Positions 1 to 64,000 of a stretch of 64,000 nt of DNA are shown here, one piece after another (the first letter of the stretch is position 1; every line of letters begins with the position of its first letter). Source of the stretch: Phaeodactylum tricornutum CCAP 1055/1 (taxonomy: Eukaryota; Bacillariophyta; Bacillariophyceae; Surirellales; Neidiaceae); assembly GCF_000150955.2 (NCBI RefSeq), contig NC_011675.1:388230-452229 (forward strand), in the 5' to 3' direction. The translations under genes and the position numbers were made by a program. Under the pieces are notes generated by a model that was not told where the DNA came from, ran no database searches, and saw nothing but the letters and a program-made list of their open reading frames with translations.

Positions 1-1
1 C

Positions 2-2214
2 TCGGAGGCTTCTCAGGAAGTTGCCATTCGCATGGGAAATGAAGGCATTGCCTCACTCCCGCCCAAAACCGTCATGCAGAACTTTGATGCGCAGGTGACG
101 AAGAATGGAAACCGCACAGCCTTGTACCACAAACGCCCCAAGCAGGTAAGTATACATTGCTTTGAAGAGCAACTTATCTACATGTGTTCGATTGCCTGAT
201 GCGCTTCTCTGCTTTCAGGGCCAAGACGTGGCGGATGTCGCTTGGACGAAGTATAGCTGGAAGGAATATCGTCAGCAGGTCGACAGTTTTGGTAAAGCTT
301 TGCTCAAAGTAGGCTTTGCCCGTTTCGACACGATCAATATTATTGGATTCAACGCTCCCGAATGGTTCTTTGCGAACTTTGGTGCTATCGCGGCGGGAGG
401 AATCCCTGCCGGTGTCTACACGACCAACAACCCGGAAGCGTGCGCGTACGTAGCCGAGCATTCGGAGGCCAAGGTCGTCGTCTGTGAAGGCGTCAAGCAA
501 CTCGAAAAGTACTACGAAATCAGCAGGAATTTGCCCAATTTGACGGCTCTGGTCATGTACGGAACCGATAGTATTCCGGAGGACGTCAAGTCCAAGTGTT
601 CCGTTCCGGTTTACACCTTCGAAGGGTTTCTTGACCTTGGCAAAGATGTCTCCGATACGGATTTGAAAGCCCGTACGGACTCGTGGAAGGCAGGGGAGAC
701 GTGCACTTTGATCTACACTAGGTATGTCTGCGTATGTTTTCTATGATAGCTTGCTTTGCTTGCCTGTACGGATCTAAAGCTTGCTTATTTTTTCTTTCTG
801 TAGCGGAACGACCGGTCCTCCCAAGGCGGTCATGATCACCAACGATAACATCACGTGGACCATTGAGACCTTGATGGGTCGCACGCGCAAGGGAACTCTG
901 GACCACAACGACGTCATGATTTCGTACCTTCCCCTCAGTCATATTGCCGCGCAAATGTTGGATATGCACAACCCAATGGCGACGGGGACGCAGCTCTATT
1001 TCGCCGATGCGAACGCGCTGAAGGGATCCTTGGGACAAACCCTCAAGGAAGTTCGGCCTACGGTCTTTTTCGGTGTACCTCGTGTATGGGAGAAGATTTA
1101 CGGTACGTACAGTATGATACAAACCCATTTTGACTGCAACATGATTGTCTTCGTCTAACGTGTTTGTCGCCGACGCCTCCTCTTGTTTGCAGACAAGCTC
1201 CAGGAAGTCGCCCGTTCTAGTACCGGCATAAAAAAGATGCTATCAACCTGGGCCAAGGGTAAAGCGGCTGCTCACTGGGAGTCTCTCGAATACGGATCGA
1301 AATCCGGCAGCCCTTTCATGCTGTTCCTGGCCAAAAAGCTCCTGCACAAGGCGCACTTGGCTCTGGGTTTCGACCGTTGCATTCAGTTTTATGTGAGTGC
1401 CGCTCCCATTGAAGTGAAAATTCTCAAATATTTCATGTCCCTGGATATTCCTATCATGGAACTTTTTGGTCAGTCGGAATGTACCGGACCGCATGCAGTC
1501 AACGGCTACGACGCCTTCAAGGTTGGAACGGTTGGACGCCCGTTGATTGGAACCGAAACCAAGATTGACGAGGCCACCGGGGAGCTTTGCTACCGTGGCC
1601 GTCATATTTTTGCTGGATATATGGGTATGCCCGACAAGACCACCGAAACGATTGATTCCCAGGGCTGGTTGCATTCCGGAGACATTGTGGCCATCGATAG
1701 CGATCACCACCCTGAAATCAAGAAACCCAGCGGTTTCATTAGTATTACTGGTAGAATCAAGGAGCTGATCATTACAGCTGGAGGTGAAAATGTTGCGCCA
1801 GTCTTGATCGAAGACGAGTTGAAGGCCGCCATGCCAGCGTTGGCCAATGCGATGGTTATTGGAGACAAGCGCAAATTCCTGAGCGTCCTCCTGTGCCTCC
1901 AAGTCGAACCCGACATTGAAGGCAATCCGACCAACAAACTCACCGGAAACGCATTGGAAGCCGCCAAAACTATTGGAAGCAAGGCCAAGACAACTAACGA
2001 AGCTCGTGACGACCCCAAGTGGAAGGAGTATTTCGATAAGGGTCTCGAAGTGGCTAACAAGAAGGCGATTTCTCGCGCTTCTCGTGTCGGAAAGTGGGCG
2101 CTGCTTTCCACAGACTTTAGCGAAGTTGGCGGCGAATTAACTCCTACTATGAAGTTGAAGCGCAACGTTACGGCGGAAAAGTTCGCCGATACTATCGACG
2201 CCATGTACGCGTAG
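2..2214 (+). CDS. Long-chain acyl-CoA synthetase (AMP-forming), 5' end outside window
   Basis: It activates free fatty acids to acyl-CoA using ATP and CoA. I read four exons: 2-145, 219-721, 804-1102 and 1193-2214, all joined in frame at GT-AG borders, giving about 655 residues in the window. The frame is open to the left edge, so the true start is outside; an ATG at 32 is in frame but is preceded by more open codons. The AMP-binding P-loop (TSGTTGPPKAVM) is split by the second intron. Downstream come the FGQSE-type A5 motif, the HSGD motif and the GRIKELIITAGGENV hinge typical of long-chain ('bubblegum'/ACSBG-like) synthetases. Introns are 73, 82 and 90 nt. Chain-length preference and compartment cannot be told because the N-terminus is missing. 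Family assignment is firm. Confidence 0.93.
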
Positions 2215-2377
2215 ATGGTTCTACTTCATGGATTGCGCATCCACGAGTGAATCTACCTTGGTGAAAATCCAGATAATCGTATCCCATTTGCATAGTCTCT
2301 TTATTTGTAAGCATGAGTAATAACAAAATCTTGATTTTCTCAGTCCTCAAGTAGACTTGTTGCACCGTTTCCAATAT

Positions 2378-2770
2378 TCACATAGCAGAGGAGTGATCCG
2401 AAACAATCTTCCAGGACGTGTCTGTTAGACGGGTAAGATGAACAGTGAATACTCCAGCGTGCCGTGTATCGTCCCTCGCTACCAGGCAGAATTTGGCAAA
2501 GACCACCGCGTCGTTGGTCCCTAATATCGAAATTTCGAAATCGCTCGTTAATAAGCATCCGTGCACGCCTTTCTCGCGGCATCGTGCCGCAATCTTGTCC
2601 TTGCCGTGCAGGATGGTGGTGCCACTCACGTATCGGGCGGTGGGGGAATCCAGATAGGCATCCACGTACGCTTCCACATTCCCGTCATTCCAAGCCCGGG
2701 TCCACCCAGCAAAGGCGTCAATTATTGCACGCTCGGCCATTGGGGGAATCCGGGATAGGCCAGCGACCAA
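2378..2770 (-). CDS. Small NTF2-like (SnoaL/DUF4440-type) protein
   Basis: A single-exon protein of 130 residues, or 120 if the second ATG at 2740 is used. The pattern is that of the NTF2-like fold: an N-terminal helix with WTRAWNDGN, then the DAYLDSPTARYVSG strand region, a GKDKIAARCREKG helix, and a closing strand containing WKIVSDHSS. Members of this fold act as small-molecule enzymes, binding domains or stress proteins, so no specific function is claimed. No targeting signal is obvious. It converges on the acyl-CoA synthetase, with 163 bases between stop codons. A second protein of the same fold lies at 49.8 kb but is clearly longer and plastid-directed. Confidence 0.72.
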   Translation of the reverse strand: MVAGLSRIPPMAERAIIDAFAGWTRAWNDGNVEAYVDAYLDSPTARYVSGTTILHGKDKIAARCREKGVHGCLLTSDFEISILGTNDAVVFAKFCLVARDDTRHAGVFTVHLTRLTDTSWKIVSDHSSAM

Positions 2771-3297
2771 GGGAGCGTACGCCTACAGCCCGAACAGCAT
2801 CCAGATTAAAATTGTAGGATACCTTTGTTCGCATTTCATGGTTGCTTATCTGGTATTCGTGATCGAAACGATGATGGACGCGATTTCTGCACCGCGCTCA
2901 GCGCGTGCGGAAAGACGTCGTCCAGACTAGTCCGTGCGTGTTATGACAGAAGGCTGTGAGGAGTAAATTAGGTAGATTCGTCTAGAAATACCACCTAGCT
3001 ATTCTCTAGCTAGAGTAGGTAGTAGTGGAGCGGGAAAAAGATGCTGGACCCTAAACACAACCAGGTATTGATTGGATTATTGGTCAACAAATCACTCTGA
3101 CTGTCAATAAGCTTCTTGATCCATTCTACATGTGAGAAACGCCATTTTACAGATTTGCGATCCTTTCCTTTCTATCAAATGTATCAGACGTACGTCGACG
3201 ATGTGGCTTGTCTAGCTCATTCTTGCAGAGGGAAGTGAACCGATCGCTGTCACGAAGACAAAACAGAAGATGGCCGAGAGACGGACTTGTTGAAAGA
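2771..3297. other. Intergenic, 527 bases
   Basis: This lies upstream of the small NTF2-like gene and downstream of the SAS-4-like gene, both on the minus strand. No open frame with coding character was seen. A short inverted CTAGCT/AGCTAG patch occurs near 2995-3025. The stretch should hold the promoter of the NTF2-like gene. Confidence 0.5.
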
Positions 3298-4740
3298 TCA
3301 CAGAACGGTCAAGGTTTCGTGCGCAACGGGCGTCTCCGGACGGCTACTAGGGTTTGGATGGAATTCCCGAGACTGCCCGTCGGGAAAGCGCACGACCTTG
3401 GAACCATCGGGCCAGTGTCGTTCGGTTTGTCCGTTGGGGAACTCCCACACGATGGACCCGTCCATTTGGTTAATTTGGAGCGTCTGCAAATTGCTGAAAA
3501 GATAAGCGGTGGAGTCTCGGTGTCGGGTTTCCAAATCTCCGTTGGGATAGCGAATGAGTACGGTCCCGTCAGTGTATTTTTCTTTCTGCGCACCGTTCTG
3601 ATAGTGTGTAACGATGGTTCCGGAAGGGTCCCGGACTGTGCGTCGGTGAGCGGTGCGAGAAGGCGTGGTTTGGACGAACGGAGTAGACGGCATCGAGGGC
3701 TGGGAAGGATGCGTGTTGGGAGATAGGGAAACCCTGGAAGCGGGGGTCTTACCGAGGCCCGGAGTCCACGGTTTGAGGTAGTTTGCAGGGGGAGTTGTCG
3801 AGGGGAAGGATTGGCGGGAGATTTCGGACCGTTCGTCAGTCATGACGGAAACAACGTCGTACGTGCGTGTGGGGGAGATGGATGGTGCGGAAATGTATTG
3901 GGTTGCGGGTGGTAGAGATTGTGGTGGTTGAGTAGGAGCAACTGTCGGTTCGCGAGGGAGTGGGCTGGGCGAGGGCTCGTGCACGTGGGTTGGACCGGTT
4001 TCGTCTCTCGTGGCGGGAAGGGATGGCCCGGACGTGGACCGAGAGAGAACTGCATCGGTGGTGGCTCTACCAGAAGCATTTTCCTTCCCTTTTTGTTGTT
4101 GGGCAGCCAAGAGTTCTTGCTGCAACGCATCAATTCTGTCTTGCTGCTTGCGAACGGTATCGCGCAATTGTTCCTGGATCCGCCAGTGATGTTTCCAGGC
4201 GAGAGGAACATCCCGACGCCAGGTATTCAGTTCACGGGAGAGTTTCCGGATGGTTTCTTCCCGCTCTTGGGCCTCGTGTGCGAGAGCGGCTTGTGCTCGG
4301 GTCCAGCTTTGGACAGCCCGACGCATCCGACGAGCCCACGTACGGGCTTGACTCTCCTCCGGCTTGTCCTCATGGTCGGCTGGCGCCACGACGGGTGGTG
4401 AGGCACTACTCACAGTGTTCCGGATGGGATGATGCGACTTTGTGGTGGTGCTCGATGTGACACTCGTGCGGTCGGGTACGGTTTCACGGGGATGAATAGT
4501 CGTCCGGACGTACGCTGCGTTTCCGGAATGCGGCATCCATGAAAAGGCTTGTAAATCGTCCAAGAGTTGTTCTACCTGCACACTCCAATCATCGTCCTGA
4601 TCGGTGGTGTGCGCACCATTATTGTGGTCTTTGTTGTTGTTGTCGGGGAATGTCGCATCCGACGGTACGGTGATCCGTACCGCAGCACCGTAGGGATCGT
4701 GCGCCGTTCTTCGAATCGTAGAGGATTGGGAGACCGTCAT
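3298..4740 (-). CDS. SAS-4/CPAP-like protein with TCP10 (G-box) C-terminal domain
   Basis: A 480-residue, single-exon protein. The C-terminal part (about residues 365-470) is a run of short beta repeats with the pattern YxNGxxxxxxxDG, such as YTDGTVLIRYPNGDLE and HWPDGSKVVRFPDG. This is the T-complex protein 10 C-terminal domain (G-box) that marks CENPJ/CPAP/SAS-4 and TCP10. The middle (about 155-220) is a heptad-rich coiled coil with many Q, E, R and L residues; the N-terminal half is low in complexity and rich in S, T and P. In animals and flagellates this domain binds STIL/SAS-5-type partners and helps build centrioles. Human CPAP is nearly three times longer, so this is a reduced form. 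It is divergent from ASPM, 628 bases away. The domain call is confident; a centriole role is uncertain in a pennate diatom. Confidence 0.8.
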   Translation of the reverse strand: MTVSQSSTIRRTAHDPYGAAVRITVPSDATFPDNNNKDHNNGAHTTDQDDDWSVQVEQLLDDLQAFSWMPHSGNAAYVRTTIHPRETVPDRTSVTSSTTTKSHHPIRNTVSSASPPVVAPADHEDKPEESQARTWARRMRRAVQSWTRAQAALAHEAQEREETIRKLSRELNTWRRDVPLAWKHHWRIQEQLRDTVRKQQDRIDALQQELLAAQQQKGKENASGRATTDAVLSRSTSGPSLPATRDETGPTHVHEPSPSPLPREPTVAPTQPPQSLPPATQYISAPSISPTRTYDVVSVMTDERSEISRQSFPSTTPPANYLKPWTPGLGKTPASRVSLSPNTHPSQPSMPSTPFVQTTPSRTAHRRTVRDPSGTIVTHYQNGAQKEKYTDGTVLIRYPNGDLETRHRDSTAYLFSNLQTLQINQMDGSIVWEFPNGQTERHWPDGSKVVRFPDGQSREFHPNPSSRPETPVAHETLTVL

Positions 4741-5368
4741 GAGGCAAACGCAATTCTCTTGTATGTGTTATGGATATGTGTGTGTATAATAGTATGCGTG
4801 GGTAATAGAGTACGTATCTCGGTATCGATAGAGTGAAAAAAGGTGTAACAAACGAATACGAGTGAGGATCATTTTGACGGTGACTACTGGCACCCGGACC
4901 CGCATGATACGCGCACCGTTTGATTACCCCACGGTGGAAGCAGCCACGGTCACCTTACTTTGTCCACGACGCATTGCGGCAAACGCGTGGTTCCTCTACC
5001 GCATCTGTGGGTACTCTGGAAACTGGGCGCGTTCGGGAGAGGGCAACCTCGTTCGGCGCGCGCTTCGTCTAGCAAACAAATATAGTTCGTACCGTAACGA
5101 TATTATACTTAATGCAAAAACGACTATGCGACATAAAGGAAGACTCGTTTCAAATGGTGGCCTTTCTCGAAAAAGCTCGTTCAAACTGGACGAATGGAGT
5201 AGTAGAGCGTGCCCTGCCCCCAGTCGACGATTCGACTCACGATCCCCCACCAGAACGACAACAACGACACCAGCAACAATCTCCCTTTCCTTGTTCCTGT
5301 GTTATAGCGATTCGATTGATCCAAAACCTCATTCGTTCTGGTTCATTCGGAATTATTCTCTTTCTCGA
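4741..5368. promoter_or_regulatory. Shared intergenic region of the SAS-4-like/ASPM divergent pair
   Basis: These 628 bases separate the two start codons and must contain both promoters. The plus-strand frame stays open upstream of the ASPM ATG back to about 4862, but that part has no conserved ASPM sequence and includes AT-rich tracts (for example around 5085-5115), so I treat it as promoter and leader. No specific transcription-factor site can be named with confidence. Confidence 0.5.
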
Positions 5369-8300
5369 ATGATTGGGAATTCCAATCAACAACACGTGGG
5401 GGATTCCCGTCGCGTAGCGCTCGGTACCCGTGTGCCGTTGGGACGACGCGGAACCAAGGACGATGCGAAACCCACTCCCAAGCCGTCGTCGTCGTTGCAC
5501 GTGACGTTCCCGCGAACAACGCCCCTCGATAAGGAAAATGGACACGGAATCCGTCGTGACGGCCGGCCGACAACAACCGCAACGAAGACTAGTACTACTG
5601 GTAGTGGTAGTAGTGCTCGTCTGGATGCCAAGAGCACGACGACGACGACGACTCCACGTGAGGTGAGCTTTCGCAGTGTGCTACGGGCCACCGTTACACC
5701 CCGACGTCCCCACCAAAGTACCGTTCCGTCACGCTTGCCACCGCACACTCCGGCGGTTCCCGCACCCGGACGACACCAGATCGCGACAACGCCGCGGTCA
5801 CTACTCACCAACGAACTCGAGTTACTGGACGGTGACGATACCTTCTTGTGCTCACCAGCCGTCGGGACACCGAGACTGCCTTTACCAACGTTTCACATGC
5901 CGGAAGCGACTCCAGCAATCCAGGAATCGGCAAAAGCGGTTGAGGGTCCCGTACCGTCCATGGAACCCACTAGGTCTACCCAGCACCCGCGTCTCCCACC
6001 CGTAGTTCCGGCTGTCCCGATTTCCGTTCCCAACTCCCAGGCTCCCTCCACCCGACCTCCCGTAGCGGAGCCACGCATGCGTCCACAGGCCAGTCAACAA
6101 CTACCTACCACTAATCGCACAGTTGTATCCCGTGTTGAGGCTCCTCCGCCTTCCACGCAATCGCGCTGGGCCCGGAATCGTCTCTCTACCTACCCGACAC
6201 CTTCGCCGACTCCCTTTACGCCACGAGGCGTCTGTATGGACTTGTCCGACATGTTTCAAGACGCTTCGTTTTCTACTCGCGCCACGGCACACAAAAGTGC
6301 TTCTCGTGCTCACGTGCCGCACTCCGTTACCAGTCGACGCGCCTTGCTCGCCTCCGTCGCCAAACCCACTCCGGCGGATACTTCTCTACTAGACAATGAA
6401 CAGGATCACGACTGGGCTGATCAACAATGTCAGGCTTTTTCTTCCTGGCTCAACTACACCTTTACTCCCTCGGAAGACAAGGACCACGAAGCGGCCTTGG
6501 CGTCGGAAACCACGCACGAAAGGGGTGTCGCCTTACGCACCCTCGTACTACACCAACGCATGGCCCAAGCCCGTCGCTCCGCCCTCGCCCTCTTTCACAC
6601 CGATCCCGTCCTCCAAAAGAGCCGTCAACGATTGTTGCAGGAAATCAGCAAGGGAAAACTACGGATTCGCCCGGACCGGGATTTGGCCGTCAATCTCACG
6701 CTCCGCAACCAAGCCGTCGCACTCTGTTTGTCCTACTCCACACCCTGGCTCCGACTCGGGTTGGAAACATTGTTCGGGGAAAGCATACTGCCGTCCGTAC
6801 CGCACCACTTTTCGCCCCACGGTAACCCTGTCGCCTCGCGCAAGGTGCCCACTACGCGCATGAAAGCGGCGCTCCAGACCTTTTTGATTCAACGCGTCTT
6901 GTCCGACGATCTCGTCCTGGCCAAGTACACCAAAGGACTCTGCAAGGTCCCGTCCGGTAGCTTCGAAACCAAATACCGAGCCGAAATACGCAACCTCGCC
7001 CTGTACCGTCTCTTGCTCCTTTTTCTCTTTCTGGATCGTGCGAAAGAAAATAATCTATTGGACAAGGCACCGCGATTGTTCGCCAAAACGGCCTCGGTCA
7101 AATCGACCCGGGAAGTACTGCTCACGTTTTGCCGCGATTTCTTGTCGTCCGAAGGTGATTTCGTTAAACACTTGTCCCGCATGGGAATCCAAGTGCACTA
7201 CAAGCAAGAACCTGTGGACGAGTTGGATTTCACCATTACCAACCTTGCCGTAGATCTGCGCGACGGAGTGCGCTTGGCACGCTTGCTCGAAATTCTCTCG
7301 CATGCACCGCGCAAGTCGCTTTTGGTGAAACTGCGGTTACCAGCTGTCTCTCGTCTGCAAAAGCTCCACAATGTCGGGCTGGTACTCCGACGTTTTCGGA
7401 ACATGGGGGTGCCCCTGTCGGACGAAGTAGTCGCTCACCATATTGTCGACGGACACCGCGAAATGGTGCTCAAGCTCATGTGGGCTGTGGTTGCCCATTG
7501 TTGTTTGAACGATCTCGTAAACGTTCATGCGGTCGAAGCCGAAATTGCTCGTGTGGAACGCGCCCACCGGCAAGCCGTTGTTTACCAGAATTACGAACCC
7601 GACGTTAAGGTCCCTTCCGTACTGGAAGAGTTGCATTCTCTCCTACTACGCTGGTGCCATGCCGTCTGCTCCACCTTGGGAACGGCGGTCCGGAACCTGA
7701 CGACCGACTTTGCCGACGGCCGTGCCATTTGTCTGTTGATTCACTACTATCACCCCGCACTACTGCGCTTGTCCGAGATTCGACCAACGTCACGTTTTTC
7801 GCCACGATCGCTGACGCAAGTCCGTGCCTTGGAAAATGAAATGTACAATTCACAACTGGCCAACACACGCATGTCCGAGCTGGGTGGTATTCCGAGAATC
7901 GTGCCCGAGTGCGATACGAACAACGTCCCGGAAGCTAAGTCCATGCTACTCTGCCTTTCCTTTCTGTGTTCCCGTCTGTTGGAGTCTAGTACAGAGATCC
8001 GTGCGATTCTTCTCATTCAGAATCGGTACCGCGCCTACCGGAAAGCTCGGTTGCGTCGACGACAACGGGTAGTGGCCCGTTTTTTGTGGCAAGTCTGGCA
8101 GTCGCATAAACATAGATACTACGCCAATCAAGCATTCCACTACGGCCCAGCCGTCCGGATCATCGAACGATTCGTACGAAATGGTAAGGAGAGACTGAGA
8201 GAGCTTTGTCGGCATCGTGTGCTCCGCGAGGATCAGGAGCATGCCGCTGTTTTGCTACAGGTAAGTGTTGCGATTGTTCGCACAAAACTCTTTACTGAAA

Positions 8301-11300
8301 TATATCATTATTTCTAACGCCACTTCTTGTTCAGCGAATTTCACGAGGATTCATGGTCCGCCACGCTGTGATGCCGCTCCATACCCAGCATAAATCGATC
8401 AAGGTCGTACAATGCGCCTGGAGATTTTACTGCGCTGGGCGTATTGTGAGGACGCGCCGAAAGAGACTAGCTTCAGCTTTAAGGCTGCAACATGCGTGGC
8501 ACCACTACCAGGCACAGAAAAGGCGTTCTTCTGATGCAGCGATTAAAATCCAGACTCTATGGCGTACTTTTGGGGCCCAGCTCCGTTTCCAGATAGATTT
8601 GATGGATATTTTAACGGTCCAGAGTTGTGCACGGCGCTTTCTGGCGGTGAATGCTCGACGACGACGAGTGTCTGCTATTCTCGTGGTCCAGAGTGTCGGC
8701 CGTCAGTTTTTGGTACGGGTACGATTAATGGACGAGCAAATACGGTATCTTTGTAACCATGCGGCGTGCAAGATTCAGGTACGCGATACACTCCAAGACG
8801 GAAGATTCCCTTGTTTTATTGCTGACCTTTTTCCTTGTTGTTAGGCTGGTATCCGCCGTCTTCTGGCAGTAAAGCGCCGTGAAGGAATGCAGGCGCGACG
8901 CCGGGCAGCGTCTTATATTCAATGCACCTATCGCAAGTTCCAAAGAAGAACGTTCTACAACAGGAGATTTGCCGCCGCGCTTCGGATGCAGACCGCAGCG
9001 CGAAGATGGCATGCACGCAGAAAATTCACTGCACTCAAATTGGCTGCAGTATTTTTACAAACAAGATGGAGATTGACGATTGCCCGACGAATCTATTCAT
9101 CGAACGTCCGCTCAATAGTCATCTGCCAATCTTTGGTTAGATGCTGGCTTGCGAGGCGAAAAGTATTCATGCTTCGATGCGCTGCGGTAGTAATTCAATC
9201 GGCTGTGAGATGTGTCGGTGCCCGACAACGTCTACGGTATTTGCTACGATCCCGTAACGAGCTTTTCCAGGCCTCTGTTACCATTCAAAAGAACTGGAGA
9301 ATGTTCCTGGCTCAGTTGCAGTTTCGGGCGACACTTCGTGGTGTGCTGCGTCTGCAGGCACTCGTCAGAAAGCGAATGGCCGTGAACTCGTATGTTTCCA
9401 TAGTATTGGCAATTGTGCAAGCCCAGGCGGCCGCTCGTCGATTCCTCGCCCTGCGGCAACGCGACTACACGCAGAATGCTCTGTTGTGCTTGCAACGTTT
9501 TGCAAAAAGGATTATTTCTAGGGGAAAAGCCAGGGCTGCTCATGGGATGCTGACAAAGTATACGACTGCTGCCACCATCTTGCAACGACACTGGCGAGGA
9601 TTTTCGACGTTTATAAAATACCGTCTAGTTCTATTGGACATTGTCAATTTACAAAAGGCGGCACGGAGATGGGGAGCTATTCGAATTGCTAATCGCAGAC
9701 GAAATGCGACTGGAATAATGCAGCTGAGCGTCCGGAACTTTCTTGTTCGCCAACGGTGGCAACGATACAGAAAAGCTTTAGCTTGCAAGCGAGTCCGCGA
9801 GAATGCGGCCGTTACCCAAATGCAAGCTGTGTTCCGAGCATTCTTAATTCGACGCGAGTTGCAGCTTCTCTCCAAGTGCGCCGTCGCCATCCAAACCCAA
9901 TACAGAGCTTACCAAGGACGACTTTCTTTTCTCACAGATATACTTGACATTGTTCTCGTCCAAGCGATTATTCGTCGACGGGCCTGTAGGTCTAGCTTCC
10001 TCCACCTGAAGGCGTCTGCAGAATGCATCCAACGTTCGCAGCGCATTTGCGCAGCCAACGATACGCTTGCCAGTCTAAAGCGTTCAAGAAACGAGTGTTT
10101 TGCTGCTTTGACAATTCAAAGCGCATGCCGTCGCTACGCTGCGTGGAAAATGATGGGACTTTTCAGACAGCAAGTCGCTATTTTGAAAATCCAAAGAGTT
10201 TTTCGCGGAAGTCAATGTAGGCAAATTGCCTGTTTTATGCGAGAGAGTTTGCGAAGTAAGAGGTCAGCTATACTGCTGCAGTCTGTCTACCGGAGTTATT
10301 TTGCAAGACAGCAGGTTCAATCCAGACATCATGCCAATGAAAGGATTCGTGGCGTATTGCTCCTGCAGCGCTTCATTCGGGGACAAAAAGTAAGGCAAGA
10401 AACTGCCGAAAGATTGACAAAATTGCGACAGAATTATGGTGTTGTTCACATTCAGAAATTGTACCGCGGACGACGAGATCGACGCCTTGCACAGAGAGAG
10501 ATGGCGTCTCGGATGATTCAGAAGACGTGGAGATGCTATTCAGTTCATGTCGACTACATGTTATCATTCTTAGCTGTCATTCATATCCAGAAATCTCTCA
10601 GGCGCAAGCTTGGCGCTCGGATAGCTGCACGTCGATTTGAAGCGTTAGGTGTGCTTCAGCACTTTTTTCGCCAATCACTTTATCAAATGCGAAAACAGCG
10701 TGGTAAGACATGTGCAATCATCATACAAACCACGTTCCGACGAAGGACTGCGATGGCGAAAATGGCTCTCTTATGCAAGGCGGCGACTATTATTCAGCGA
10801 TGGAGTAGAGGCTTTCTTGCCAGGATAAATCTTGACCTCGAGCGTTTTGCAGCCATGGAAATCCAGCGTACCTGGCGGGGCTCCGTCGCGTATCTGAAGT
10901 ATGTATGGATTCTGCTCTCCACGATCAAAATTCAAGCTTCTGTCCGTGCTTTTCAAGCACGCGAGCGTACCGCTAGCATCCGCTTGACACGCAAAAAGCT
11001 TGAGCTGCAACGCAGAGTCTCTGCCTTAAAAATACAGCTCGTCTTCCGCCGTTTCACATTTCGCAAGAGAAAGAGTCGAGCAGCCGATACAATTCGAATG
11101 GCTTTCCGTCTCCACATTTCCAAAAGAGCATTTTCCCGGCTTCGCTATTCGACGATCCTTCTTCAAAGCGCAGTGCGACGACTATTGACTCAACGGAGGC
11201 AGCCAAAGCGAATCCGATCCCAAGCGTCAAGAATTCAACTAGCCAACGAAAGGGCCGAGGCGGATCCAAGGTTGCGTCTCGGTTTCCGCACCCAGGCAGC

Positions 11301-11981
11301 ACTTGAGGCGCTCACCAAAAGCACACGTCTTGCGGAAATTATGATGGCCATTTGTACCTTGGAGACAGCCACTAGGTACTCCGAAAAGTGTTGTATTGCT
11401 TTCGCCCAGGCAGGGGCGCCTGCTACTTTATTTGATCTGATTCGCACATGCAATCGAAGTCTTCCACACGTGGAGCTTCTTCATCGCATTTTGCAGACTA
11501 TGTGGAACGTTGCGAAGTACAAAGGTGCCCTTCCATCTATGGCGACACTGACAGGTGTTGAGGTCTTCCTTGACTTAGTTCAAATGTTTCGGGACAAAGA
11601 TGGTGTGTTTTGCCTAGCCGTTTCGCTTTTAGAACGCGTTGTGCGCCACGGTGCCGAATTCCAGGTAAGCGTGGAACGCTAGTATGTCATATTGCTCATA
11701 TCTTCTTCCCTTACCCCATTCTGCCCCCCTTTTTGAAAATTTAGTTGCATTGTGCCACGCGCGAAAATTTAAAGCGACTAAAGGGTGTTCATTCTTTGTG
11801 CGTGAGAAAGCTGTCCATTGCTGGAGGGCAGCCTTTGAAGGTGTCGAATCGAAGGCAGTCGCTTAGCACACCTTCGGACACAGGATCTCGAAAACGAATA
11901 TATTTCCAAAGCGGCGATGCGCCCGACCTGCTTCGGGGTATTCGCAGGCTTCATAATATCATCCTTCTAGTTCAGCCCTAA
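5369..11981 (+). CDS. ASPM: ASPM/abnormal-spindle protein: two CH domains, IQ-repeat array, ARM-like tail
   Basis: Four exons (5369-8260, 8335-8778, 8845-11664, 11745-11981) join in phase 0 and give about 2130 residues. I place the start at 5369 because sequence before it is unconserved leader. Residues 1-330 are S/T/P-rich. Then comes an ASPM-type core with a WLNYTFTP motif near residue 360, CH1 at about 612-711 (DLRDGVRLARLLEIL) and CH2 at about 750-872 (FADGRAICLLIHYYHP). From about 880 to 1920 runs a long array of IQ-type motifs (IQxxxRxxxxR, VQxxxRR), the expected binding sites for calmodulin light chains. The last 200 residues look like the armadillo-like C-terminus of ASPM. Animal and plant ASPM proteins act at spindle poles, focusing microtubule minus ends. 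No ASH domain was recognised at the N-terminus. Exon 4 is short and its acceptor (TTTAG) is predicted. Confidence 0.92.
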
Positions 11982-12518
11982 AGTGGATTAACATTTATTT
12001 TCGATACTTTACCGAGGAAAGATAGTCTCACACTTGTTCAGTGGGAAATAGGAACAGTTGTGCTAAAGGAAGCTGTGTTTCGGGGTCTACCCTCAATCGA
12101 ACTGATTCTGAAAATGTTATCTCTATTGATTGTCACAGTCAATGTTATTTTTCACGTCCGTTTCCAGTGCTTTCAAATCTGCTAGACACACGCATGACAG
12201 ACAGTAGCCGTACTGTTAATTTGAACTGATTGGGAACCAATTGACATACCGATGGTTCCAAGCGATCAATGCACAGCTTTGTTTGATGGGGATGAGGTTT
12301 GCTCCTTCAAGATTCCGTCCCTCTGGAGATCCGTCAAATCTCTTCGGAATATTCAGAATTGCATCCGTAGAGAATGCTTGCGATTGACTCTGATTGAGCC
12401 TTTCCCTCCCTTCGTGGATTGTCTCATAGCTGGAGCACAATCAATGCGAATCTGCTCACGGCACAAGAGACCGAAAAAAATCGATCGACATATTCGCTTT
12501 CTGACTTGTACTTTAATA
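11982..12518. other. Intergenic between ASPM and HPPK-DHPS, 537 bases
   Basis: This holds the ASPM 3' UTR and the promoter/leader of the folate gene. The frame upstream of the HPPK start is open back to 12252, but the residues have no family match, so the upstream part is taken as leader. Nothing else was seen. Confidence 0.45.
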
Positions 12519-14232
12519 ATGATGGGAATTTGCACAACATCGGCCCGCCCGCAAGTGTCTTCGGTTGTCCGTTCCTGGAGACTAACAATGGCGTCTGTAT
12601 CATTGGCTGCATCTACGTTCGGAACAGCTGTCGCTTCGGCGCCATTTCTTTCGACTACAAGTGGTGATTCCTTGGTAGCCGCGGCAGCAAAATCGACCAA
12701 TGCGAGATCTTCGGGTGATCGTAAATACCGCGTCTTTTTGGCCGTTGGATCTAATCTTGGTGACCGATACTGTAACATTCGAACAGCGTTACAGCTGTTG
12801 TGCAATTCTTCGGATACCAAGCTGATGCGAACGTCATTTTGGCACGAGACGGCCCCCATGTATGTGACGGATCAACCGTCGTTTTTGAATGGTGCCGTGT
12901 CTTTGGAAACAAATTTGGAGCCACACGATCTTTTACAAACAATTAAGACTATCGAAGCACAGGTTGGTCGAGACTTGAGCGCCATGCGCAACGGCCCCCG
13001 GCCGGTCGACTTGGATATTCTCTTGTACGAAAGACGACTTTCTCCATCAACAGCGAACGCTGAATCGCATGCTTCATGGGAACCACGACTGGTGGACACG
13101 AACGACCTTGTGGTCCCACATTCACGCATCACGGAGCGTGAATTTGTTCTGGCGCCCTTATGTGAGGTAGCAGGGCCTGATCTTGAGCATCCGGTTCGAA
13201 AGACCTCCGTACGAAAGTTATTGGAGGAGTTGCGCCATGAAATGGAGGAAAAATAAGGAACCTACCGTGAGGGTAATCCCACTGCCACGATCTCGTATGC
13301 TTTATTTCAACGAAACCTTAATAATGGGAGTACTGAATGTCACACCCGACAGCTTCAGCGACGGTGGCAAGTGGGAAGACTCGACCAGGAATGCGGTGGA
13401 ACGGGCCTTGGAAATGGAACAGCAAGGAGCTCATATTGTAGATATTGGCGGCGAGTCAACGCGGCCAGGTGCAGATGACGTGTCAGCTGAGGAAGAATTA
13501 CGACGAACTATTCCTGTAATTGAAGGGATTCGTGAAAGTACGTGGGTAGTCACATACATTGCTCGGATATTTAGATTGGCTTCATCCTCACCTTTTTTAT
13601 ACGTTATTCTCTTTTCCTGTTTCCTTCTTGCCACAGGATCAGAGGTTGCTATTTCGATCGACACGCGGAAGTCGGTAGTGGCTAGAGCCGCCGTAAATGC
13701 CGGGGCCGATATAGTCAATGACGTTTCTGGTGGTACGTTTGACGACCTTATGCTGTCTACTGTGGCTGAGCTAGGTGTACCCATTGTATTGATGCATATG
13801 AGAGGTACTCCTAAAACCATGCAATCCATGACGGAGTACGAAGACGTCGTTGCTGATGTTGCTCGAACCCTCATGGAGCGATCGCAAGCAGCGGAATGTG
13901 CAGGTATTCCGCGTTGGATACAAATCCTTGACCCTGGAATCGGCTTTGCAAAAGACCAACGTCAAAATCTTCTCTTGCTAAAAGACATGTTGCGTCTGCG
14001 GGCACTCACGGATGAATTGCCCATATTAATCGGTACAAGTCGAAAAGGTTTCATTGGAAAAATAACTGGTGTAAGCCGAGCTGAAGATAGAGATGTCGGA
14101 AGCGTTGCATCTTTTATATCAGCCCTGTCCTTTGGGTCTCGGTCAAAAAGTTGTGACATTGTCCGGGTTCACAATGTCGAAGCAGCACGGCATGCTGCAT
14201 TGGTCTTAGACGCAATAAAGCAAGTAAGATAG
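12519..14232 (+). CDS. Bifunctional folate enzyme HPPK-DHPS
   Basis: Fusion of 6-hydroxymethyl-dihydropterin pyrophosphokinase and dihydropteroate synthase, two successive steps of folate synthesis. HPPK shows GSNLGDR and GPRPVDLDILLY; DHPS shows NVTPDSFSDGG, the GGESTRPGA motif, DPGIGFAK and GTSRKGFIG. The start is either 12519 or the ATG at 12588 in a good context; both give a short basic, S/A-rich leader suited to mitochondrial import, as in plant enzymes. A 99-nt intron (13538-13636) lies in the DHPS part. The HPPK frame ends at TAA 13254-13256 while the DHPS frame is shifted by one base. A 49-nt GT-AG intron at 13209-13257 would restore one reading frame (521 residues), but so would one base fewer in the A5 run near 13249 (537 residues). 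The latter keeps a normal HPPK C-terminus. The fusion itself is very likely. Confidence 0.85.
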
Positions 14233-14259
14233 ACGGTCATAGCTTTATTTACATTTGTT

Positions 14260-16585
14260 TTAAGCTCTTGATCCTTGACCACCTCCTACATTAATGCTAG
14301 TATGCAAGGCGTCTTCTGAAGCAATTTCATCGCCCAATAGGCCTAAAACAATGCTGTATCTCCACCATTCTTCGGGGGAGCTCGCCCGCAATGTGACACC
14401 TTGGCTACAAATTGATCGAGCAACAGAAAGGCTTTCGATGTCACCTGCCTTGCAGGAAGCATAGACGATTGCATGCTCCAGAATTGGGCGTGCTTCGAAG
14501 TCCCACGCCTCTAAGCGATTGTTAGTATCCATCACGTTTGCAAGACTATCTTCTTCGTCAGAGGGGTAAATATAGCCATCGAGAGCTGATGTCAGACTAT
14601 CAACTACGTCTTTCCACTCCTTTTGCAATTCACTATTCACAGGCAGCCAAAATTCGGGATCTCGCTCAGCTATCGGCTCACGGATAGCGGTGCTTTCGAC
14701 TGGTCCATCTGTTGTTCTTCCAAGCTTTAAAAGCGTTCCCATTTTGTACAGCCCGCGAGCAAGTCTACCATTTCCTACATATTCAGCGCCCGTGTCGGCA
14801 GGATCCACAAGCATGGAGGATGCGAGACTTGCGATGGGACAGAACTGGAGAGGCGGTGAGTCCCGATGTTTTCGCTCAATGTCAATAAGCGCTATCCACG
14901 CATTGCGCATATTCTCCCATCGGCCGTTTTTGGCTGACATTGTTCCGTTAAGTGTGAAACGCCACAGAAGCAATGTTGCATCAGAAAGAAGCTTGGGGGT
15001 CGGGGGAATCCAAGTCAGGACATCCTCGCACGTCGGCTCCCAACCCTCCACCTTCCTCGACGGGGAATTTTCACCCTTCAAAATAATCTCATATTCTTCT
15101 TCGTTTGCATTTTTGTTCGTTGCACTAAAGAGATTTTGTAGAAATGACCCTTTGTCTTTTGAAGCAGAGTCATCGCCGCTTCCTATAGGAGTCTGCTTAA
15201 TCCATCCTAGCGGGGCCTTCTGCTGTGGTGTTTTCCAAGGTCTACCCTCTCCAAATCCACTGTAGTGCAATACACGCTCGAAGTTTGCCTCGTAGAGACG
15301 AAGTGCTTGGCTCTTGCCTCGTCCACGCTCTTCTCTGTCTAGTGCGAACCGCGCACCATATCCTCCCAGATGAGATTCGAAAAATAACAAGCCACATCCT
15401 TCATAATTGGCGATACCGTCGCCATTCGCCAACGCCGAAATTCCTTCCGCGGTGCGACCGCCAGCATCAAACACGTACGCTTGCACCCAAGTAGCCAGCC
15501 CGCCGCACACTTTTCGACCTCGCTTCATGGCTTGCGTGGCCATGAGCTCAGCTTCTTCGTGTCGGCCATTGACTGCAAACCCTAACGCTATGAGCGATTC
15601 TGCGATGGAGTGACCTGGCAGTGACGGCCGGATCAAGCCCCCACGACGTTCATGCCAATATGCTGCAACCGATCCAGAAGCTCTAGATTCAAAATTGAAG
15701 TGAGCGACTTTGGCGAGCCTTTTCGATTAGGAAATCAAATATTGCGTACCTAGATGCAGCTTTTTTATCTCCAATCGTATGCGCTATATCCATCGCAAGG
15801 CTTAATGCAAGAACATCGCCTGGGCAAGTTCTCAGCAAGCGTAGCAAAACCGCTAATGCAGTTGCATGCTCGTCTTTCAAAAGATATGCAAGCGCTCGAA
15901 GATGAAGACGTTCCCTGTCATTCAAATGAATAGCGTTCATGGCGGACGCTGCTCTCTGTGCCGTGTCATACATTTGCACGATAGGGAAGCCTGGCGCTAC
16001 GGGCTTGGTGTTCTTTAGCAGTGTGTCTAAATGCTTCACATAAGCGGTGCCCGCTTGTGCCAACACTGGAGCGACTGAGATGACGGCGAGCATCGGAGCG
16101 GATTGCTTGGTGTTGGCTTGATTCCAAACAGTGGTAAACCGCAGGGCTTCGGTCCAGGACATGGCAACGGCGTGTATGGATTGCGTTTCTAGACCAGCCT
16201 CCTCACCTCCTCCATAACATGTGAGTCCTTTGGTAACGACTGCAAGTTGGAAAGAGTCAACGGCGGCCATTGCCTTGATTGAGGTGGCTGTGTTGGATTG
16301 AGTCAAGCCAGAAAATGTGACGGGCTCCCCGAAAAAATCGAACTGGACTTGCGACTCTTTTACAACCGATTGCTTTTCCACATTCGAGTTCCATGCAAAT
16401 GCCGATGCTGGTCGGATGAATTGTACCGTGCGTCGAGTGTTGGGGGAGTGTAAGTGAAGGGAAGGAAGGTAGCGACCGTCGAATGTCGACGCGGAAAAGA
16501 TGGAAAAAGAACTACATCTTGCTTGTTTCTGCTGCGTATTAAAGGCAAGCCTCAGCGAAGACCGTCCATGCTTGCGCCATAGCAT
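14260..16585 (-). CDS. TTC38-like tetratricopeptide protein
   Basis: Two exons, 16585-15750 and 15682-14260, are joined in frame across a 67-nt intron (15683-15749, GTACGC..TCTAG), giving 752 residues. The start at 16585 is the ATG of MLWRKHGRSS; an upstream in-frame ATG at 16726 exists but adds unlikely residues. The basic, S/R-rich N-terminus suggests mitochondrial import. The helical core matches the TTC38 family: CPGDVLALSLAMDIAHTIGD, then the characteristic HSIAESLIALGFAVNGRHEEAE and a GLLFFESHLGGYGARFALDRE block. TTC38 proteins are usually about 470 residues, so this one has long extra sequence, mainly at the C-terminus. Biochemical function of the family is poorly known. Its stop codon is 27 bases from that of the folate gene on the other strand. 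Confidence 0.7.
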
Positions 16586-18738
16586 TTTGAGTATTGTGCG
16601 CGGAGCCCGATGAGAATGAGGAGTCTGCGAACGACACGTCAAGACAAGGGATATATGTTTGATGGTTTCCCCAGTATCGGGTTTGGTTGGTTCACAGTCA
16701 GTGTCAGCACAATATTTCGGAGGCACACCAGTAGTCAGTCAAGCATGGTAGTGACTTGGGATCGAAAAACGGTCACCGATTGTAATGTAAGTTGGGTTAG
16801 GAATATCGCTATGTTACGCAAATGCATTTCCGAAAAACTGGAAGAGACTACTGAGTCCTAGAAAATTTGCTTGGACTCTTGCCATGACTATCCACTGCCC
16901 ATTTCCGAAAAGTGGAGGAGGAATATGATTTCAACATGGCGAAAAATGACATGACTATCAAAGCTTTCTACTTTTAGAGGGTACCTCATGATGCTTTTAG
17001 TTTTATTCTGTCAAAGTTTGTGAGTACTCCAACAGGATAAGACACCCACAGGCTTCAAGCATTGAAGTACCAAAATAATGCAGGCACGGTATGCACAATA
17101 GGAATTTTAAGACTCATTCGGCCTATCACAGACAAAACAATGTGAACGTGACAAATTCCAATAGATGCGAGTATAGTAGGAGGCTATGAAAGGGCACACT
17201 TACTGCCGCTTGTGTCTTTTAGAGCGTGTACCTTGAAAGCCCCTGCAAAGATTATCATAGACACTGGATATGCAAACCTGAAAAGCGTCCGTCGTTTGTT
17301 TAATTCAATTGAGCTCTCCGCCTTTTTGCACCACAAGTGTTCCATTGCGAACGTTTCTGGCCTTTTGTTTCGGGCAATCAATGTTTTCCCAATTGCTAAT
17401 AACTCCAGAAGCGTGATGATAAGTTCTACCTGCTTACGAGTGTTTTTGTAGAATACGACGAAAGAGTAGAAGTTGGGGGGAAAGCCTCGTAGAGGCTCCG
17501 ATTGTTTTAAAAAATTGGTAGGTTTTTAGATTGAGATTGTGAGACTAAAATATAGATTCCAAAATAAAATTTTTGTGTTGGAAACAGAATGTACGAACGT
17601 AGAAACCCCGTAGCCAATGTACTGGCTATCGAACCATTGACATAGTTTTTGTCGAGATGATTGGATCACCTATGTGATTGCCAAACCATCGAGTTCGGAT
17701 GGTGCCAACAGTATCTATTGACAACTTTCATCTAGGGAAACCGTATGGTAATCAGGAATATTTTGTTCCTAGCATATCAGGTTTGATAAGACGAGTCGTC
17801 TTATACGCCTCATGCAACGGAACCAGAGTTGTGTATGTTGCAAACATTTGGGTGCACAACGCAAATATTTGGTTTCCTATGAGACGCTTCGTATTTTCCT
17901 CCGGCATGCCACACACGGGAAATGAACCCGACGAGGACAGTCGTCTAGCCACTGCGTCTGTCCTACGACAGAGCCAGGAAAAAGGAAATGGCAATGAGGC
18001 CAAGATCTAGAGCTAGTGAATCCTAGATAGATGTTCCAACAAACAATGCTAAGGCTAAACAATTCTATCTACAACGTAGTATCAAATTGTAGCATTGTGT
18101 GGCTATAATTTATCAGTAACGCTGTAAACAGTCTTTTCGAAGTCCTCGTAATGCGTACGTACTCTGTCAATTCCGATGCGACCTATTGCTGAATATTCTG
18201 GACCAGCTAGTGTGACCATTGGTAGTAGGGCATATTGCCAAAGACGCACACCTCACCGTCAATTCATCAAATTGCTGGAGCATCATAACTTCTTGTGATT
18301 ATGAAAGCTGGTCCGGCTAGGTACTATTAGGTTGTCTTTTTCGAAAACGCCGATCCACGCTTGGTCGTAGCGACATCTATGCTTAGGATTTTACGTGCAC
18401 TGTGTCTTTCTTTATCCCGACAGCTGGTTCGCGTCATCTGGTGATCGGGTCGCTTTTCTTTTCTACTCTCAGCGTCACAAAAATATTCTTCAATACTATT
18501 AGTTTTGATGATATTCACGTGCCCACGCTGAAATGTGTCCTACAAAGACACATGGTTCGCCTTATTGACACGGAAGAACACGAAAGGAACAAGCAGATCT
18601 TTTTGCTTTCTGTCCAAGCCATCATCATTTCGAAAACGGACGCAAAACCTGTGCAACGACCAGTAGGTCCCTTGCACATCACATCTCATAAACAACTCTC
18701 GCCTTTTTCAATACTCTCCTTTCTTCAATAGCTTTATC
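16586..18738. other. Gene-poor stretch of about 2.15 kb
   Basis: AT-rich, with only short frames lacking coding character on either strand (for example 17184-17381 minus and 17678-18010 plus). It should hold the promoter of the TTC38-like gene at its left end and of the repeat protein at its right end. A 19-base palindrome lies at 17786-17804. No transposon ends, tRNA or recognisable pseudogene were seen. Confidence 0.45.
17786..17804. repeat. 19-base palindrome
   Basis: ATAAGACGAGTCGTCTTAT has perfect 9-base arms around a single central base. It lies in the gene-poor stretch, far from any start codon. It could be a dimeric protein site or chance. Confidence 0.6.
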
Positions 18739-19643
18739 ATGTTGTTTCTTCACACGCTAGCCGTCGTGTATCTGCTGTCACTCGCCGCTCCGGTCCGGAG
18801 CTTGGTGTCACCGCGACCGATTGGTTCATTCCGTTCAATAAGTACCACTACTGGTACTGCAACAACAACACAGCTTTACAGTTCAATTGCGATCCGAATC
18901 GAAGACGAATCAGCACACAAGTACATGATGGCGCGTGCTAAGGAGTGTGCCTTTTCCGAAGCCACGACAGCCTCCGAAGCCCAACGATATTTGCACGAGA
19001 TCCTCCACATTCAGAGTGGATGCGTCAGTGGCGTGCTCGCCTCGCATGATCTCTGCGACAACATCATGGAGACGGCTGAAATTGTCGCACATCTGCGTGA
19101 AAAGGTCCGAGACAATGCCGGCATGAGGTACGTATAGCATGTTGGCTCGGAATTAATTTAGCCAATTCTGTTAGCTTTTTTTTCTCACACGATACTCTCC
19201 TGTCTTATTGTAGTGTTTCTGCGGTAGCTAGCTCCTTGGTCCCTCTGTCTCTAGTCATTCTGGCTGCCAGCGTCTACGCTTTTGCGTTGCATGCTGGAAC
19301 AAATACGCAACCCTTCACGTTGCAGGAGTGGGCCTGGGCTGCCCGTGACGGATACCTTCCGACCATGATTGCACACTTTATCACGGACGGGGGTTTGGCA
19401 TCGGCAGATTTACATCCGCACGACGTCGTACCCTTGACGCCACAGGAATGGATGTGGGCTCTCCAGGGTGGCTATTTGAATTCCATGCTTGCCGAAGTCT
19501 ACCACTATGGTGGTCTCGCTGTCGACTCGGCGGACACGATTGACGCCGGAAGCCCATTCGTTGCGGAAGAGTGGGCCATGGCCGTCAAGGGCGGTTATCT
19601 TCCGACCATGCTGTCGCATATGTATACGAATGGAGGGCTATAA
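18739..19643 (+). CDS. Secretory/plastid membrane protein with three EW..GYL..GGL repeats
   Basis: Two exons (18739-19127 and 19214-19643) join in frame across an 86-nt intron (AG|GTACG..TGTAG|T), giving 272 residues. Residues 1-21 are a clear signal peptide, followed by an S/T-rich stretch that resembles a transit peptide, although the cleavage motif has L where diatom plastid proteins usually have F. A hydrophobic segment at about 138-158 is probably a membrane span. The C-terminal half is three repeats of about 40 residues sharing EWxxAxxxGYLxxMxxxxxxxGGL: EWAWAARDGYLPTM, EWMWALQGGYLNSM and EWAMAVKGGYLPTM, each ending in GGL. I do not recognise the family. Spaced W, Y and GG positions suggest a helical repeat or a short binding motif. 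The exon split separates the leader and head from the membrane span and repeats. Confidence 0.8.
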
Positions 19644-19883
19644 GAAGCTATCTTGGCCAGTTTTTTATTATGGACCGCAATCCACCATGTATTTCTCGAG
19701 GACTACCGAAACCACTGTTGCTCGGTTCTTTTCTTTTGAAGTGTCTATCCCTCTCGCTACCATTTTAAACCAATAGACAATGCATAGTAGCACAAATGGT
19801 GTATACGAAGGAACTGAGTTTGAGTTCGACGCTGAATGGGATTCCAAATAATTACGTGGTATCGTTTCCACACAGCTGGTTTG

Positions 19884-20183
19884 TGATTTGATATCCACGT
19901 GTAGGTACATTTCTGGTCAACACGATATCCGGACTATATTGAATTAGTTCGTTGACCATTGTCCCGCATCCACGGAGACAATCAATTTGCATGTTGGTCA
20001 ACCAAGCACACAAGGGGACTAGAAGTACAGCTTGCAAAGTGCTTTATAATAAAAATAAGTGAGCACATCATCCGATGTGCCCAAGGTTTAGACTAGTTTC
20101 ATGACCGAAGGATAACCCCAATGACTACGTCACAGGTCATCCTCGTACACCCAAATCCGGGTCTGTATGGCCATACTGAATCA
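19884..20183 (-). repeat. 3' LTR of the CoDi element
   Basis: A 300-base terminal repeat, TGATTT...GAATCA on the plus strand, nearly identical to the copy at 26838-27137. It contains an ACGTCA motif within GACTACGTCACAGG. Confidence 0.95.
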
Positions 20184-20362
20184 GTCCCCTCGAGCTAGAA
20201 CCACAATAACCTTTAAGCCATGTCAAAGCTTCTTGTGCGTCTTAGCCCGATAATTCACACATTTTTTTACGCAGAGGCTGGCATCCACTTCCATTTTGGT
20301 AGCTTCTGCTTTGTTTCTGGGGTAGGAATACATTTCTGCACACCTGTTTTGCAATTGGTCTT

Positions 20363-23300
20363 TTACCAAAGCACTGTTCCACTCAACTCTCTCAATCTCG
20401 GACCTGGGACGCTCTTTGTGAGGAAGTCACTGATGTTTGTTTCGGTTGGTTCCTTTGCAATTAACACAATCCCAGCTGCCTGAGCTTCTCGAGTTCGATG
20501 GTAATTAATAGCATTGTGTTTCCTTTTCAATGCGGTCTCCGGTGCCGTTGAGCTTATAACAACCGATTGGTTATCACATAACACGCAAGTTGGACCATCC
20601 AAACCAACTCCAAGCATTCTCAATTTATACCGTAGCCCTTCTATCATATCAATAGCCGTCCGCATAGCACAGAATTCAGAGGAGTAGGTTGAGGACTCGA
20701 CTGTATTTTGCCGCTTTGAATACCACAGAATTGGTGCTCTGTTCACATATATCAAAACGCCTGTATGCGACCGACGGGTCAACCGACATCCGGCATGGTC
20801 GGCATCCACAAAACATGTAGTTGATACCAACCTGCCTCGTTGTTCCGGTAGGTTTGGCGGTATCGCCTCTGCCGCTCCCGGATAAAATTCTGACCAATCC
20901 TTCTGAACAAATCGTTCCGCATCAAATGTAGGTCTAGTATCATCAAACACCAATGTAGACCGTTTGTGAGACTTCAGGTAAGCAAATATATGAAATAGCT
21001 GCTGTAGCTGTCCTTCCCGTGGTATCACGAGGAATCTAGACATCATCGCAACATCAACCAGGATATCAATTCGTCCCAGCTCACACATCCAACGAAGAAC
21101 TCCAATGAGGCCTTGATAGTAAGTGATTCTCCTTGCATCTAACTCAGGACTCTGGTCTAGTTCCGGTCTGTAACCGGGCTTGAGTGGCGTTGACGCCTTC
21201 GAAGGAAGTTGCTTGTCAATCTTGGCCAACTCTGTTTCAACATCTGCAATTGCCGACTTGATGTAGGTTTCAGATGACATTGCCCATCGAATTTTCGTAG
21301 GATCATCCGATCCTTCAATACGCCATTTCTTGACTTCAGCACCTAGGTACGTTGTTGGCTCTGCCACTGTACCGTTCTTGAGGGTATTTTTGGACTCGAG
21401 AAAGTCCATTGTACGTTTGGGGTCATGGCTCACGACGAGAATGTCGTCTGAGTACACGAGGACGTACTCCCAGTACTTGAATCCGTCAGGCTTCGTTGCG
21501 GGTCTCATCCAAACATCTGGGTCGGCTCTGCTACTAGTATAGTCTGCTTCGCGCAATGTTGCGGCCATATGGTCACGCCATCGTGCTCCGCTACTTTTCA
21601 ATCCGTAAAGTGCGCGAACAATAACGACGGGTCGTCCTGCGTTCGATCCGAACTCCTTCCCAGCGCGCGTCCAAACTTTCTCTTTTGTCGCTGCGTTCAA
21701 GTATGCGTTCTGTACGTCAGCCGCTAAAATGTCTAGATCGTTCAAAGCCGCCAATAGGAAAGCAATTCTCACACTGTCCCGAGATACGACACTTGCAAAA
21801 GTCATATCCTTAGGAGGATCTGTTGTATGACCACCAGCCACCAGGCGCGCCTTACGCTGTAATGAGAACGCCTTGATATCAAAAATCATGTGACAGGTGA
21901 TTTCTTTGTGGCCGACGGGCATACGGTCATCGTCGCGAAATTCAAACGCAGGCATCACATTTTTCATTTCTTTCGCAATTCCATCGCGCCAGAAAGTGGT
22001 CCCCGTTTCTTTATTGATTCGAAGGGCTTCCCCCACAGAGTGAGGTAATTCAATTCCATATTTGTGCGAGCGCTTCCAATATTTCGACTTCACCTTTTTA
22101 ATGGATCTGTCTCTCACACGAAGTGCTTGTCGCACCCACCAAGCAAACGCAGGTTCTTCCGCAATTTTATTTGCGACTGCATACTCAGCGACTTCCAACG
22201 GGTTCGACTCTTTCAGGTCTTTAAGAGGGACCCAAGTCGAAGTACCGTCTTTCCACAGTACTGAAAGCTTCCAGCCTTTTGTGGTCATTTGGGGTTTTCG
22301 TTCGCCATTTTTCAGTACAGTGAAGCCGTCGTCCTTGGTCACTGCATTTCCGTCGACTTTATGGTCGGTGATCTCCTGCATCAGGAGAAACTCGCGGCCT
22401 TCATCGTCAATCTGGGAATACATGTTTTCAGCAATGATGTTAGCAGAATAAACATTTGTGGATCCATCTGGGAGTTCGACTTCATACTCGCGGGTGTCTA
22501 GAATTGGGTTGCTGTTCCGAGTCCCCAGAGGGTTTCCGTCGGCATCGCGCTTCCGAGCTTTAACCACCCCACGTAACAATTCACCACCAAATGGAAGTAA
22601 AACTTCAGCTGTCAGGTACTCGTCCATGGATTCGGGCGTAAAATCATCAGCTTCGGCTTTTTCAGCAGCCTCTTCGAGCGGATAAAACTCTTTGTTGGCT
22701 ACCTTTTCAAATAAATCGTCAGCTGGACCCGACACCAGGTTGCCGAGCGAGCTGTCAATTTCTTTGTTCTGTTCTGCAGTTTTGTTATTGCCAATTTTAT
22801 TGTCAATGGACAAGTCTAACATGGCAAGATCAGCTTTAAACTCGTCCGTGCAGGACACATCAGGGTCAACTCGAGCTACCAAGGAACGCGCAATTGGGGA
22901 GCAGGACTTTGGTAAAATCCAAAAGGTCATGGCCTGCCCCACATCCGATGCAACCCCAATCCAACGACCAAGCTTTCGCTTAGGTTCCGGGAAAGAAGAG
23001 GTCGGATCAATGAACCATACTGGTTCATACCAGTCAAATTGTGCGTATTCTGAAATGTCTGGGGTCTCCCCCTCCAGAAGTTCCGTTGCGACGCGGCCGT
23101 TCAAAGCAGGCAGGCTAAGGGCTGTCAACCGTCGGACGGCCGACACCCATTCCGTACAGAAGCACCAAAGTCGTTTTGGTGCTCGGGATGCTTGTAAACG
23201 GTGGCGAACAGATTTCTTAATCTCTCGGATTTCCCCCTCAGCTCGATTCTGCCACTGACTGTGTGGTTCCGTTACGTGCCGTTGTATGTGATGGCGTTGT

Positions 23301-24613
23301 TCAATCTCACGCCAATGCTTGCCACCTCCCTGCTCTTTAGACCCATCATAAACAAGGTCACTCATTACCCCGACGTCCTGGATCCATTTCATGAGGGCAT
23401 CCGGGGCATTCTGCTTGGATTGCAGAGGGTAAACGCGCGAATAGGCAGTGTTTGTGGTAAAAACCTGGGCACACTTGTACTGACGAATGGAAGTAACGGA
23501 GGAAAACATAGTGTCTGTGTAAACCTTTGTCCGAATGGTAGGGAATCGCAGATGAGACTGCCGGGTCCGGTACCGTCGAGTCAAAGGGTGCAACACAGTT
23601 CTCACGCCTTTCTGTGTTGTTACTTGCAGGGTCCGTTTGGCCGAATCTAAGCCAATATTCCATCGTCGCGACAAAACCTCAGGAGTCAACGCTGACTTTC
23701 GTTCGCTTGACGTCATACCGGAGACAACTCTTATGAAGTCGTCTGAAGCTGGGTATACGTCCGGATCAGCACGTCCGTCCAACCCGTCTCCACAGTGGTC
23801 GTCCGAAGCGACATTAACGCAAGCAATTAAGCGGTCCACCAATTTGGTCTCACAAAATTCAATTTCGGTTAGGGACCGAAATGTTTCGAGTACTCGTTGG
23901 GCAGCTGCAACAGTCCGAGTGTCACTCGGGTATGCTATGTAATGCACCTGGCCAGTGGAATTTCCCCCAGAGTCCACCAAAGATACGCGACGGTCACTTC
24001 TGACGGCCTCTTGCTCTCGATTGGCAAATTCAACCGAGCATGGCTCCCACGGCGCATCGGAGGTGAGTACAATATGCTCACACTCGTCCATTTCCTGTTG
24101 CGTGGGTTTCCGCGATTCCAAAAACAAGAATATACCGCGCAGCTGCAGCGGAATCCGTAAGTTAGAATCAGGAACATATAAGGAGTGTTGAGAGCCGGCA
24201 ACATACTGCCGAGGGGCATCGTCGACTTCAATACCGTAATCTCGCATCTGGTTTGGGGTGAGTAGTGTGTTCTTCAATCGGTCCCCAAAGTAGAGAGCCT
24301 GATTAATGATTAGAATCACCACTCGTCCATCATCTGGTACCGTGTAGGCCGTAGCGACCGTTCCAATAGGAATATTTGTCATTGCTAAGTATTCCCCCGA
24401 AAAAGGTCGAACGGTAACGGACTTTTGCGAGTCACTAATGAGGATAGTGTTAGCCCCAGCAACGCATGTGTCCGCATGGGAATCCAATTCGCATCTAGCT
24501 CCAATGTGGTGATTCGAGCCTGAATTGACATCCCCAATACTGCGTGTAGAGGTGAGGGCAACTATTTCTCTGTCCGGTGCCTTGCGTATTTCAGTCCCCA
24601 AAACGCAAGCCAC
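20363..24613 (-). CDS. CoDi pol polyprotein (PR-INT-RT-RH)
   Basis: About 1,416 codons. The aspartic protease motif (DSHADTC) lies near the N-terminus. An integrase core and C-terminal region follow, then a segment around 22120-22320 that resembles a chromodomain (LWKDGTSTWVPLKDLKESNP). Next is the reverse transcriptase with the catalytic YSDDI box, and an RNase H with the ADHAG and SSEF motifs. This order is diagnostic for Ty1/copia. The frame appears whole. Confidence 0.93.
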   Translation of the reverse strand: MACVLGTEIRKAPDREIVALTSTRSIGDVNSGSNHHIGARCELDSHADTCVAGANTILISDSQKSVTVRPFSGEYLAMTNIPIGTVATAYTVPDDGRVVILIINQALYFGDRLKNTLLTPNQMRDYGIEVDDAPRQYVAGSQHSLYVPDSNLRIPLQLRGIFLFLESRKPTQQEMDECEHIVLTSDAPWEPCSVEFANREQEAVRSDRRVSLVDSGGNSTGQVHYIAYPSDTRTVAAAQRVLETFRSLTEIEFCETKLVDRLIACVNVASDDHCGDGLDGRADPDVYPASDDFIRVVSGMTSSERKSALTPEVLSRRWNIGLDSAKRTLQVTTQKGVRTVLHPLTRRYRTRQSHLRFPTIRTKVYTDTMFSSVTSIRQYKCAQVFTTNTAYSRVYPLQSKQNAPDALMKWIQDVGVMSDLVYDGSKEQGGGKHWREIEQRHHIQRHVTEPHSQWQNRAEGEIREIKKSVRHRLQASRAPKRLWCFCTEWVSAVRRLTALSLPALNGRVATELLEGETPDISEYAQFDWYEPVWFIDPTSSFPEPKRKLGRWIGVASDVGQAMTFWILPKSCSPIARSLVARVDPDVSCTDEFKADLAMLDLSIDNKIGNNKTAEQNKEIDSSLGNLVSGPADDLFEKVANKEFYPLEEAAEKAEADDFTPESMDEYLTAEVLLPFGGELLRGVVKARKRDADGNPLGTRNSNPILDTREYEVELPDGSTNVYSANIIAENMYSQIDDEGREFLLMQEITDHKVDGNAVTKDDGFTVLKNGERKPQMTTKGWKLSVLWKDGTSTWVPLKDLKESNPLEVAEYAVANKIAEEPAFAWWVRQALRVRDRSIKKVKSKYWKRSHKYGIELPHSVGEALRINKETGTTFWRDGIAKEMKNVMPAFEFRDDDRMPVGHKEITCHMIFDIKAFSLQRKARLVAGGHTTDPPKDMTFASVVSRDSVRIAFLLAALNDLDILAADVQNAYLNAATKEKVWTRAGKEFGSNAGRPVVIVRALYGLKSSGARWRDHMAATLREADYTSSRADPDVWMRPATKPDGFKYWEYVLVYSDDILVVSHDPKRTMDFLESKNTLKNGTVAEPTTYLGAEVKKWRIEGSDDPTKIRWAMSSETYIKSAIADVETELAKIDKQLPSKASTPLKPGYRPELDQSPELDARRITYYQGLIGVLRWMCELGRIDILVDVAMMSRFLVIPREGQLQQLFHIFAYLKSHKRSTLVFDDTRPTFDAERFVQKDWSEFYPGAAEAIPPNLPEQRGRLVSTTCFVDADHAGCRLTRRSHTGVLIYVNRAPILWYSKRQNTVESSTYSSEFCAMRTAIDMIEGLRYKLRMLGVGLDGPTCVLCDNQSVVISSTAPETALKRKHNAINYHRTREAQAAGIVLIAKEPTETNISDFLTKSVPGPRLRELSGTVLW

Positions 24614-24625
24614 CGCGGCCGCATT

Positions 24626-26245
24626 TCACAATAGTTTCTGCTTCTTCGCTCCGTTTCCAGAGGGAGAAGCTTTATCCATGACAAATCCAACCGATTTTTT
24701 GTGTGCACCACGTCCAAATTGAAGACCGGCAGCATCGTCTATTGGTTGAGACTTATCATTGGCATGATCTTCTTTAATGCCTGCGGTATCCTCCCGCGAG
24801 ACACTGTCAACACTGCGTTCCTTTTCTTCGCTTGGTTTGCTCACTTGCTTCTTCTTAGAACGCATAGACTTCACTTTCTCTTGCTGCTCTTTGGTAAGAC
24901 TCTTCCATTCGCCTGGAGAATAACTACGAGCCAAAACTGGGCCCTTAATAGCGCCCGACTTGCTTCCTCCTTTTCCACCGCCACCTGATTTTCCACCACC
25001 AGATCCACCATTGGACGTCTGAACATCATTTATCTGTCGGGGCGTTGTTTCGGTCTTGATCGAAGATGAAGAAACGAACGTTTTCACAAAAAGCTGAGCC
25101 TCGTGGAAACTGTTCCGGTAGGTAGCATTAGTGCGAATAGTGTCGCGAACGTAACTCAAACTGGGATCTTTGAGTGCCTGCACCAAGTAGGTGACAAGCT
25201 GGCCATCCGGTAAAGAGGCCCCGTCAATTTCGACCAGCTCAGAGACCGCATATTGGAATTTCTGCAACAAGGTGTCAATGTTCCAATTGCGACTAGGACC
25301 GCTGTACGTTGTTGTTGACAAGATTTTGATTGCATCATCCCGACGAATAGATTCGTTGAGGGTTCCTTCTGCCTGTGCCTTCAACTTCAAAATAGCAGCG
25401 CGACCGTTCTTGCCCTTGTTGAACTCCTTAATGAAAGCCCATCCTGGGCCGGTCGTGGTAATTGCCTCTTTGAATTCATCAAAAACTCGCTTGTTGTCAA
25501 TTACAAACTTGGGACCCGATAAAATCGTCTGGGCCACCAAGTAAGCATCCATGTCGTCATAATCTTCAAGGGGGGCAGTTTCAGGCTCCTCCTGGGTACG
25601 GTAAACATACGTGAGGGGGGTCAGCGAGGGACCGCGACAGCAACTCATGTACTGGTTCCAATTCTCGAAGAAAGAACGCCATTTGGTCATGTCCTTGAGG
25701 GGAGTAGGCTTGACCGGTGTCTGGGTCTTGGCCACCTCGCGGATTTCCTTTTCCTCTTCCATGCGGTCGCGGGCAAGCTGATCAACTTCACTCGTGTAGT
25801 CCTCAGCACGAACCTCTTTTCCAAGACGTTTCAAACGTTCAGCCCAGTGGATGATAACCGAAAGAGTTGACTTAGAGTTAAAGCCAATATGGATCTCCTT
25901 CTCGTTATCAGCCGTTCCAGGGGGATAAGTGCTCTTGAAGGATTTTCCACGGTGTTGCTTGTTCATCATATCGACAAGGGAGTCAAGGTCCTTAGTGGTC
26001 AAGCGGACCAAAGAGGACATAGAGCCAAACCCTTCCGACACGAGAGCCTTGCGGGTACCAATGTTCATTCCGGTCATGGCAAGAAGATTGTCATAATGGT
26101 TAACAACAATGGGAAAGACAGGGTTTTCGTTCGCAACGTTAGGATGTTCGATAACAGGGGCGACATTGGCTTGAACAGTTCCGTCAACGACAACAGCGTT
26201 GAACGCGTCGTCAATGGTAGGGTTGTTGGGAGCAATATCAGACAT
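24626..26245 (-). CDS. CoDi gag-like capsid protein
   Basis: About 539 residues, starting at an ATG 593 bases inside the 5' LTR. The central part is helical, as in copia capsid proteins, and the C-terminal part is rich in G, K and S, which suits nucleic-acid binding; no classical CCHC zinc knuckle was seen. Pol follows directly in the same phase. Confidence 0.85.
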   Translation of the reverse strand: MSDIAPNNPTIDDAFNAVVVDGTVQANVAPVIEHPNVANENPVFPIVVNHYDNLLAMTGMNIGTRKALVSEGFGSMSSLVRLTTKDLDSLVDMMNKQHRGKSFKSTYPPGTADNEKEIHIGFNSKSTLSVIIHWAERLKRLGKEVRAEDYTSEVDQLARDRMEEEKEIREVAKTQTPVKPTPLKDMTKWRSFFENWNQYMSCCRGPSLTPLTYVYRTQEEPETAPLEDYDDMDAYLVAQTILSGPKFVIDNKRVFDEFKEAITTTGPGWAFIKEFNKGKNGRAAILKLKAQAEGTLNESIRRDDAIKILSTTTYSGPSRNWNIDTLLQKFQYAVSELVEIDGASLPDGQLVTYLVQALKDPSLSYVRDTIRTNATYRNSFHEAQLFVKTFVSSSSIKTETTPRQINDVQTSNGGSGGGKSGGGGKGGSKSGAIKGPVLARSYSPGEWKSLTKEQQEKVKSMRSKKKQVSKPSEEKERSVDSVSREDTAGIKEDHANDKSQPIDDAAGLQFGRGAHKKSVGFVMDKASPSGNGAKKQKLL

Positions 26246-26837
26246 GGTAAGATGGTGGGAAATTTTTGTATACTGGTGAATACGGTATTTCGGAAAATTG
26301 CAGCTGAATTTTCAGAAAAGTGAAAGAAAACAGTGTTTGAGATAGAATTCGTAAATGACTGACATGAAAGAATGGCGAATTCTAGGATCTTTCCGACCCT
26401 TCTTCGGGTCATTTCAACCCGAATATGCCAGATGACAGAGGGCCAAACAGTACCACCGATTCCGGTGATATGTGATAGTAGGCCCAATGACATTGAAATA
26501 TAGAGCAAACAAAAGACTTTTGAGATATGGATAACTAGATGTTGATCGCAAGTGACCATCTGATACCAATATACTTAGCTGATATCACCAAAGGATCCGA
26601 AGACCAATCGGGCCCAAAGACTTAAAAGCCGTTCGTTGGGAATGAATCGGGATCTGTTCCGTTTCGTTTCTCCCACTGTACGAATCCCACTGGTAGGTGG
26701 TTCGAAACGCACGACGCTACTGTCAAGTTCCACAGACCGGAAGAAACTCATGGCAGTCTAACGTCTGGCCAATCCACTCCTTTCGGAGCTGTGTGGGTGA
26801 GGGGCATTGTCAATGCCAAAGGGGTTGTCTGATAAAC

Positions 26838-27137
26838 TGATTTGATATCCACGTGTAGGTACATTTCTGGTCAACACAATATCCGGACTATATTGAATTA
26901 GTTCGTTGACCATTGTCCCGCATCCACGGAGACAATCAATTTGCATGTTGGTCAACCAAGCACACAAGGGGACTAGAAGTACAGCTTGCAAAGTGCTTTA
27001 TAATAAAAATAAGTGAGCACATCATCCGATGTGCCCAAGGTTTAGACTAGTTTCATGACCGAAGGATAACCCCAATGACTACGTCACAGGTCATCCTCGT
27101 ACACCCAAATCCGGGTCTGTATGGCCATACTGAATCA
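26838..27137 (-). repeat. 5' LTR of the CoDi element
   Basis: A 300-base partner of the repeat at 19884-20183, with one mismatch in total. It should contain the element's promoter. The leader between it and gag (26246-26837) has no other recognised feature. Confidence 0.95.
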
Positions 27138-27592
27138 TTTGAGGCTACTTCCGTCACAATGGAGCCGTCTCGTTCGGTTTTCCCGTATCATTTTTAGGCA
27201 TGCGTACTCTGTTTTTTTGCTCAAATCCGTACATAACTCTTTCCACTCTAGTAGCTCGACTAAAAAGACGCAAATCATCTTGGTGGAATGTTCCTAGCTA
27301 ATGAATGTAACCATGTTTTAGAGCATAAAATAGCCTACTTTCCATGTCGGGACGACAAAAAGGCGGCGTCCCTACAGCGTTCATGTATGTTCAGAGACAC
27401 AAAAAAAGAGTAAACTGCCCCATAGACGATAGGGAAGAATGACGCTCGGGATTGGGAAACTAAATCTTGCTCATTCGTCCATCATTTTTGAGGCCTCGGA
27501 CATCAATTCGTGGCAACTAAAAACCCTCTACAAGACCACGGCCACATCTTTGCTGGACAAGCTAAGGTGTATCGCAGCTTTAATACACTACG
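27138..27592. other. Promoter-bearing intergenic stretch, 455 bases
   Basis: Lies between the retrotransposon end and the plastid SDR gene. No coding frame with character was seen. Before the insertion this stretch was continuous with 19644-19883. Confidence 0.45.
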
Positions 27593-28537
27593 ATGAAGTC
27601 CAGCGCTCTCCTTTCACTGGTAATCTTGTTCGGCACTGCGAGTCTGGGGCAAGCCTTTGCTCCCGACCCTATCCAAGCACGACTTTCCTACCAATCCATA
27701 TCATCGGCTGTCACCTCATCCCGAACGGATGATATGGAGCTGGGTAGCACAGCATCTTCCCGGCGAGCCTTTTTCCAAATTTTGAGCGCCTCGTCGTTGC
27801 TAGTGAAGCCTTTGTTGTTTCCACAATCCGTTGTCGCTGCAGAATCGACCAAGATTCTCGTATTGGGTGGCACAGGCTTTGTCGGTTCGCAAGTGATGTC
27901 GACGCTTCGAGATATGGGAATCGAAACCATTGCAACGTCTCGCGACGGTCGCGATGGAACTATCGCTTTAGACTTAACCTCGGAAAATGTGCAAGACCAG
28001 ATCCAAAAGTTATCGCAAGGTTGTGCGGCTGTGATTTCCTGCGTGGGTGCAATTGGGACGGCCGACGATAAGGCCGTCAATAGCGGTACCGGGCTAGCGG
28101 CCAGTGCCGCCAAAGCGGCAGGCGTGTCACGCTTTGTCTACATTACGGTGGCGCCGGAGGTGAAAGAATTTGCTCGCGATATTGATTTTTTGAAAGGCTA
28201 CATGGAGGGAAAATCGTTTTCTCGTGAAACCGTCCTCGCAGCGTTTGACGGCAAGGCCACTCTGATTGAGCCAACTTTTATCTATGGAGGGGGTTCCTTT
28301 GAGCTCAATCCTCCTCGCGTTGCTAGCTTTTATGGACAATTCATTGAGGGCTTGCTCTCGTCGTCGCCAATCCGTACCTTGGAACGAGTCCTGTCGCCGG
28401 GAATCATCAAAATCGCTTTGGAGCCGCCCGTTCCCGTCGAAGCCGTGGCGCAAGCCGCCGTCGCGGGTGCCCTGGGAAAGACAGACTCGATCCTCGATAG
28501 CTACGACAAGATCAAATCGGCGTCACGCACTCTGTGA
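27593..28537 (+). CDS. Plastid (probably thylakoid-lumen) atypical SDR/NmrA-like NAD(P)-binding protein
   Basis: A single exon of 314 residues. Residues 1-20 form a signal peptide ending in GQ|AFAP, a textbook ASAFAP-like motif with F at 22 for import into the diatom complex plastid. A second leader follows: a twin-arginine (RR, 57-58) before a hydrophobic stretch and a VAAE cleavage-like site at about 81-84. This is the layout of a thylakoid Tat signal. The mature domain opens with LGGTGFVGSQ (91-100), the Rossmann GGxGxxG motif of atypical short-chain dehydrogenases, and has the VSRFVYITV and GGGSFELNPP regions common in this group. No YxxxK catalytic pair was recognised, as is usual for atypical SDRs. 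The substrate is unknown. It converges on the helicase-associated-domain gene (222 bases between stops). Confidence 0.85.
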   Translation: MKSSALLSLVILFGTASLGQAFAPDPIQARLSYQSISSAVTSSRTDDMELGSTASSRRAFFQILSASSLLVKPLLFPQSVVAAESTKILVLGGTGFVGSQVMSTLRDMGIETIATSRDGRDGTIALDLTSENVQDQIQKLSQGCAAVISCVGAIGTADDKAVNSGTGLAASAAKAAGVSRFVYITVAPEVKEFARDIDFLKGYMEGKSFSRETVLAAFDGKATLIEPTFIYGGGSFELNPPRVASFYGQFIEGLLSSSPIRTLERVLSPGIIKIALEPPVPVEAVAQAAVAGALGKTDSILDSYDKIKSASRTL

Positions 28538-28759
28538 GCTATTATGCGTACGTAAAGGGCTTGATGGATATCGTAACCAGGCAGCCATGTAGCGATAAGA
28601 CTACTTAAATTAGCTGCACGCCCAAGAGCAACATGCGACACACGTAAAAAAGGTTTTTCTTTTTAATACACTAACCCATTATTTCCTATCAACTTCTTTT
28701 GTCACACTTATGGTCAACGCACATGCACGCTTGCCGAAAAATAGTCTCGGTCCACTCGA

Positions 28760-29809
28760 CTATACTTCGTTTTCGTTTTTGGTGTTCGGCGGCATTGACA
28801 TGGCCGCGATGCCGTCCTGGGTATCCGTCAGAATAGTGGGAGAGGATAACATGGCCGCTTCCCCCGTCAACGGATTGCTCATATCGTCCGTGTCCATGGC
28901 GGTGCGCACCTGCCACACAAACGCCGCCTCGTTGAGTTTTTCCAAACGATACGGTGTCAAAAAGCTGTGCTGACCCTTACGCATGAGTTTGAACTGTTCG
29001 CGTTGTTTGGCAACCCACTTTCCGAGTGCCTTGTTTTCTTTGTAATGCTGGGGGACCTTGCAATCGCCGTGAATTTGCTTGTACTGGAGTAACTCGTGGT
29101 ATCGAAGTTCCCACTCGGGACGGTTGCGGACCTGCCAGGTAAAGCCGATACTTTCGAGTTTTTCGCGGCGATCCTTGGTGAGTTGTGAACTCTGTCCTTG
29201 CTTCCAGGCTTTGTGCTGTCTTCGTTGGTCCGTGACCCAGTCACCGAGTCCAGGGACTTCGCAGAGCCGGGGTACGAGTACGTGTCCGTGTTCTTCTCTA
29301 TACTGCTGGAGGAGTCCGAAGAAGCGGTTCCAGTGCTCGTCACCTCGGGAAGTGACCGGTACGTGTAGAGATTCGAGGACGAAGGCTTGTTCTTCCGTCA
29401 AGGGCGAGGTCGTTTCGTTCCCAACGTAGTGCTTGTAGTCTCGCTTGAGATTCTGCAGCCACGTGTGGAGTTCGGGGTGCGTGTCTTTAGGAACATTGTA
29501 GTTGGAGTGTTCGGCCTTGAAGGCCATGAGCTGGAAGAAGAAGTGATTGAATTCGGCGTGGGGGTACGTGTTCGTCACCACGGCCGCCTTGGAGGCGTAC
29601 TCCTTGGGAATCAAAGGCTGTGTCGCATCCGTTACCGCTACAACGGCTCTCGCCTCTGGCACGGAGACAGCGTGGGATTCGGGAATGGCCGCGGGAGGTG
29701 CCTGTCCTTCTGGATCCACCTTGGTCTTTTTGGTTCGCTTCGGAAGGGGTGCGGAGACGGAAAGGACCCTGCTCACGTCGTCTTCCTTGCGTTTGCTACT
29801 GCGCGTCAT
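28760..29809 (-). CDS. Helicase-associated (HA) domain protein, three HA repeats
   Basis: A single exon of 349 residues. After a basic S/K/R-rich N-terminus (RSSKRKEDD, PKRTKKTK, a likely nuclear signal) come three copies of the roughly 65-residue helicase-associated domain. Each starts with FxxLxxYxxxHxxxxVP and continues through the W-x-x-x-QR block to a LTxxxxxxLxxxxFxW end. Clear examples are the copies with HWNRFFGLLQQYREEHGH and WELRYHELLQYKQIHGD. No helicase core is present. HA-domain proteins are strongly expanded in diatoms and are thought to bind nucleic acid, possibly as regulators, which is family knowledge rather than something seen here. Confidence 0.85.
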   Translation of the reverse strand: MTRSSKRKEDDVSRVLSVSAPLPKRTKKTKVDPEGQAPPAAIPESHAVSVPEARAVVAVTDATQPLIPKEYASKAAVVTNTYPHAEFNHFFFQLMAFKAEHSNYNVPKDTHPELHTWLQNLKRDYKHYVGNETTSPLTEEQAFVLESLHVPVTSRGDEHWNRFFGLLQQYREEHGHVLVPRLCEVPGLGDWVTDQRRQHKAWKQGQSSQLTKDRREKLESIGFTWQVRNRPEWELRYHELLQYKQIHGDCKVPQHYKENKALGKWVAKQREQFKLMRKGQHSFLTPYRLEKLNEAAFVWQVRTAMDTDDMSNPLTGEAAMLSSPTILTDTQDGIAAMSMPPNTKNENEV

Positions 29810-30777
29810 GGTACGGGACGCAGGAGGCTACGGTGGTGGGGGGTGTGGGATACGATACGAGGTAGGATGGAAGTTCCTGCGATAAGGTTACGGCACCTTC
29901 GTAAAACTATATTTCTAACCCTGCTCTTGGTCGAACCCAAAACAAAAGAAAGAGACCCACCCAACTACGACCGGGCGGCTGTGTGTGGGAGTGCGTGTAT
30001 ATGTGTACGTGTGTGTGTGTGCGGGGTTGCGGGTTTTGGTCGCGAGGCTTGGGCTTGGCAAACACCCGAAAACCTTGATGGAGCCAAAAAGAATTTCGGA
30101 TCGCTGGTTTGGTATGCTGGATACCGTACGCTGGTCGAACCAGGACTCGTTCCCGGCGGGCGTGTGTGTGTGAGCGATGACACTTCTGTTCCTCTTTTCC
30201 TTTCATTGGTTGGTCGAATGTCTGTCTGTCGAATATCGTCCGTTGGAGCCGGCAGATGCATTCCACGAATTTTAGAGGCTCGGTCTATTACATACAGGAT
30301 TACACCAACTGGCAAGGAAAGAGATTCTTTGGATGATTCGTACACATGTCCATACAGACCGCAGGCCTTTTTACAATTTAAATACGATGTCGTCGATATA
30401 TGTCTGATTGCCTCGTGACTCGCCAGTCCTGGATACCGTCGGTCCCCAATCGCGTGTGTCGTTGACAGCCTCCGTTCGTGACGCGCTCGGGCTTGTCGTG
30501 TTGACACTCGTGTAGATATCGGAAGCCTTTTTGGAGGGCCGTTTCGGCCGACCGTAGCCATCCTCCTCTTCCTCCATCAACCATACAATCGTAGTCTGGT
30601 GTGTGTGTGTGTGTGCGTCGTTTGTTTGTTTCTTTGTTTAATTATTTTTTTTTTTGTTTGTGAGTTGGTTGTCTTTTGGATCGCCAACCATTTCTCGATC
30701 TCCAAAGCGAGTTTCCTTTTGTCGTTCGATTCTGGACCAGTTCTTCGCAAAAGGCACTCCCTAGTCCAAAGAGAAAG
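29810..30777. other. Divergent intergenic region, 968 bases
   Basis: Separates the HA-domain gene (minus) from the trifunctional-protein gene (plus). It contains GT-rich simple sequence near 29990-30025 and 30599-30615 and T-rich tracts near 30640-30660. A 69-codon minus-strand frame (30371-30580) begins MMEEEEDGYG but lacks further support. Both promoters must lie here. Confidence 0.5.
30599..30615 (+). repeat. (GT)n microsatellite
   Basis: About 8.5 GT units directly upstream of the trifunctional-protein gene, followed by T-rich sequence. Confidence 0.85.
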
Positions 30778-33234
30778 ATGCTAGCCTCGCGCCGAGCATT
30801 TGCACATTCCATCGTCGTGACCCGACGAGTCGGTCCTCATGGGGCTGGAAGCAGTGTTGGGAGACTCCCGGTCGGTCGCGTGGGTACAGCGTCGTCTTGG
30901 TTCCCGGGAGACCGCGACTGCACCGTCGCGACGATCACGATGACGACCCATACCGCCAAACGATTCCTCTCCAAGGCGACAGCGGTCTCGTCCGACCCTT
31001 CCACCGGCACACCAACGCAAAGTACTCCGCCCATCAAAGAGACCGGGTCCAGCAAACCCTTCGTGTCCACCACGGAGCGCAAGTACGAATTCTTTACCAA
31101 CGTCGAAATCACGCCCCGAGAGCACGTCGCTATTGTTCGCTTTGATTGCCCCAAATCCGTTAATTCCATCAGCTTTGCCATGGCGGAAGAAGCCAAGAAA
31201 CTCTGGAAGGACGAAATTGCGTCCAACAGCGACGTGAAAGCCGTCGTATTCTCGTCCGCGAAACCCGACATGTTCATTGCCGGCGCCGATATCTTTGACA
31301 TTAAAGCCGTCGAGAATAAGCAGGACCTGATTCCCTTTATCGCCGACGGTGTGAAATTCTTTCAAGACATGCGAGGCAAGGGTGTCCCTCTCGTGGCCGC
31401 CATCGACGGACCCGCCCTCGGTGGTGGTCTGGAATGGGCGCTCTGGTGCGACTACCGTATTTGCACGGACAGTTCCAAGACCAAAATGGGACTTCCCGAA
31501 GTAAAGCTCGGGCTTTTGCCCGGTTTCGGCGGCACGCAGAACTTGCATCCCGTCGTGGGCTTGCAAAACGCCATGGATATGATGTTGACGGGGAAGGATA
31601 TACGTCCGCACCAGGCCAAAAAAATGGGCTTGGTGGACCTGGTTGTGGCGCAGGCCTCCTTGGAACGTGTCGCGATTGATTCGGCGGCTGCTCTGGCCAA
31701 CGGATCGCTCAAAGCCAAGCGCAAATCCAAATCTATGTTTAACAAGATCCTCGAAGACAACTCGATCGGGCGCAACGTCATTTGGAACCAAATTGACAAA
31801 ATGGTGCAAAAGAACACCAACGGCAAGTACCCGGCACCCTACGCCATTATCGATTGCGTCAAATTCGGTTTAGACAATCCCTCACAAAAGTACCAGCATG
31901 AACGTGAGGAATTCGCTAAACTCGCCGCGACGCCGGAATCGGAAGCACTTATTGGTATTTTCGACGGCATGACGCAGATGAAAAAGCACTCGTTCGGTGC
32001 TGATGCCGCCATTCCGGTCAAGACCGTGGCTGTCATGGGTGCGGGGTTGATGGGAGCCGGGATTGCCCAAGTAACGGCAGAAAAGGGGATCAAAGTCCTA
32101 CTCAAAGACCGCAACGACGAAGCAGTCGGTCGGGGTCAATCCTACATGACGGAGAATTGGAGCAAAAAGCTCAAACGCAAGCGCATGACACAGTATCAGT
32201 ACAACCTGAATACTTCCAACGTCACTGCACTCACCGATGATAGTCCGACTTGGCAACGTCATTTCGGAAATGCTGACATGGTGATTGAAGCCGTGTTCGA
32301 AGATTTGGATCTCAAACGCAAGATTGTCGCCAACGTCGAATCCGTCACCAAGGATCACTGTATTTTTGCCACCAATACATCCGCCATTCCTATCGCCGAT
32401 ATTGCGCAGGGCGCTTCGCGTCCGGAAAACATCATCGGTATGCACTACTTCTCACCGGTACCATCCATGCCCTTACTCGAGATTATTCCACATACCGGTA
32501 CGAGTGATACCGCTACGGCGACCGCTTTCGAAATTGGTTCAAAGCAAGGCAAAACCTGCATTGTGGTCAAGGATGTCCCCGGCTTTTACGTGAATCGCTG
32601 TTTGGGTCCGTATTTGGTCGAAGTGTCGGCGCTCGTTCGGGACGGTGTACCGCTCGAGGCACTCGATAAGTCGCTCAAGAATTTCGGCATGCCGGTGGGC
32701 CCCATAACACTAGCCGACGAAGTCGGTATTGACGTGAGTTCGCACGTGGCCAAGTTCTTGTCCAATGCCGACCTGGGAGTACGCATGGAGGGTGGTGACG
32801 TCTCTCTGATGGAGCAAATGATTGGCAAAGGATGGCTGGGCAAAAAGTCTGGTCAAGGGTTCTACACCTACAAAGGCAAGAAAAAGACCATCAACGAGGA
32901 AGTACAAAAGTACGTCAAGGACTTTGCCACACGCGACTTGAAATTAGACGAGAAGGAAATCCAAGATCGCATCGTGAGTCGCTTTGTGAACGAAGCGGCC
33001 AAATGCTTGGAAGACGAGATCATTGAAAATCCTGTCGTTGGTGACATTGGTCTGGTGTTCGGTACAGGCTTTGCCCCCTTCCGGGGTGGTCCGTTCCGGT
33101 ACCTAGATCAGGTCGGCGTCGCATCGTACGTAGATCGCATGAACACGTTCACCGACAAGTACGGTCCGCAATTCGAACCGTGTCAACTACTGAAGGATTA
33201 TGCCGCAACGGACAAAAAGTTTCACAAACGGTAG
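30778..33234 (+). CDS. Mitochondrial trifunctional enzyme alpha subunit (enoyl-CoA hydratase / 3-hydroxyacyl-CoA dehydrogenase)
   Basis: An intronless gene of 818 residues, with the start at 30778 giving a basic, R/S-rich presequence of about 90 residues that suits mitochondrial import. The hydratase domain carries the oxyanion loops IAGAD and DGPALGGGLEWALWCDYR and the LPEVKLGLLPGFGG stretch, supplying both catalytic Glu residues. The dehydrogenase opens with VMGAGLMGAGIAQV (NAD-binding GxGxxG) and has the catalytic HYFSPV His plus the VNRCLGPYL region. A second 3HCDH C-terminal domain ends the protein. This matches HADHA (about 763 residues) and carries steps two and three of long-chain beta-oxidation in the mitochondrion; the beta subunit (thiolase) is not in the window. 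Identification is firm; a bacterial-type FadB reading is less likely given the presequence. Confidence 0.95.
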   Translation: MLASRRAFAHSIVVTRRVGPHGAGSSVGRLPVGRVGTASSWFPGDRDCTVATITMTTHTAKRFLSKATAVSSDPSTGTPTQSTPPIKETGSSKPFVSTTERKYEFFTNVEITPREHVAIVRFDCPKSVNSISFAMAEEAKKLWKDEIASNSDVKAVVFSSAKPDMFIAGADIFDIKAVENKQDLIPFIADGVKFFQDMRGKGVPLVAAIDGPALGGGLEWALWCDYRICTDSSKTKMGLPEVKLGLLPGFGGTQNLHPVVGLQNAMDMMLTGKDIRPHQAKKMGLVDLVVAQASLERVAIDSAAALANGSLKAKRKSKSMFNKILEDNSIGRNVIWNQIDKMVQKNTNGKYPAPYAIIDCVKFGLDNPSQKYQHEREEFAKLAATPESEALIGIFDGMTQMKKHSFGADAAIPVKTVAVMGAGLMGAGIAQVTAEKGIKVLLKDRNDEAVGRGQSYMTENWSKKLKRKRMTQYQYNLNTSNVTALTDDSPTWQRHFGNADMVIEAVFEDLDLKRKIVANVESVTKDHCIFATNTSAIPIADIAQGASRPENIIGMHYFSPVPSMPLLEIIPHTGTSDTATATAFEIGSKQGKTCIVVKDVPGFYVNRCLGPYLVEVSALVRDGVPLEALDKSLKNFGMPVGPITLADEVGIDVSSHVAKFLSNADLGVRMEGGDVSLMEQMIGKGWLGKKSGQGFYTYKGKKKTINEEVQKYVKDFATRDLKLDEKEIQDRIVSRFVNEAAKCLEDEIIENPVVGDIGLVFGTGFAPFRGGPFRYLDQVGVASYVDRMNTFTDKYGPQFEPCQLLKDYAATDKKFHKR

Positions 33235-34102
33235 AAAGTAACAAACGACTTCGGTGCATGCCGACAAGAGTAATACACCAAGGTTATTATCAGGTTGTTT
33301 GCCTTTATCAAGTGGGAAGTAGACCTAACTCTTCCCTATTACAAAGGTATATTTGCACAGGAAACCGAAACTAAGGGAAATTTTGCGAAGAGTGGATCAG
33401 GCGGCGGCGATGACTTGCTCAATCTAAACAAAGAAGCTGGTTGTAGTGGTCATTCTTTGGGAGTTGGCAATGTATCCAATGCGAGAGCAAAAAAATCATA
33501 GCGGCAGACTGCCGGGATATTTCAGAACACTGTTCACTGTAGTGTTAAGAGGTAGTCTTTGAACATGATTGCTATTGGGTAAGGTGGGTCGATCCTGCTG
33601 CCCTATGGCGCCCGTGCTCTTATGCTTGCTTGTCTGTTGAGCTACAGGGTAGGGTCGTGACGCCGATTCGTATGGAATCGCGCATCACATAGGACGAAAT
33701 CATGTGCATGCCTTGTGACGCGCAGACTTGTTGACAAGAATTCGGGAACCGTTTGATTCCCGCCAGATGCCTTCGGACAACAGGTACAGTGAGGCTACCA
33801 CTCGAGGGCAGAGTAAACTGAGAACGCTGGAGAGATAATATTCTTCGGCCATCCGACCGACATCAAAACGATCGGGTCCCATCTGTCGAAACTCGATCGC
33901 CGACGAGAAAGAGCCTCCGGACCGTGAGGAAAGAAAACCAGCCAAAAAACCCGTTGCAAAACATGAAGCTCTCCATCGGAGGATGGGAATGGAAGAAGAA
34001 AGAAGGGACCTACAAGAAGGAAGTGTCAAACAAGGAAGGAAACAAACTCACCAACACATCGTCAGCCACCGAAAGAATTCTAGAGAGAAATAGCATTATA
34101 CA
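33235..34102. other. Intergenic, 868 bases
   Basis: Lies between two plus-strand lipid genes. A 109-codon minus-strand frame at 33700-34029 has no recognisable motif and is not accepted as a gene. The right end, purine-rich just before 34103, should hold the lipase promoter and leader. Confidence 0.45.
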
Positions 34103-37100
34103 ATGAGCTTCTTCTGGACTTCCTCGATCACAAACGAACCTGAGAATTCCTTGGATACCGGTGTCACTGTCAGCAATTCGAGACCATCGTCATCGCTGCA
34201 ACAGCAGAACAAGAATATAAAGGAACGATTTGGAGGAATCGAGACAGAATCCCGTCAAGTTCCATTCTTGCCTGACGAAAACTTGACTATTGAATCAATA
34301 TACGACTTTTATGTGCATACACTATTCCCTGCTGTGATGAGTTCTTTGCCTTTATTGGGTCGTCGCCTTTTCCATGACACGCAATCGGTACTTCATGATA
34401 GTTTTCAACGTTTTGTAAACTTTATTCTTCCGGACTATTGGACGTCTTCCTCCTCATACTCACATCCGCAGCTACCAAGCTTTCGGCGGATTTGGGAAGA
34501 AAACGCCGCTGACCTGTCCGTTTCCGACTTTTTGCTCCGACATTTCGATACCAACCACGACGGCAAGATATCTCCCGAGGAACTCTTTCACGTGGACGAG
34601 ATGCTACTCTCTCGCATACTACCTCGCTCAGACGAAAGTTGGTGGAGCTGGTTCTCCCGCGAATGGCCCCTGTTGGATTGGAAAGTGGGACTTTTCTTGT
34701 GGCGCACTTTTGGTGGCGTGCTCTTAACCCTGGCCGTTTTATCGATTGTACCGGGACGGTTGCATGGCTGGTCGGCTCGTGTCTTGCGATGGCCCATTCT
34801 CGGACTCACTTACTTTCTCATCGCCGTTGAACTTATGGTCTATATCGTAATTCGCATTTTCATTCGGATTGCCGAATACATAATCGCACGGCCCAAGCAT
34901 CGAGCACTGCGCCAACAAATGGCTAAATCCCAGTCCTATGAAGAGTGGTACGGCTACGCAGAAGATTTGGACAGATCACAGAAACGAGATGTATGGATTC
35001 GACGAATCAAAGATCAAACATCTTTTCACTACAATTGGAGCTTTGTTCAGGACCTCATTCGGGATTTGCGTAACGCTCGCGAGCAAGGCGACTCCATACT
35101 AGCGCTTGCCGTTATTCAACAATGCACGCGGAAAAATGTAGGCGGTATTATGAGCGAAGATTTATTTTCATATACGAATACGGGGGAACCGAAAGCAGTC
35201 GTACGGGAGTTCATCGAGGAAGCTGTCCAAACCTTGCACTGGCTCACTGATGAAGCATTGCATATTCCAGTAGATGATTCCGCACAACAGCAAAGCAACG
35301 AAAAACGCACCTATGAAGAGCAAATGGAAGAAACTGTTCAAGCCGAAAAGGACAAAATATGGAAATCATTGACCAATTTGTTTGGTAATGGCGAAGATGG
35401 AAAACAAAATGACGATGTCAAGACGAAAGATGGAAATGAAACGCATTCGCCGGAATCCGCCCCCCACCAAGACATAGAAAGTCGGACGGATAATCCTTTG
35501 CCATCCTTTCACCGACAAGAGGTTTTAACGTTTTTGAAGCGGGCTCGAGCAGCTTACGGTCGAACCGCTTTGTGCCTGAGCGGTGGAGCGATGATGGGAG
35601 TTTATCATTTTGGACACGTTCGGGCTCTACTGGAAACTGGTTCTCTGCCCAATATTGTACGTACCGGGATCGTGTTTTTAGATCACACACTCGTTACAAA
35701 TAGGAAACTTTGTATTTATGTGCGACAACGCCTGATGTTTGTTTGCTTCTTTTTTGTGAAAAGATTTCAGGAACTAGCGCAGGAAGCATTATTGGTGCGA
35801 TTTTGTGCACCAGGAAGGACGATGAATTGGATCGTGATTTACGCCCAGAAATTTTAGTACATAAGCTTACGTGCTTTTCGCGTCCTTGGAGGGAGAGGAT
35901 CTCTAGCCTTGTCAAAACCGGGAGCATGTTTGATGTCGATGAATGGTTGGAGCTACTGAAATGGTGAGTTACTTGCTGCTGCTTGTTTGCATCCCTATAC
36001 GTCAGGTCGTTCTTGTCTCACCGTCATGTTTATAAGGTTTTGTCGGGGTGATATGACATTTGCTGAAGCATATCGTTTGACAGGGCGCGTTTTTTGTATT
36101 ACTCTATCCCCTACTACGAAGAAGGCGCCGCCGGTGTTGATAAATTATTTGTCTGCGCCCAACGTTACGATAGCCTCTGCTGTCGTAGCGAGTGCAGCTG
36201 TACCTGGGTTTGTTGCGCCTGTTCGCTTGCGTATCAAGGACACCAATGGCGTAGTTCAGAGAGGCGGAGCAAAGGACGAAGCATACTTTGATGGATCGAT
36301 CAAACAAGACATTCCGACTACAGGATTAGCGGAGATGCTCAATTGCCAGTTTTTTGTCACGGCTCAATGCAATCCACATATTGTTCCAATGTTTTACAAC
36401 AGTAAAGGCGGAGTTGGGCGTCCCAGCCGATGGTCCAGTGGAGCACAAGAAGATTCCTGGAGAGGCGGGTTCCTACTGGCCGCGTTGGAGATGTATCTCA
36501 AGAATGACATGAAAGCCAAGTTTGTTTTTCTTCGTGATCTAGAGGCGGCTGTTGGCTTTACATCGGAGCTACTGACGCAAGACTTTGTAGGCACGACAAC
36601 CATCGTACCTCAAGTTTCCTTTAAGGATTATTTCGGAGTAAGGACAAGCGCAAATGAGATGTGTTGCCCAAACAATCGCATGAAAAACTAACTGCTTCTT
36701 TCTGTTCGTTCGTTCGCAGCTCTTTGAGAATCCGTCTTTGGAGCAACTCCAGCGGTGCTGTCATGCAGGATCTGTTGCTGCGTACGAACATACTGTTATG
36801 ATCCAGATGCATTACAGCATTTCGGATGCACTGGAGGAATGCATTGCAAAGCTTGAAACCAATAAGCGCAAAGTACATATTCGGCGACGTACAAAGCTAG
36901 GATCGGCGAGTATGACGAGAGGCGATCCAAAGGGAGGGGTCGTGGAGGAATCAACGGAAGCGCGAATCCAGCCAACAGTGGAAAATACCCAGACGTTTCT
37001 GGTCGGTGGGTTGACATCAGACGGACTGAAAGTACGTACAGCGTTCAATGAATCATCGGATGATACAGATCGAGAATCGGAGTACGATGAGTTCGAAGCT

Positions 37101-37121
37101 GATTGGACGGACCTTAAGTAA
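34103..37121 (+). CDS. EF-hand/patatin-type triacylglycerol lipase (SDP1/Tgl-like)
   Basis: Four exons (34103-35656, 35764-35963, 36037-36637, 36720-37121) join in frame and give 918 residues. Residues 149-160 (DTNHDGKISPEE) form a complete canonical EF-hand calcium loop, with D, N, D, K, S and E at positions 1, 3, 5, 7, 9 and 12. Two hydrophobic spans follow at about 203-225 and 233-256. The lipase core has the oxyanion motif SGGAMMG (about 493), the nucleophile GTSAG (Ser 523) at the start of exon 2, and the catalytic Asp in the DGS motif near residue 669. The region before the core (YEEWYGYAEDLD, WSFVQDLIRDLRNAREQGD) is the hallmark of the plant SDP1/yeast Tgl3-5 family. It releases fatty acids from storage lipid, presumably at the lipid droplet or ER. 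The EF-hand is unusual for this family. Confidence 0.9.
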
Positions 37122-37201
37122 AAATTGCATCGGCTTTAAAATACAAAGAAAGTTGAACTGTTACGCCTCTTTTATTACTAGGAAGTGGGTCCGCTAGAGA
37201 G

Positions 37202-40200
37202 CTAGACCAATTCATCCCAATCAACGGCGCTAATCTTTGAGTAGTACTTGCCGTCGGAGGCGAGCTCACGTCTCACTTGAAAATATTTCTCTGGCATGGA
37301 GAATCCAGTCAGAGTAGAAAGTTCCGTCTTCATCATTGCGACGAATTCTTCGTCGTGCGTGATCAAAATGAGCTGAAAGTTGCGTTGTTGAGAACGCGAT
37401 GCAATGATTTGGGCGAGAGCCACGGCAAGTCCTTTCTTGGTACGATGATCTAGATTCACGGTTGGTTCATCCAACGCGATACAACCACAATTTATACAAA
37501 AGGTCTCCGCCAGTGCTAGTCGAATCACAATGCTCGCAAGAACACGCTGACCAGCACTGCACCGCCCACGCATATCAAGCTTGGAAGTACCTTTCGTCAT
37601 CACAACTCGATAGTTATACGACTTTTGAGCGCGTGAGCCTGCTTCCTGCCCTGAAACCAGTTCAATGCTACTAATGTCTTCACCTGCATGCGACGATGTA
37701 TCGTGAGAATAGAGCATCTTAAACACATGCAATTTACCTCTGAACCCAACCCCTCTCACCTTTGTACGTTAACAACCACAGCTCGCGCACAATTTTGTTG
37801 ATATCATCAATTTTCACGTGGTGAAACTTCAATATTGCCTGCAGAAATTGGAGGTTAAGGTATGGTCTCGTATTGATGGTAGGTCCTATATAAGCAAGAC
37901 GTACCTTATCCAGTGCATTGCCATATTTTTTCAGATCCTCAGATGCGATCTGAGTTGTCTCGACATCAATTAGAGCGATGCGGAACTTCTCGTCGACATT
38001 TTTGTAGTCTGGAGACGACAGTTTCCGCTTAAATAAAAGAATGAGTTGACCATTTGAACTGAGAAAATTGAAGAAAGTCACTCTCAAAGAATTACCTTGA
38101 CTGCCCTAATCTGCTCTATAATTTCGTGCCAACGGCCTTCTATGCGGGACTTCATAGAGGCTTGCTTTTCCTTGGTACTTTTTGCGTTCGAAAGACGCTC
38201 GGAAGCAGTGTCGGCTCCATCAATCGATTCACGCTCCTCCTGGAAACTATTAATTCCTTCTTCGAGCTCCTGAATTTGCTTGTTGGCTGCGAGGACATCA
38301 ATGTTGGCTTTAAGCTGTTTTTTGTGTCGTTCTTGATCGTTAACGGCAGTCATGAGACCGTCTAGTTCCGGCCTTAAAACTTGAAGTTCTGCGACCATTT
38401 TGTTACGAAGTGCCAGAACCTTGGTCATCTGGCTGGAAACATCGACATCTTTTTGACCTTTGTCGGAAGATGTGTGCTCCTCAATCTGACGCGAAATTTC
38501 ACGAAGTTGATTAAAGTCATTTCGAAATTGGCTCAAAGCGTCCTGGAGATGGTGCTCCTGTTCATTCGTCGCATAGCGTTGTTGGCGCTTCGTATCCTCT
38601 TTCACCTTAATCTTTTCATGAAGAGGCCCCATGCTTTTCTGAATCTACACAGAAAAGATAAATTTTGAGGCGCAGCCCAATGTTAGTTAAATAGTACAAC
38701 GTCGAAGCCTACCTCTTTTTCAGCAGCCGAAATCTCTTGCAATACTCGAGTGAGTTCCATCTTTCGTTCGGCAGCCTGTTGCGATTCGACATATTTCGCC
38801 TCCTTGTCGCGGAGAGCTTTGTCAGTATTCGCTGCCTTAATGATTGAAGACGTAATTGTTAGTTCGCCTTTTCCATCATTCTGCTACATGCGGGCCGGGG
38901 AAAGCGTACCTTCGTTGCGAGATCTGACACCTCGTTGTTTAAGTTCATCATCTCTCTATTCAAATCGTTAATCTTTAGCATCAAGGTATCTTTTTCTTTG
39001 ATGTTTCTCGTCATTTCACGCTCCACTGTTTCGAGGTCGCGTCTTGGTCCGTCATTTCCACTGAAGGGCAAATCCATAGTTTTCTGATTGATCTGCATCT
39101 TTTTCCCAACAATGCGGGCGACATCGGTAGACCAACGTTTTGCAACATCGAGCAGTTCCCGTATCTCAGTAAAAGCCACAGTAGCCTCATCTCGACGCTC
39201 TATATCATCGACAATCATTCTACGATATCGCCCAAGCTCATTCTCAAATTTCTCTACATCTTTCGTGTGATCACTCAGCTCATTATCAAGACGTTTTACA
39301 TCTCGCAGGTCATCCGACATCTTTTCAACCTGTTCTTTCCATCCCTGATAAGTCTCTTTCAAATTCTTATAATGCTCAATGGCCTTCTCGTCAATCTCTG
39401 TAAGTGCAGGGTCTACCTTTAATTCGTCAAGCATCGCTTTCATATCCTCTGCAGATCTCCCACCAAGATCTTGGCGACAACAAGGACATCGGATGGCAGT
39501 TATTTCTCCGGAAGCGTCTCGAATTTTTGACTGTGGCCATTAAACGGAGGCCGATGAGACACGAAAAAAATTTGAGAGCGCCGCAAAAATCATGCTTACC
39601 ATCTTATACAGACGCTTCAGTACTTTTTTTATGGCCTTCGGTTGCTCCTCAGATGGCGAATCTTCTTCTATTGAATCCAGTCGTTCCTCAAGGTACTTTA
39701 TAATCTCGCGCGGGTCGTTCTCGTCGCCTCGCGCTGTGCATGAAAGGCTTTGCTCGTGGCGTTGGAGATCGACAGTAAGCTTTCGAGCGGTTGTAATAGT
39801 GGTATGTAGTCCGTCGAGCTTGGATCTTACTCCTGCGGCCGCGCGCTGCGAATTGGCTAGAAGAGCAGCCTTCTCAGACGCAACCTTTTCGTTCTTCGAG
39901 ACATCACAACTAGCCCGATCCAGATCCGCACGAAAAGATTCGTATTTTCCTCCTATGGCTGATACTAGACTACAGACTACTTCTCCAAGTTTCTCACCAT
40001 TGTCGTCATCTTCCTTGGCAAAATGTCCTTCGAAAGCAAAGTTGTACTTTTGAAGTAATTGGGACTGATCGCGGATCGACTCGTTCAACTCGTCCAAGTC
40101 TTTTTGAGCTTGTTCTTGCAAGACATTTATGGCGTTTTGGGACTCAGCTGTGCTACGGAGACGATCAAGCAATTCCTGATCTAGGTCAATTGTCCGCTTG

Positions 40201-42250
40201 ATACTGTCAATCTTGCTCTGTAAATGAAGGATTTCGGTAGGAATCTCTTTTCGTCGAGGATTCTGATTCGCCTCGTCTCGACTTTTTGCTAAAATAACAG
40301 TGAGGTTCATGAGAAACGAAAAATTAATTAATTCACATGTATGGAAATGCGGTGGGCAACATACCAAACTTTATGGCATGCTTGCGAGCATCCTCGATCT
40401 ACAAATAAACGCAACACCGTGTTAGATTTAAATCGTTGACTTTTCAATCGATAAAAGAAAGTTGCTTACTTACATCAGTCATTCGTATCCAAGATGGTTT
40501 GGCAACTTGACTCGAGATAGCGCTGAGCTCTTTTTGCAGACCATTCCGTCTGCTTGCTAGTTTGGCGCGCTCTTTGGGCCATAGAACAAAGCTTAACGTA
40601 AGCTATATGAATCGTATAGTAACAATACCGCTAATACGAAAACTCACCTGTTTCGCTCACAGACAATTGTCCACCAAGAGTGGCAAGCTCATTTTGCAAA
40701 GCGTCGTCTCTAGCTTGAGATTCTCCACGGAAATCTCGGAGTTTCCCACTCAAATCTTCTTCGTTTTTCTCGAGAGCTATGTAGAAACTATGCATATCAT
40801 TCGAGGTGATACCGGCTGCAAGATCCAAGTCATCTTGACTTCCGAATGCATTTTGAGAAGCCAGACTTGCGGACAGAGTTGCCGCCGCCAAAGACTTACT
40901 ACCCTGTGAAAACTCTACTGAATGCAAATCAATGCTGTACATTTGTGCAATGGTCTCCATCATTTTATACCGCTCCAGTAGGCGGCCTTCATGGGCCTCC
41001 TTTTCGGCCGAGAGCTTTCCAAGGAGGGAATTCAACCGAATTTCCTCGTGTCGTAAAGTGTCTACCTCCTTTTCCATACCTTCATATCTTTGCTGCATTT
41101 TTTGGTGCTGATCTAGTTGCTCCGAGACTTTCCCCCCAAAGTCATCTAACATCTGTTCCAGTTCCTGCTGCGAGTGTTTCTTGGTCAAATCTTCTTCTAG
41201 CATTTGTTGCCGAGTCATACGGACCTGTACCAGCTGCGCTTGCTGATTCTTGAGGCTATCAATCTTTGCATCCACATTGTTGATTTTGGCTTCAATCCCT
41301 TGATACACTTGGATGTCGCGATCGGCCTCGGCAATGCCTTCGACGACTTGCTGCTTTTCTTCTTCCAAAGTTTCCAAAGCTTCCTGGTAACCTACCAAAT
41401 CCTTTCGAAATCCGTCGGCCGCGATCTTGCTTGAGTTTAAACCAGCCAATTCGATTTTCAGGTCCTTGACAGTGGCAGTCATTTCCTTTTCCGTCTTCCG
41501 AAAGGCATCCAAGGCTTTAGTATATCGCGTCGAATCAAAGATATCGTCAAAGCGCTTTTTCAAAACTGCCCCTTCCATTAAAGGCCAGGATGCGTCTTCC
41601 TGATGACAAAAGACGACGTGTTCCAAGATAGATTTCGAAACACCCAAAAGTGCTGGTAGTTGTTTGTCTAATTCGGTGCATTTATGGGACAGTGAAACGC
41701 GCTGCCCCGTATTCGGATCCATCATACGGAGGACGCCGTCGAGCTGTTTGAAAGTCATAGCTGTCTTCTTTTGATTGACTTCCATAGAGCGAACTACCAC
41801 CATGGTCTGTCCGGAACGAGACGTAAAGCGCAATTTGACATTTGCTTTGACCTGGGGCTGTCCAATAGTACGCGGGTCGTGGACAAAAGCTTGGCCGGCC
41901 TTGTTGCCCGGCGGGAACGATCCCGTGACTGCATATTTCAAACTTTCAATGATTGTCGTTCTGCGAGCCAACCAAATCAATTCAATGAGTACAACAATTA
42001 TTGTAATAGAAAAGTCTTCTCGCGCATAATACGTACTTTCCGCATCCGTTTGCCCCGACAATGATTGTGCACGGAAAGTAGAACTCGACGACCTTGTTCG
42101 ACAGACAATGATGTGAGTATGCCGATCGAGTTTGGCGTGAGTGTCGGCATCGTACTCGACTGAAAAAGCTAAGTCATGGCTTACCTGTTCCGCATCTTCG
42201 GGAGAGAATGATCGAATACCCCTAATTGACAATTTATTGACCGAAGCCAT
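37202..42250 (-). CDS. RAD50: RAD50 DNA double-strand-break repair ATPase
   Basis: Twelve exons, in order 42185-42250, 42037-42092, 40648-41960, 40474-40571, 40365-40398, 39600-40288, 38910-39530, 38713-38835, 38096-38644, 37905-38027, 37760-37838 and 37202-37683, sum to 4,233 coding bases, an exact multiple of three (1,410 residues; human RAD50 has 1,312). The Walker A motif GANGCGKT (about 35-42) is split by the second intron. A long coiled coil flanks the zinc hook CPCC (about 767-770). The C-terminus has the ABC signature within [10 protein letters not shown] and Walker B in CIALDEPT, followed by the HDEEF switch His. It works with MRE11 and NBS1 in DNA tethering and end processing. The acceptor of exon 4 is the least certain border. 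It converges on the lipase gene, with 80 bases between stop codons. Confidence 0.95.
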
Positions 42251-42836
42251 ATCGCTACACTTGGTAAGATCGAAAAGCGACTTCTATCCGGCCGGATCTC
42301 ACAGCTTCGGATCAACTACCCCTTCCTACCTGTTTCGATTGGATGCTTTGGCTTCTTTACACTACCTTGGCTTTTTGTCCCGTTTCAACGCCAAAACTAC
42401 GAAAGAAATCCTTCAGTCCAAGTATGTGGAACGATGAGCTTGCCGACGGTCCATGGTATGCGTGGCCTACTAGAAGGGGAGGAGCAATTTTGATGCCGAG
42501 TCCGAGGATTGACAAACCGGACCCCTGGCGGGAATACCTTTAAATCTAACATTTGAATTATAAAGTAACAAAAGAAGACGAACGAAAAGCTACTGACAGT
42601 GAGAGTCTATTACTAGCTAGCTAATAAATAAGGTGATCTGGTCTGTCCAGCGGTACAAGACCGATTTACTGTTATTCCGGCGGCTAGTCTGTCTGTCTTC
42701 CGTTTCGATACCGAAATACACAAACGCCACAAGTTATGACTGTCGTTTTGTTGAAATCCGTACCACAATTTGTAAAACACGGTCTGTTGCGTGGGTCTGG
42801 TGGCTCATTCTGGCATCAAACCTTGCCCGTCTCACA
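42251..42836. other. Divergent intergenic region, 586 bases
   Basis: Lies between the RAD50 and PPR start codons and should hold both promoters. The PPR frame is open upstream to 42633 but those residues look non-coding. Nothing else was seen. Confidence 0.45.
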
Positions 42837-45481
42837 ATGAAAATATGGTGTCGCCATGCGACGATTCGAAGCGTAGCATACAGTAGGTTTTACGCATGTG
42901 CTCAGCGCCCGGGATGGTCTCGACCCTGGCTTTCGGCATCGCGGACGCCGACACTACCGATCTCCGGTTTCTCCACCACAACTGTATCAACACCCTATGC
43001 TCAATCACGGGTTGCTTGGTGGGACGACTTTTCGAATGACGTGAATGGATGGCTTGGAAAACAGGCCGTTGGTACTTGGAGGAGAGGCGACGTTTTGCGA
43101 GGACGAGCGGTGTTGGACGAGCTGCTGGACCGCGCAAAAGAGCCGACTCGTGAGCAAGCAAGACTTGCTACTTCTGTATTGCAGCGGTGGGTCGCCGAAG
43201 CCACACACGGCGAAAATGAGTTGATGAAGGACACTAAAATGATGGGTCAACTACCCCGCGTTCTTATCATGTGGAAACAGGTGAAGAACCGTCGTCGAAT
43301 CGTCAATTTGAGTCGGCGTCGGCTTAACAAGTCAGCAGAGGTCGTCGAACCCACGGTTCAGCTACTACAGATGTTTGCGGAAGCTTATGACGTCACCGGA
43401 AATGAGGTATTTTCCCCTACAGATCAATGCTTTGCCATTACTTTCGATACGCTAGGGCTATCCCCCAATATTGACCACACATTAGAGGTGGTCCAAGACT
43501 TGTTGACGCAATGCTGTCAGCACGCCGAAAAGCGGGGCAGGATTCCGGATCTTGTCTGCTGGAATGCGGCACTTCATGCTATTGCCAAATGCAGTCCTTA
43601 CAATCCAAAAGCACCAGAGCTGGTGGAAGACTTCATTCAAGGATTGCCGCATTCACCGACAGTCCGAACTTGGACGGCTGCTTTGTACGCGTGGGCACGC
43701 TGTACACAGGAAGAAGGAGCCCCGTCACGTGCTCAAAGCATTCTCGATCACTTAGTCAATGAAGGGCAAGCAACTACGGTTGCGTTCAACTTATGCATTG
43801 ATGCCTGGAGCAAACACGGGCAACCAGCCCATGCCGAAGCTACGTTACACAGTTTGCTGCAGGAGTACGAACAAGCGACGACACCAACTGCACGAGAAGC
43901 CTTACGACCCAGCGACTTATCGTTTTTAGCTGCAATCAACAGTTGGGCAAAAAGCCAAGATCCTCGGGCAGCTGAGAAGGCTGAAGAACTTCTAAAGCAC
44001 ATGCAAAGATTACTCAACTCGGGAGAACATCCGGGACTAAAAGTTTCAACGCAAGTATTTTCGGCAGTTTTGGATGCGTGGGCTCGCCAACCTAACGCTG
44101 GGCCAAAAGTTGAATCTTTACTGACTGGAATGGAGCACCTAAACGAGGTGAATCCGGATGAGGGCACGGCTTTATCTCTACAAACGTACTCCATAGCTAT
44201 AAATGCGTGGGCAAATACAAACACTTACGAGGCACCGGAACGCGCTGTAAAGCTTTTACATCGATTGGAGGAACTCAGTTCCCAGGGGAACCCGGCTTTA
44301 ATTCCCAATGCGATGACGTACACGTCCGCCATTCGAGCATGGAACAAATCGAATCGTGACGACGCTCCGTTGCGTGCAGTGAGTATGCTAAATCGCATGT
44401 GGCGGCTCGCCGAGGGAGCTCGGCCAAAACCATTCCTCCCAATACGGTGACCTACAACGTTGTGCTCCATATTTTAGCAAGTCATGGTAAAATTCGAGAA
44501 ATCCAGGAGTTATTCAACCAAATGAGGGAGAAAAGTGATGACTGGAATGTTCTGCCAGACGTGGTGACGTATGGGACTATAATGAACGCATATCGCCAAT
44601 CGCGACAAAGCAATTCGGGAGTGAAAGCCTCCAGCCTTTTAATGGAAATGGAAGAAAAGTATAGGCTTGGCAATGCAGCATTGAAACCTAATCCCACTAT
44701 TTACTCAACGGTGTTAGCGGCTTGGGGGAGTAGTGGACATCGTGAAGCCGCAATCAAGGCCAATGAAATCTTTTGGCAGCTTGTGGAACGGTATGAGAAA
44801 GACGAAAACGATATCGTTCCAACTCAACAAGTATGTAATGCCGCACTTTCGGCATGGGCACGAAGCGATGAAGCCTTAGCGCCAGAACAGGCGGAAAAGG
44901 TACTACGATGGATGAAAGGGCAAAGGTCCAAGCATATTCATCCTAGCGTAGTTTCCTACAATCACGTTTTGATGGCGTGGGCCCATTCTGAACGCAACCA
45001 AGCCTTTTCGCGTATCAAGGAGCTAATTGAAGATATGGAATCTTCGTCTGAGACAATTCCTGACTCGATTTCGTACAGTAACCTGCTCTTCGCGATTAGC
45101 AAGTCGAATGGTCCGAGTAGGGCTCGTCAATGCCTTACAGTCGTCGAGAATCTCCTCGCCTCAACCAGTGTTCGGTCAATTAACGCAGGAATCACTCGTC
45201 CAAAGATTGCTTGGTTTCATAGCATCTTTCATGCCTGTCTCACTTCTTCCCTTTCGGAACGAGATGATTCTTTGCTAGTGCTGAAAGAGGCATCCCGCAT
45301 TCTTTTTGAAACGAAGACGTTGCAAATTACGGAGGGAACTTTTCGTTACATTCTCAAAGCATGTCTTCATCTATCCGTCGACGATGCCGAATTTGTACAA
45401 AGCATAACGGGACGATGTCTCGCACTCGGTACTCCGAATGCAGACACTACGGATACAATACGCAGAGTCTTATCTGACTAG
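42837..45481 (+). CDS. Pentatricopeptide repeat (PPR) protein, probably organellar
   Basis: The start at 42837 gives a leader rich in R, S and A, consistent with mitochondrial targeting. The rest is an array of about 35-residue helical repeats with PPR signatures, for example NTVTYNVVLHILASHGKIRE, VVTYGTIMNAYRQ and VVSYNHVLMAWAHSE. Such proteins bind organellar RNA in a sequence-specific way. Codons up to about 44425 read in one frame and the rest in another; the first frame ends at 44448-44450. One extra A in the CCAAAACC run at about 44424-44430 would join them smoothly into an 881-residue protein within one repeat, whereas no sensible GT-AG intron fits. This could be an assembly error, an allelic difference or a real frameshift. 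The gene is otherwise uninterrupted on both sides. Confidence 0.85.
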
Positions 45482-45739
45482 TGGACGCTTACTAACAGTA
45501 AGGTAAAGATCTAGTCTTTTACATTAATCTCCAACAAAAACGTAAGTCGTGAAGATCCACCAGCTCTATACAGGGGAGTCACAAACCCCCTTTTGATTTT
45601 CTCCTGTCTTTTGGTCTTTCATGTGTCGGAGCCGAAAAATTAAAGAGAGCCGCGTCCCATATATACCAAGAGGAGCCTGCGCTGCACCCGACATCTCGTG
45701 ATTTTTTCCCCTTCCAATGACCCAAGGGAATGATCTCTC

Positions 45740-46275
45740 GCCTCTCACCAACTACATCCTTCACGAATTCCGCAAACGCCAGCCAGAAAGTGTTAGCAGT
45801 TGTTGCCATGTCAAATTAGCCAGCAACCTCATCAACCATGGCATTCCGCACACCAAATTCTAACAAGATCAGCGTAAACACCAATATTCGTGGTACTGTT
45901 AGTGACATCCTGTTGTTTCGTTTGATTTCATATATGCCAGCTAAAACCTGGAGTAAACCCCCAAATAATATTGCCAAGCCGAGCAGCGAACTATCGACGC
46001 CATCCAACTCTTCAGCTTCCCGACCTCCCAGTCGCGTATGCTTGATCTGCAACAAGCCTGTTGTCAAGCCCAAGGCAACCAGACCAGCGAGGCAGGGTTC
46101 GGCACGGTCGGATGGACGTGAGTCGAAATCGATTACAATTCCTCAGCGACCCGATCGAGGGCGCCGTGGTAGGTGAATTCAACAGTAGTAACGACGGCGC
46201 GTCGACGGAAGCCTTCATGGGTGCAGTCGCCGATATCGGTGGATCCATCGGAATATCCGCCGAGTTTGCTGTCAT
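45740..46275 (-). pseudogene. Remnant of a GPR1/FUN34/YaaH (acetate/ammonium) transporter
   Basis: Between about 46115 and 45900 on the minus strand, one frame encodes RAEPCLAGLVALGLTTGLLQ, then LLGLAILFGGLLQVLAGIYE and KRNN. These match the first two membrane segments of the GPR1/FUN34/YaaH family, whose hallmark is NPAPLGL and FYGGLxQxLAGxWE. A short TANTFWLAFAEF piece near 45800-45780 resembles the next segment. Upstream, an M-initiated frame (46275) reaches the first segment only after a frame change near 46130, and no intron joins the pieces cleanly. Segments 4 to 6 were not found. It is most likely a decayed gene copy; a multi-exon gene with poor splice signals is possible. The plus-strand frames over it are shadows. 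Confidence 0.5.
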
Positions 46276-47128
46276 TCGTGATTCTTGATTGCGAATGAAG
46301 CGCGAAATGATATTCTGTTTGCTTGACCGCTAGAAAGAAAAGGTCTTATGAGAAACAACATCAGTGCACAGGAACCACTCTTTTAGCTCACAATCAGCAA
46401 CGCAACATCCACTGATTTTCCTATGAGAGTAGTGACAGAGAAAATGCCGCAAATCTTCGTTGGATTCAGAAAACTGATTATTGTGATGATAGAGCCAACG
46501 GCATCATGTAATTGTAAATGCTTGTGTACATCTATCTCGATCATCCGCCTGTTGCCAACGGCTTCGGATTTCCAGCTACCGGCAGGAAGCACCGAAAGTA
46601 AGAATTTCGGCGTTCCGATATTCCCGGAAATGTGAGACGCCGAACATATCTTTGATTTCCCATCACGTCGTCGATAAAACGATTTGTCGATTGGCTTGAC
46701 TGTGAGTGGCTCAGTGGTATGACTGGTGAATAGCGGTGAATGCATACACTTTCAGTTAATGTTATCGTGTCATCCTTTTATTCTCGTTGCCCTTGATGAT
46801 AGATAATATTGATTTGCAATGAGAATCGTGGTATGAAATTCGTAATCCAGTCGAACGTCTCCAAAGTGTCGCAGTCAGTCGGATTTGGCACAATTAAGGT
46901 CTCCGGGTCTTGTTACCTTCGCCATTGACTGTGTGACATGTACGTTTCCAAGGTCGTCACTCCCGTCACGCTTCGCGCTTGAGATCACGTGATAACCCGA
47001 CCGAAAAGCCATCTAACCGGTATGTACCGTACCCTCTACACTTTTTGCATCCTTTCCCGTTACCTCTGTCTCCCTCCCCAAACTCCCGAGGTGAATTCTT
47101 TCAGCTCTCTTGCATCTTACTCCTCAAC
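46276..47128. other. Intergenic, 853 bases
   Basis: No coding frame with character. An 11-base match to a tRNA A-box (46707-46717) lacks a B-box and is not a tRNA. The right end holds the acyl-CoA oxidase promoter, with CT-rich sequence at 47040-47110 just before the start codon. Confidence 0.45.
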
Positions 47129-49396
47129 ATGCCAGTAAACGAAGACTTACGGCGCGAACGCGCGCGAGCGACTTTTGATGTAAAGCAACTCACTCACATG
47201 CTTGATGGGGGTTCCGATCGGACAGCCCGTCGCCGTCAATTGCAAGCCATCATTGAGCGTGATCCCACCGGGATTTTTTCAAACGACGATAACGCTTATT
47301 TGCATCGAACTGATCGTCATGTTCGTGGATTGGCCAAACATGTACGCATGGTGGAACTTTGTCGGACACTCGGTATTGGAGACAAATACGACGGACAGGT
47401 AGTCATGGATCCGGATTTTCCAGTCCTCTTGGCAGCGCTGGCGGATGATTTACCGACGGCGCTCCATTGGATCATGTTTGTCCCCAACATTGTCTCTTTA
47501 TGCGACGAAGAACAGCAACGCGCCTGGTTACCGCTTTGTCGGGATTGGAAAATGATTGGATGCTACGCTCAAACCGAACTCGGACACGGATCCAACGTGC
47601 GGGCCCTCGAAACTACAGCAACGTTCGTGTCGGAAGATCAAGACGGCACAAAGGGCGGCTCGTTCGTTATCAATTCGCCGACGATCACATCAGCCAAGTT
47701 TTGGCCCGGAACCCTGGGAAGGACGGCAAATCACGCTATGGTGATTGCCCGGCTTATCGACGGCCACGGTAAAGATCAAGGCATGCACAATTTTTTGGTA
47801 CCCTTACGTTCAATGAAAGATCACAAGCTGCTACCAGGAGTCAAGTCGGGTGACATTGGACCCAAGATTGGTAGGTTGGTGGAGACGATTTGATGGATGG
47901 GAATGCGTGCGTACAGTTACAGCAATTCATCGTTGTTTTGTTTTCAATAGGGTACAACGTGATGGACAACGGTTTTGCTCAATTCGATAACGTTAAAATA
48001 CCACGTCGAAAGTAAGTCTTTCTGAAAATCAAGAAAGTTTTGTGGCGTTTTGCTTTCGCTAACCATAATTTGTGTTAGCATGGCCATGCGATTCGCACAT
48101 GTCGACGAACGTGGCCGTTACTCCAAAAAAAGCGTCTCGGCTGCGGCCTCAAAAATCTCGTACATTACTATGATGCAAGTCCGGGCGCACATATGCAACG
48201 AAGCGGGTAAAAACTTGGCAGTAGCCTGTACGATTGTCACCCGTTACTCCGCCTTGCGTCGGCAAGGTTACGCTTCGGATGGTGAATCGGAATTGCAAAT
48301 TCTGGATTACAAGCAACAGCAGCATCGGGTGTTCCCACTTATTGCGGCGTCGTACTGTTTCTTTTTTACAGGAAAGCGCGTGATGGAGCAGCTCAAAGAT
48401 ATCGAAGACAAACTTGTGTCGAATAAGTCCATTTCCAAAGCAGCAGTCACAGATATCCACGCGTCCTCGTCGGCACTCAAATCATTTACAACAACAGTGG
48501 CAGCTGACGGGATTGAAGATTGTCGCAAAGCATGTGGTGGCCACGGCTTTTTGCAATGTTCTGGCCTCCCCGAACTGATTACGACCTACTTACAGAGTCC
48601 GACTGTGGAAGGTGACAATCAGATGTTGCCCCAGCAAGTCGTTAAGGTGCTACTTAAACTCGTCCAGACTGTACAGGACGACGGCGATTTATCTGACTAC
48701 GTATCTTGCGATTCGTATGGTTTAATTTCCTCTCTACAGTCTAATTTGAAGGGCGTAAAAGAAGACTGCCGGATTGTTTCGGAAATCGACGTGATGAATT
48801 TGGACGCTTTACTGGCTGCTTTGTGTCACCGATCCGCTCGTCTTCTGGTGGGCGTAGCGTCTCAAATACAAGGCTCAATCTCAAGCGGCAAATCCTATCA
48901 GGAAGCTTGGAATGATGCTCTAGTAGAAATGGCCAGAGTCTCGCGTGCCTATTCTCAATTCCTCTTGCTTCGTAACTTCATGGAAGGCATCGACGGCGAA
49001 GAGAGGTCAGGTGCGATCGGTGTTGCCGAAGTGACCGTGCTGCAGAATCTCGCTCGACTTTTCGCCCTTTATTGGATGGAGAAGGAACTCGGTGACTTTT
49101 TAGAAGACGGTTACGTGACGGCCGACCATTCTCGATGGGTCCGAAGCGCTGTTTTGCAGCTTTTGGATTGCATTCGTACTGATGCGGTCTCTCTCGTAGA
49201 TGCTCGAGACTTTTCTGACTTTAAGCTGAAGAGTGCTTTGGGTCGTTACGACGGGGATGTGTATCCTGCCATCTTAAAAGCTGCTTTGCGAGATCCTTTG
49301 AACCACTCGGATCCTGGACCTGGCTACGAACAGCACTTGAAACGGTTGATTGCTGGTGGTACTGGTACATATAAAGCGACAGTATCCCGTCTATAA
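47129..49396 (+). CDS. Peroxisomal acyl-CoA oxidase
   Basis: Three exons (47129-47870, 47951-48011, 48079-49396) join in frame to give 706 residues. The enzyme oxidises acyl-CoA to trans-2-enoyl-CoA with FAD and passes electrons to O2, making H2O2, the first step of peroxisomal beta-oxidation. The sequence shows the GCYAQTELGHGSNV motif of the oxidase family, the NSPTITSAKFWPGTLG region, the KIPRRN stretch split by the second intron, and CGGHGFLQCSGLPEL, followed by the C-terminal acyl-CoA oxidase domain. The last three residues are SRL, a peroxisomal PTS1 signal. Length and domains match typical ACOX (about 660-700). The start is the ATG at 47129; upstream in-frame codons are low in complexity. 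Confidence 0.95.
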
Positions 49397-49822
49397 GCTT
49401 AGGAAAACACTATTTGAATCTTTGGGGGCATCGGCGATCTGATAAACGCCTTGTTGAGATGCGGATGTCTTTCAAATCATGCTAGGTCAGTGTTATACCT
49501 GGACTTACAATCCACAAGTTTTTACTGGCCGCTTCGACATGCTTTCTCTCGTCGTGTAGGAACTTGAGTTTACTGTCGGGTTGGAGATTTGCGTAAAACA
49601 GAGACCGGCTTCTGTCTAGTTATTCCAGGAATTTTAAGCTTCTCTTACAATTGACTGCTTTTCGTATGTCGTAAAACGCTAAAAAACAGGAATTCACAGT
49701 CACATGTCACACATTTTCAACAAGAAAGCGACCTGGAGCATCCGTGAACTTGTTTGAATTCGTCAATGGCAGAAAGAGAAGCAAATCGACTTGACTGTGA
49801 GCCAACCTACCAAACGTCCGCT
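49397..49822. other. Intergenic, 426 bases
   Basis: Contains the 3' UTR of the oxidase and the promoter of the next gene. The downstream frame is open back to an ATG at 49766, but that would put 19 residues in front of the signal peptide, so it is taken as leader. Nothing else was seen. Confidence 0.45.
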
Positions 49823-50902
49823 ATGAGAGATTTGAAAACGCTCGCCCAAATTTCTGTCTTGGCTGCGAGTGTAGTTACGGGACTGTCTTTTTCCCCACTA
49901 TCCAAGAGTAAGGCAACTTTTCCCGGTGTACTCTCTCCTAAGTCGTCCGCTTCCTCTTTGTCAGCAACCACGCCGACGTCCCCATCGGCTAAAGCATTTA
50001 CTACCAAGAGAGCCCGCGACTTGATGCAATCCTTGGTGGAAGAAGATAAGTGCTATGTGACAGAAGCTGGTGCCAGAGCATTTGCCGAAGTTTGTGCTCC
50101 GGACGTGTTGATTGAAGATCGCTTCTTTCCGCAGCCCTATACGGGGAAAACAAATGCAGCCGCATACATTATGGAGCGCGTCGCCCAACGGAAAGGTAAG
50201 GGTGAAGTTCGCATTGATCGAATTAGCGATGGCGATATAGCTTGTGGATTTGCTTGGACTTGGACATGTGGCCAGGAAGAAGGATTGCGCGGAACTACCT
50301 TCGTCGAACTCAACGAAAACGGCCAGATCAAATACATCCAAGAAATTCCCGAGCCGTTGTTCAAACCAGGAAATCTGACCAAGGAATTGCTCCGGGCCGT
50401 CACGCAAGGCGCGGAACCGAAGCCAACAGTGTCTTTTGAAAAGAAAGCGCCGACGGCCGCCAATGAAGTGGCAAAGTACCTATACGTCGACCTGCAAAAC
50501 GCCGAACCCGAAGCCGGCACTGCCGAGCTCATGCGATTTCTTGCCGACGACATTCTGTATCGCGATTTCAATTTTCAAAATCCTTTGACTAGTCCAGCCG
50601 AAGTGAAAGCCTTTGTCGATGATTTCTCGTTTCCTGGTATTGAATTTCGTCCCTTACGTTTTGACGACGGTGATTTGAGTACTTGCTTTACGTGGGAAGT
50701 AGTATTGGACGACGCACCAGATACAGTCAAGGGAATGAGTTTCTACGAGCTTGATCCGGAAACCCGAAAGATAGTGTACGTTCGGGATGTGCCCGAGTCA
50801 GCCATCAAGCCGCCGATTCTGGGTAAGCTTGCGCGAGATTTCCGACCAGGCTTGGGTGTCTTTCGAGGCGTTCCCCTTGGGAGTCGACCGGGAGGGAAAT
50901 AG
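49823..50902 (+). CDS. Plastid-targeted protein with two NTF2-like (SnoaL-type) domains
   Basis: Starting at 49823 the protein has 359 residues. Residues 1-21 are a signal peptide ending before SFSP (F at 23), an ASAFAP-like motif, followed by an S/T/P-rich transit-like region, so import into the complex plastid is likely. Two related domains follow, at about 60-180 and 210-330. Both have the order helix, D-x-x-F/D strand (DVLIEDRFFPQPYTGK; DILYRDFNFQNPLTSP), then GDIACGFAWTWTCG versus GDLSTCFTWEVVLDD, and a FVELNENGQIKYIQEIPEP versus FYELDPETRKIVYVRDVPES close. The two halves are therefore an ancient internal duplication of an NTF2-like/SnoaL domain. Function unknown. The gene is intronless. 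Confidence 0.82.
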   Translation: MRDLKTLAQISVLAASVVTGLSFSPLSKSKATFPGVLSPKSSASSLSATTPTSPSAKAFTTKRARDLMQSLVEEDKCYVTEAGARAFAEVCAPDVLIEDRFFPQPYTGKTNAAAYIMERVAQRKGKGEVRIDRISDGDIACGFAWTWTCGQEEGLRGTTFVELNENGQIKYIQEIPEPLFKPGNLTKELLRAVTQGAEPKPTVSFEKKAPTAANEVAKYLYVDLQNAEPEAGTAELMRFLADDILYRDFNFQNPLTSPAEVKAFVDDFSFPGIEFRPLRFDDGDLSTCFTWEVVLDDAPDTVKGMSFYELDPETRKIVYVRDVPESAIKPPILGKLARDFRPGLGVFRGVPLGSRPGGK

Positions 50903-52445
50903 CGAAGACACAGTCCGTAATATTTTCGGATTCTCTTCTATTTCATCAAAGTATCACCAGGCTTTCAATATTTTCATTGTCTCTCCGATGTTGCGGGATT
51001 TCTCACTCCCTCACAAGGCACAGATACTAATCGAATACAACTCTATTTCTTCTTTATATTAATTCACGTTGACCAATTTTTTTTAGCAAGTTTTCGCAAA
51101 AGCATCTTCTAACACTAAGTCGACACCTTGCGCCACCTCTACAACTCCTCCCAAAAAATTTGCCAGTGCAGCATACAACAAGTCTATCATCCCGTGGCGC
51201 AGTCGCTCGATTTGAGCTACTACAACCTCATCAATTCGCCAAAGCGCACACGCCAGCACATATAGGCAATTACTAGTAGACGACTTTAAGTCCCACACTC
51301 CCGAGAGGGCGTTCAATTGTATCTCGTGCGCTTCTCACAAAAGATTTGACCTGTGCCAGCATGTCCCAGCATCCTTTTGTATTATTGGCTGTACCCTACA
51401 GCCGACAGCACCGGAGCAAGCAGTTGTGATTACGCTCACTGTCAATTGTCGATCGCGGTGGTGGATGCATCCAACTCAAAAACTGCGGATTCGATGCCCG
51501 GAAATTCCGAAGCGTCGTCAAGATTGACTACTGGCGGCTTCATCGATTCCGATCGTCAAGTTACGGACGCCTTGCTCCATCCGATCAATCATGCTGGCGG
51601 CAGAGCCTGCACACGAGACAACCCCGTCGTCCATGCTCCGTGCTAACTGTAACCAATGACGTTATCATTTTGCCCACCTTGAGTCAAGTCATGGACTACC
51701 AAAATTGATTGAGCGTTCGCCCGCAAAATGCGTTCGAGTTGTGATTGGACAGTAGCAGCTGTGGTCAACAAGTCGCGACTCTGATTGACGGCATCCCCAC
51801 AAACTTGCTGTGCATCGTTGACGCGCGTCAAGCAATCTATCGAGCAATTCTAAGCGTACGTAAGAGCAGCCGTATGGTCGAAGTCCATTCTACCGTGGCG
51901 TGGAAGATTTGATTAAGCATGTGGATGGGTAAGTTTTCCAGCACCCTCCAAGAGTTTTTTCACGATATCGATAAATTGAATGCACCGCAACAGGTGACGA
52001 TCCTTTTGCATCATCAGTTTGGGAAATCCTACTCGGCTAGCTTTAGAAAACGCAGTCGTTAGAATCGAAGTCACAGTCAATCGATATTCCAGTCACGATT
52101 GATTGGATCGTTCGCGTTTTCATGAACGGAAACGCTTACAGTTAGTCTGTCCGCTAACAGGAGACAGATGCGGATCTCATCCACCTACTGATAGTCCTTC
52201 GTTGGTCTGTCTGTCTATACGTCATCCGCAGCGCATCGGGCAACGTCAAGAAAGTCTGCACGTAGTCTACGCGTAACACCAGATTTTTCGTTACAGCTAC
52301 AGCTACATCACCGTAGCACAGTTACTACATTCGACAGCGGAGATCGATTTCTTGAACGTTTCAGCAACAAAAGGGAACTCCCCGTTCAATCTCTTTCAGG
52401 TCTATCGGATTCCATTCCGTAGTGTCTTAGATAGATTCCATTATC
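50903..52445. other. 1.5-kb stretch between the tandem NTF2-like gene and PRP8
   Basis: Holds coding-looking minus-strand tracks (listed separately at 51083-52014) and, at its right end, the PRP8 promoter and leader. No RNA gene or transposon was recognised. A perfect 14-base palindrome (TTGACGCGCGTCAA) lies at 51828-51841. Confidence 0.4.
51083..52014 (-). other. Unresolved minus-strand coding-like tracks (possible decayed or multi-exon gene)
   Basis: Four short minus-strand stretches have amphipathic, coding-like sequence but lie in different frames. They are 52014-51913 (starts MMQKDRHLLRCIQFIDIVKK), 51850-51643 (DAVNQSRDLLTTAATVQSQ), about 51632-51510 (MDDGVVSCAGSAASMIDRM) and 51316-51083 (IDEVVVAQIERLRHGMIDLL). 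They suggest a helical, coiled-coil-like protein, loosely like a vesicle-tethering subunit such as COG5, but I cannot assign a family. Some breaks have plausible acceptors (CTTAG before 51850) but donors are not convincing throughout. It may be a small real gene, a pseudogene or chance. Confidence 0.3.
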
Positions 52446-55400
52446 ATGGGAGAGCCAAAGAGCACGAGTCATGAGAACGACAGCAATAGCGACGATGAGG
52501 AAGAGGAAACGCAGCCGTCACCGCGCTACCCACCGGGTATGGGTCCTCCTCCCGGAATGGGTGCACCGCCGCCAGGAATGACGATGATGACGGGTCCAGG
52601 AGCACAACATCACGAAATGAGTACGGGGTTGCCGCCACCAGGAATGATGTATCATCACGCGACGCCGGTAGTACCATTGGATGGTAGAAACGCGCCTTTG
52701 CCCCCGCCACCGGGAATGATGGCGCCTCCCGGCATGGTACAAACCCCTCCGGGTCTAATGCCTCCACCGCCGCCAGGAATGTACGCTCCGCCGTTCTACA
52801 ACAACGGGATGAGTTCTACTGCATCCACCACACCTGGAGTGCAATATGCGTCGTCCATCAGTTTGGAAGAAAAGGCCCGACGATGGGCACAAATGCAACG
52901 CAAACGCTACGCTCACAAACGGCTCAACACATTCACAGCGCCGCAGAAGGAAACCCTCCCGCCTGATTTCTTGCGCAAAATCTTGCAGGACCATGGGGAC
53001 ATGAGCAGCAAACGCTACCAGTCGGAAAAACGTATCTACCTAGGAGCCTTAAAATACGTTCCCCACGCTTTGTATAAACTTCTCGAAAATATTCCCATGC
53101 CGTGGGAGTCTTATAAAGAAGTACCCGTGCTCTTCCACGTCACGGGAGCGATTTCTTTCATCGATCACGTACCGACCGTCATCGAGCCGGTGTACCGGGC
53201 GCAGTGGGGAACTGCCTGGTTGTTGATGCGCAGAGAAAAACGGGATCGCCGACATTTCAAGCGGATGCGATTTCCTCCCTTTGACGATGAGGAACCGCCG
53301 CTCGACTACGCCGATCATTTACTTACGGTAGAGCCCGGGGAAGCCGTACAACTGGATTTGCAACAAGATGACGATTACGCCTTGTTAAGAGATTGGTTCT
53401 ACGAGTCCTCACAGCCTCTAAGTGATATTCGGGAAACGCGACAAGAGCCGCTGGCGGATCACGTCTACGTAAACGGTCCGAGTTATAAGACATGGCGCTT
53501 GAGCACACCAGTGTTGGCCCAACTGTACCGTCTCGCGGAACCCCTACTGAATTCCCAGACCGATACGAATCATCGGTATTTGTTCGATTTGCCCCACTTT
53601 TTGACGGCCAAGGCATTGAATGTCGCCATTCCCGGTGGGCCCCGTTTCGAACCGCTATTTCGAGATGTGGAGCAAGATGAAGATTGGAACGACTTCAATG
53701 ACGTTTCGAAAATCATCATTCGGGTGCCGATACGGACGGAATACAAGATCGCGTTTCCGCACGTTTACAATGCACGGCCACGAAAAACCGTATTGTCGCC
53801 TTATCACGATGTGCCCTCGAGTTACGCGGGAGACGAAGATGACGATGAGCCGGATTTGCTTTGTTTTGAAGCCTACCCGTCTCAATTAAATCCGATCGTG
53901 CGCGTCGTCCATACCAAGGACTGGTCCGTACCGGAAGACGTGGATGAATTTGAAGTGGAAGACTTTAGTTTGCCGTTGGTGGGGGAAACTGAGACTGGCG
54001 ATTGGGACAATATTTGGGCACAGCATGACGCGTTCGCCGATTGGAACGATCCAGGTTGGGAATTGGACGAAGAAGTCGTCGGGGCGCCCGACTTGCAACC
54101 GCTGTTGTCGGACGCCCCACTGGCTACAGAAACAACCTCCTCTGGCGTTGCCCTGTACTGGGCACCATATCCGTTCAACACTCGTGCGGGACGTACCCGT
54201 CGAGTCCTTGACATTCCCCTGATCGGCCACTGGTTCCGGGACCGAGTTTCGCGAGATATGAACTATCCCACCAAAGTGCGCGTCTCTTACCAAAAGCTTC
54301 TCAAAGCCTGGGTGGTTTCGCAGCTGCACTCCCGTCCGGCTAAGCCACGCGCCAAGCGTTCATTATTCAAGAGCCTTAAGAGTACCAAGTTCTTTCAGTG
54401 TACCGAGCTGGACTGGGTTGAGGTGGGCCTGCAGATCTGCCGTCAAGGCCACAATGTCTTGAACTTGTTGATTCAACGCAAACAGCTCAACTACTTGCAT
54501 TTGGACTACAACTTTAACCTCAAACCGACAAAAACTCTGACGACCAAGGAGCGTAAAAAGTCGCGCTTTGGTAACGCTTTTCATTTAGTTCGAGAGATTT
54601 TGCGTCTAACAAAACTTGTGGTCGATGCTCATGTGCAGTATCGTCTTTCTAATATTGACGCTTACCAGCTCGCGGATGGACTCCAGTATACATTTAACCA
54701 CGTCGGTCAGCTGACGGGAATGTATCGGTACAAATACCGATTGATGCGGCAAATTCGAACTTGCAAGGATCTGAAACACTTAATCTATTATCGTTTCAAT
54801 ACGGGCCCTGTCGGCAAAGGACCAGGAGTTGGTTTTTGGGCGCCGTCCTGGCGTGTATGGATGTTCTTCCTTCGTGGTATTACACCGTTACTAGAAAAGT
54901 GGCTGGGTAATTTGCTGGCACGCCAGTTTGAGGGTCGTCATTCCAAATCATTTGCCAAGAATGTGACGAAGCAACGGGTTGAATCACACTTTGATTTGGA
55001 ATTGCGTGCGAGTGTGATGCACGACATTCTCGATATGATGCCTGCCGGTGTCAAACAAAATAAGAGTCGCGTTATTTTGTCACATTTGTCTGAGGCATTC
55101 CGATGCTGGAAAGCAAACATTCCTTGGAAGGTGCCCGGTATGCCTGCTCCTATCGAGAACATGATTTTACGTTATGTCAAGGCCAAGGCTGATTGGTGGA
55201 CAAATATTGCGCATTACAATCGCGAACGCATCAAGCGAGGCGGAACTGTTGATAAGAGTGTGGTCAAGAAGAATTTAGGTCGACTTACCAGGTTGTGGCT
55301 CAAGGCAGAGCAGGAACGCCAGCACAACTATCTCAAGGACGGACCGTACGTTTCGGCCGAAGAAGCCGTCGCCATTTATACGACGACTGTTCATTGGTTG

Positions 55401-58400
55401 GAAAGTCGAAAGTTTACTCCAATTCCCTTTCCACCGCTATCCTACAAGCACGATACCAAGCTGCTGATTCTGGCACTGGAACGGTTAAAGGAAAATTACG
55501 GTTTAGCGATTCGTCTGAATAGTGCCGCGCGTGAAGAGTTGGCCTTGATCGAGCAAGCGTACGATAATCCACATGAAGCTCTGTCGCGTATTAAGCGTCA
55601 CCTACTAACGCAGCGAACTTTCAAGGAAGTGGAGGTTGAGTTTATGGACATGTACGAATTCTTGTCGCCAGTGTATACCATTGAGCCACTGGAGAAGATT
55701 ACGGACTCATATTTGGACCAGTATCTTTGGTACGAAGCTGACAAGCGCCACTTGTTCCCAACCTGGATCAAGCCCGCGGACTCGGAGCCTCCGCCCTTAC
55801 TTGTTTACAAATGGTGTCAAGGAATCAATAACTTGGAAAATATTTGGCAGGTCGACGAGAACGGCGATAGCGTTGTTCTGGTTCAATCGAAGTTTGACAA
55901 ACTTTACGAGAAAATGGACCTCACTTTGTTGAATCGACTGCTGCGACTCATCGTCGATCACAATATTGCTGATTACATGACAGCAAAGAACAATGTCAGT
56001 ATCGCCTTCAAAGATATGCTACACACGAACTCCTATGGGTTAATTCGTGGGTTACAGTTCTCATCGTTTATCGTTCAGTATTACGGGCTGGTATTGGACC
56101 TTTTGGTGTTGGGTTTGACACGAGCCAGCGAAATTGCGGGTCTTCCGCAGCGTCCCAATGAATATTTGACTTTTGCGGACATTGAGACGGAGGTCAGTCA
56201 CCCTATTCGTCTTTATACCCGGTATTTTGACAAGATTTACATGTTGTTCAAGTTCGACACAAACGATAGTAAGGATCTTATCCAACGTTACCTTACTGAG
56301 CATCCTGATCCAAACAACGAAAATGCTGTCGGATATAGAAACAAGAAGTGCTGGCCTCGTGATTGTCGCATGCGCTTACTGAAGCGCGATGTCAACCTCG
56401 GACGAGCGGTGTTTTGGGACATAAAGAATCGCCTCCCCAGGAGTATTACGACCTTGGATTGGGACGTGGCCTTCGTCAGCGTATACAGCGTAGACAATCC
56501 GAATCTGTTGTTTGATATGAGTGGATTTGAGGTTCGTATTCAGCCGATCAAGACAGCTCGTCGATCTGCCGCCGGCGCTTTTCAGTCTCCTGTAGCCCCG
56601 ACAACCTACAAGGATGGTGTTTGGAACCTCCAAAACGAAACGACGAAAGAGATGACAGCTCAAGCTCATCTGTGTGTCGAGGAGGAAGCAGTTCGGGCCT
56701 TCGATAATCGTATCCGCCAGATTCTAATGAGCAGTGGCGCCACCACTTTTACGAAGATCGCGAACAAATGGAACACAGCGCTAATTGGTTTGATGACATA
56801 CTATCGTGAAGCCGTATTAAACACACAAGAGCTGCTTGATCTTCTTGTTAAGAACGAGAATAAGATTCAGACAAGAATTAAGATTGGCTTGAACAGTAAG
56901 ATGCCCAGTCGCTTTCCTCCAGTTGTGTTTTATTGTCCCAAGGAGCTAGGTGGTCTTGGAATGCTTTCGATGGGGCATGTACTTATACCCCAGAGTGACC
57001 TTCGATACAGCAAACAAACTGATATGGGGGTCACACACTTCCGTTCTGGTCTTAGCCATGATGCCGACCAATTGATTCCCAATTTATTCCGGTATTTGCA
57101 GCCGTGGGAAAGCGAGTTTGTCGATTCGCAACGAGTGTGGGCGGAATATGCCTTGAAGCGCCAGGAAGCGAACACTCAGAATCGTCGGCTAACGCTCGAG
57201 GACCTCGAAGACTCATGGGACCGTGGAATTCCAAGGATCAATACCCTCTTCTCAAAGGATCGTCATACGCTTGCGTACGACCGTGGCTGGCGAAGTAGAG
57301 AGGAAATGAAGCGCTACCACATTCTTCGGGTAAATCCCTTTTGGTGGACTCATCAACGACACGATGGAAAACTTTGGAATCTGAATGCATACCGTACGGA
57401 CATGATCCAAGCACTAGGCGGCGTCGAAGGTATCCTAGAGCATAGTCTTTTCAAAGGCACCTACTTTCCGACCTGGGAGGGTTTATTTTGGGAAAAAGCT
57501 TCTGGATTTGAGGAGAGTATGAAGTTTAAAAAGCTGACGAATGCCCAACGGTCAGGTTTGACCCAGATTCCCAACCGACGTTTTACTTTATGGTGGTCTC
57601 CAACTATCAATCGAGCCAACGTCTACGTTGGTTTTCAGGTGCAGCTAGACTTGACGGGGATTTTTATGCATGGCAAGATTCCTACTCTAAAAATTTCGCT
57701 GATTCAGATTTTCCGCGCTCATCTATGGCAAAAGATACACGAAAGTATTGTAATGGACATAGTGCAAGTCTTTGATCAAGAGTTGGATGCTCTCGAAATT
57801 GAAAATGTTCAGAAGGAAACAATTCACCCTCGAAAATCTTATAAAATGAACAGTAGTTGTGCTGATCTTGTCCTTTTTGCAGCTTACAAATGGCAAGTCT
57901 CAAAGCCCAGTCTTCTGCATGATACGAAAGACGACTACGATGGAACGACTTCAAACAAGTACTGGCTAGATGTTCAGCTTCGCTGGGGCGATTTTGACTC
58001 GCACGACATTGAGCGCTACTCACGGGCTAAGTTTTTGGACTACACGACCGACAACATGAGTATCTACCCATCGCCAACTGGATGTTTACTATCCGTCGAC
58101 CTGGCCTATTCTCTTTACAGCGGTTTTGGCAACTTTATTCCCGGGGGAAAGCCACTTCTTCAACAAGCGATGGCCAAAATTATGAAGGCGAATCCGGCTC
58201 TTTACGTACTCCGTGAGCGTATCCGGAAGGGGCTACAGCTTTATTCAAGTGAGCCTACTGAGCCGTATTTAAGTTCTCAGAATTACGGTGAGCTGTTTAG
58301 CAATCAGGTGATTTGGTTTGTGGACGATACAAATGTATACCGTGTGACGATTCACAAGACATTCGAGGGCAACTTGACGACCAAGCCTATAAATGGTGCA

Positions 58401-60023
58401 ATTTTTATATTTAACCCAAGGACTGGTCAGCTCTTTTTGAAAATTATTCACACGAGTGTTTGGGCTGGACAGAAGCGCTTGTCACAACTTGCAAAGTGGA
58501 AGACTGCTGAAGAAGTTGCCGCGCTGATTCGTTCTCTTCCAATCGAAGAGCAGCCGAAACAGATTATTGTTACGCGGAAGGGTATGTTGGATCCCTTAGA
58601 GGTCCATTGCTTGGATTTTCCAAATATCGTGTTGAAAGGCTCAGAGTTGCAGCTACCCTTCCAAGCTGCGCTCAAGGTTGAGAAATTCGGAGACCTTATC
58701 TTACGCGCCACGGAGCCTCAAATGGTGTTGTTTAACATCTATGATGATTGGCTCAAGAGTATTTCGTCGTATACTGCCTTCTCTCGTCTGATTCTGATTC
58801 TCCGGGGCCTTCATGTTCATACTGATAAAGTCAAACAAATTCTCCGACCCGATACCAGCGTTGTAACGGAACCGCATCACGTATGGCCATCCCTGACGGA
58901 CGAGCAATGGATCAAAGTGGAGGTGGCCCTGAAAGACTTGATTCTTGCTGACTACGGAAAGAAGAATAACGTCAATGTTTCGAGTTTGACACAGAGCGAA
59001 ATCCGCGACATTATCCTCGGAATGGAGATTGCGCCTCCTTCTGTTCAGCGCCAACAAGTCGCCGAAATCGAGGCACAAGCTCGTGAACAATCGCAGATGA
59101 CAGCAACCACAACAAAGACGACGAATGTACATGGCGAACAAATCGTTGTCACAACCACTACACAGTACGAGTCAGCGACGTTCCAGAGCAAGACGGATTG
59201 GCGGGTACGCGCAATTAGTGCGACTAATTTGCACCTCCGAACAAAGCATATCTACGTCTCTTCTGAAGACATTTCGGAAGAGGGTCTTACATATGTACTA
59301 CCCAAGAACATTCTTGCCAAATTCATCACGACAGCCGACCTTCGAACTCAGATTGCTGGTTACCTCTATGGAGTGACTCCCCCTGACAACGATCTGGTTC
59401 GCGAAGTACGGTGTATTGTTATGGTTCCACAAATAGGTAACCATCAGAGCGTAACACTACCGAAGAAATTACCTGACAATGATATCCTTAAGGAGCTGGA
59501 ACCACTTGGATGGATTCACACACAGCCGAACGAACTGATTCAGAATGGGGTACAGATACTGCCAGCACCCGACGTTGTGACTCATGCTTCCATCATGGCA
59601 GACAATCCGAACGCGTGGACTGGTGAGAGCGAGATCATTATTACTACGTCCTTCACGCAAGGATCGTGTTCGCTGACAGCTTATCGCGTGACTGAGAATG
59701 GAGTGCAATGGGGTAACAAAAGTCGAAACATTGCTGGTGGCGTAGCGAATGCCGAACAGTACTCGTCCAGTTGTTTTGAAAAGGTGCAAATGCTTCTCAG
59801 TGACCGCTTTAAGGGGTTCTTTATGGTTCCGCAAGGCGGTCTTGGATGGAATTACAACTTTCAGGGGGTGAAACATAGTGCTGGAATGGATTATGAGCTG
59901 AAAATGGACACTCCTGAACCGTTTTACGCAGAGTGCCATCGACCGCAGCACTTCTTGTCATTTGTTCAAATGGAAGACGGAGCGGGCGATGATGGCGCTG
60001 ATCTAGACGACTTCTTGGGCTAG
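52446..60023 (+). CDS. PRP8: PRP8, core spliceosome scaffold of the U5 snRNP
   Basis: One uninterrupted frame of 2,525 residues. The N-terminus (about 1-130) is a P/G/M-rich repeat region with many PPPGM units. The conserved body starts near residue 140 and continues through the PRO8NT and PROCN regions, the reverse-transcriptase-like large domain, the U5- and U6-snRNA-binding regions, the RNase H-like domain IV and the C-terminal JAB1/MPN domain (about 2260-2400, with [12 protein letters not shown] and [11 protein letters not shown]). The family is among the most conserved nuclear proteins, so the identification is certain. PRP8 holds the catalytic RNA core and is regulated through its JAB1 domain by the BRR2 helicase. 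The absence of introns over 7.6 kb contrasts with the nearby RAD50. The C-terminal tail ends in acidic DDFLG instead of the usual animal tail. Confidence 0.98.
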
Positions 60024-60814
60024 ACGATACCAGAGAGGCCTTTCATCCTACTAGTCTAAAATAATATTATGGGTAGTAAAGGGATTTCTCTCATTGATAC
60101 TAAATAGAAAGCTTTGGATTTCAAATTACGAAAACTTCTCGTACATAAAAAAAAACACCAAAAAAAATAAATCTGTTGAAAAGTCCGATTTCTTCGGATC
60201 TTTTGACTTTCCAAGTTCTAGCTAGTCGACAACAGAGGCGTAATCAATGTAAAGATTCTCCCCTTTTTCCTTTTCCGTTTGACAGTGATCTGCTCTTTCT
60301 TATGCAGCTAGAGATTGGTGTTGCGTTCTCTATTTTACTTTTCAATAGCTTCGTTCGCTCTCAAGTTGATTGCCAATCTTCCGCACTTACAACGCTTTCT
60401 CCGATGGCTGGTTTCCTTACTTTTTCATGTCTTACATTCAGTCCGTTACCTCCTTTCATCTGGTATGATCAGATCCTTAAGTCCCATGAAACATATCATT
60501 CTGCTCGAGATGAGAGCTCGTTCTCTTCAAATCTCTTCATACGACAGACAGGGCACTGTGTCTTCCCGACATGTCACACCTGAGTGCCATTCTGAACATA
60601 TATTTACCGTTATATTACATAGTGACTGTGACATTTGAGTTACACAAAAGTCCAAACGTGATGTTTTTGGCAATCATCAAGAAACGACTACCTTTTGCTA
60701 GAGTACCTTTTACAGAACAAATGCGGCGACGTTTACTGTTGCAATATAACGACTTGATTTTTGCATAACAGACAGAGAAGCATTTTGTAAGAAACAGCTT
60801 CGAGTTCTACCTCC
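60024..60814. other. Intergenic, 791 bases
   Basis: A/T-rich, with A-runs at 60147-60170 that may be near the PRP8 polyadenylation region. The largest plus-strand frame (60176-60583) starts at TTG, is low in complexity and is not accepted. No RNA gene was seen. Confidence 0.45.
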
Positions 60815-61966
60815 ATGACTGCAATGGAGAAAATGGATGTAGCAGTAATCGGCGCTGGTGTTGTGGGTCTGGCAGTCGCTAGAGCGCTGAGTTTGACGGG
60901 CAGGGAAGTCTTACTTTTGGATCGCGCGCCACGGATTGGCTCCGAAACATCGTCACGCAACAGCGAAGTCATCCACGGTGGCCTTTACTATCCCAATGCA
61001 TCGTGGAAGGCTACTATGTGTGTCAGAGGGCGTCATCTTTTGTACAATTTTTGCGAACAACGAAACGTGGCATACCAAAAGATTGGCAAACTCATTGTGG
61101 CAACCGAACAATCTCAAACGCGAGAGGTGCTTCCAAATTTGTACAAAAATGCTAAAAGAAACGGCGTCAATGATGTGGCGCTTTTAAGCAGGGAGGATAT
61201 CTCTATTTTGGAGCCTCAAGTGAAGTCTTACGGAGCACTATGGTCGCCGTCCACGGGGATTGTCGATTCTCATGAATTCATGTTGAGTATTTTGGCCGAG
61301 GCTGAAGAGTACGGTACGACTTTAGCATTGCATACCAATGTAGCCAATGCTCGAATCGTTGACAACCGTATTCACCTATATGCATCAGGTATATGGATGG
61401 ATTGCAATACTGTCATAAACTGCGCTGGGCTGTGGGCAGATCAAATAGCTCGACTCTTACATAGCAAATCCAGCTCCAAATGGCAGCCTCCCCGGCAGTT
61501 CTTTGCACGCGGGACATATTTCCGGCTCCGGGGGGCATCCCCATTCCATCATTTGGTCTATCCATTACCGGATCCAGAAGGTGGTTTAGGTGTGCACGCA
61601 ACGTTGGATCTTCAAGGTCAAGTCAAATTTGGTCCGGACGTAGAGTGGCTCGACGTCGACACAGATCCAGATACTCTTGACTGGAAAGCCGATCAGGGAC
61701 GAGCCGAGCGCTTCTACGCCTCGATTCGACAGTATTGGCCCAACCTTGCCGACAACTTCCTTGAACCCGACTATACAGGCGTACGTCCAAAACTCGAGCA
61801 CCCGAATCTCATCGTCGGTGATGACCTTCCCTTTGCGGATTTTCGAATCGCCAGCCCGCGCGAGCATGGAATACCGGGATTGTATCACCTGTTTGGAATA
61901 GAAAGCCCAGGTTTGACGAGTGCCATGGCACTTGCCGAGCACATTGCCCAATCTTTAGAATGCTAG
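60815..61966 (+). CDS. L-2-hydroxyglutarate dehydrogenase-like FAD oxidoreductase
   Basis: A single exon of 383 residues. The N-terminus has the FAD-binding GAGVVG motif (13-18) and the acidic end of the second strand (LLLDRAP). The SSRNSEVIHGGLYY block follows, the strong signature of the L2HGDH/LhgO branch of the DAO family, as do NCAGLWAD and the VRPKLEHP/FGIESPGLTSAMALAEHI C-terminus. It would oxidise L-2-hydroxyglutarate to 2-oxoglutarate, passing electrons to the quinone pool or a flavoprotein partner. No clear organelle leader is visible at this start, so the compartment is open; the plant and animal enzymes are mitochondrial. It converges on the SART1 gene, with 87 bases between stops. 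Confidence 0.88.
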   Translation: MTAMEKMDVAVIGAGVVGLAVARALSLTGREVLLLDRAPRIGSETSSRNSEVIHGGLYYPNASWKATMCVRGRHLLYNFCEQRNVAYQKIGKLIVATEQSQTREVLPNLYKNAKRNGVNDVALLSREDISILEPQVKSYGALWSPSTGIVDSHEFMLSILAEAEEYGTTLALHTNVANARIVDNRIHLYASGIWMDCNTVINCAGLWADQIARLLHSKSSSKWQPPRQFFARGTYFRLRGASPFHHLVYPLPDPEGGLGVHATLDLQGQVKFGPDVEWLDVDTDPDTLDWKADQGRAERFYASIRQYWPNLADNFLEPDYTGVRPKLEHPNLIVGDDLPFADFRIASPREHGIPGLYHLFGIESPGLTSAMALAEHIAQSLEC

Positions 61967-62053
61967 CACAAGGTCGGTGCAGAACCCCCCCTAATAATGT
62001 TGTACACAATTGCCAATATTAATAGTATCAAGCTTGTGAGAAAAAAGAACGTT

Positions 62054-64000
62054 TTAAGTCTTATGAACAACAAATGCTTTGCCCGTGGCTTTTTGTGTGG
62101 CTCGCAATGCCCCTAGTGTTCCACCTTCACCGGCTTGTCTTGCGGCCACTGCCACTTCGGCTTGCTCCCTGGCTATTTGTTGCAGCTTCTTTTCTTCTTT
62201 GCGCTTTCCACTTGTGTAACCATGAAACTGGTAACTGAGATCGCGAAAGGCTTCCTTGCGGGTCAGCAGACGACCGTGCTTATCGCGATACTCCAATTTG
62301 ACTTCGCGTTTGGCAAACTCCTTGTCCTTATCGTTCGCCTTGCGGCCATCGATTTTGACAACCTTTTTCAAATCGAGTGGTTCGTAATCCTCGTAGTTAC
62401 GTTCATCCTTGGCGCGGCCCCGTAACTCTTCTTTGCCGGCATTTTTACGAGTCATGTCACCATTCTGCTTGAGAATATTTAGCATTCCAGCTAAGCCACG
62501 GCCTACAGGAACATCAGTTCCCGTCGTTCCCTCTAGAGCCGTGACGTGATCCTCTTTCACTTCTTTCGCCAGCTCGTGCATATCCACATCCCCTGTATCC
62601 ATAGCATCCTGGTCGCCGTCGACCGTAGACACTGTTGGCTGTTGGACAGTCGTACCCTGCTTGACCACCTGCTCTCTTTCACTTTTGACGTAGCGTTTGC
62701 TTAATTCCCGCTCCACTTGTTCGTCTCGCGCACGAAGTGCCCGGGTAAATTCCCGCGTGTCATCCACTGAGAAGGAAATAGTATTGGTGCTACCGGTAGT
62801 CAAAGAAGAGTCAGCAGGCTTGTTGGAAGATTGAAGCGCTTGCAACACCGCATCTGCTCCCTTATGAGATAATACAGTCTCGGCCTTGGAGGTCATTTCT
62901 TTGAGTCTGTTCAGACGACGGGCTTTGGCCAAGGCTGCATTTAAAAATGCATCGTCCGGTTCATCATCCAGGTCAACCGTCTTGATCTTAGGAACCGCAA
63001 ATGCGGCCTTGGTTCGCTCGTTGCCCTTGGCCATGATGGCGTCGTACTTGGCTCGCTTTTCCGCCGCAGACGGCGCATCGTGGGAAGAGTTGTCTACGTG
63101 CATCGACGGTGGCTTGTCGGGTTTGACTTTCAGTGCTTTATCCTCATTCTCCTCCGTATCATCGTGTTGTCGACGACGCCGCTTGCGAGATTGTAATGCA
63201 CCTGAGGAACCTTCCACCGCTGTTTCTTCCAACTCATCCAAAAGTGACGATTCTCTATTTTTTTCACTTTCATCGCCATCATCAGTATTTGTTGTTCGAC
63301 TCGTTTTAGTTTTGGATTTCTTCTTTTTCTTTTTGAACTTTGTGGATTCCTTTTTAGCCGCCCGGAGTACTCGTTCTTCTTCTGCCGTCATAAAGTCCGA
63401 GGCCGTCACGTCGGCACGAGTGGGCTCCAATGAAATGGCCTGGTGCTTGCTCGCAAACAAATCCGACGACGCCACTTCTTTGCGATCGTATTCATCCAAC
63501 ACGGCCCCAATAGAAAAGCCTCTATTTGATTTCGCTACTTCGGACGGTCGAGCATTCTCTTCGCCGCGTTCGAGATGCGGTCGTCGTCCCGCGCGGGATG
63601 GCCCCTGCGTGCCGCCCAATTCTTCAAACTCATCATCGTCGTAGCCAGCGTAGCCACCGGCCCGGCCCATGCCCATTTCCACTTTCCGCTTTTCACGCAA
63701 TCCGTCCTGTTGTATCCGGGCTGTCGCCAAATCGACGTTTTCGAGAGCCGAAGCATCTTGATCGTGTGTTAATCCGAGCACTTTGCCGGACGCTTCGTCC
63801 CGAGTCAGCAAAGAAGAATCGGTCAAAGTCAGGACCGTCGTGGCGTTATCCTGAAAATCCTGGACTGCGTGGGCTACCCGCAGCCCCCGCAAGTCTTGGG
63901 CGGTGTACGCCGCCGGTGCAGTAGAGGAGGAGGATTCCGTCGACGGGGGCTGCCGAGCCGCTGGTTCCGCCGTGGGTCGCGCGCGGAAGGATTGCGCCCA
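62054..64000 (-). CDS. SART1: SART1/Snu66, U4/U6.U5 tri-snRNP protein, N-terminus outside window
   Basis: The frame is open to the right edge and gives 648 residues here; the true start is outside. Diagnostic SART1 features are present in order. YTAQDLRGLRVAHAVQDF with the TVLTLTDSSLL stretch lies near the window edge, then acidic/basic linkers with a K-rich run (63310-63350). DMTRK and the VGRGLAGMLNIL motif follow, then KLEYRDKHGRLLTRKEAFR with LSYQFHG near the C-terminus, and a GTLGALRATQKATGKAFVVH tail. SART1/Snu66 joins U4/U6 to U5 in the tri-snRNP before activation. It therefore works in the same complex as PRP8, encoded 2 kb away on the other strand. No intron was seen in the visible part. 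Confidence 0.95.
   Translation of the reverse strand, partial: WAQSFRARPTAEPAARQPPSTESSSSTAPAAYTAQDLRGLRVAHAVQDFQDNATTVLTLTDSSLLTRDEASGKVLGLTHDQDASALENVDLATARIQQDGLREKRKVEMGMGRAGGYAGYDDDEFEELGGTQGPSRAGRRPHLERGEENARPSEVAKSNRGFSIGAVLDEYDRKEVASSDLFASKHQAISLEPTRADVTASDFMTAEEERVLRAAKKESTKFKKKKKKSKTKTSRTTNTDDGDESEKNRESSLLDELEETAVEGSSGALQSRKRRRRQHDDTEENEDKALKVKPDKPPSMHVDNSSHDAPSAAEKRAKYDAIMAKGNERTKAAFAVPKIKTVDLDDEPDDAFLNAALAKARRLNRLKEMTSKAETVLSHKGADAVLQALQSSNKPADSSLTTGSTNTISFSVDDTREFTRALRARDEQVERELSKRYVKSEREQVVKQGTTVQQPTVSTVDGDQDAMDTGDVDMHELAKEVKEDHVTALEGTTGTDVPVGRGLAGMLNILKQNGDMTRKNAGKEELRGRAKDERNYEDYEPLDLKKVVKIDGRKANDKDKEFAKREVKLEYRDKHGRLLTRKEAFRDLSYQFHGYTSGKRKEEKKLQQIAREQAEVAVAARQAGEGGTLGALRATQKATGKAFVVHKT

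Follow-up and report, generated by a model that had tools for sequence, protein, structure and literature searches.

A trimmed protein of the SAS-4 type is retained in the genome of the pennate diatom Phaeodactylum tricornutum, a retention that we regard as real on the evidence of sequence similarity and predicted fold. Its gene stands back to back with a gene of the ASPM type in the stretch of 64,000 nucleotides analysed here (positions 388230-452229 of its contig; hereafter, the window). Both reading frames are intact and, judged by E-values, the domain content of the two genes is far beyond chance. The first-pass annotation had placed the pair at 3298-11981, in divergent orientation and with 628 bp between the start codons, all of which is correct; the distance falls to 163 bp if an upstream ATG at 4904 is used for the ASPM-type gene (Table 1). 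It had also read a TCP10 beta-repeat domain in one gene and CH and IQ domains in the other, and Pfam recovered all three (E = 2.1e-17, 8e-18 and 5.1e-30, respectively). The back-to-back placement suggests that the two may have been kept jointly for cell division.

Table 1 Features of the divergent gene pair, with positions counted from the first nucleotide of the window
Feature	Position	Strand	Basis
TCP10/G-box (SAS-4/CPAP C-terminal-half) gene	3298..4740	-	Intronless ORF, 480 aa; Pfam and solved-structure matches
G-box (Tcp10_C) beta-repeat region, residues 372-460	3361..3627	-	Pfam, CPAP alignment, structure models
Predicted long helix, residues 128-232; candidate coiled coil	4045..4359	-	Single-sequence AlphaFold2 model
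Shared 5' intergenic region, candidate bidirectional promoter	4741..5368	.	628 bp between start codons
Possible in-frame extension of the ASPM-type N-terminus by 155 codons	4904..5368	+	Open frame
E2F-like octamer TTTGCCGC	4976..4983	-	Motif scan; weak
ASPM-type exon 1: N-terminus with prolines and no Pfam match, followed by two CH domains	5369..8260	+	Pfam, PDB search
ASPM-type exon 2: IQ motif(s)	8335..8778	+	Frame joining, Pfam
ASPM-type exon 3: main part of the IQ array, beginning of C-terminal region	8845..11664	+	Pfam IQ 1.1e-31
ASPM-type exon 4: C-terminus and stop	11745..11981	+	Splice sites by frame; no Pfam match

The Tcp10_C model (PF07202) scores the 480-aa protein at 62.9 bits against a cut-off of 36 bits, and nothing but this ORF (4740-3298) exceeds the cut-off in the genome searched (27.45 Mb; 27,450,724 bases in 88 contigs). 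Four matches were obtained at E<=10, two further ones in the same gene and one weak match elsewhere (E = 1.1). The best Pfam stretch covers residues 427-459, and the alignment with CPAP spans residues 372-469. Zebrafish CPAP is the top sequence match among solved structures (E = 1.5e-18), which sharpens to 2.6e-22 with the last 126 residues as query; solved structures of fly Sas-4 match the whole protein at 5.1e-12 and 5.9e-12. Since the designed proteins Cake and Bagel and the mitochondrial ribosomal protein 7aor_y also match weakly (2.1e-6 to 3.2e-4), the repeat-like resemblance extends past CPAP, but by sequence CPAP stands many orders of magnitude ahead. No relative of the G-box query was confirmed in a viral contig collection, which holds no eukaryotic genomes.

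Structure prediction points to the same family. Modelled from the single sequence, the last 126 residues (355-480) form 11 evenly spaced strands (mean pLDDT 71.1, pTM 0.46), and in a Foldseek search of the PDB ranks 1-10 were all CPAP or Sas-4 chains (E = 3.0e-6 to 5.8e-5), with low query-normalised TM-scores of 0.28-0.42; Polo-box domains trail closely, from rank 11 (E = 8.3e-5). The model thus agrees with an open single-layer beta-sheet fold, at low TM-scores. This fold search, set beforehand as a refutation test, places the first protein with the SAS-4/TCP10 family, and sequence agrees. The full-length model runs from a long helix (residues 128-232) through an unstructured linker to seven C-terminal strands (mean pLDDT 53.9). 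Confidence is high along the helix, with pLDDT of 86-98 in 10-residue blocks across residues 131-220, and falls below 50 at 292 of the 480 residues, 325-416 included, so that within the G-box this model exceeds pLDDT 50 only from about residue 417 onward.

How much of SAS-4 is present is a separate question. The C-terminal half of CPAP consists, in order, of a long helix, a linker and the G-box. Because helix, linker and strands follow one another in that order in the diatom model, its recognisable parts correspond to that half of CPAP. In the alignment with zebrafish CPAP, 39 of 96 residues are identical and 54 of 96 similar. The diatom protein differs in its length of 480 aa, in that the tubulin-binding domain was not detected, and in its host group, which has no known centrioles. 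The CPAP tubulin-binding (PN2-3) model PF25779 gave no match in the protein at E<=1 and none in the genome at E<=10; no control genome gave a match either, and a diverged copy is possible. The earlier label 'SAS-4/CPAP-like' therefore holds for the G-box family, by sequence and by fold, and is too strong as a name for a full SAS-4, since only the CPAP C-terminal half is recognisable and the tubulin-binding domain was not detected. 'G-box protein of the SAS-4 type' is the designation that sequence and model support, and from it we infer SAS-4 descent of the protein as a whole.

A conserved groove for STIL looked appealing by eye. In zebrafish CPAP the reported STIL contacts are F978, Y994, Y996, H1003, T1005, F1015, Q1019 and E1021 (PMC3776556), and the diatom residues at these positions are, in the same order, Y, Y, F, Q, N, F, Q and E. 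Compared with the CPAP G-box/STIL complex (4bxr), the same kind of sheet is predicted and the four STIL-contact aromatics are still aromatic, whereas H1003 is replaced by Q and T1005 by N, and STIL itself was not found. Four of the eight contacts are identical and six similar, a conservation not above background: eight columns drawn at random reach the same level with P = 0.42 for identity and 0.23 for similarity. The groove failed this control and is not counted as evidence here; what remains of it in sequence is compatible with peptide binding, and no more.

The partner gene (5369-11981, + strand) comprises four predicted exons that join in frame into a protein of 2130 aa, the splice sites having been chosen by frame and motif continuity. 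Its introns, of 74, 66 and 80 bases, are all GT..AG and of phase 0. The CH match falls into two stretches, and a PDB search likewise gave two regions, around residues 620-716 and 755-829. The ORF scan that detected the IQ array was complemented by a per-exon one, in which 10 stretches of exon 3 (E = 1.1e-31) and 1 of exon 2 pass singly. Counted without a shuffle control, the protein has 41 IQ cores of the form [FILVM]Qxxx[RK], of which 38 lie at residue 883 or beyond. The order of CH domains, long IQ array and non-IQ C-terminus is shared with ASPM and Asp, and CH followed by IQ is the architecture that a review gives for ASPM (PMC10047693). Unlike these proteins, the diatom protein gave no ASH match (Pfam, E<=1), nor did the genome (PF15780, E<=1, with controls giving matches only below the cut-off), and the non-IQ C-terminus had no Pfam match, an Armadillo-like/HEAT region being confirmed by no model. 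Used as a genome query, the CH region matches only itself, by which the ASPM-type gene is single-copy. Neither the viral contig nor the genome contig collection, both of which are free of diatom genomes, yielded a confirmed relative of this region.

The start of the ASPM-type gene has two candidates, as its frame is open upstream to the ATG at 4904. Two codon-usage tests favoured neither, by a method that also fails on the IQ exons, and the sole Pfam match in the possible extension was to HRM, below cut-off (17 bits against 26.2).

The region between the two genes carries a single E2F-like octamer, TTTGCCGC. About 0.12 such octamers are expected in 628 bp (shuffle mean 12.44 per 64 kb), a weak excess, and 10 were observed across the window against the 12.44 of the shuffles. 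TTTGAA occurs twice between the genes (TTYGAA 132 times in the window, 129 in shuffles) and CCGTT once; no CCAAT or ATTGG was found in the 628 bp. Motif evidence for a shared promoter is thus weak, and a co-regulated module of the two genes is a plausible proposal. Divergent neighbours occur four times among 30 window ORFs. The pair described here is separated by 163 (or 628) bp and the other three by 216, 586 and 1347 bp, all taken by hand as distances between ORFs, which introns could change. A gap of 163-628 bp is therefore ordinary here.

We consider there to be an even chance that the locus holds a reduced, SAS-4/CPAP-descended G-box scaffold and a single-copy ASPM-type protein that were both kept after centriole loss for a role at the spindle pole. 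The long helix would let the G-box protein oligomerise, and its C-terminal beta-sheet would hold proline-rich motifs of partners at an acentriolar microtubule centre. The CH domains of the ASPM-type protein would bind and organise spindle microtubule ends, with calmodulin-type proteins sitting on the IQ array. Location, oligomerisation, binding and co-regulation are what we infer for the two proteins from their domains and arrangement. Weighing against this reading are the undetected tubulin-binding domain, the lack of a match for STIL, which is the ligand in the solved G-box complex, STIL contacts conserved at background level, the low TM-scores and the low confidence of most of the full-length model. 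The con80 domain of katanin p80, a possible partner of ASPM, also gave no genome match at E<=1, and no control gave one.

Several published observations bear on this reading. ASPM and WDR62 are reported in one review to interact with CENPJ/CPAP in mammals (PMC10047693), and in the partner table of a second ASPM and CPAP are not entered under each other (PMC10340463). Fly asp and Sas4 mutants have, according to a 2026 study, common microtubule and nuclear/chromatin defects (PMC13286369). The diatom microtubule centre is described as acentrosomal and amorphous, with GCP2/3, Aurora A and centrins, and ASPM, SAS and CPAP are all absent from the main text of that catalogue (PMC10454807); the genome searched here has gamma-tubulin-complex (GCP) proteins at two loci. 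Pennate diatom genomes lacked every IFT-A, IFT-B and BBSome gene searched in one study (PMC10328945). Taken together, the CPAP-ASPM review, the fly mutants, the acentrosomal centre and the missing IFT genes make spindle-pole retention the most likely reason for the survival of the G-box protein.

Equally open beside it is that the two genes adjoin by chance, each acting alone and the short gap reflecting a compact genome, which we hold to be just as probable. The two are not exclusive, because retention does not require that the adjacency was selected, and chance adjacency is compatible with a separate spindle role for each protein. The adjacency was observed in one genome and by itself carries no statistical weight. 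Coincidence fits the presence of four divergent ORF pairs in the window, 163-1347 bp apart, and the lack of any spindle family among 21 of the 26 other window ORFs scanned with Pfam. The pair was, moreover, picked out in a reading aimed at notable features, which makes it easy to over-read a coincidence. Against this, the genome has about 12,000 genes, of which perhaps 50 are spindle-pole genes, and from these approximate figures such a neighbour would be expected for one given gene in roughly 1% of cases, before correcting for the search. The coincidence would also be a functionally pointed one, because the human counterparts are reported in one review to interact (PMC10047693).

An unlikely reading is that the G-box protein lost its centrosomal role and now serves as a scaffold elsewhere, for instance on frustule-linked microtubules or in a non-microtubule complex. 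It would account for the tubulin-binding part, STIL and SAS-6 not being detected: the STIL_N model and both SAS-6 models (SAS-6_N, Sas6_CC) gave no match in the genome. As with PF25779, these negatives are no proof of absence because no control genome gave a match; the same kind of search found the GCP proteins at their two loci. The weak match of the G-box-like repeats to 7aor_y would also fit a scaffold of another kind, but the order of helix and G-box is kept in the model and no alternative partner was seen. Very improbable indeed is that the species still builds centrioles, cryptically or only at certain stages, with the protein acting as an ordinary SAS-4: the gene is kept intact, and Plasmodium SAS4, reported as a male-cell basal-body part, is not expressed in blood stages (PMC9098390), but the SAS-6_N, Sas6_CC, STIL_N and CPAP tubulin-binding models match nothing (nor in any control genome), the one IFT57 match lies far below cut-off (13.7 against 40 bits), and the IFT genes sought in pennates by one study were lacking (PMC10328945).

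Spindle-pole retention has an extension in which the G-box would directly bind the ASPM-type protein encoded next to it, at PRxxP sites of the N-terminus. Residues 1-360 of that protein contain three such sites against a shuffle mean of 0.62, and 2.5% of shuffles reach three; in 20 of the 26 other window ORFs, not matched in composition, two occur in 10,453 aa. This excess is a lead only, because the test was conceived after reading the sequence, and is post hoc and weak; the longer motif PRxxPxP was found in neither the G-box nor the ASPM-type protein. A stripped SAS-4, with helix and G-box and no tubulin-binding part, that docks on proline-rich sites of a divergently co-transcribed ASPM as a centriole-free spindle-pole module is quite doubtful in our estimation. 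If such a module were true, the CPAP-ASPM link reported in mammals would predate centriole building and could be separated from it.

Basal-body biogenesis is reported to count SAS-4 among its ancestral core proteins (PMC9098390). A G-box protein kept by a lineage with no record of flagella offers a natural test of those SAS-4 functions that need no centriole. Few parts of the diatom microtubule centre have been named so far. Centric diatoms, to which Thalassiosira belongs, have flagellated sperm. Gene removal and tagging are possible in P. tricornutum. Among the literature matches listed (titles and abstract starts), no description of a Phaeodactylum SAS-4/CPAP or ASPM gene was found, and an earlier description is possible; Hodges 2010 and Carvalho-Santos 2010 reportedly deal with the distribution of centriole genes.

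Among the 21 scanned ORFs elsewhere in the window, 16 match metabolic, splicing, PPR, helicase-associated, AAA_23, reverse-transcriptase or similar families, and five have no Pfam match. PRP8 and SART-1 are tri-snRNP splicing factors; the genes for PRP8 (52446-60023, +) and a SART-1 protein (62054-63676, -) lie close together with one ORF (60815-61966) between them, and form another functionally related near-neighbour pair in the window. HPPK and DHPS domains occur at 12252-14232 (+) in two ORFs of different frames with a 20-nt overlap, which are probably one spliced bifunctional folate gene. An AMP-binding (acyl-CoA ligase-like) ORF (1237-2214), a hydratase/dehydrogenase (30778-33234), a patatin/DUF3336 ORF (34103-36691) and an acyl-CoA oxidase (47129-49396) are, by their predicted domains, apparent fatty-acid breakdown genes within 49 kb. 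A retroelement reverse-transcriptase ORF (RVT_2, copia-type, 1339 aa) is located at 20363-24382 (-), and a 539-aa ORF with an AAA_23 domain (9.5e-19), possibly SMC/RecF-like, at 40631-42250 (-).
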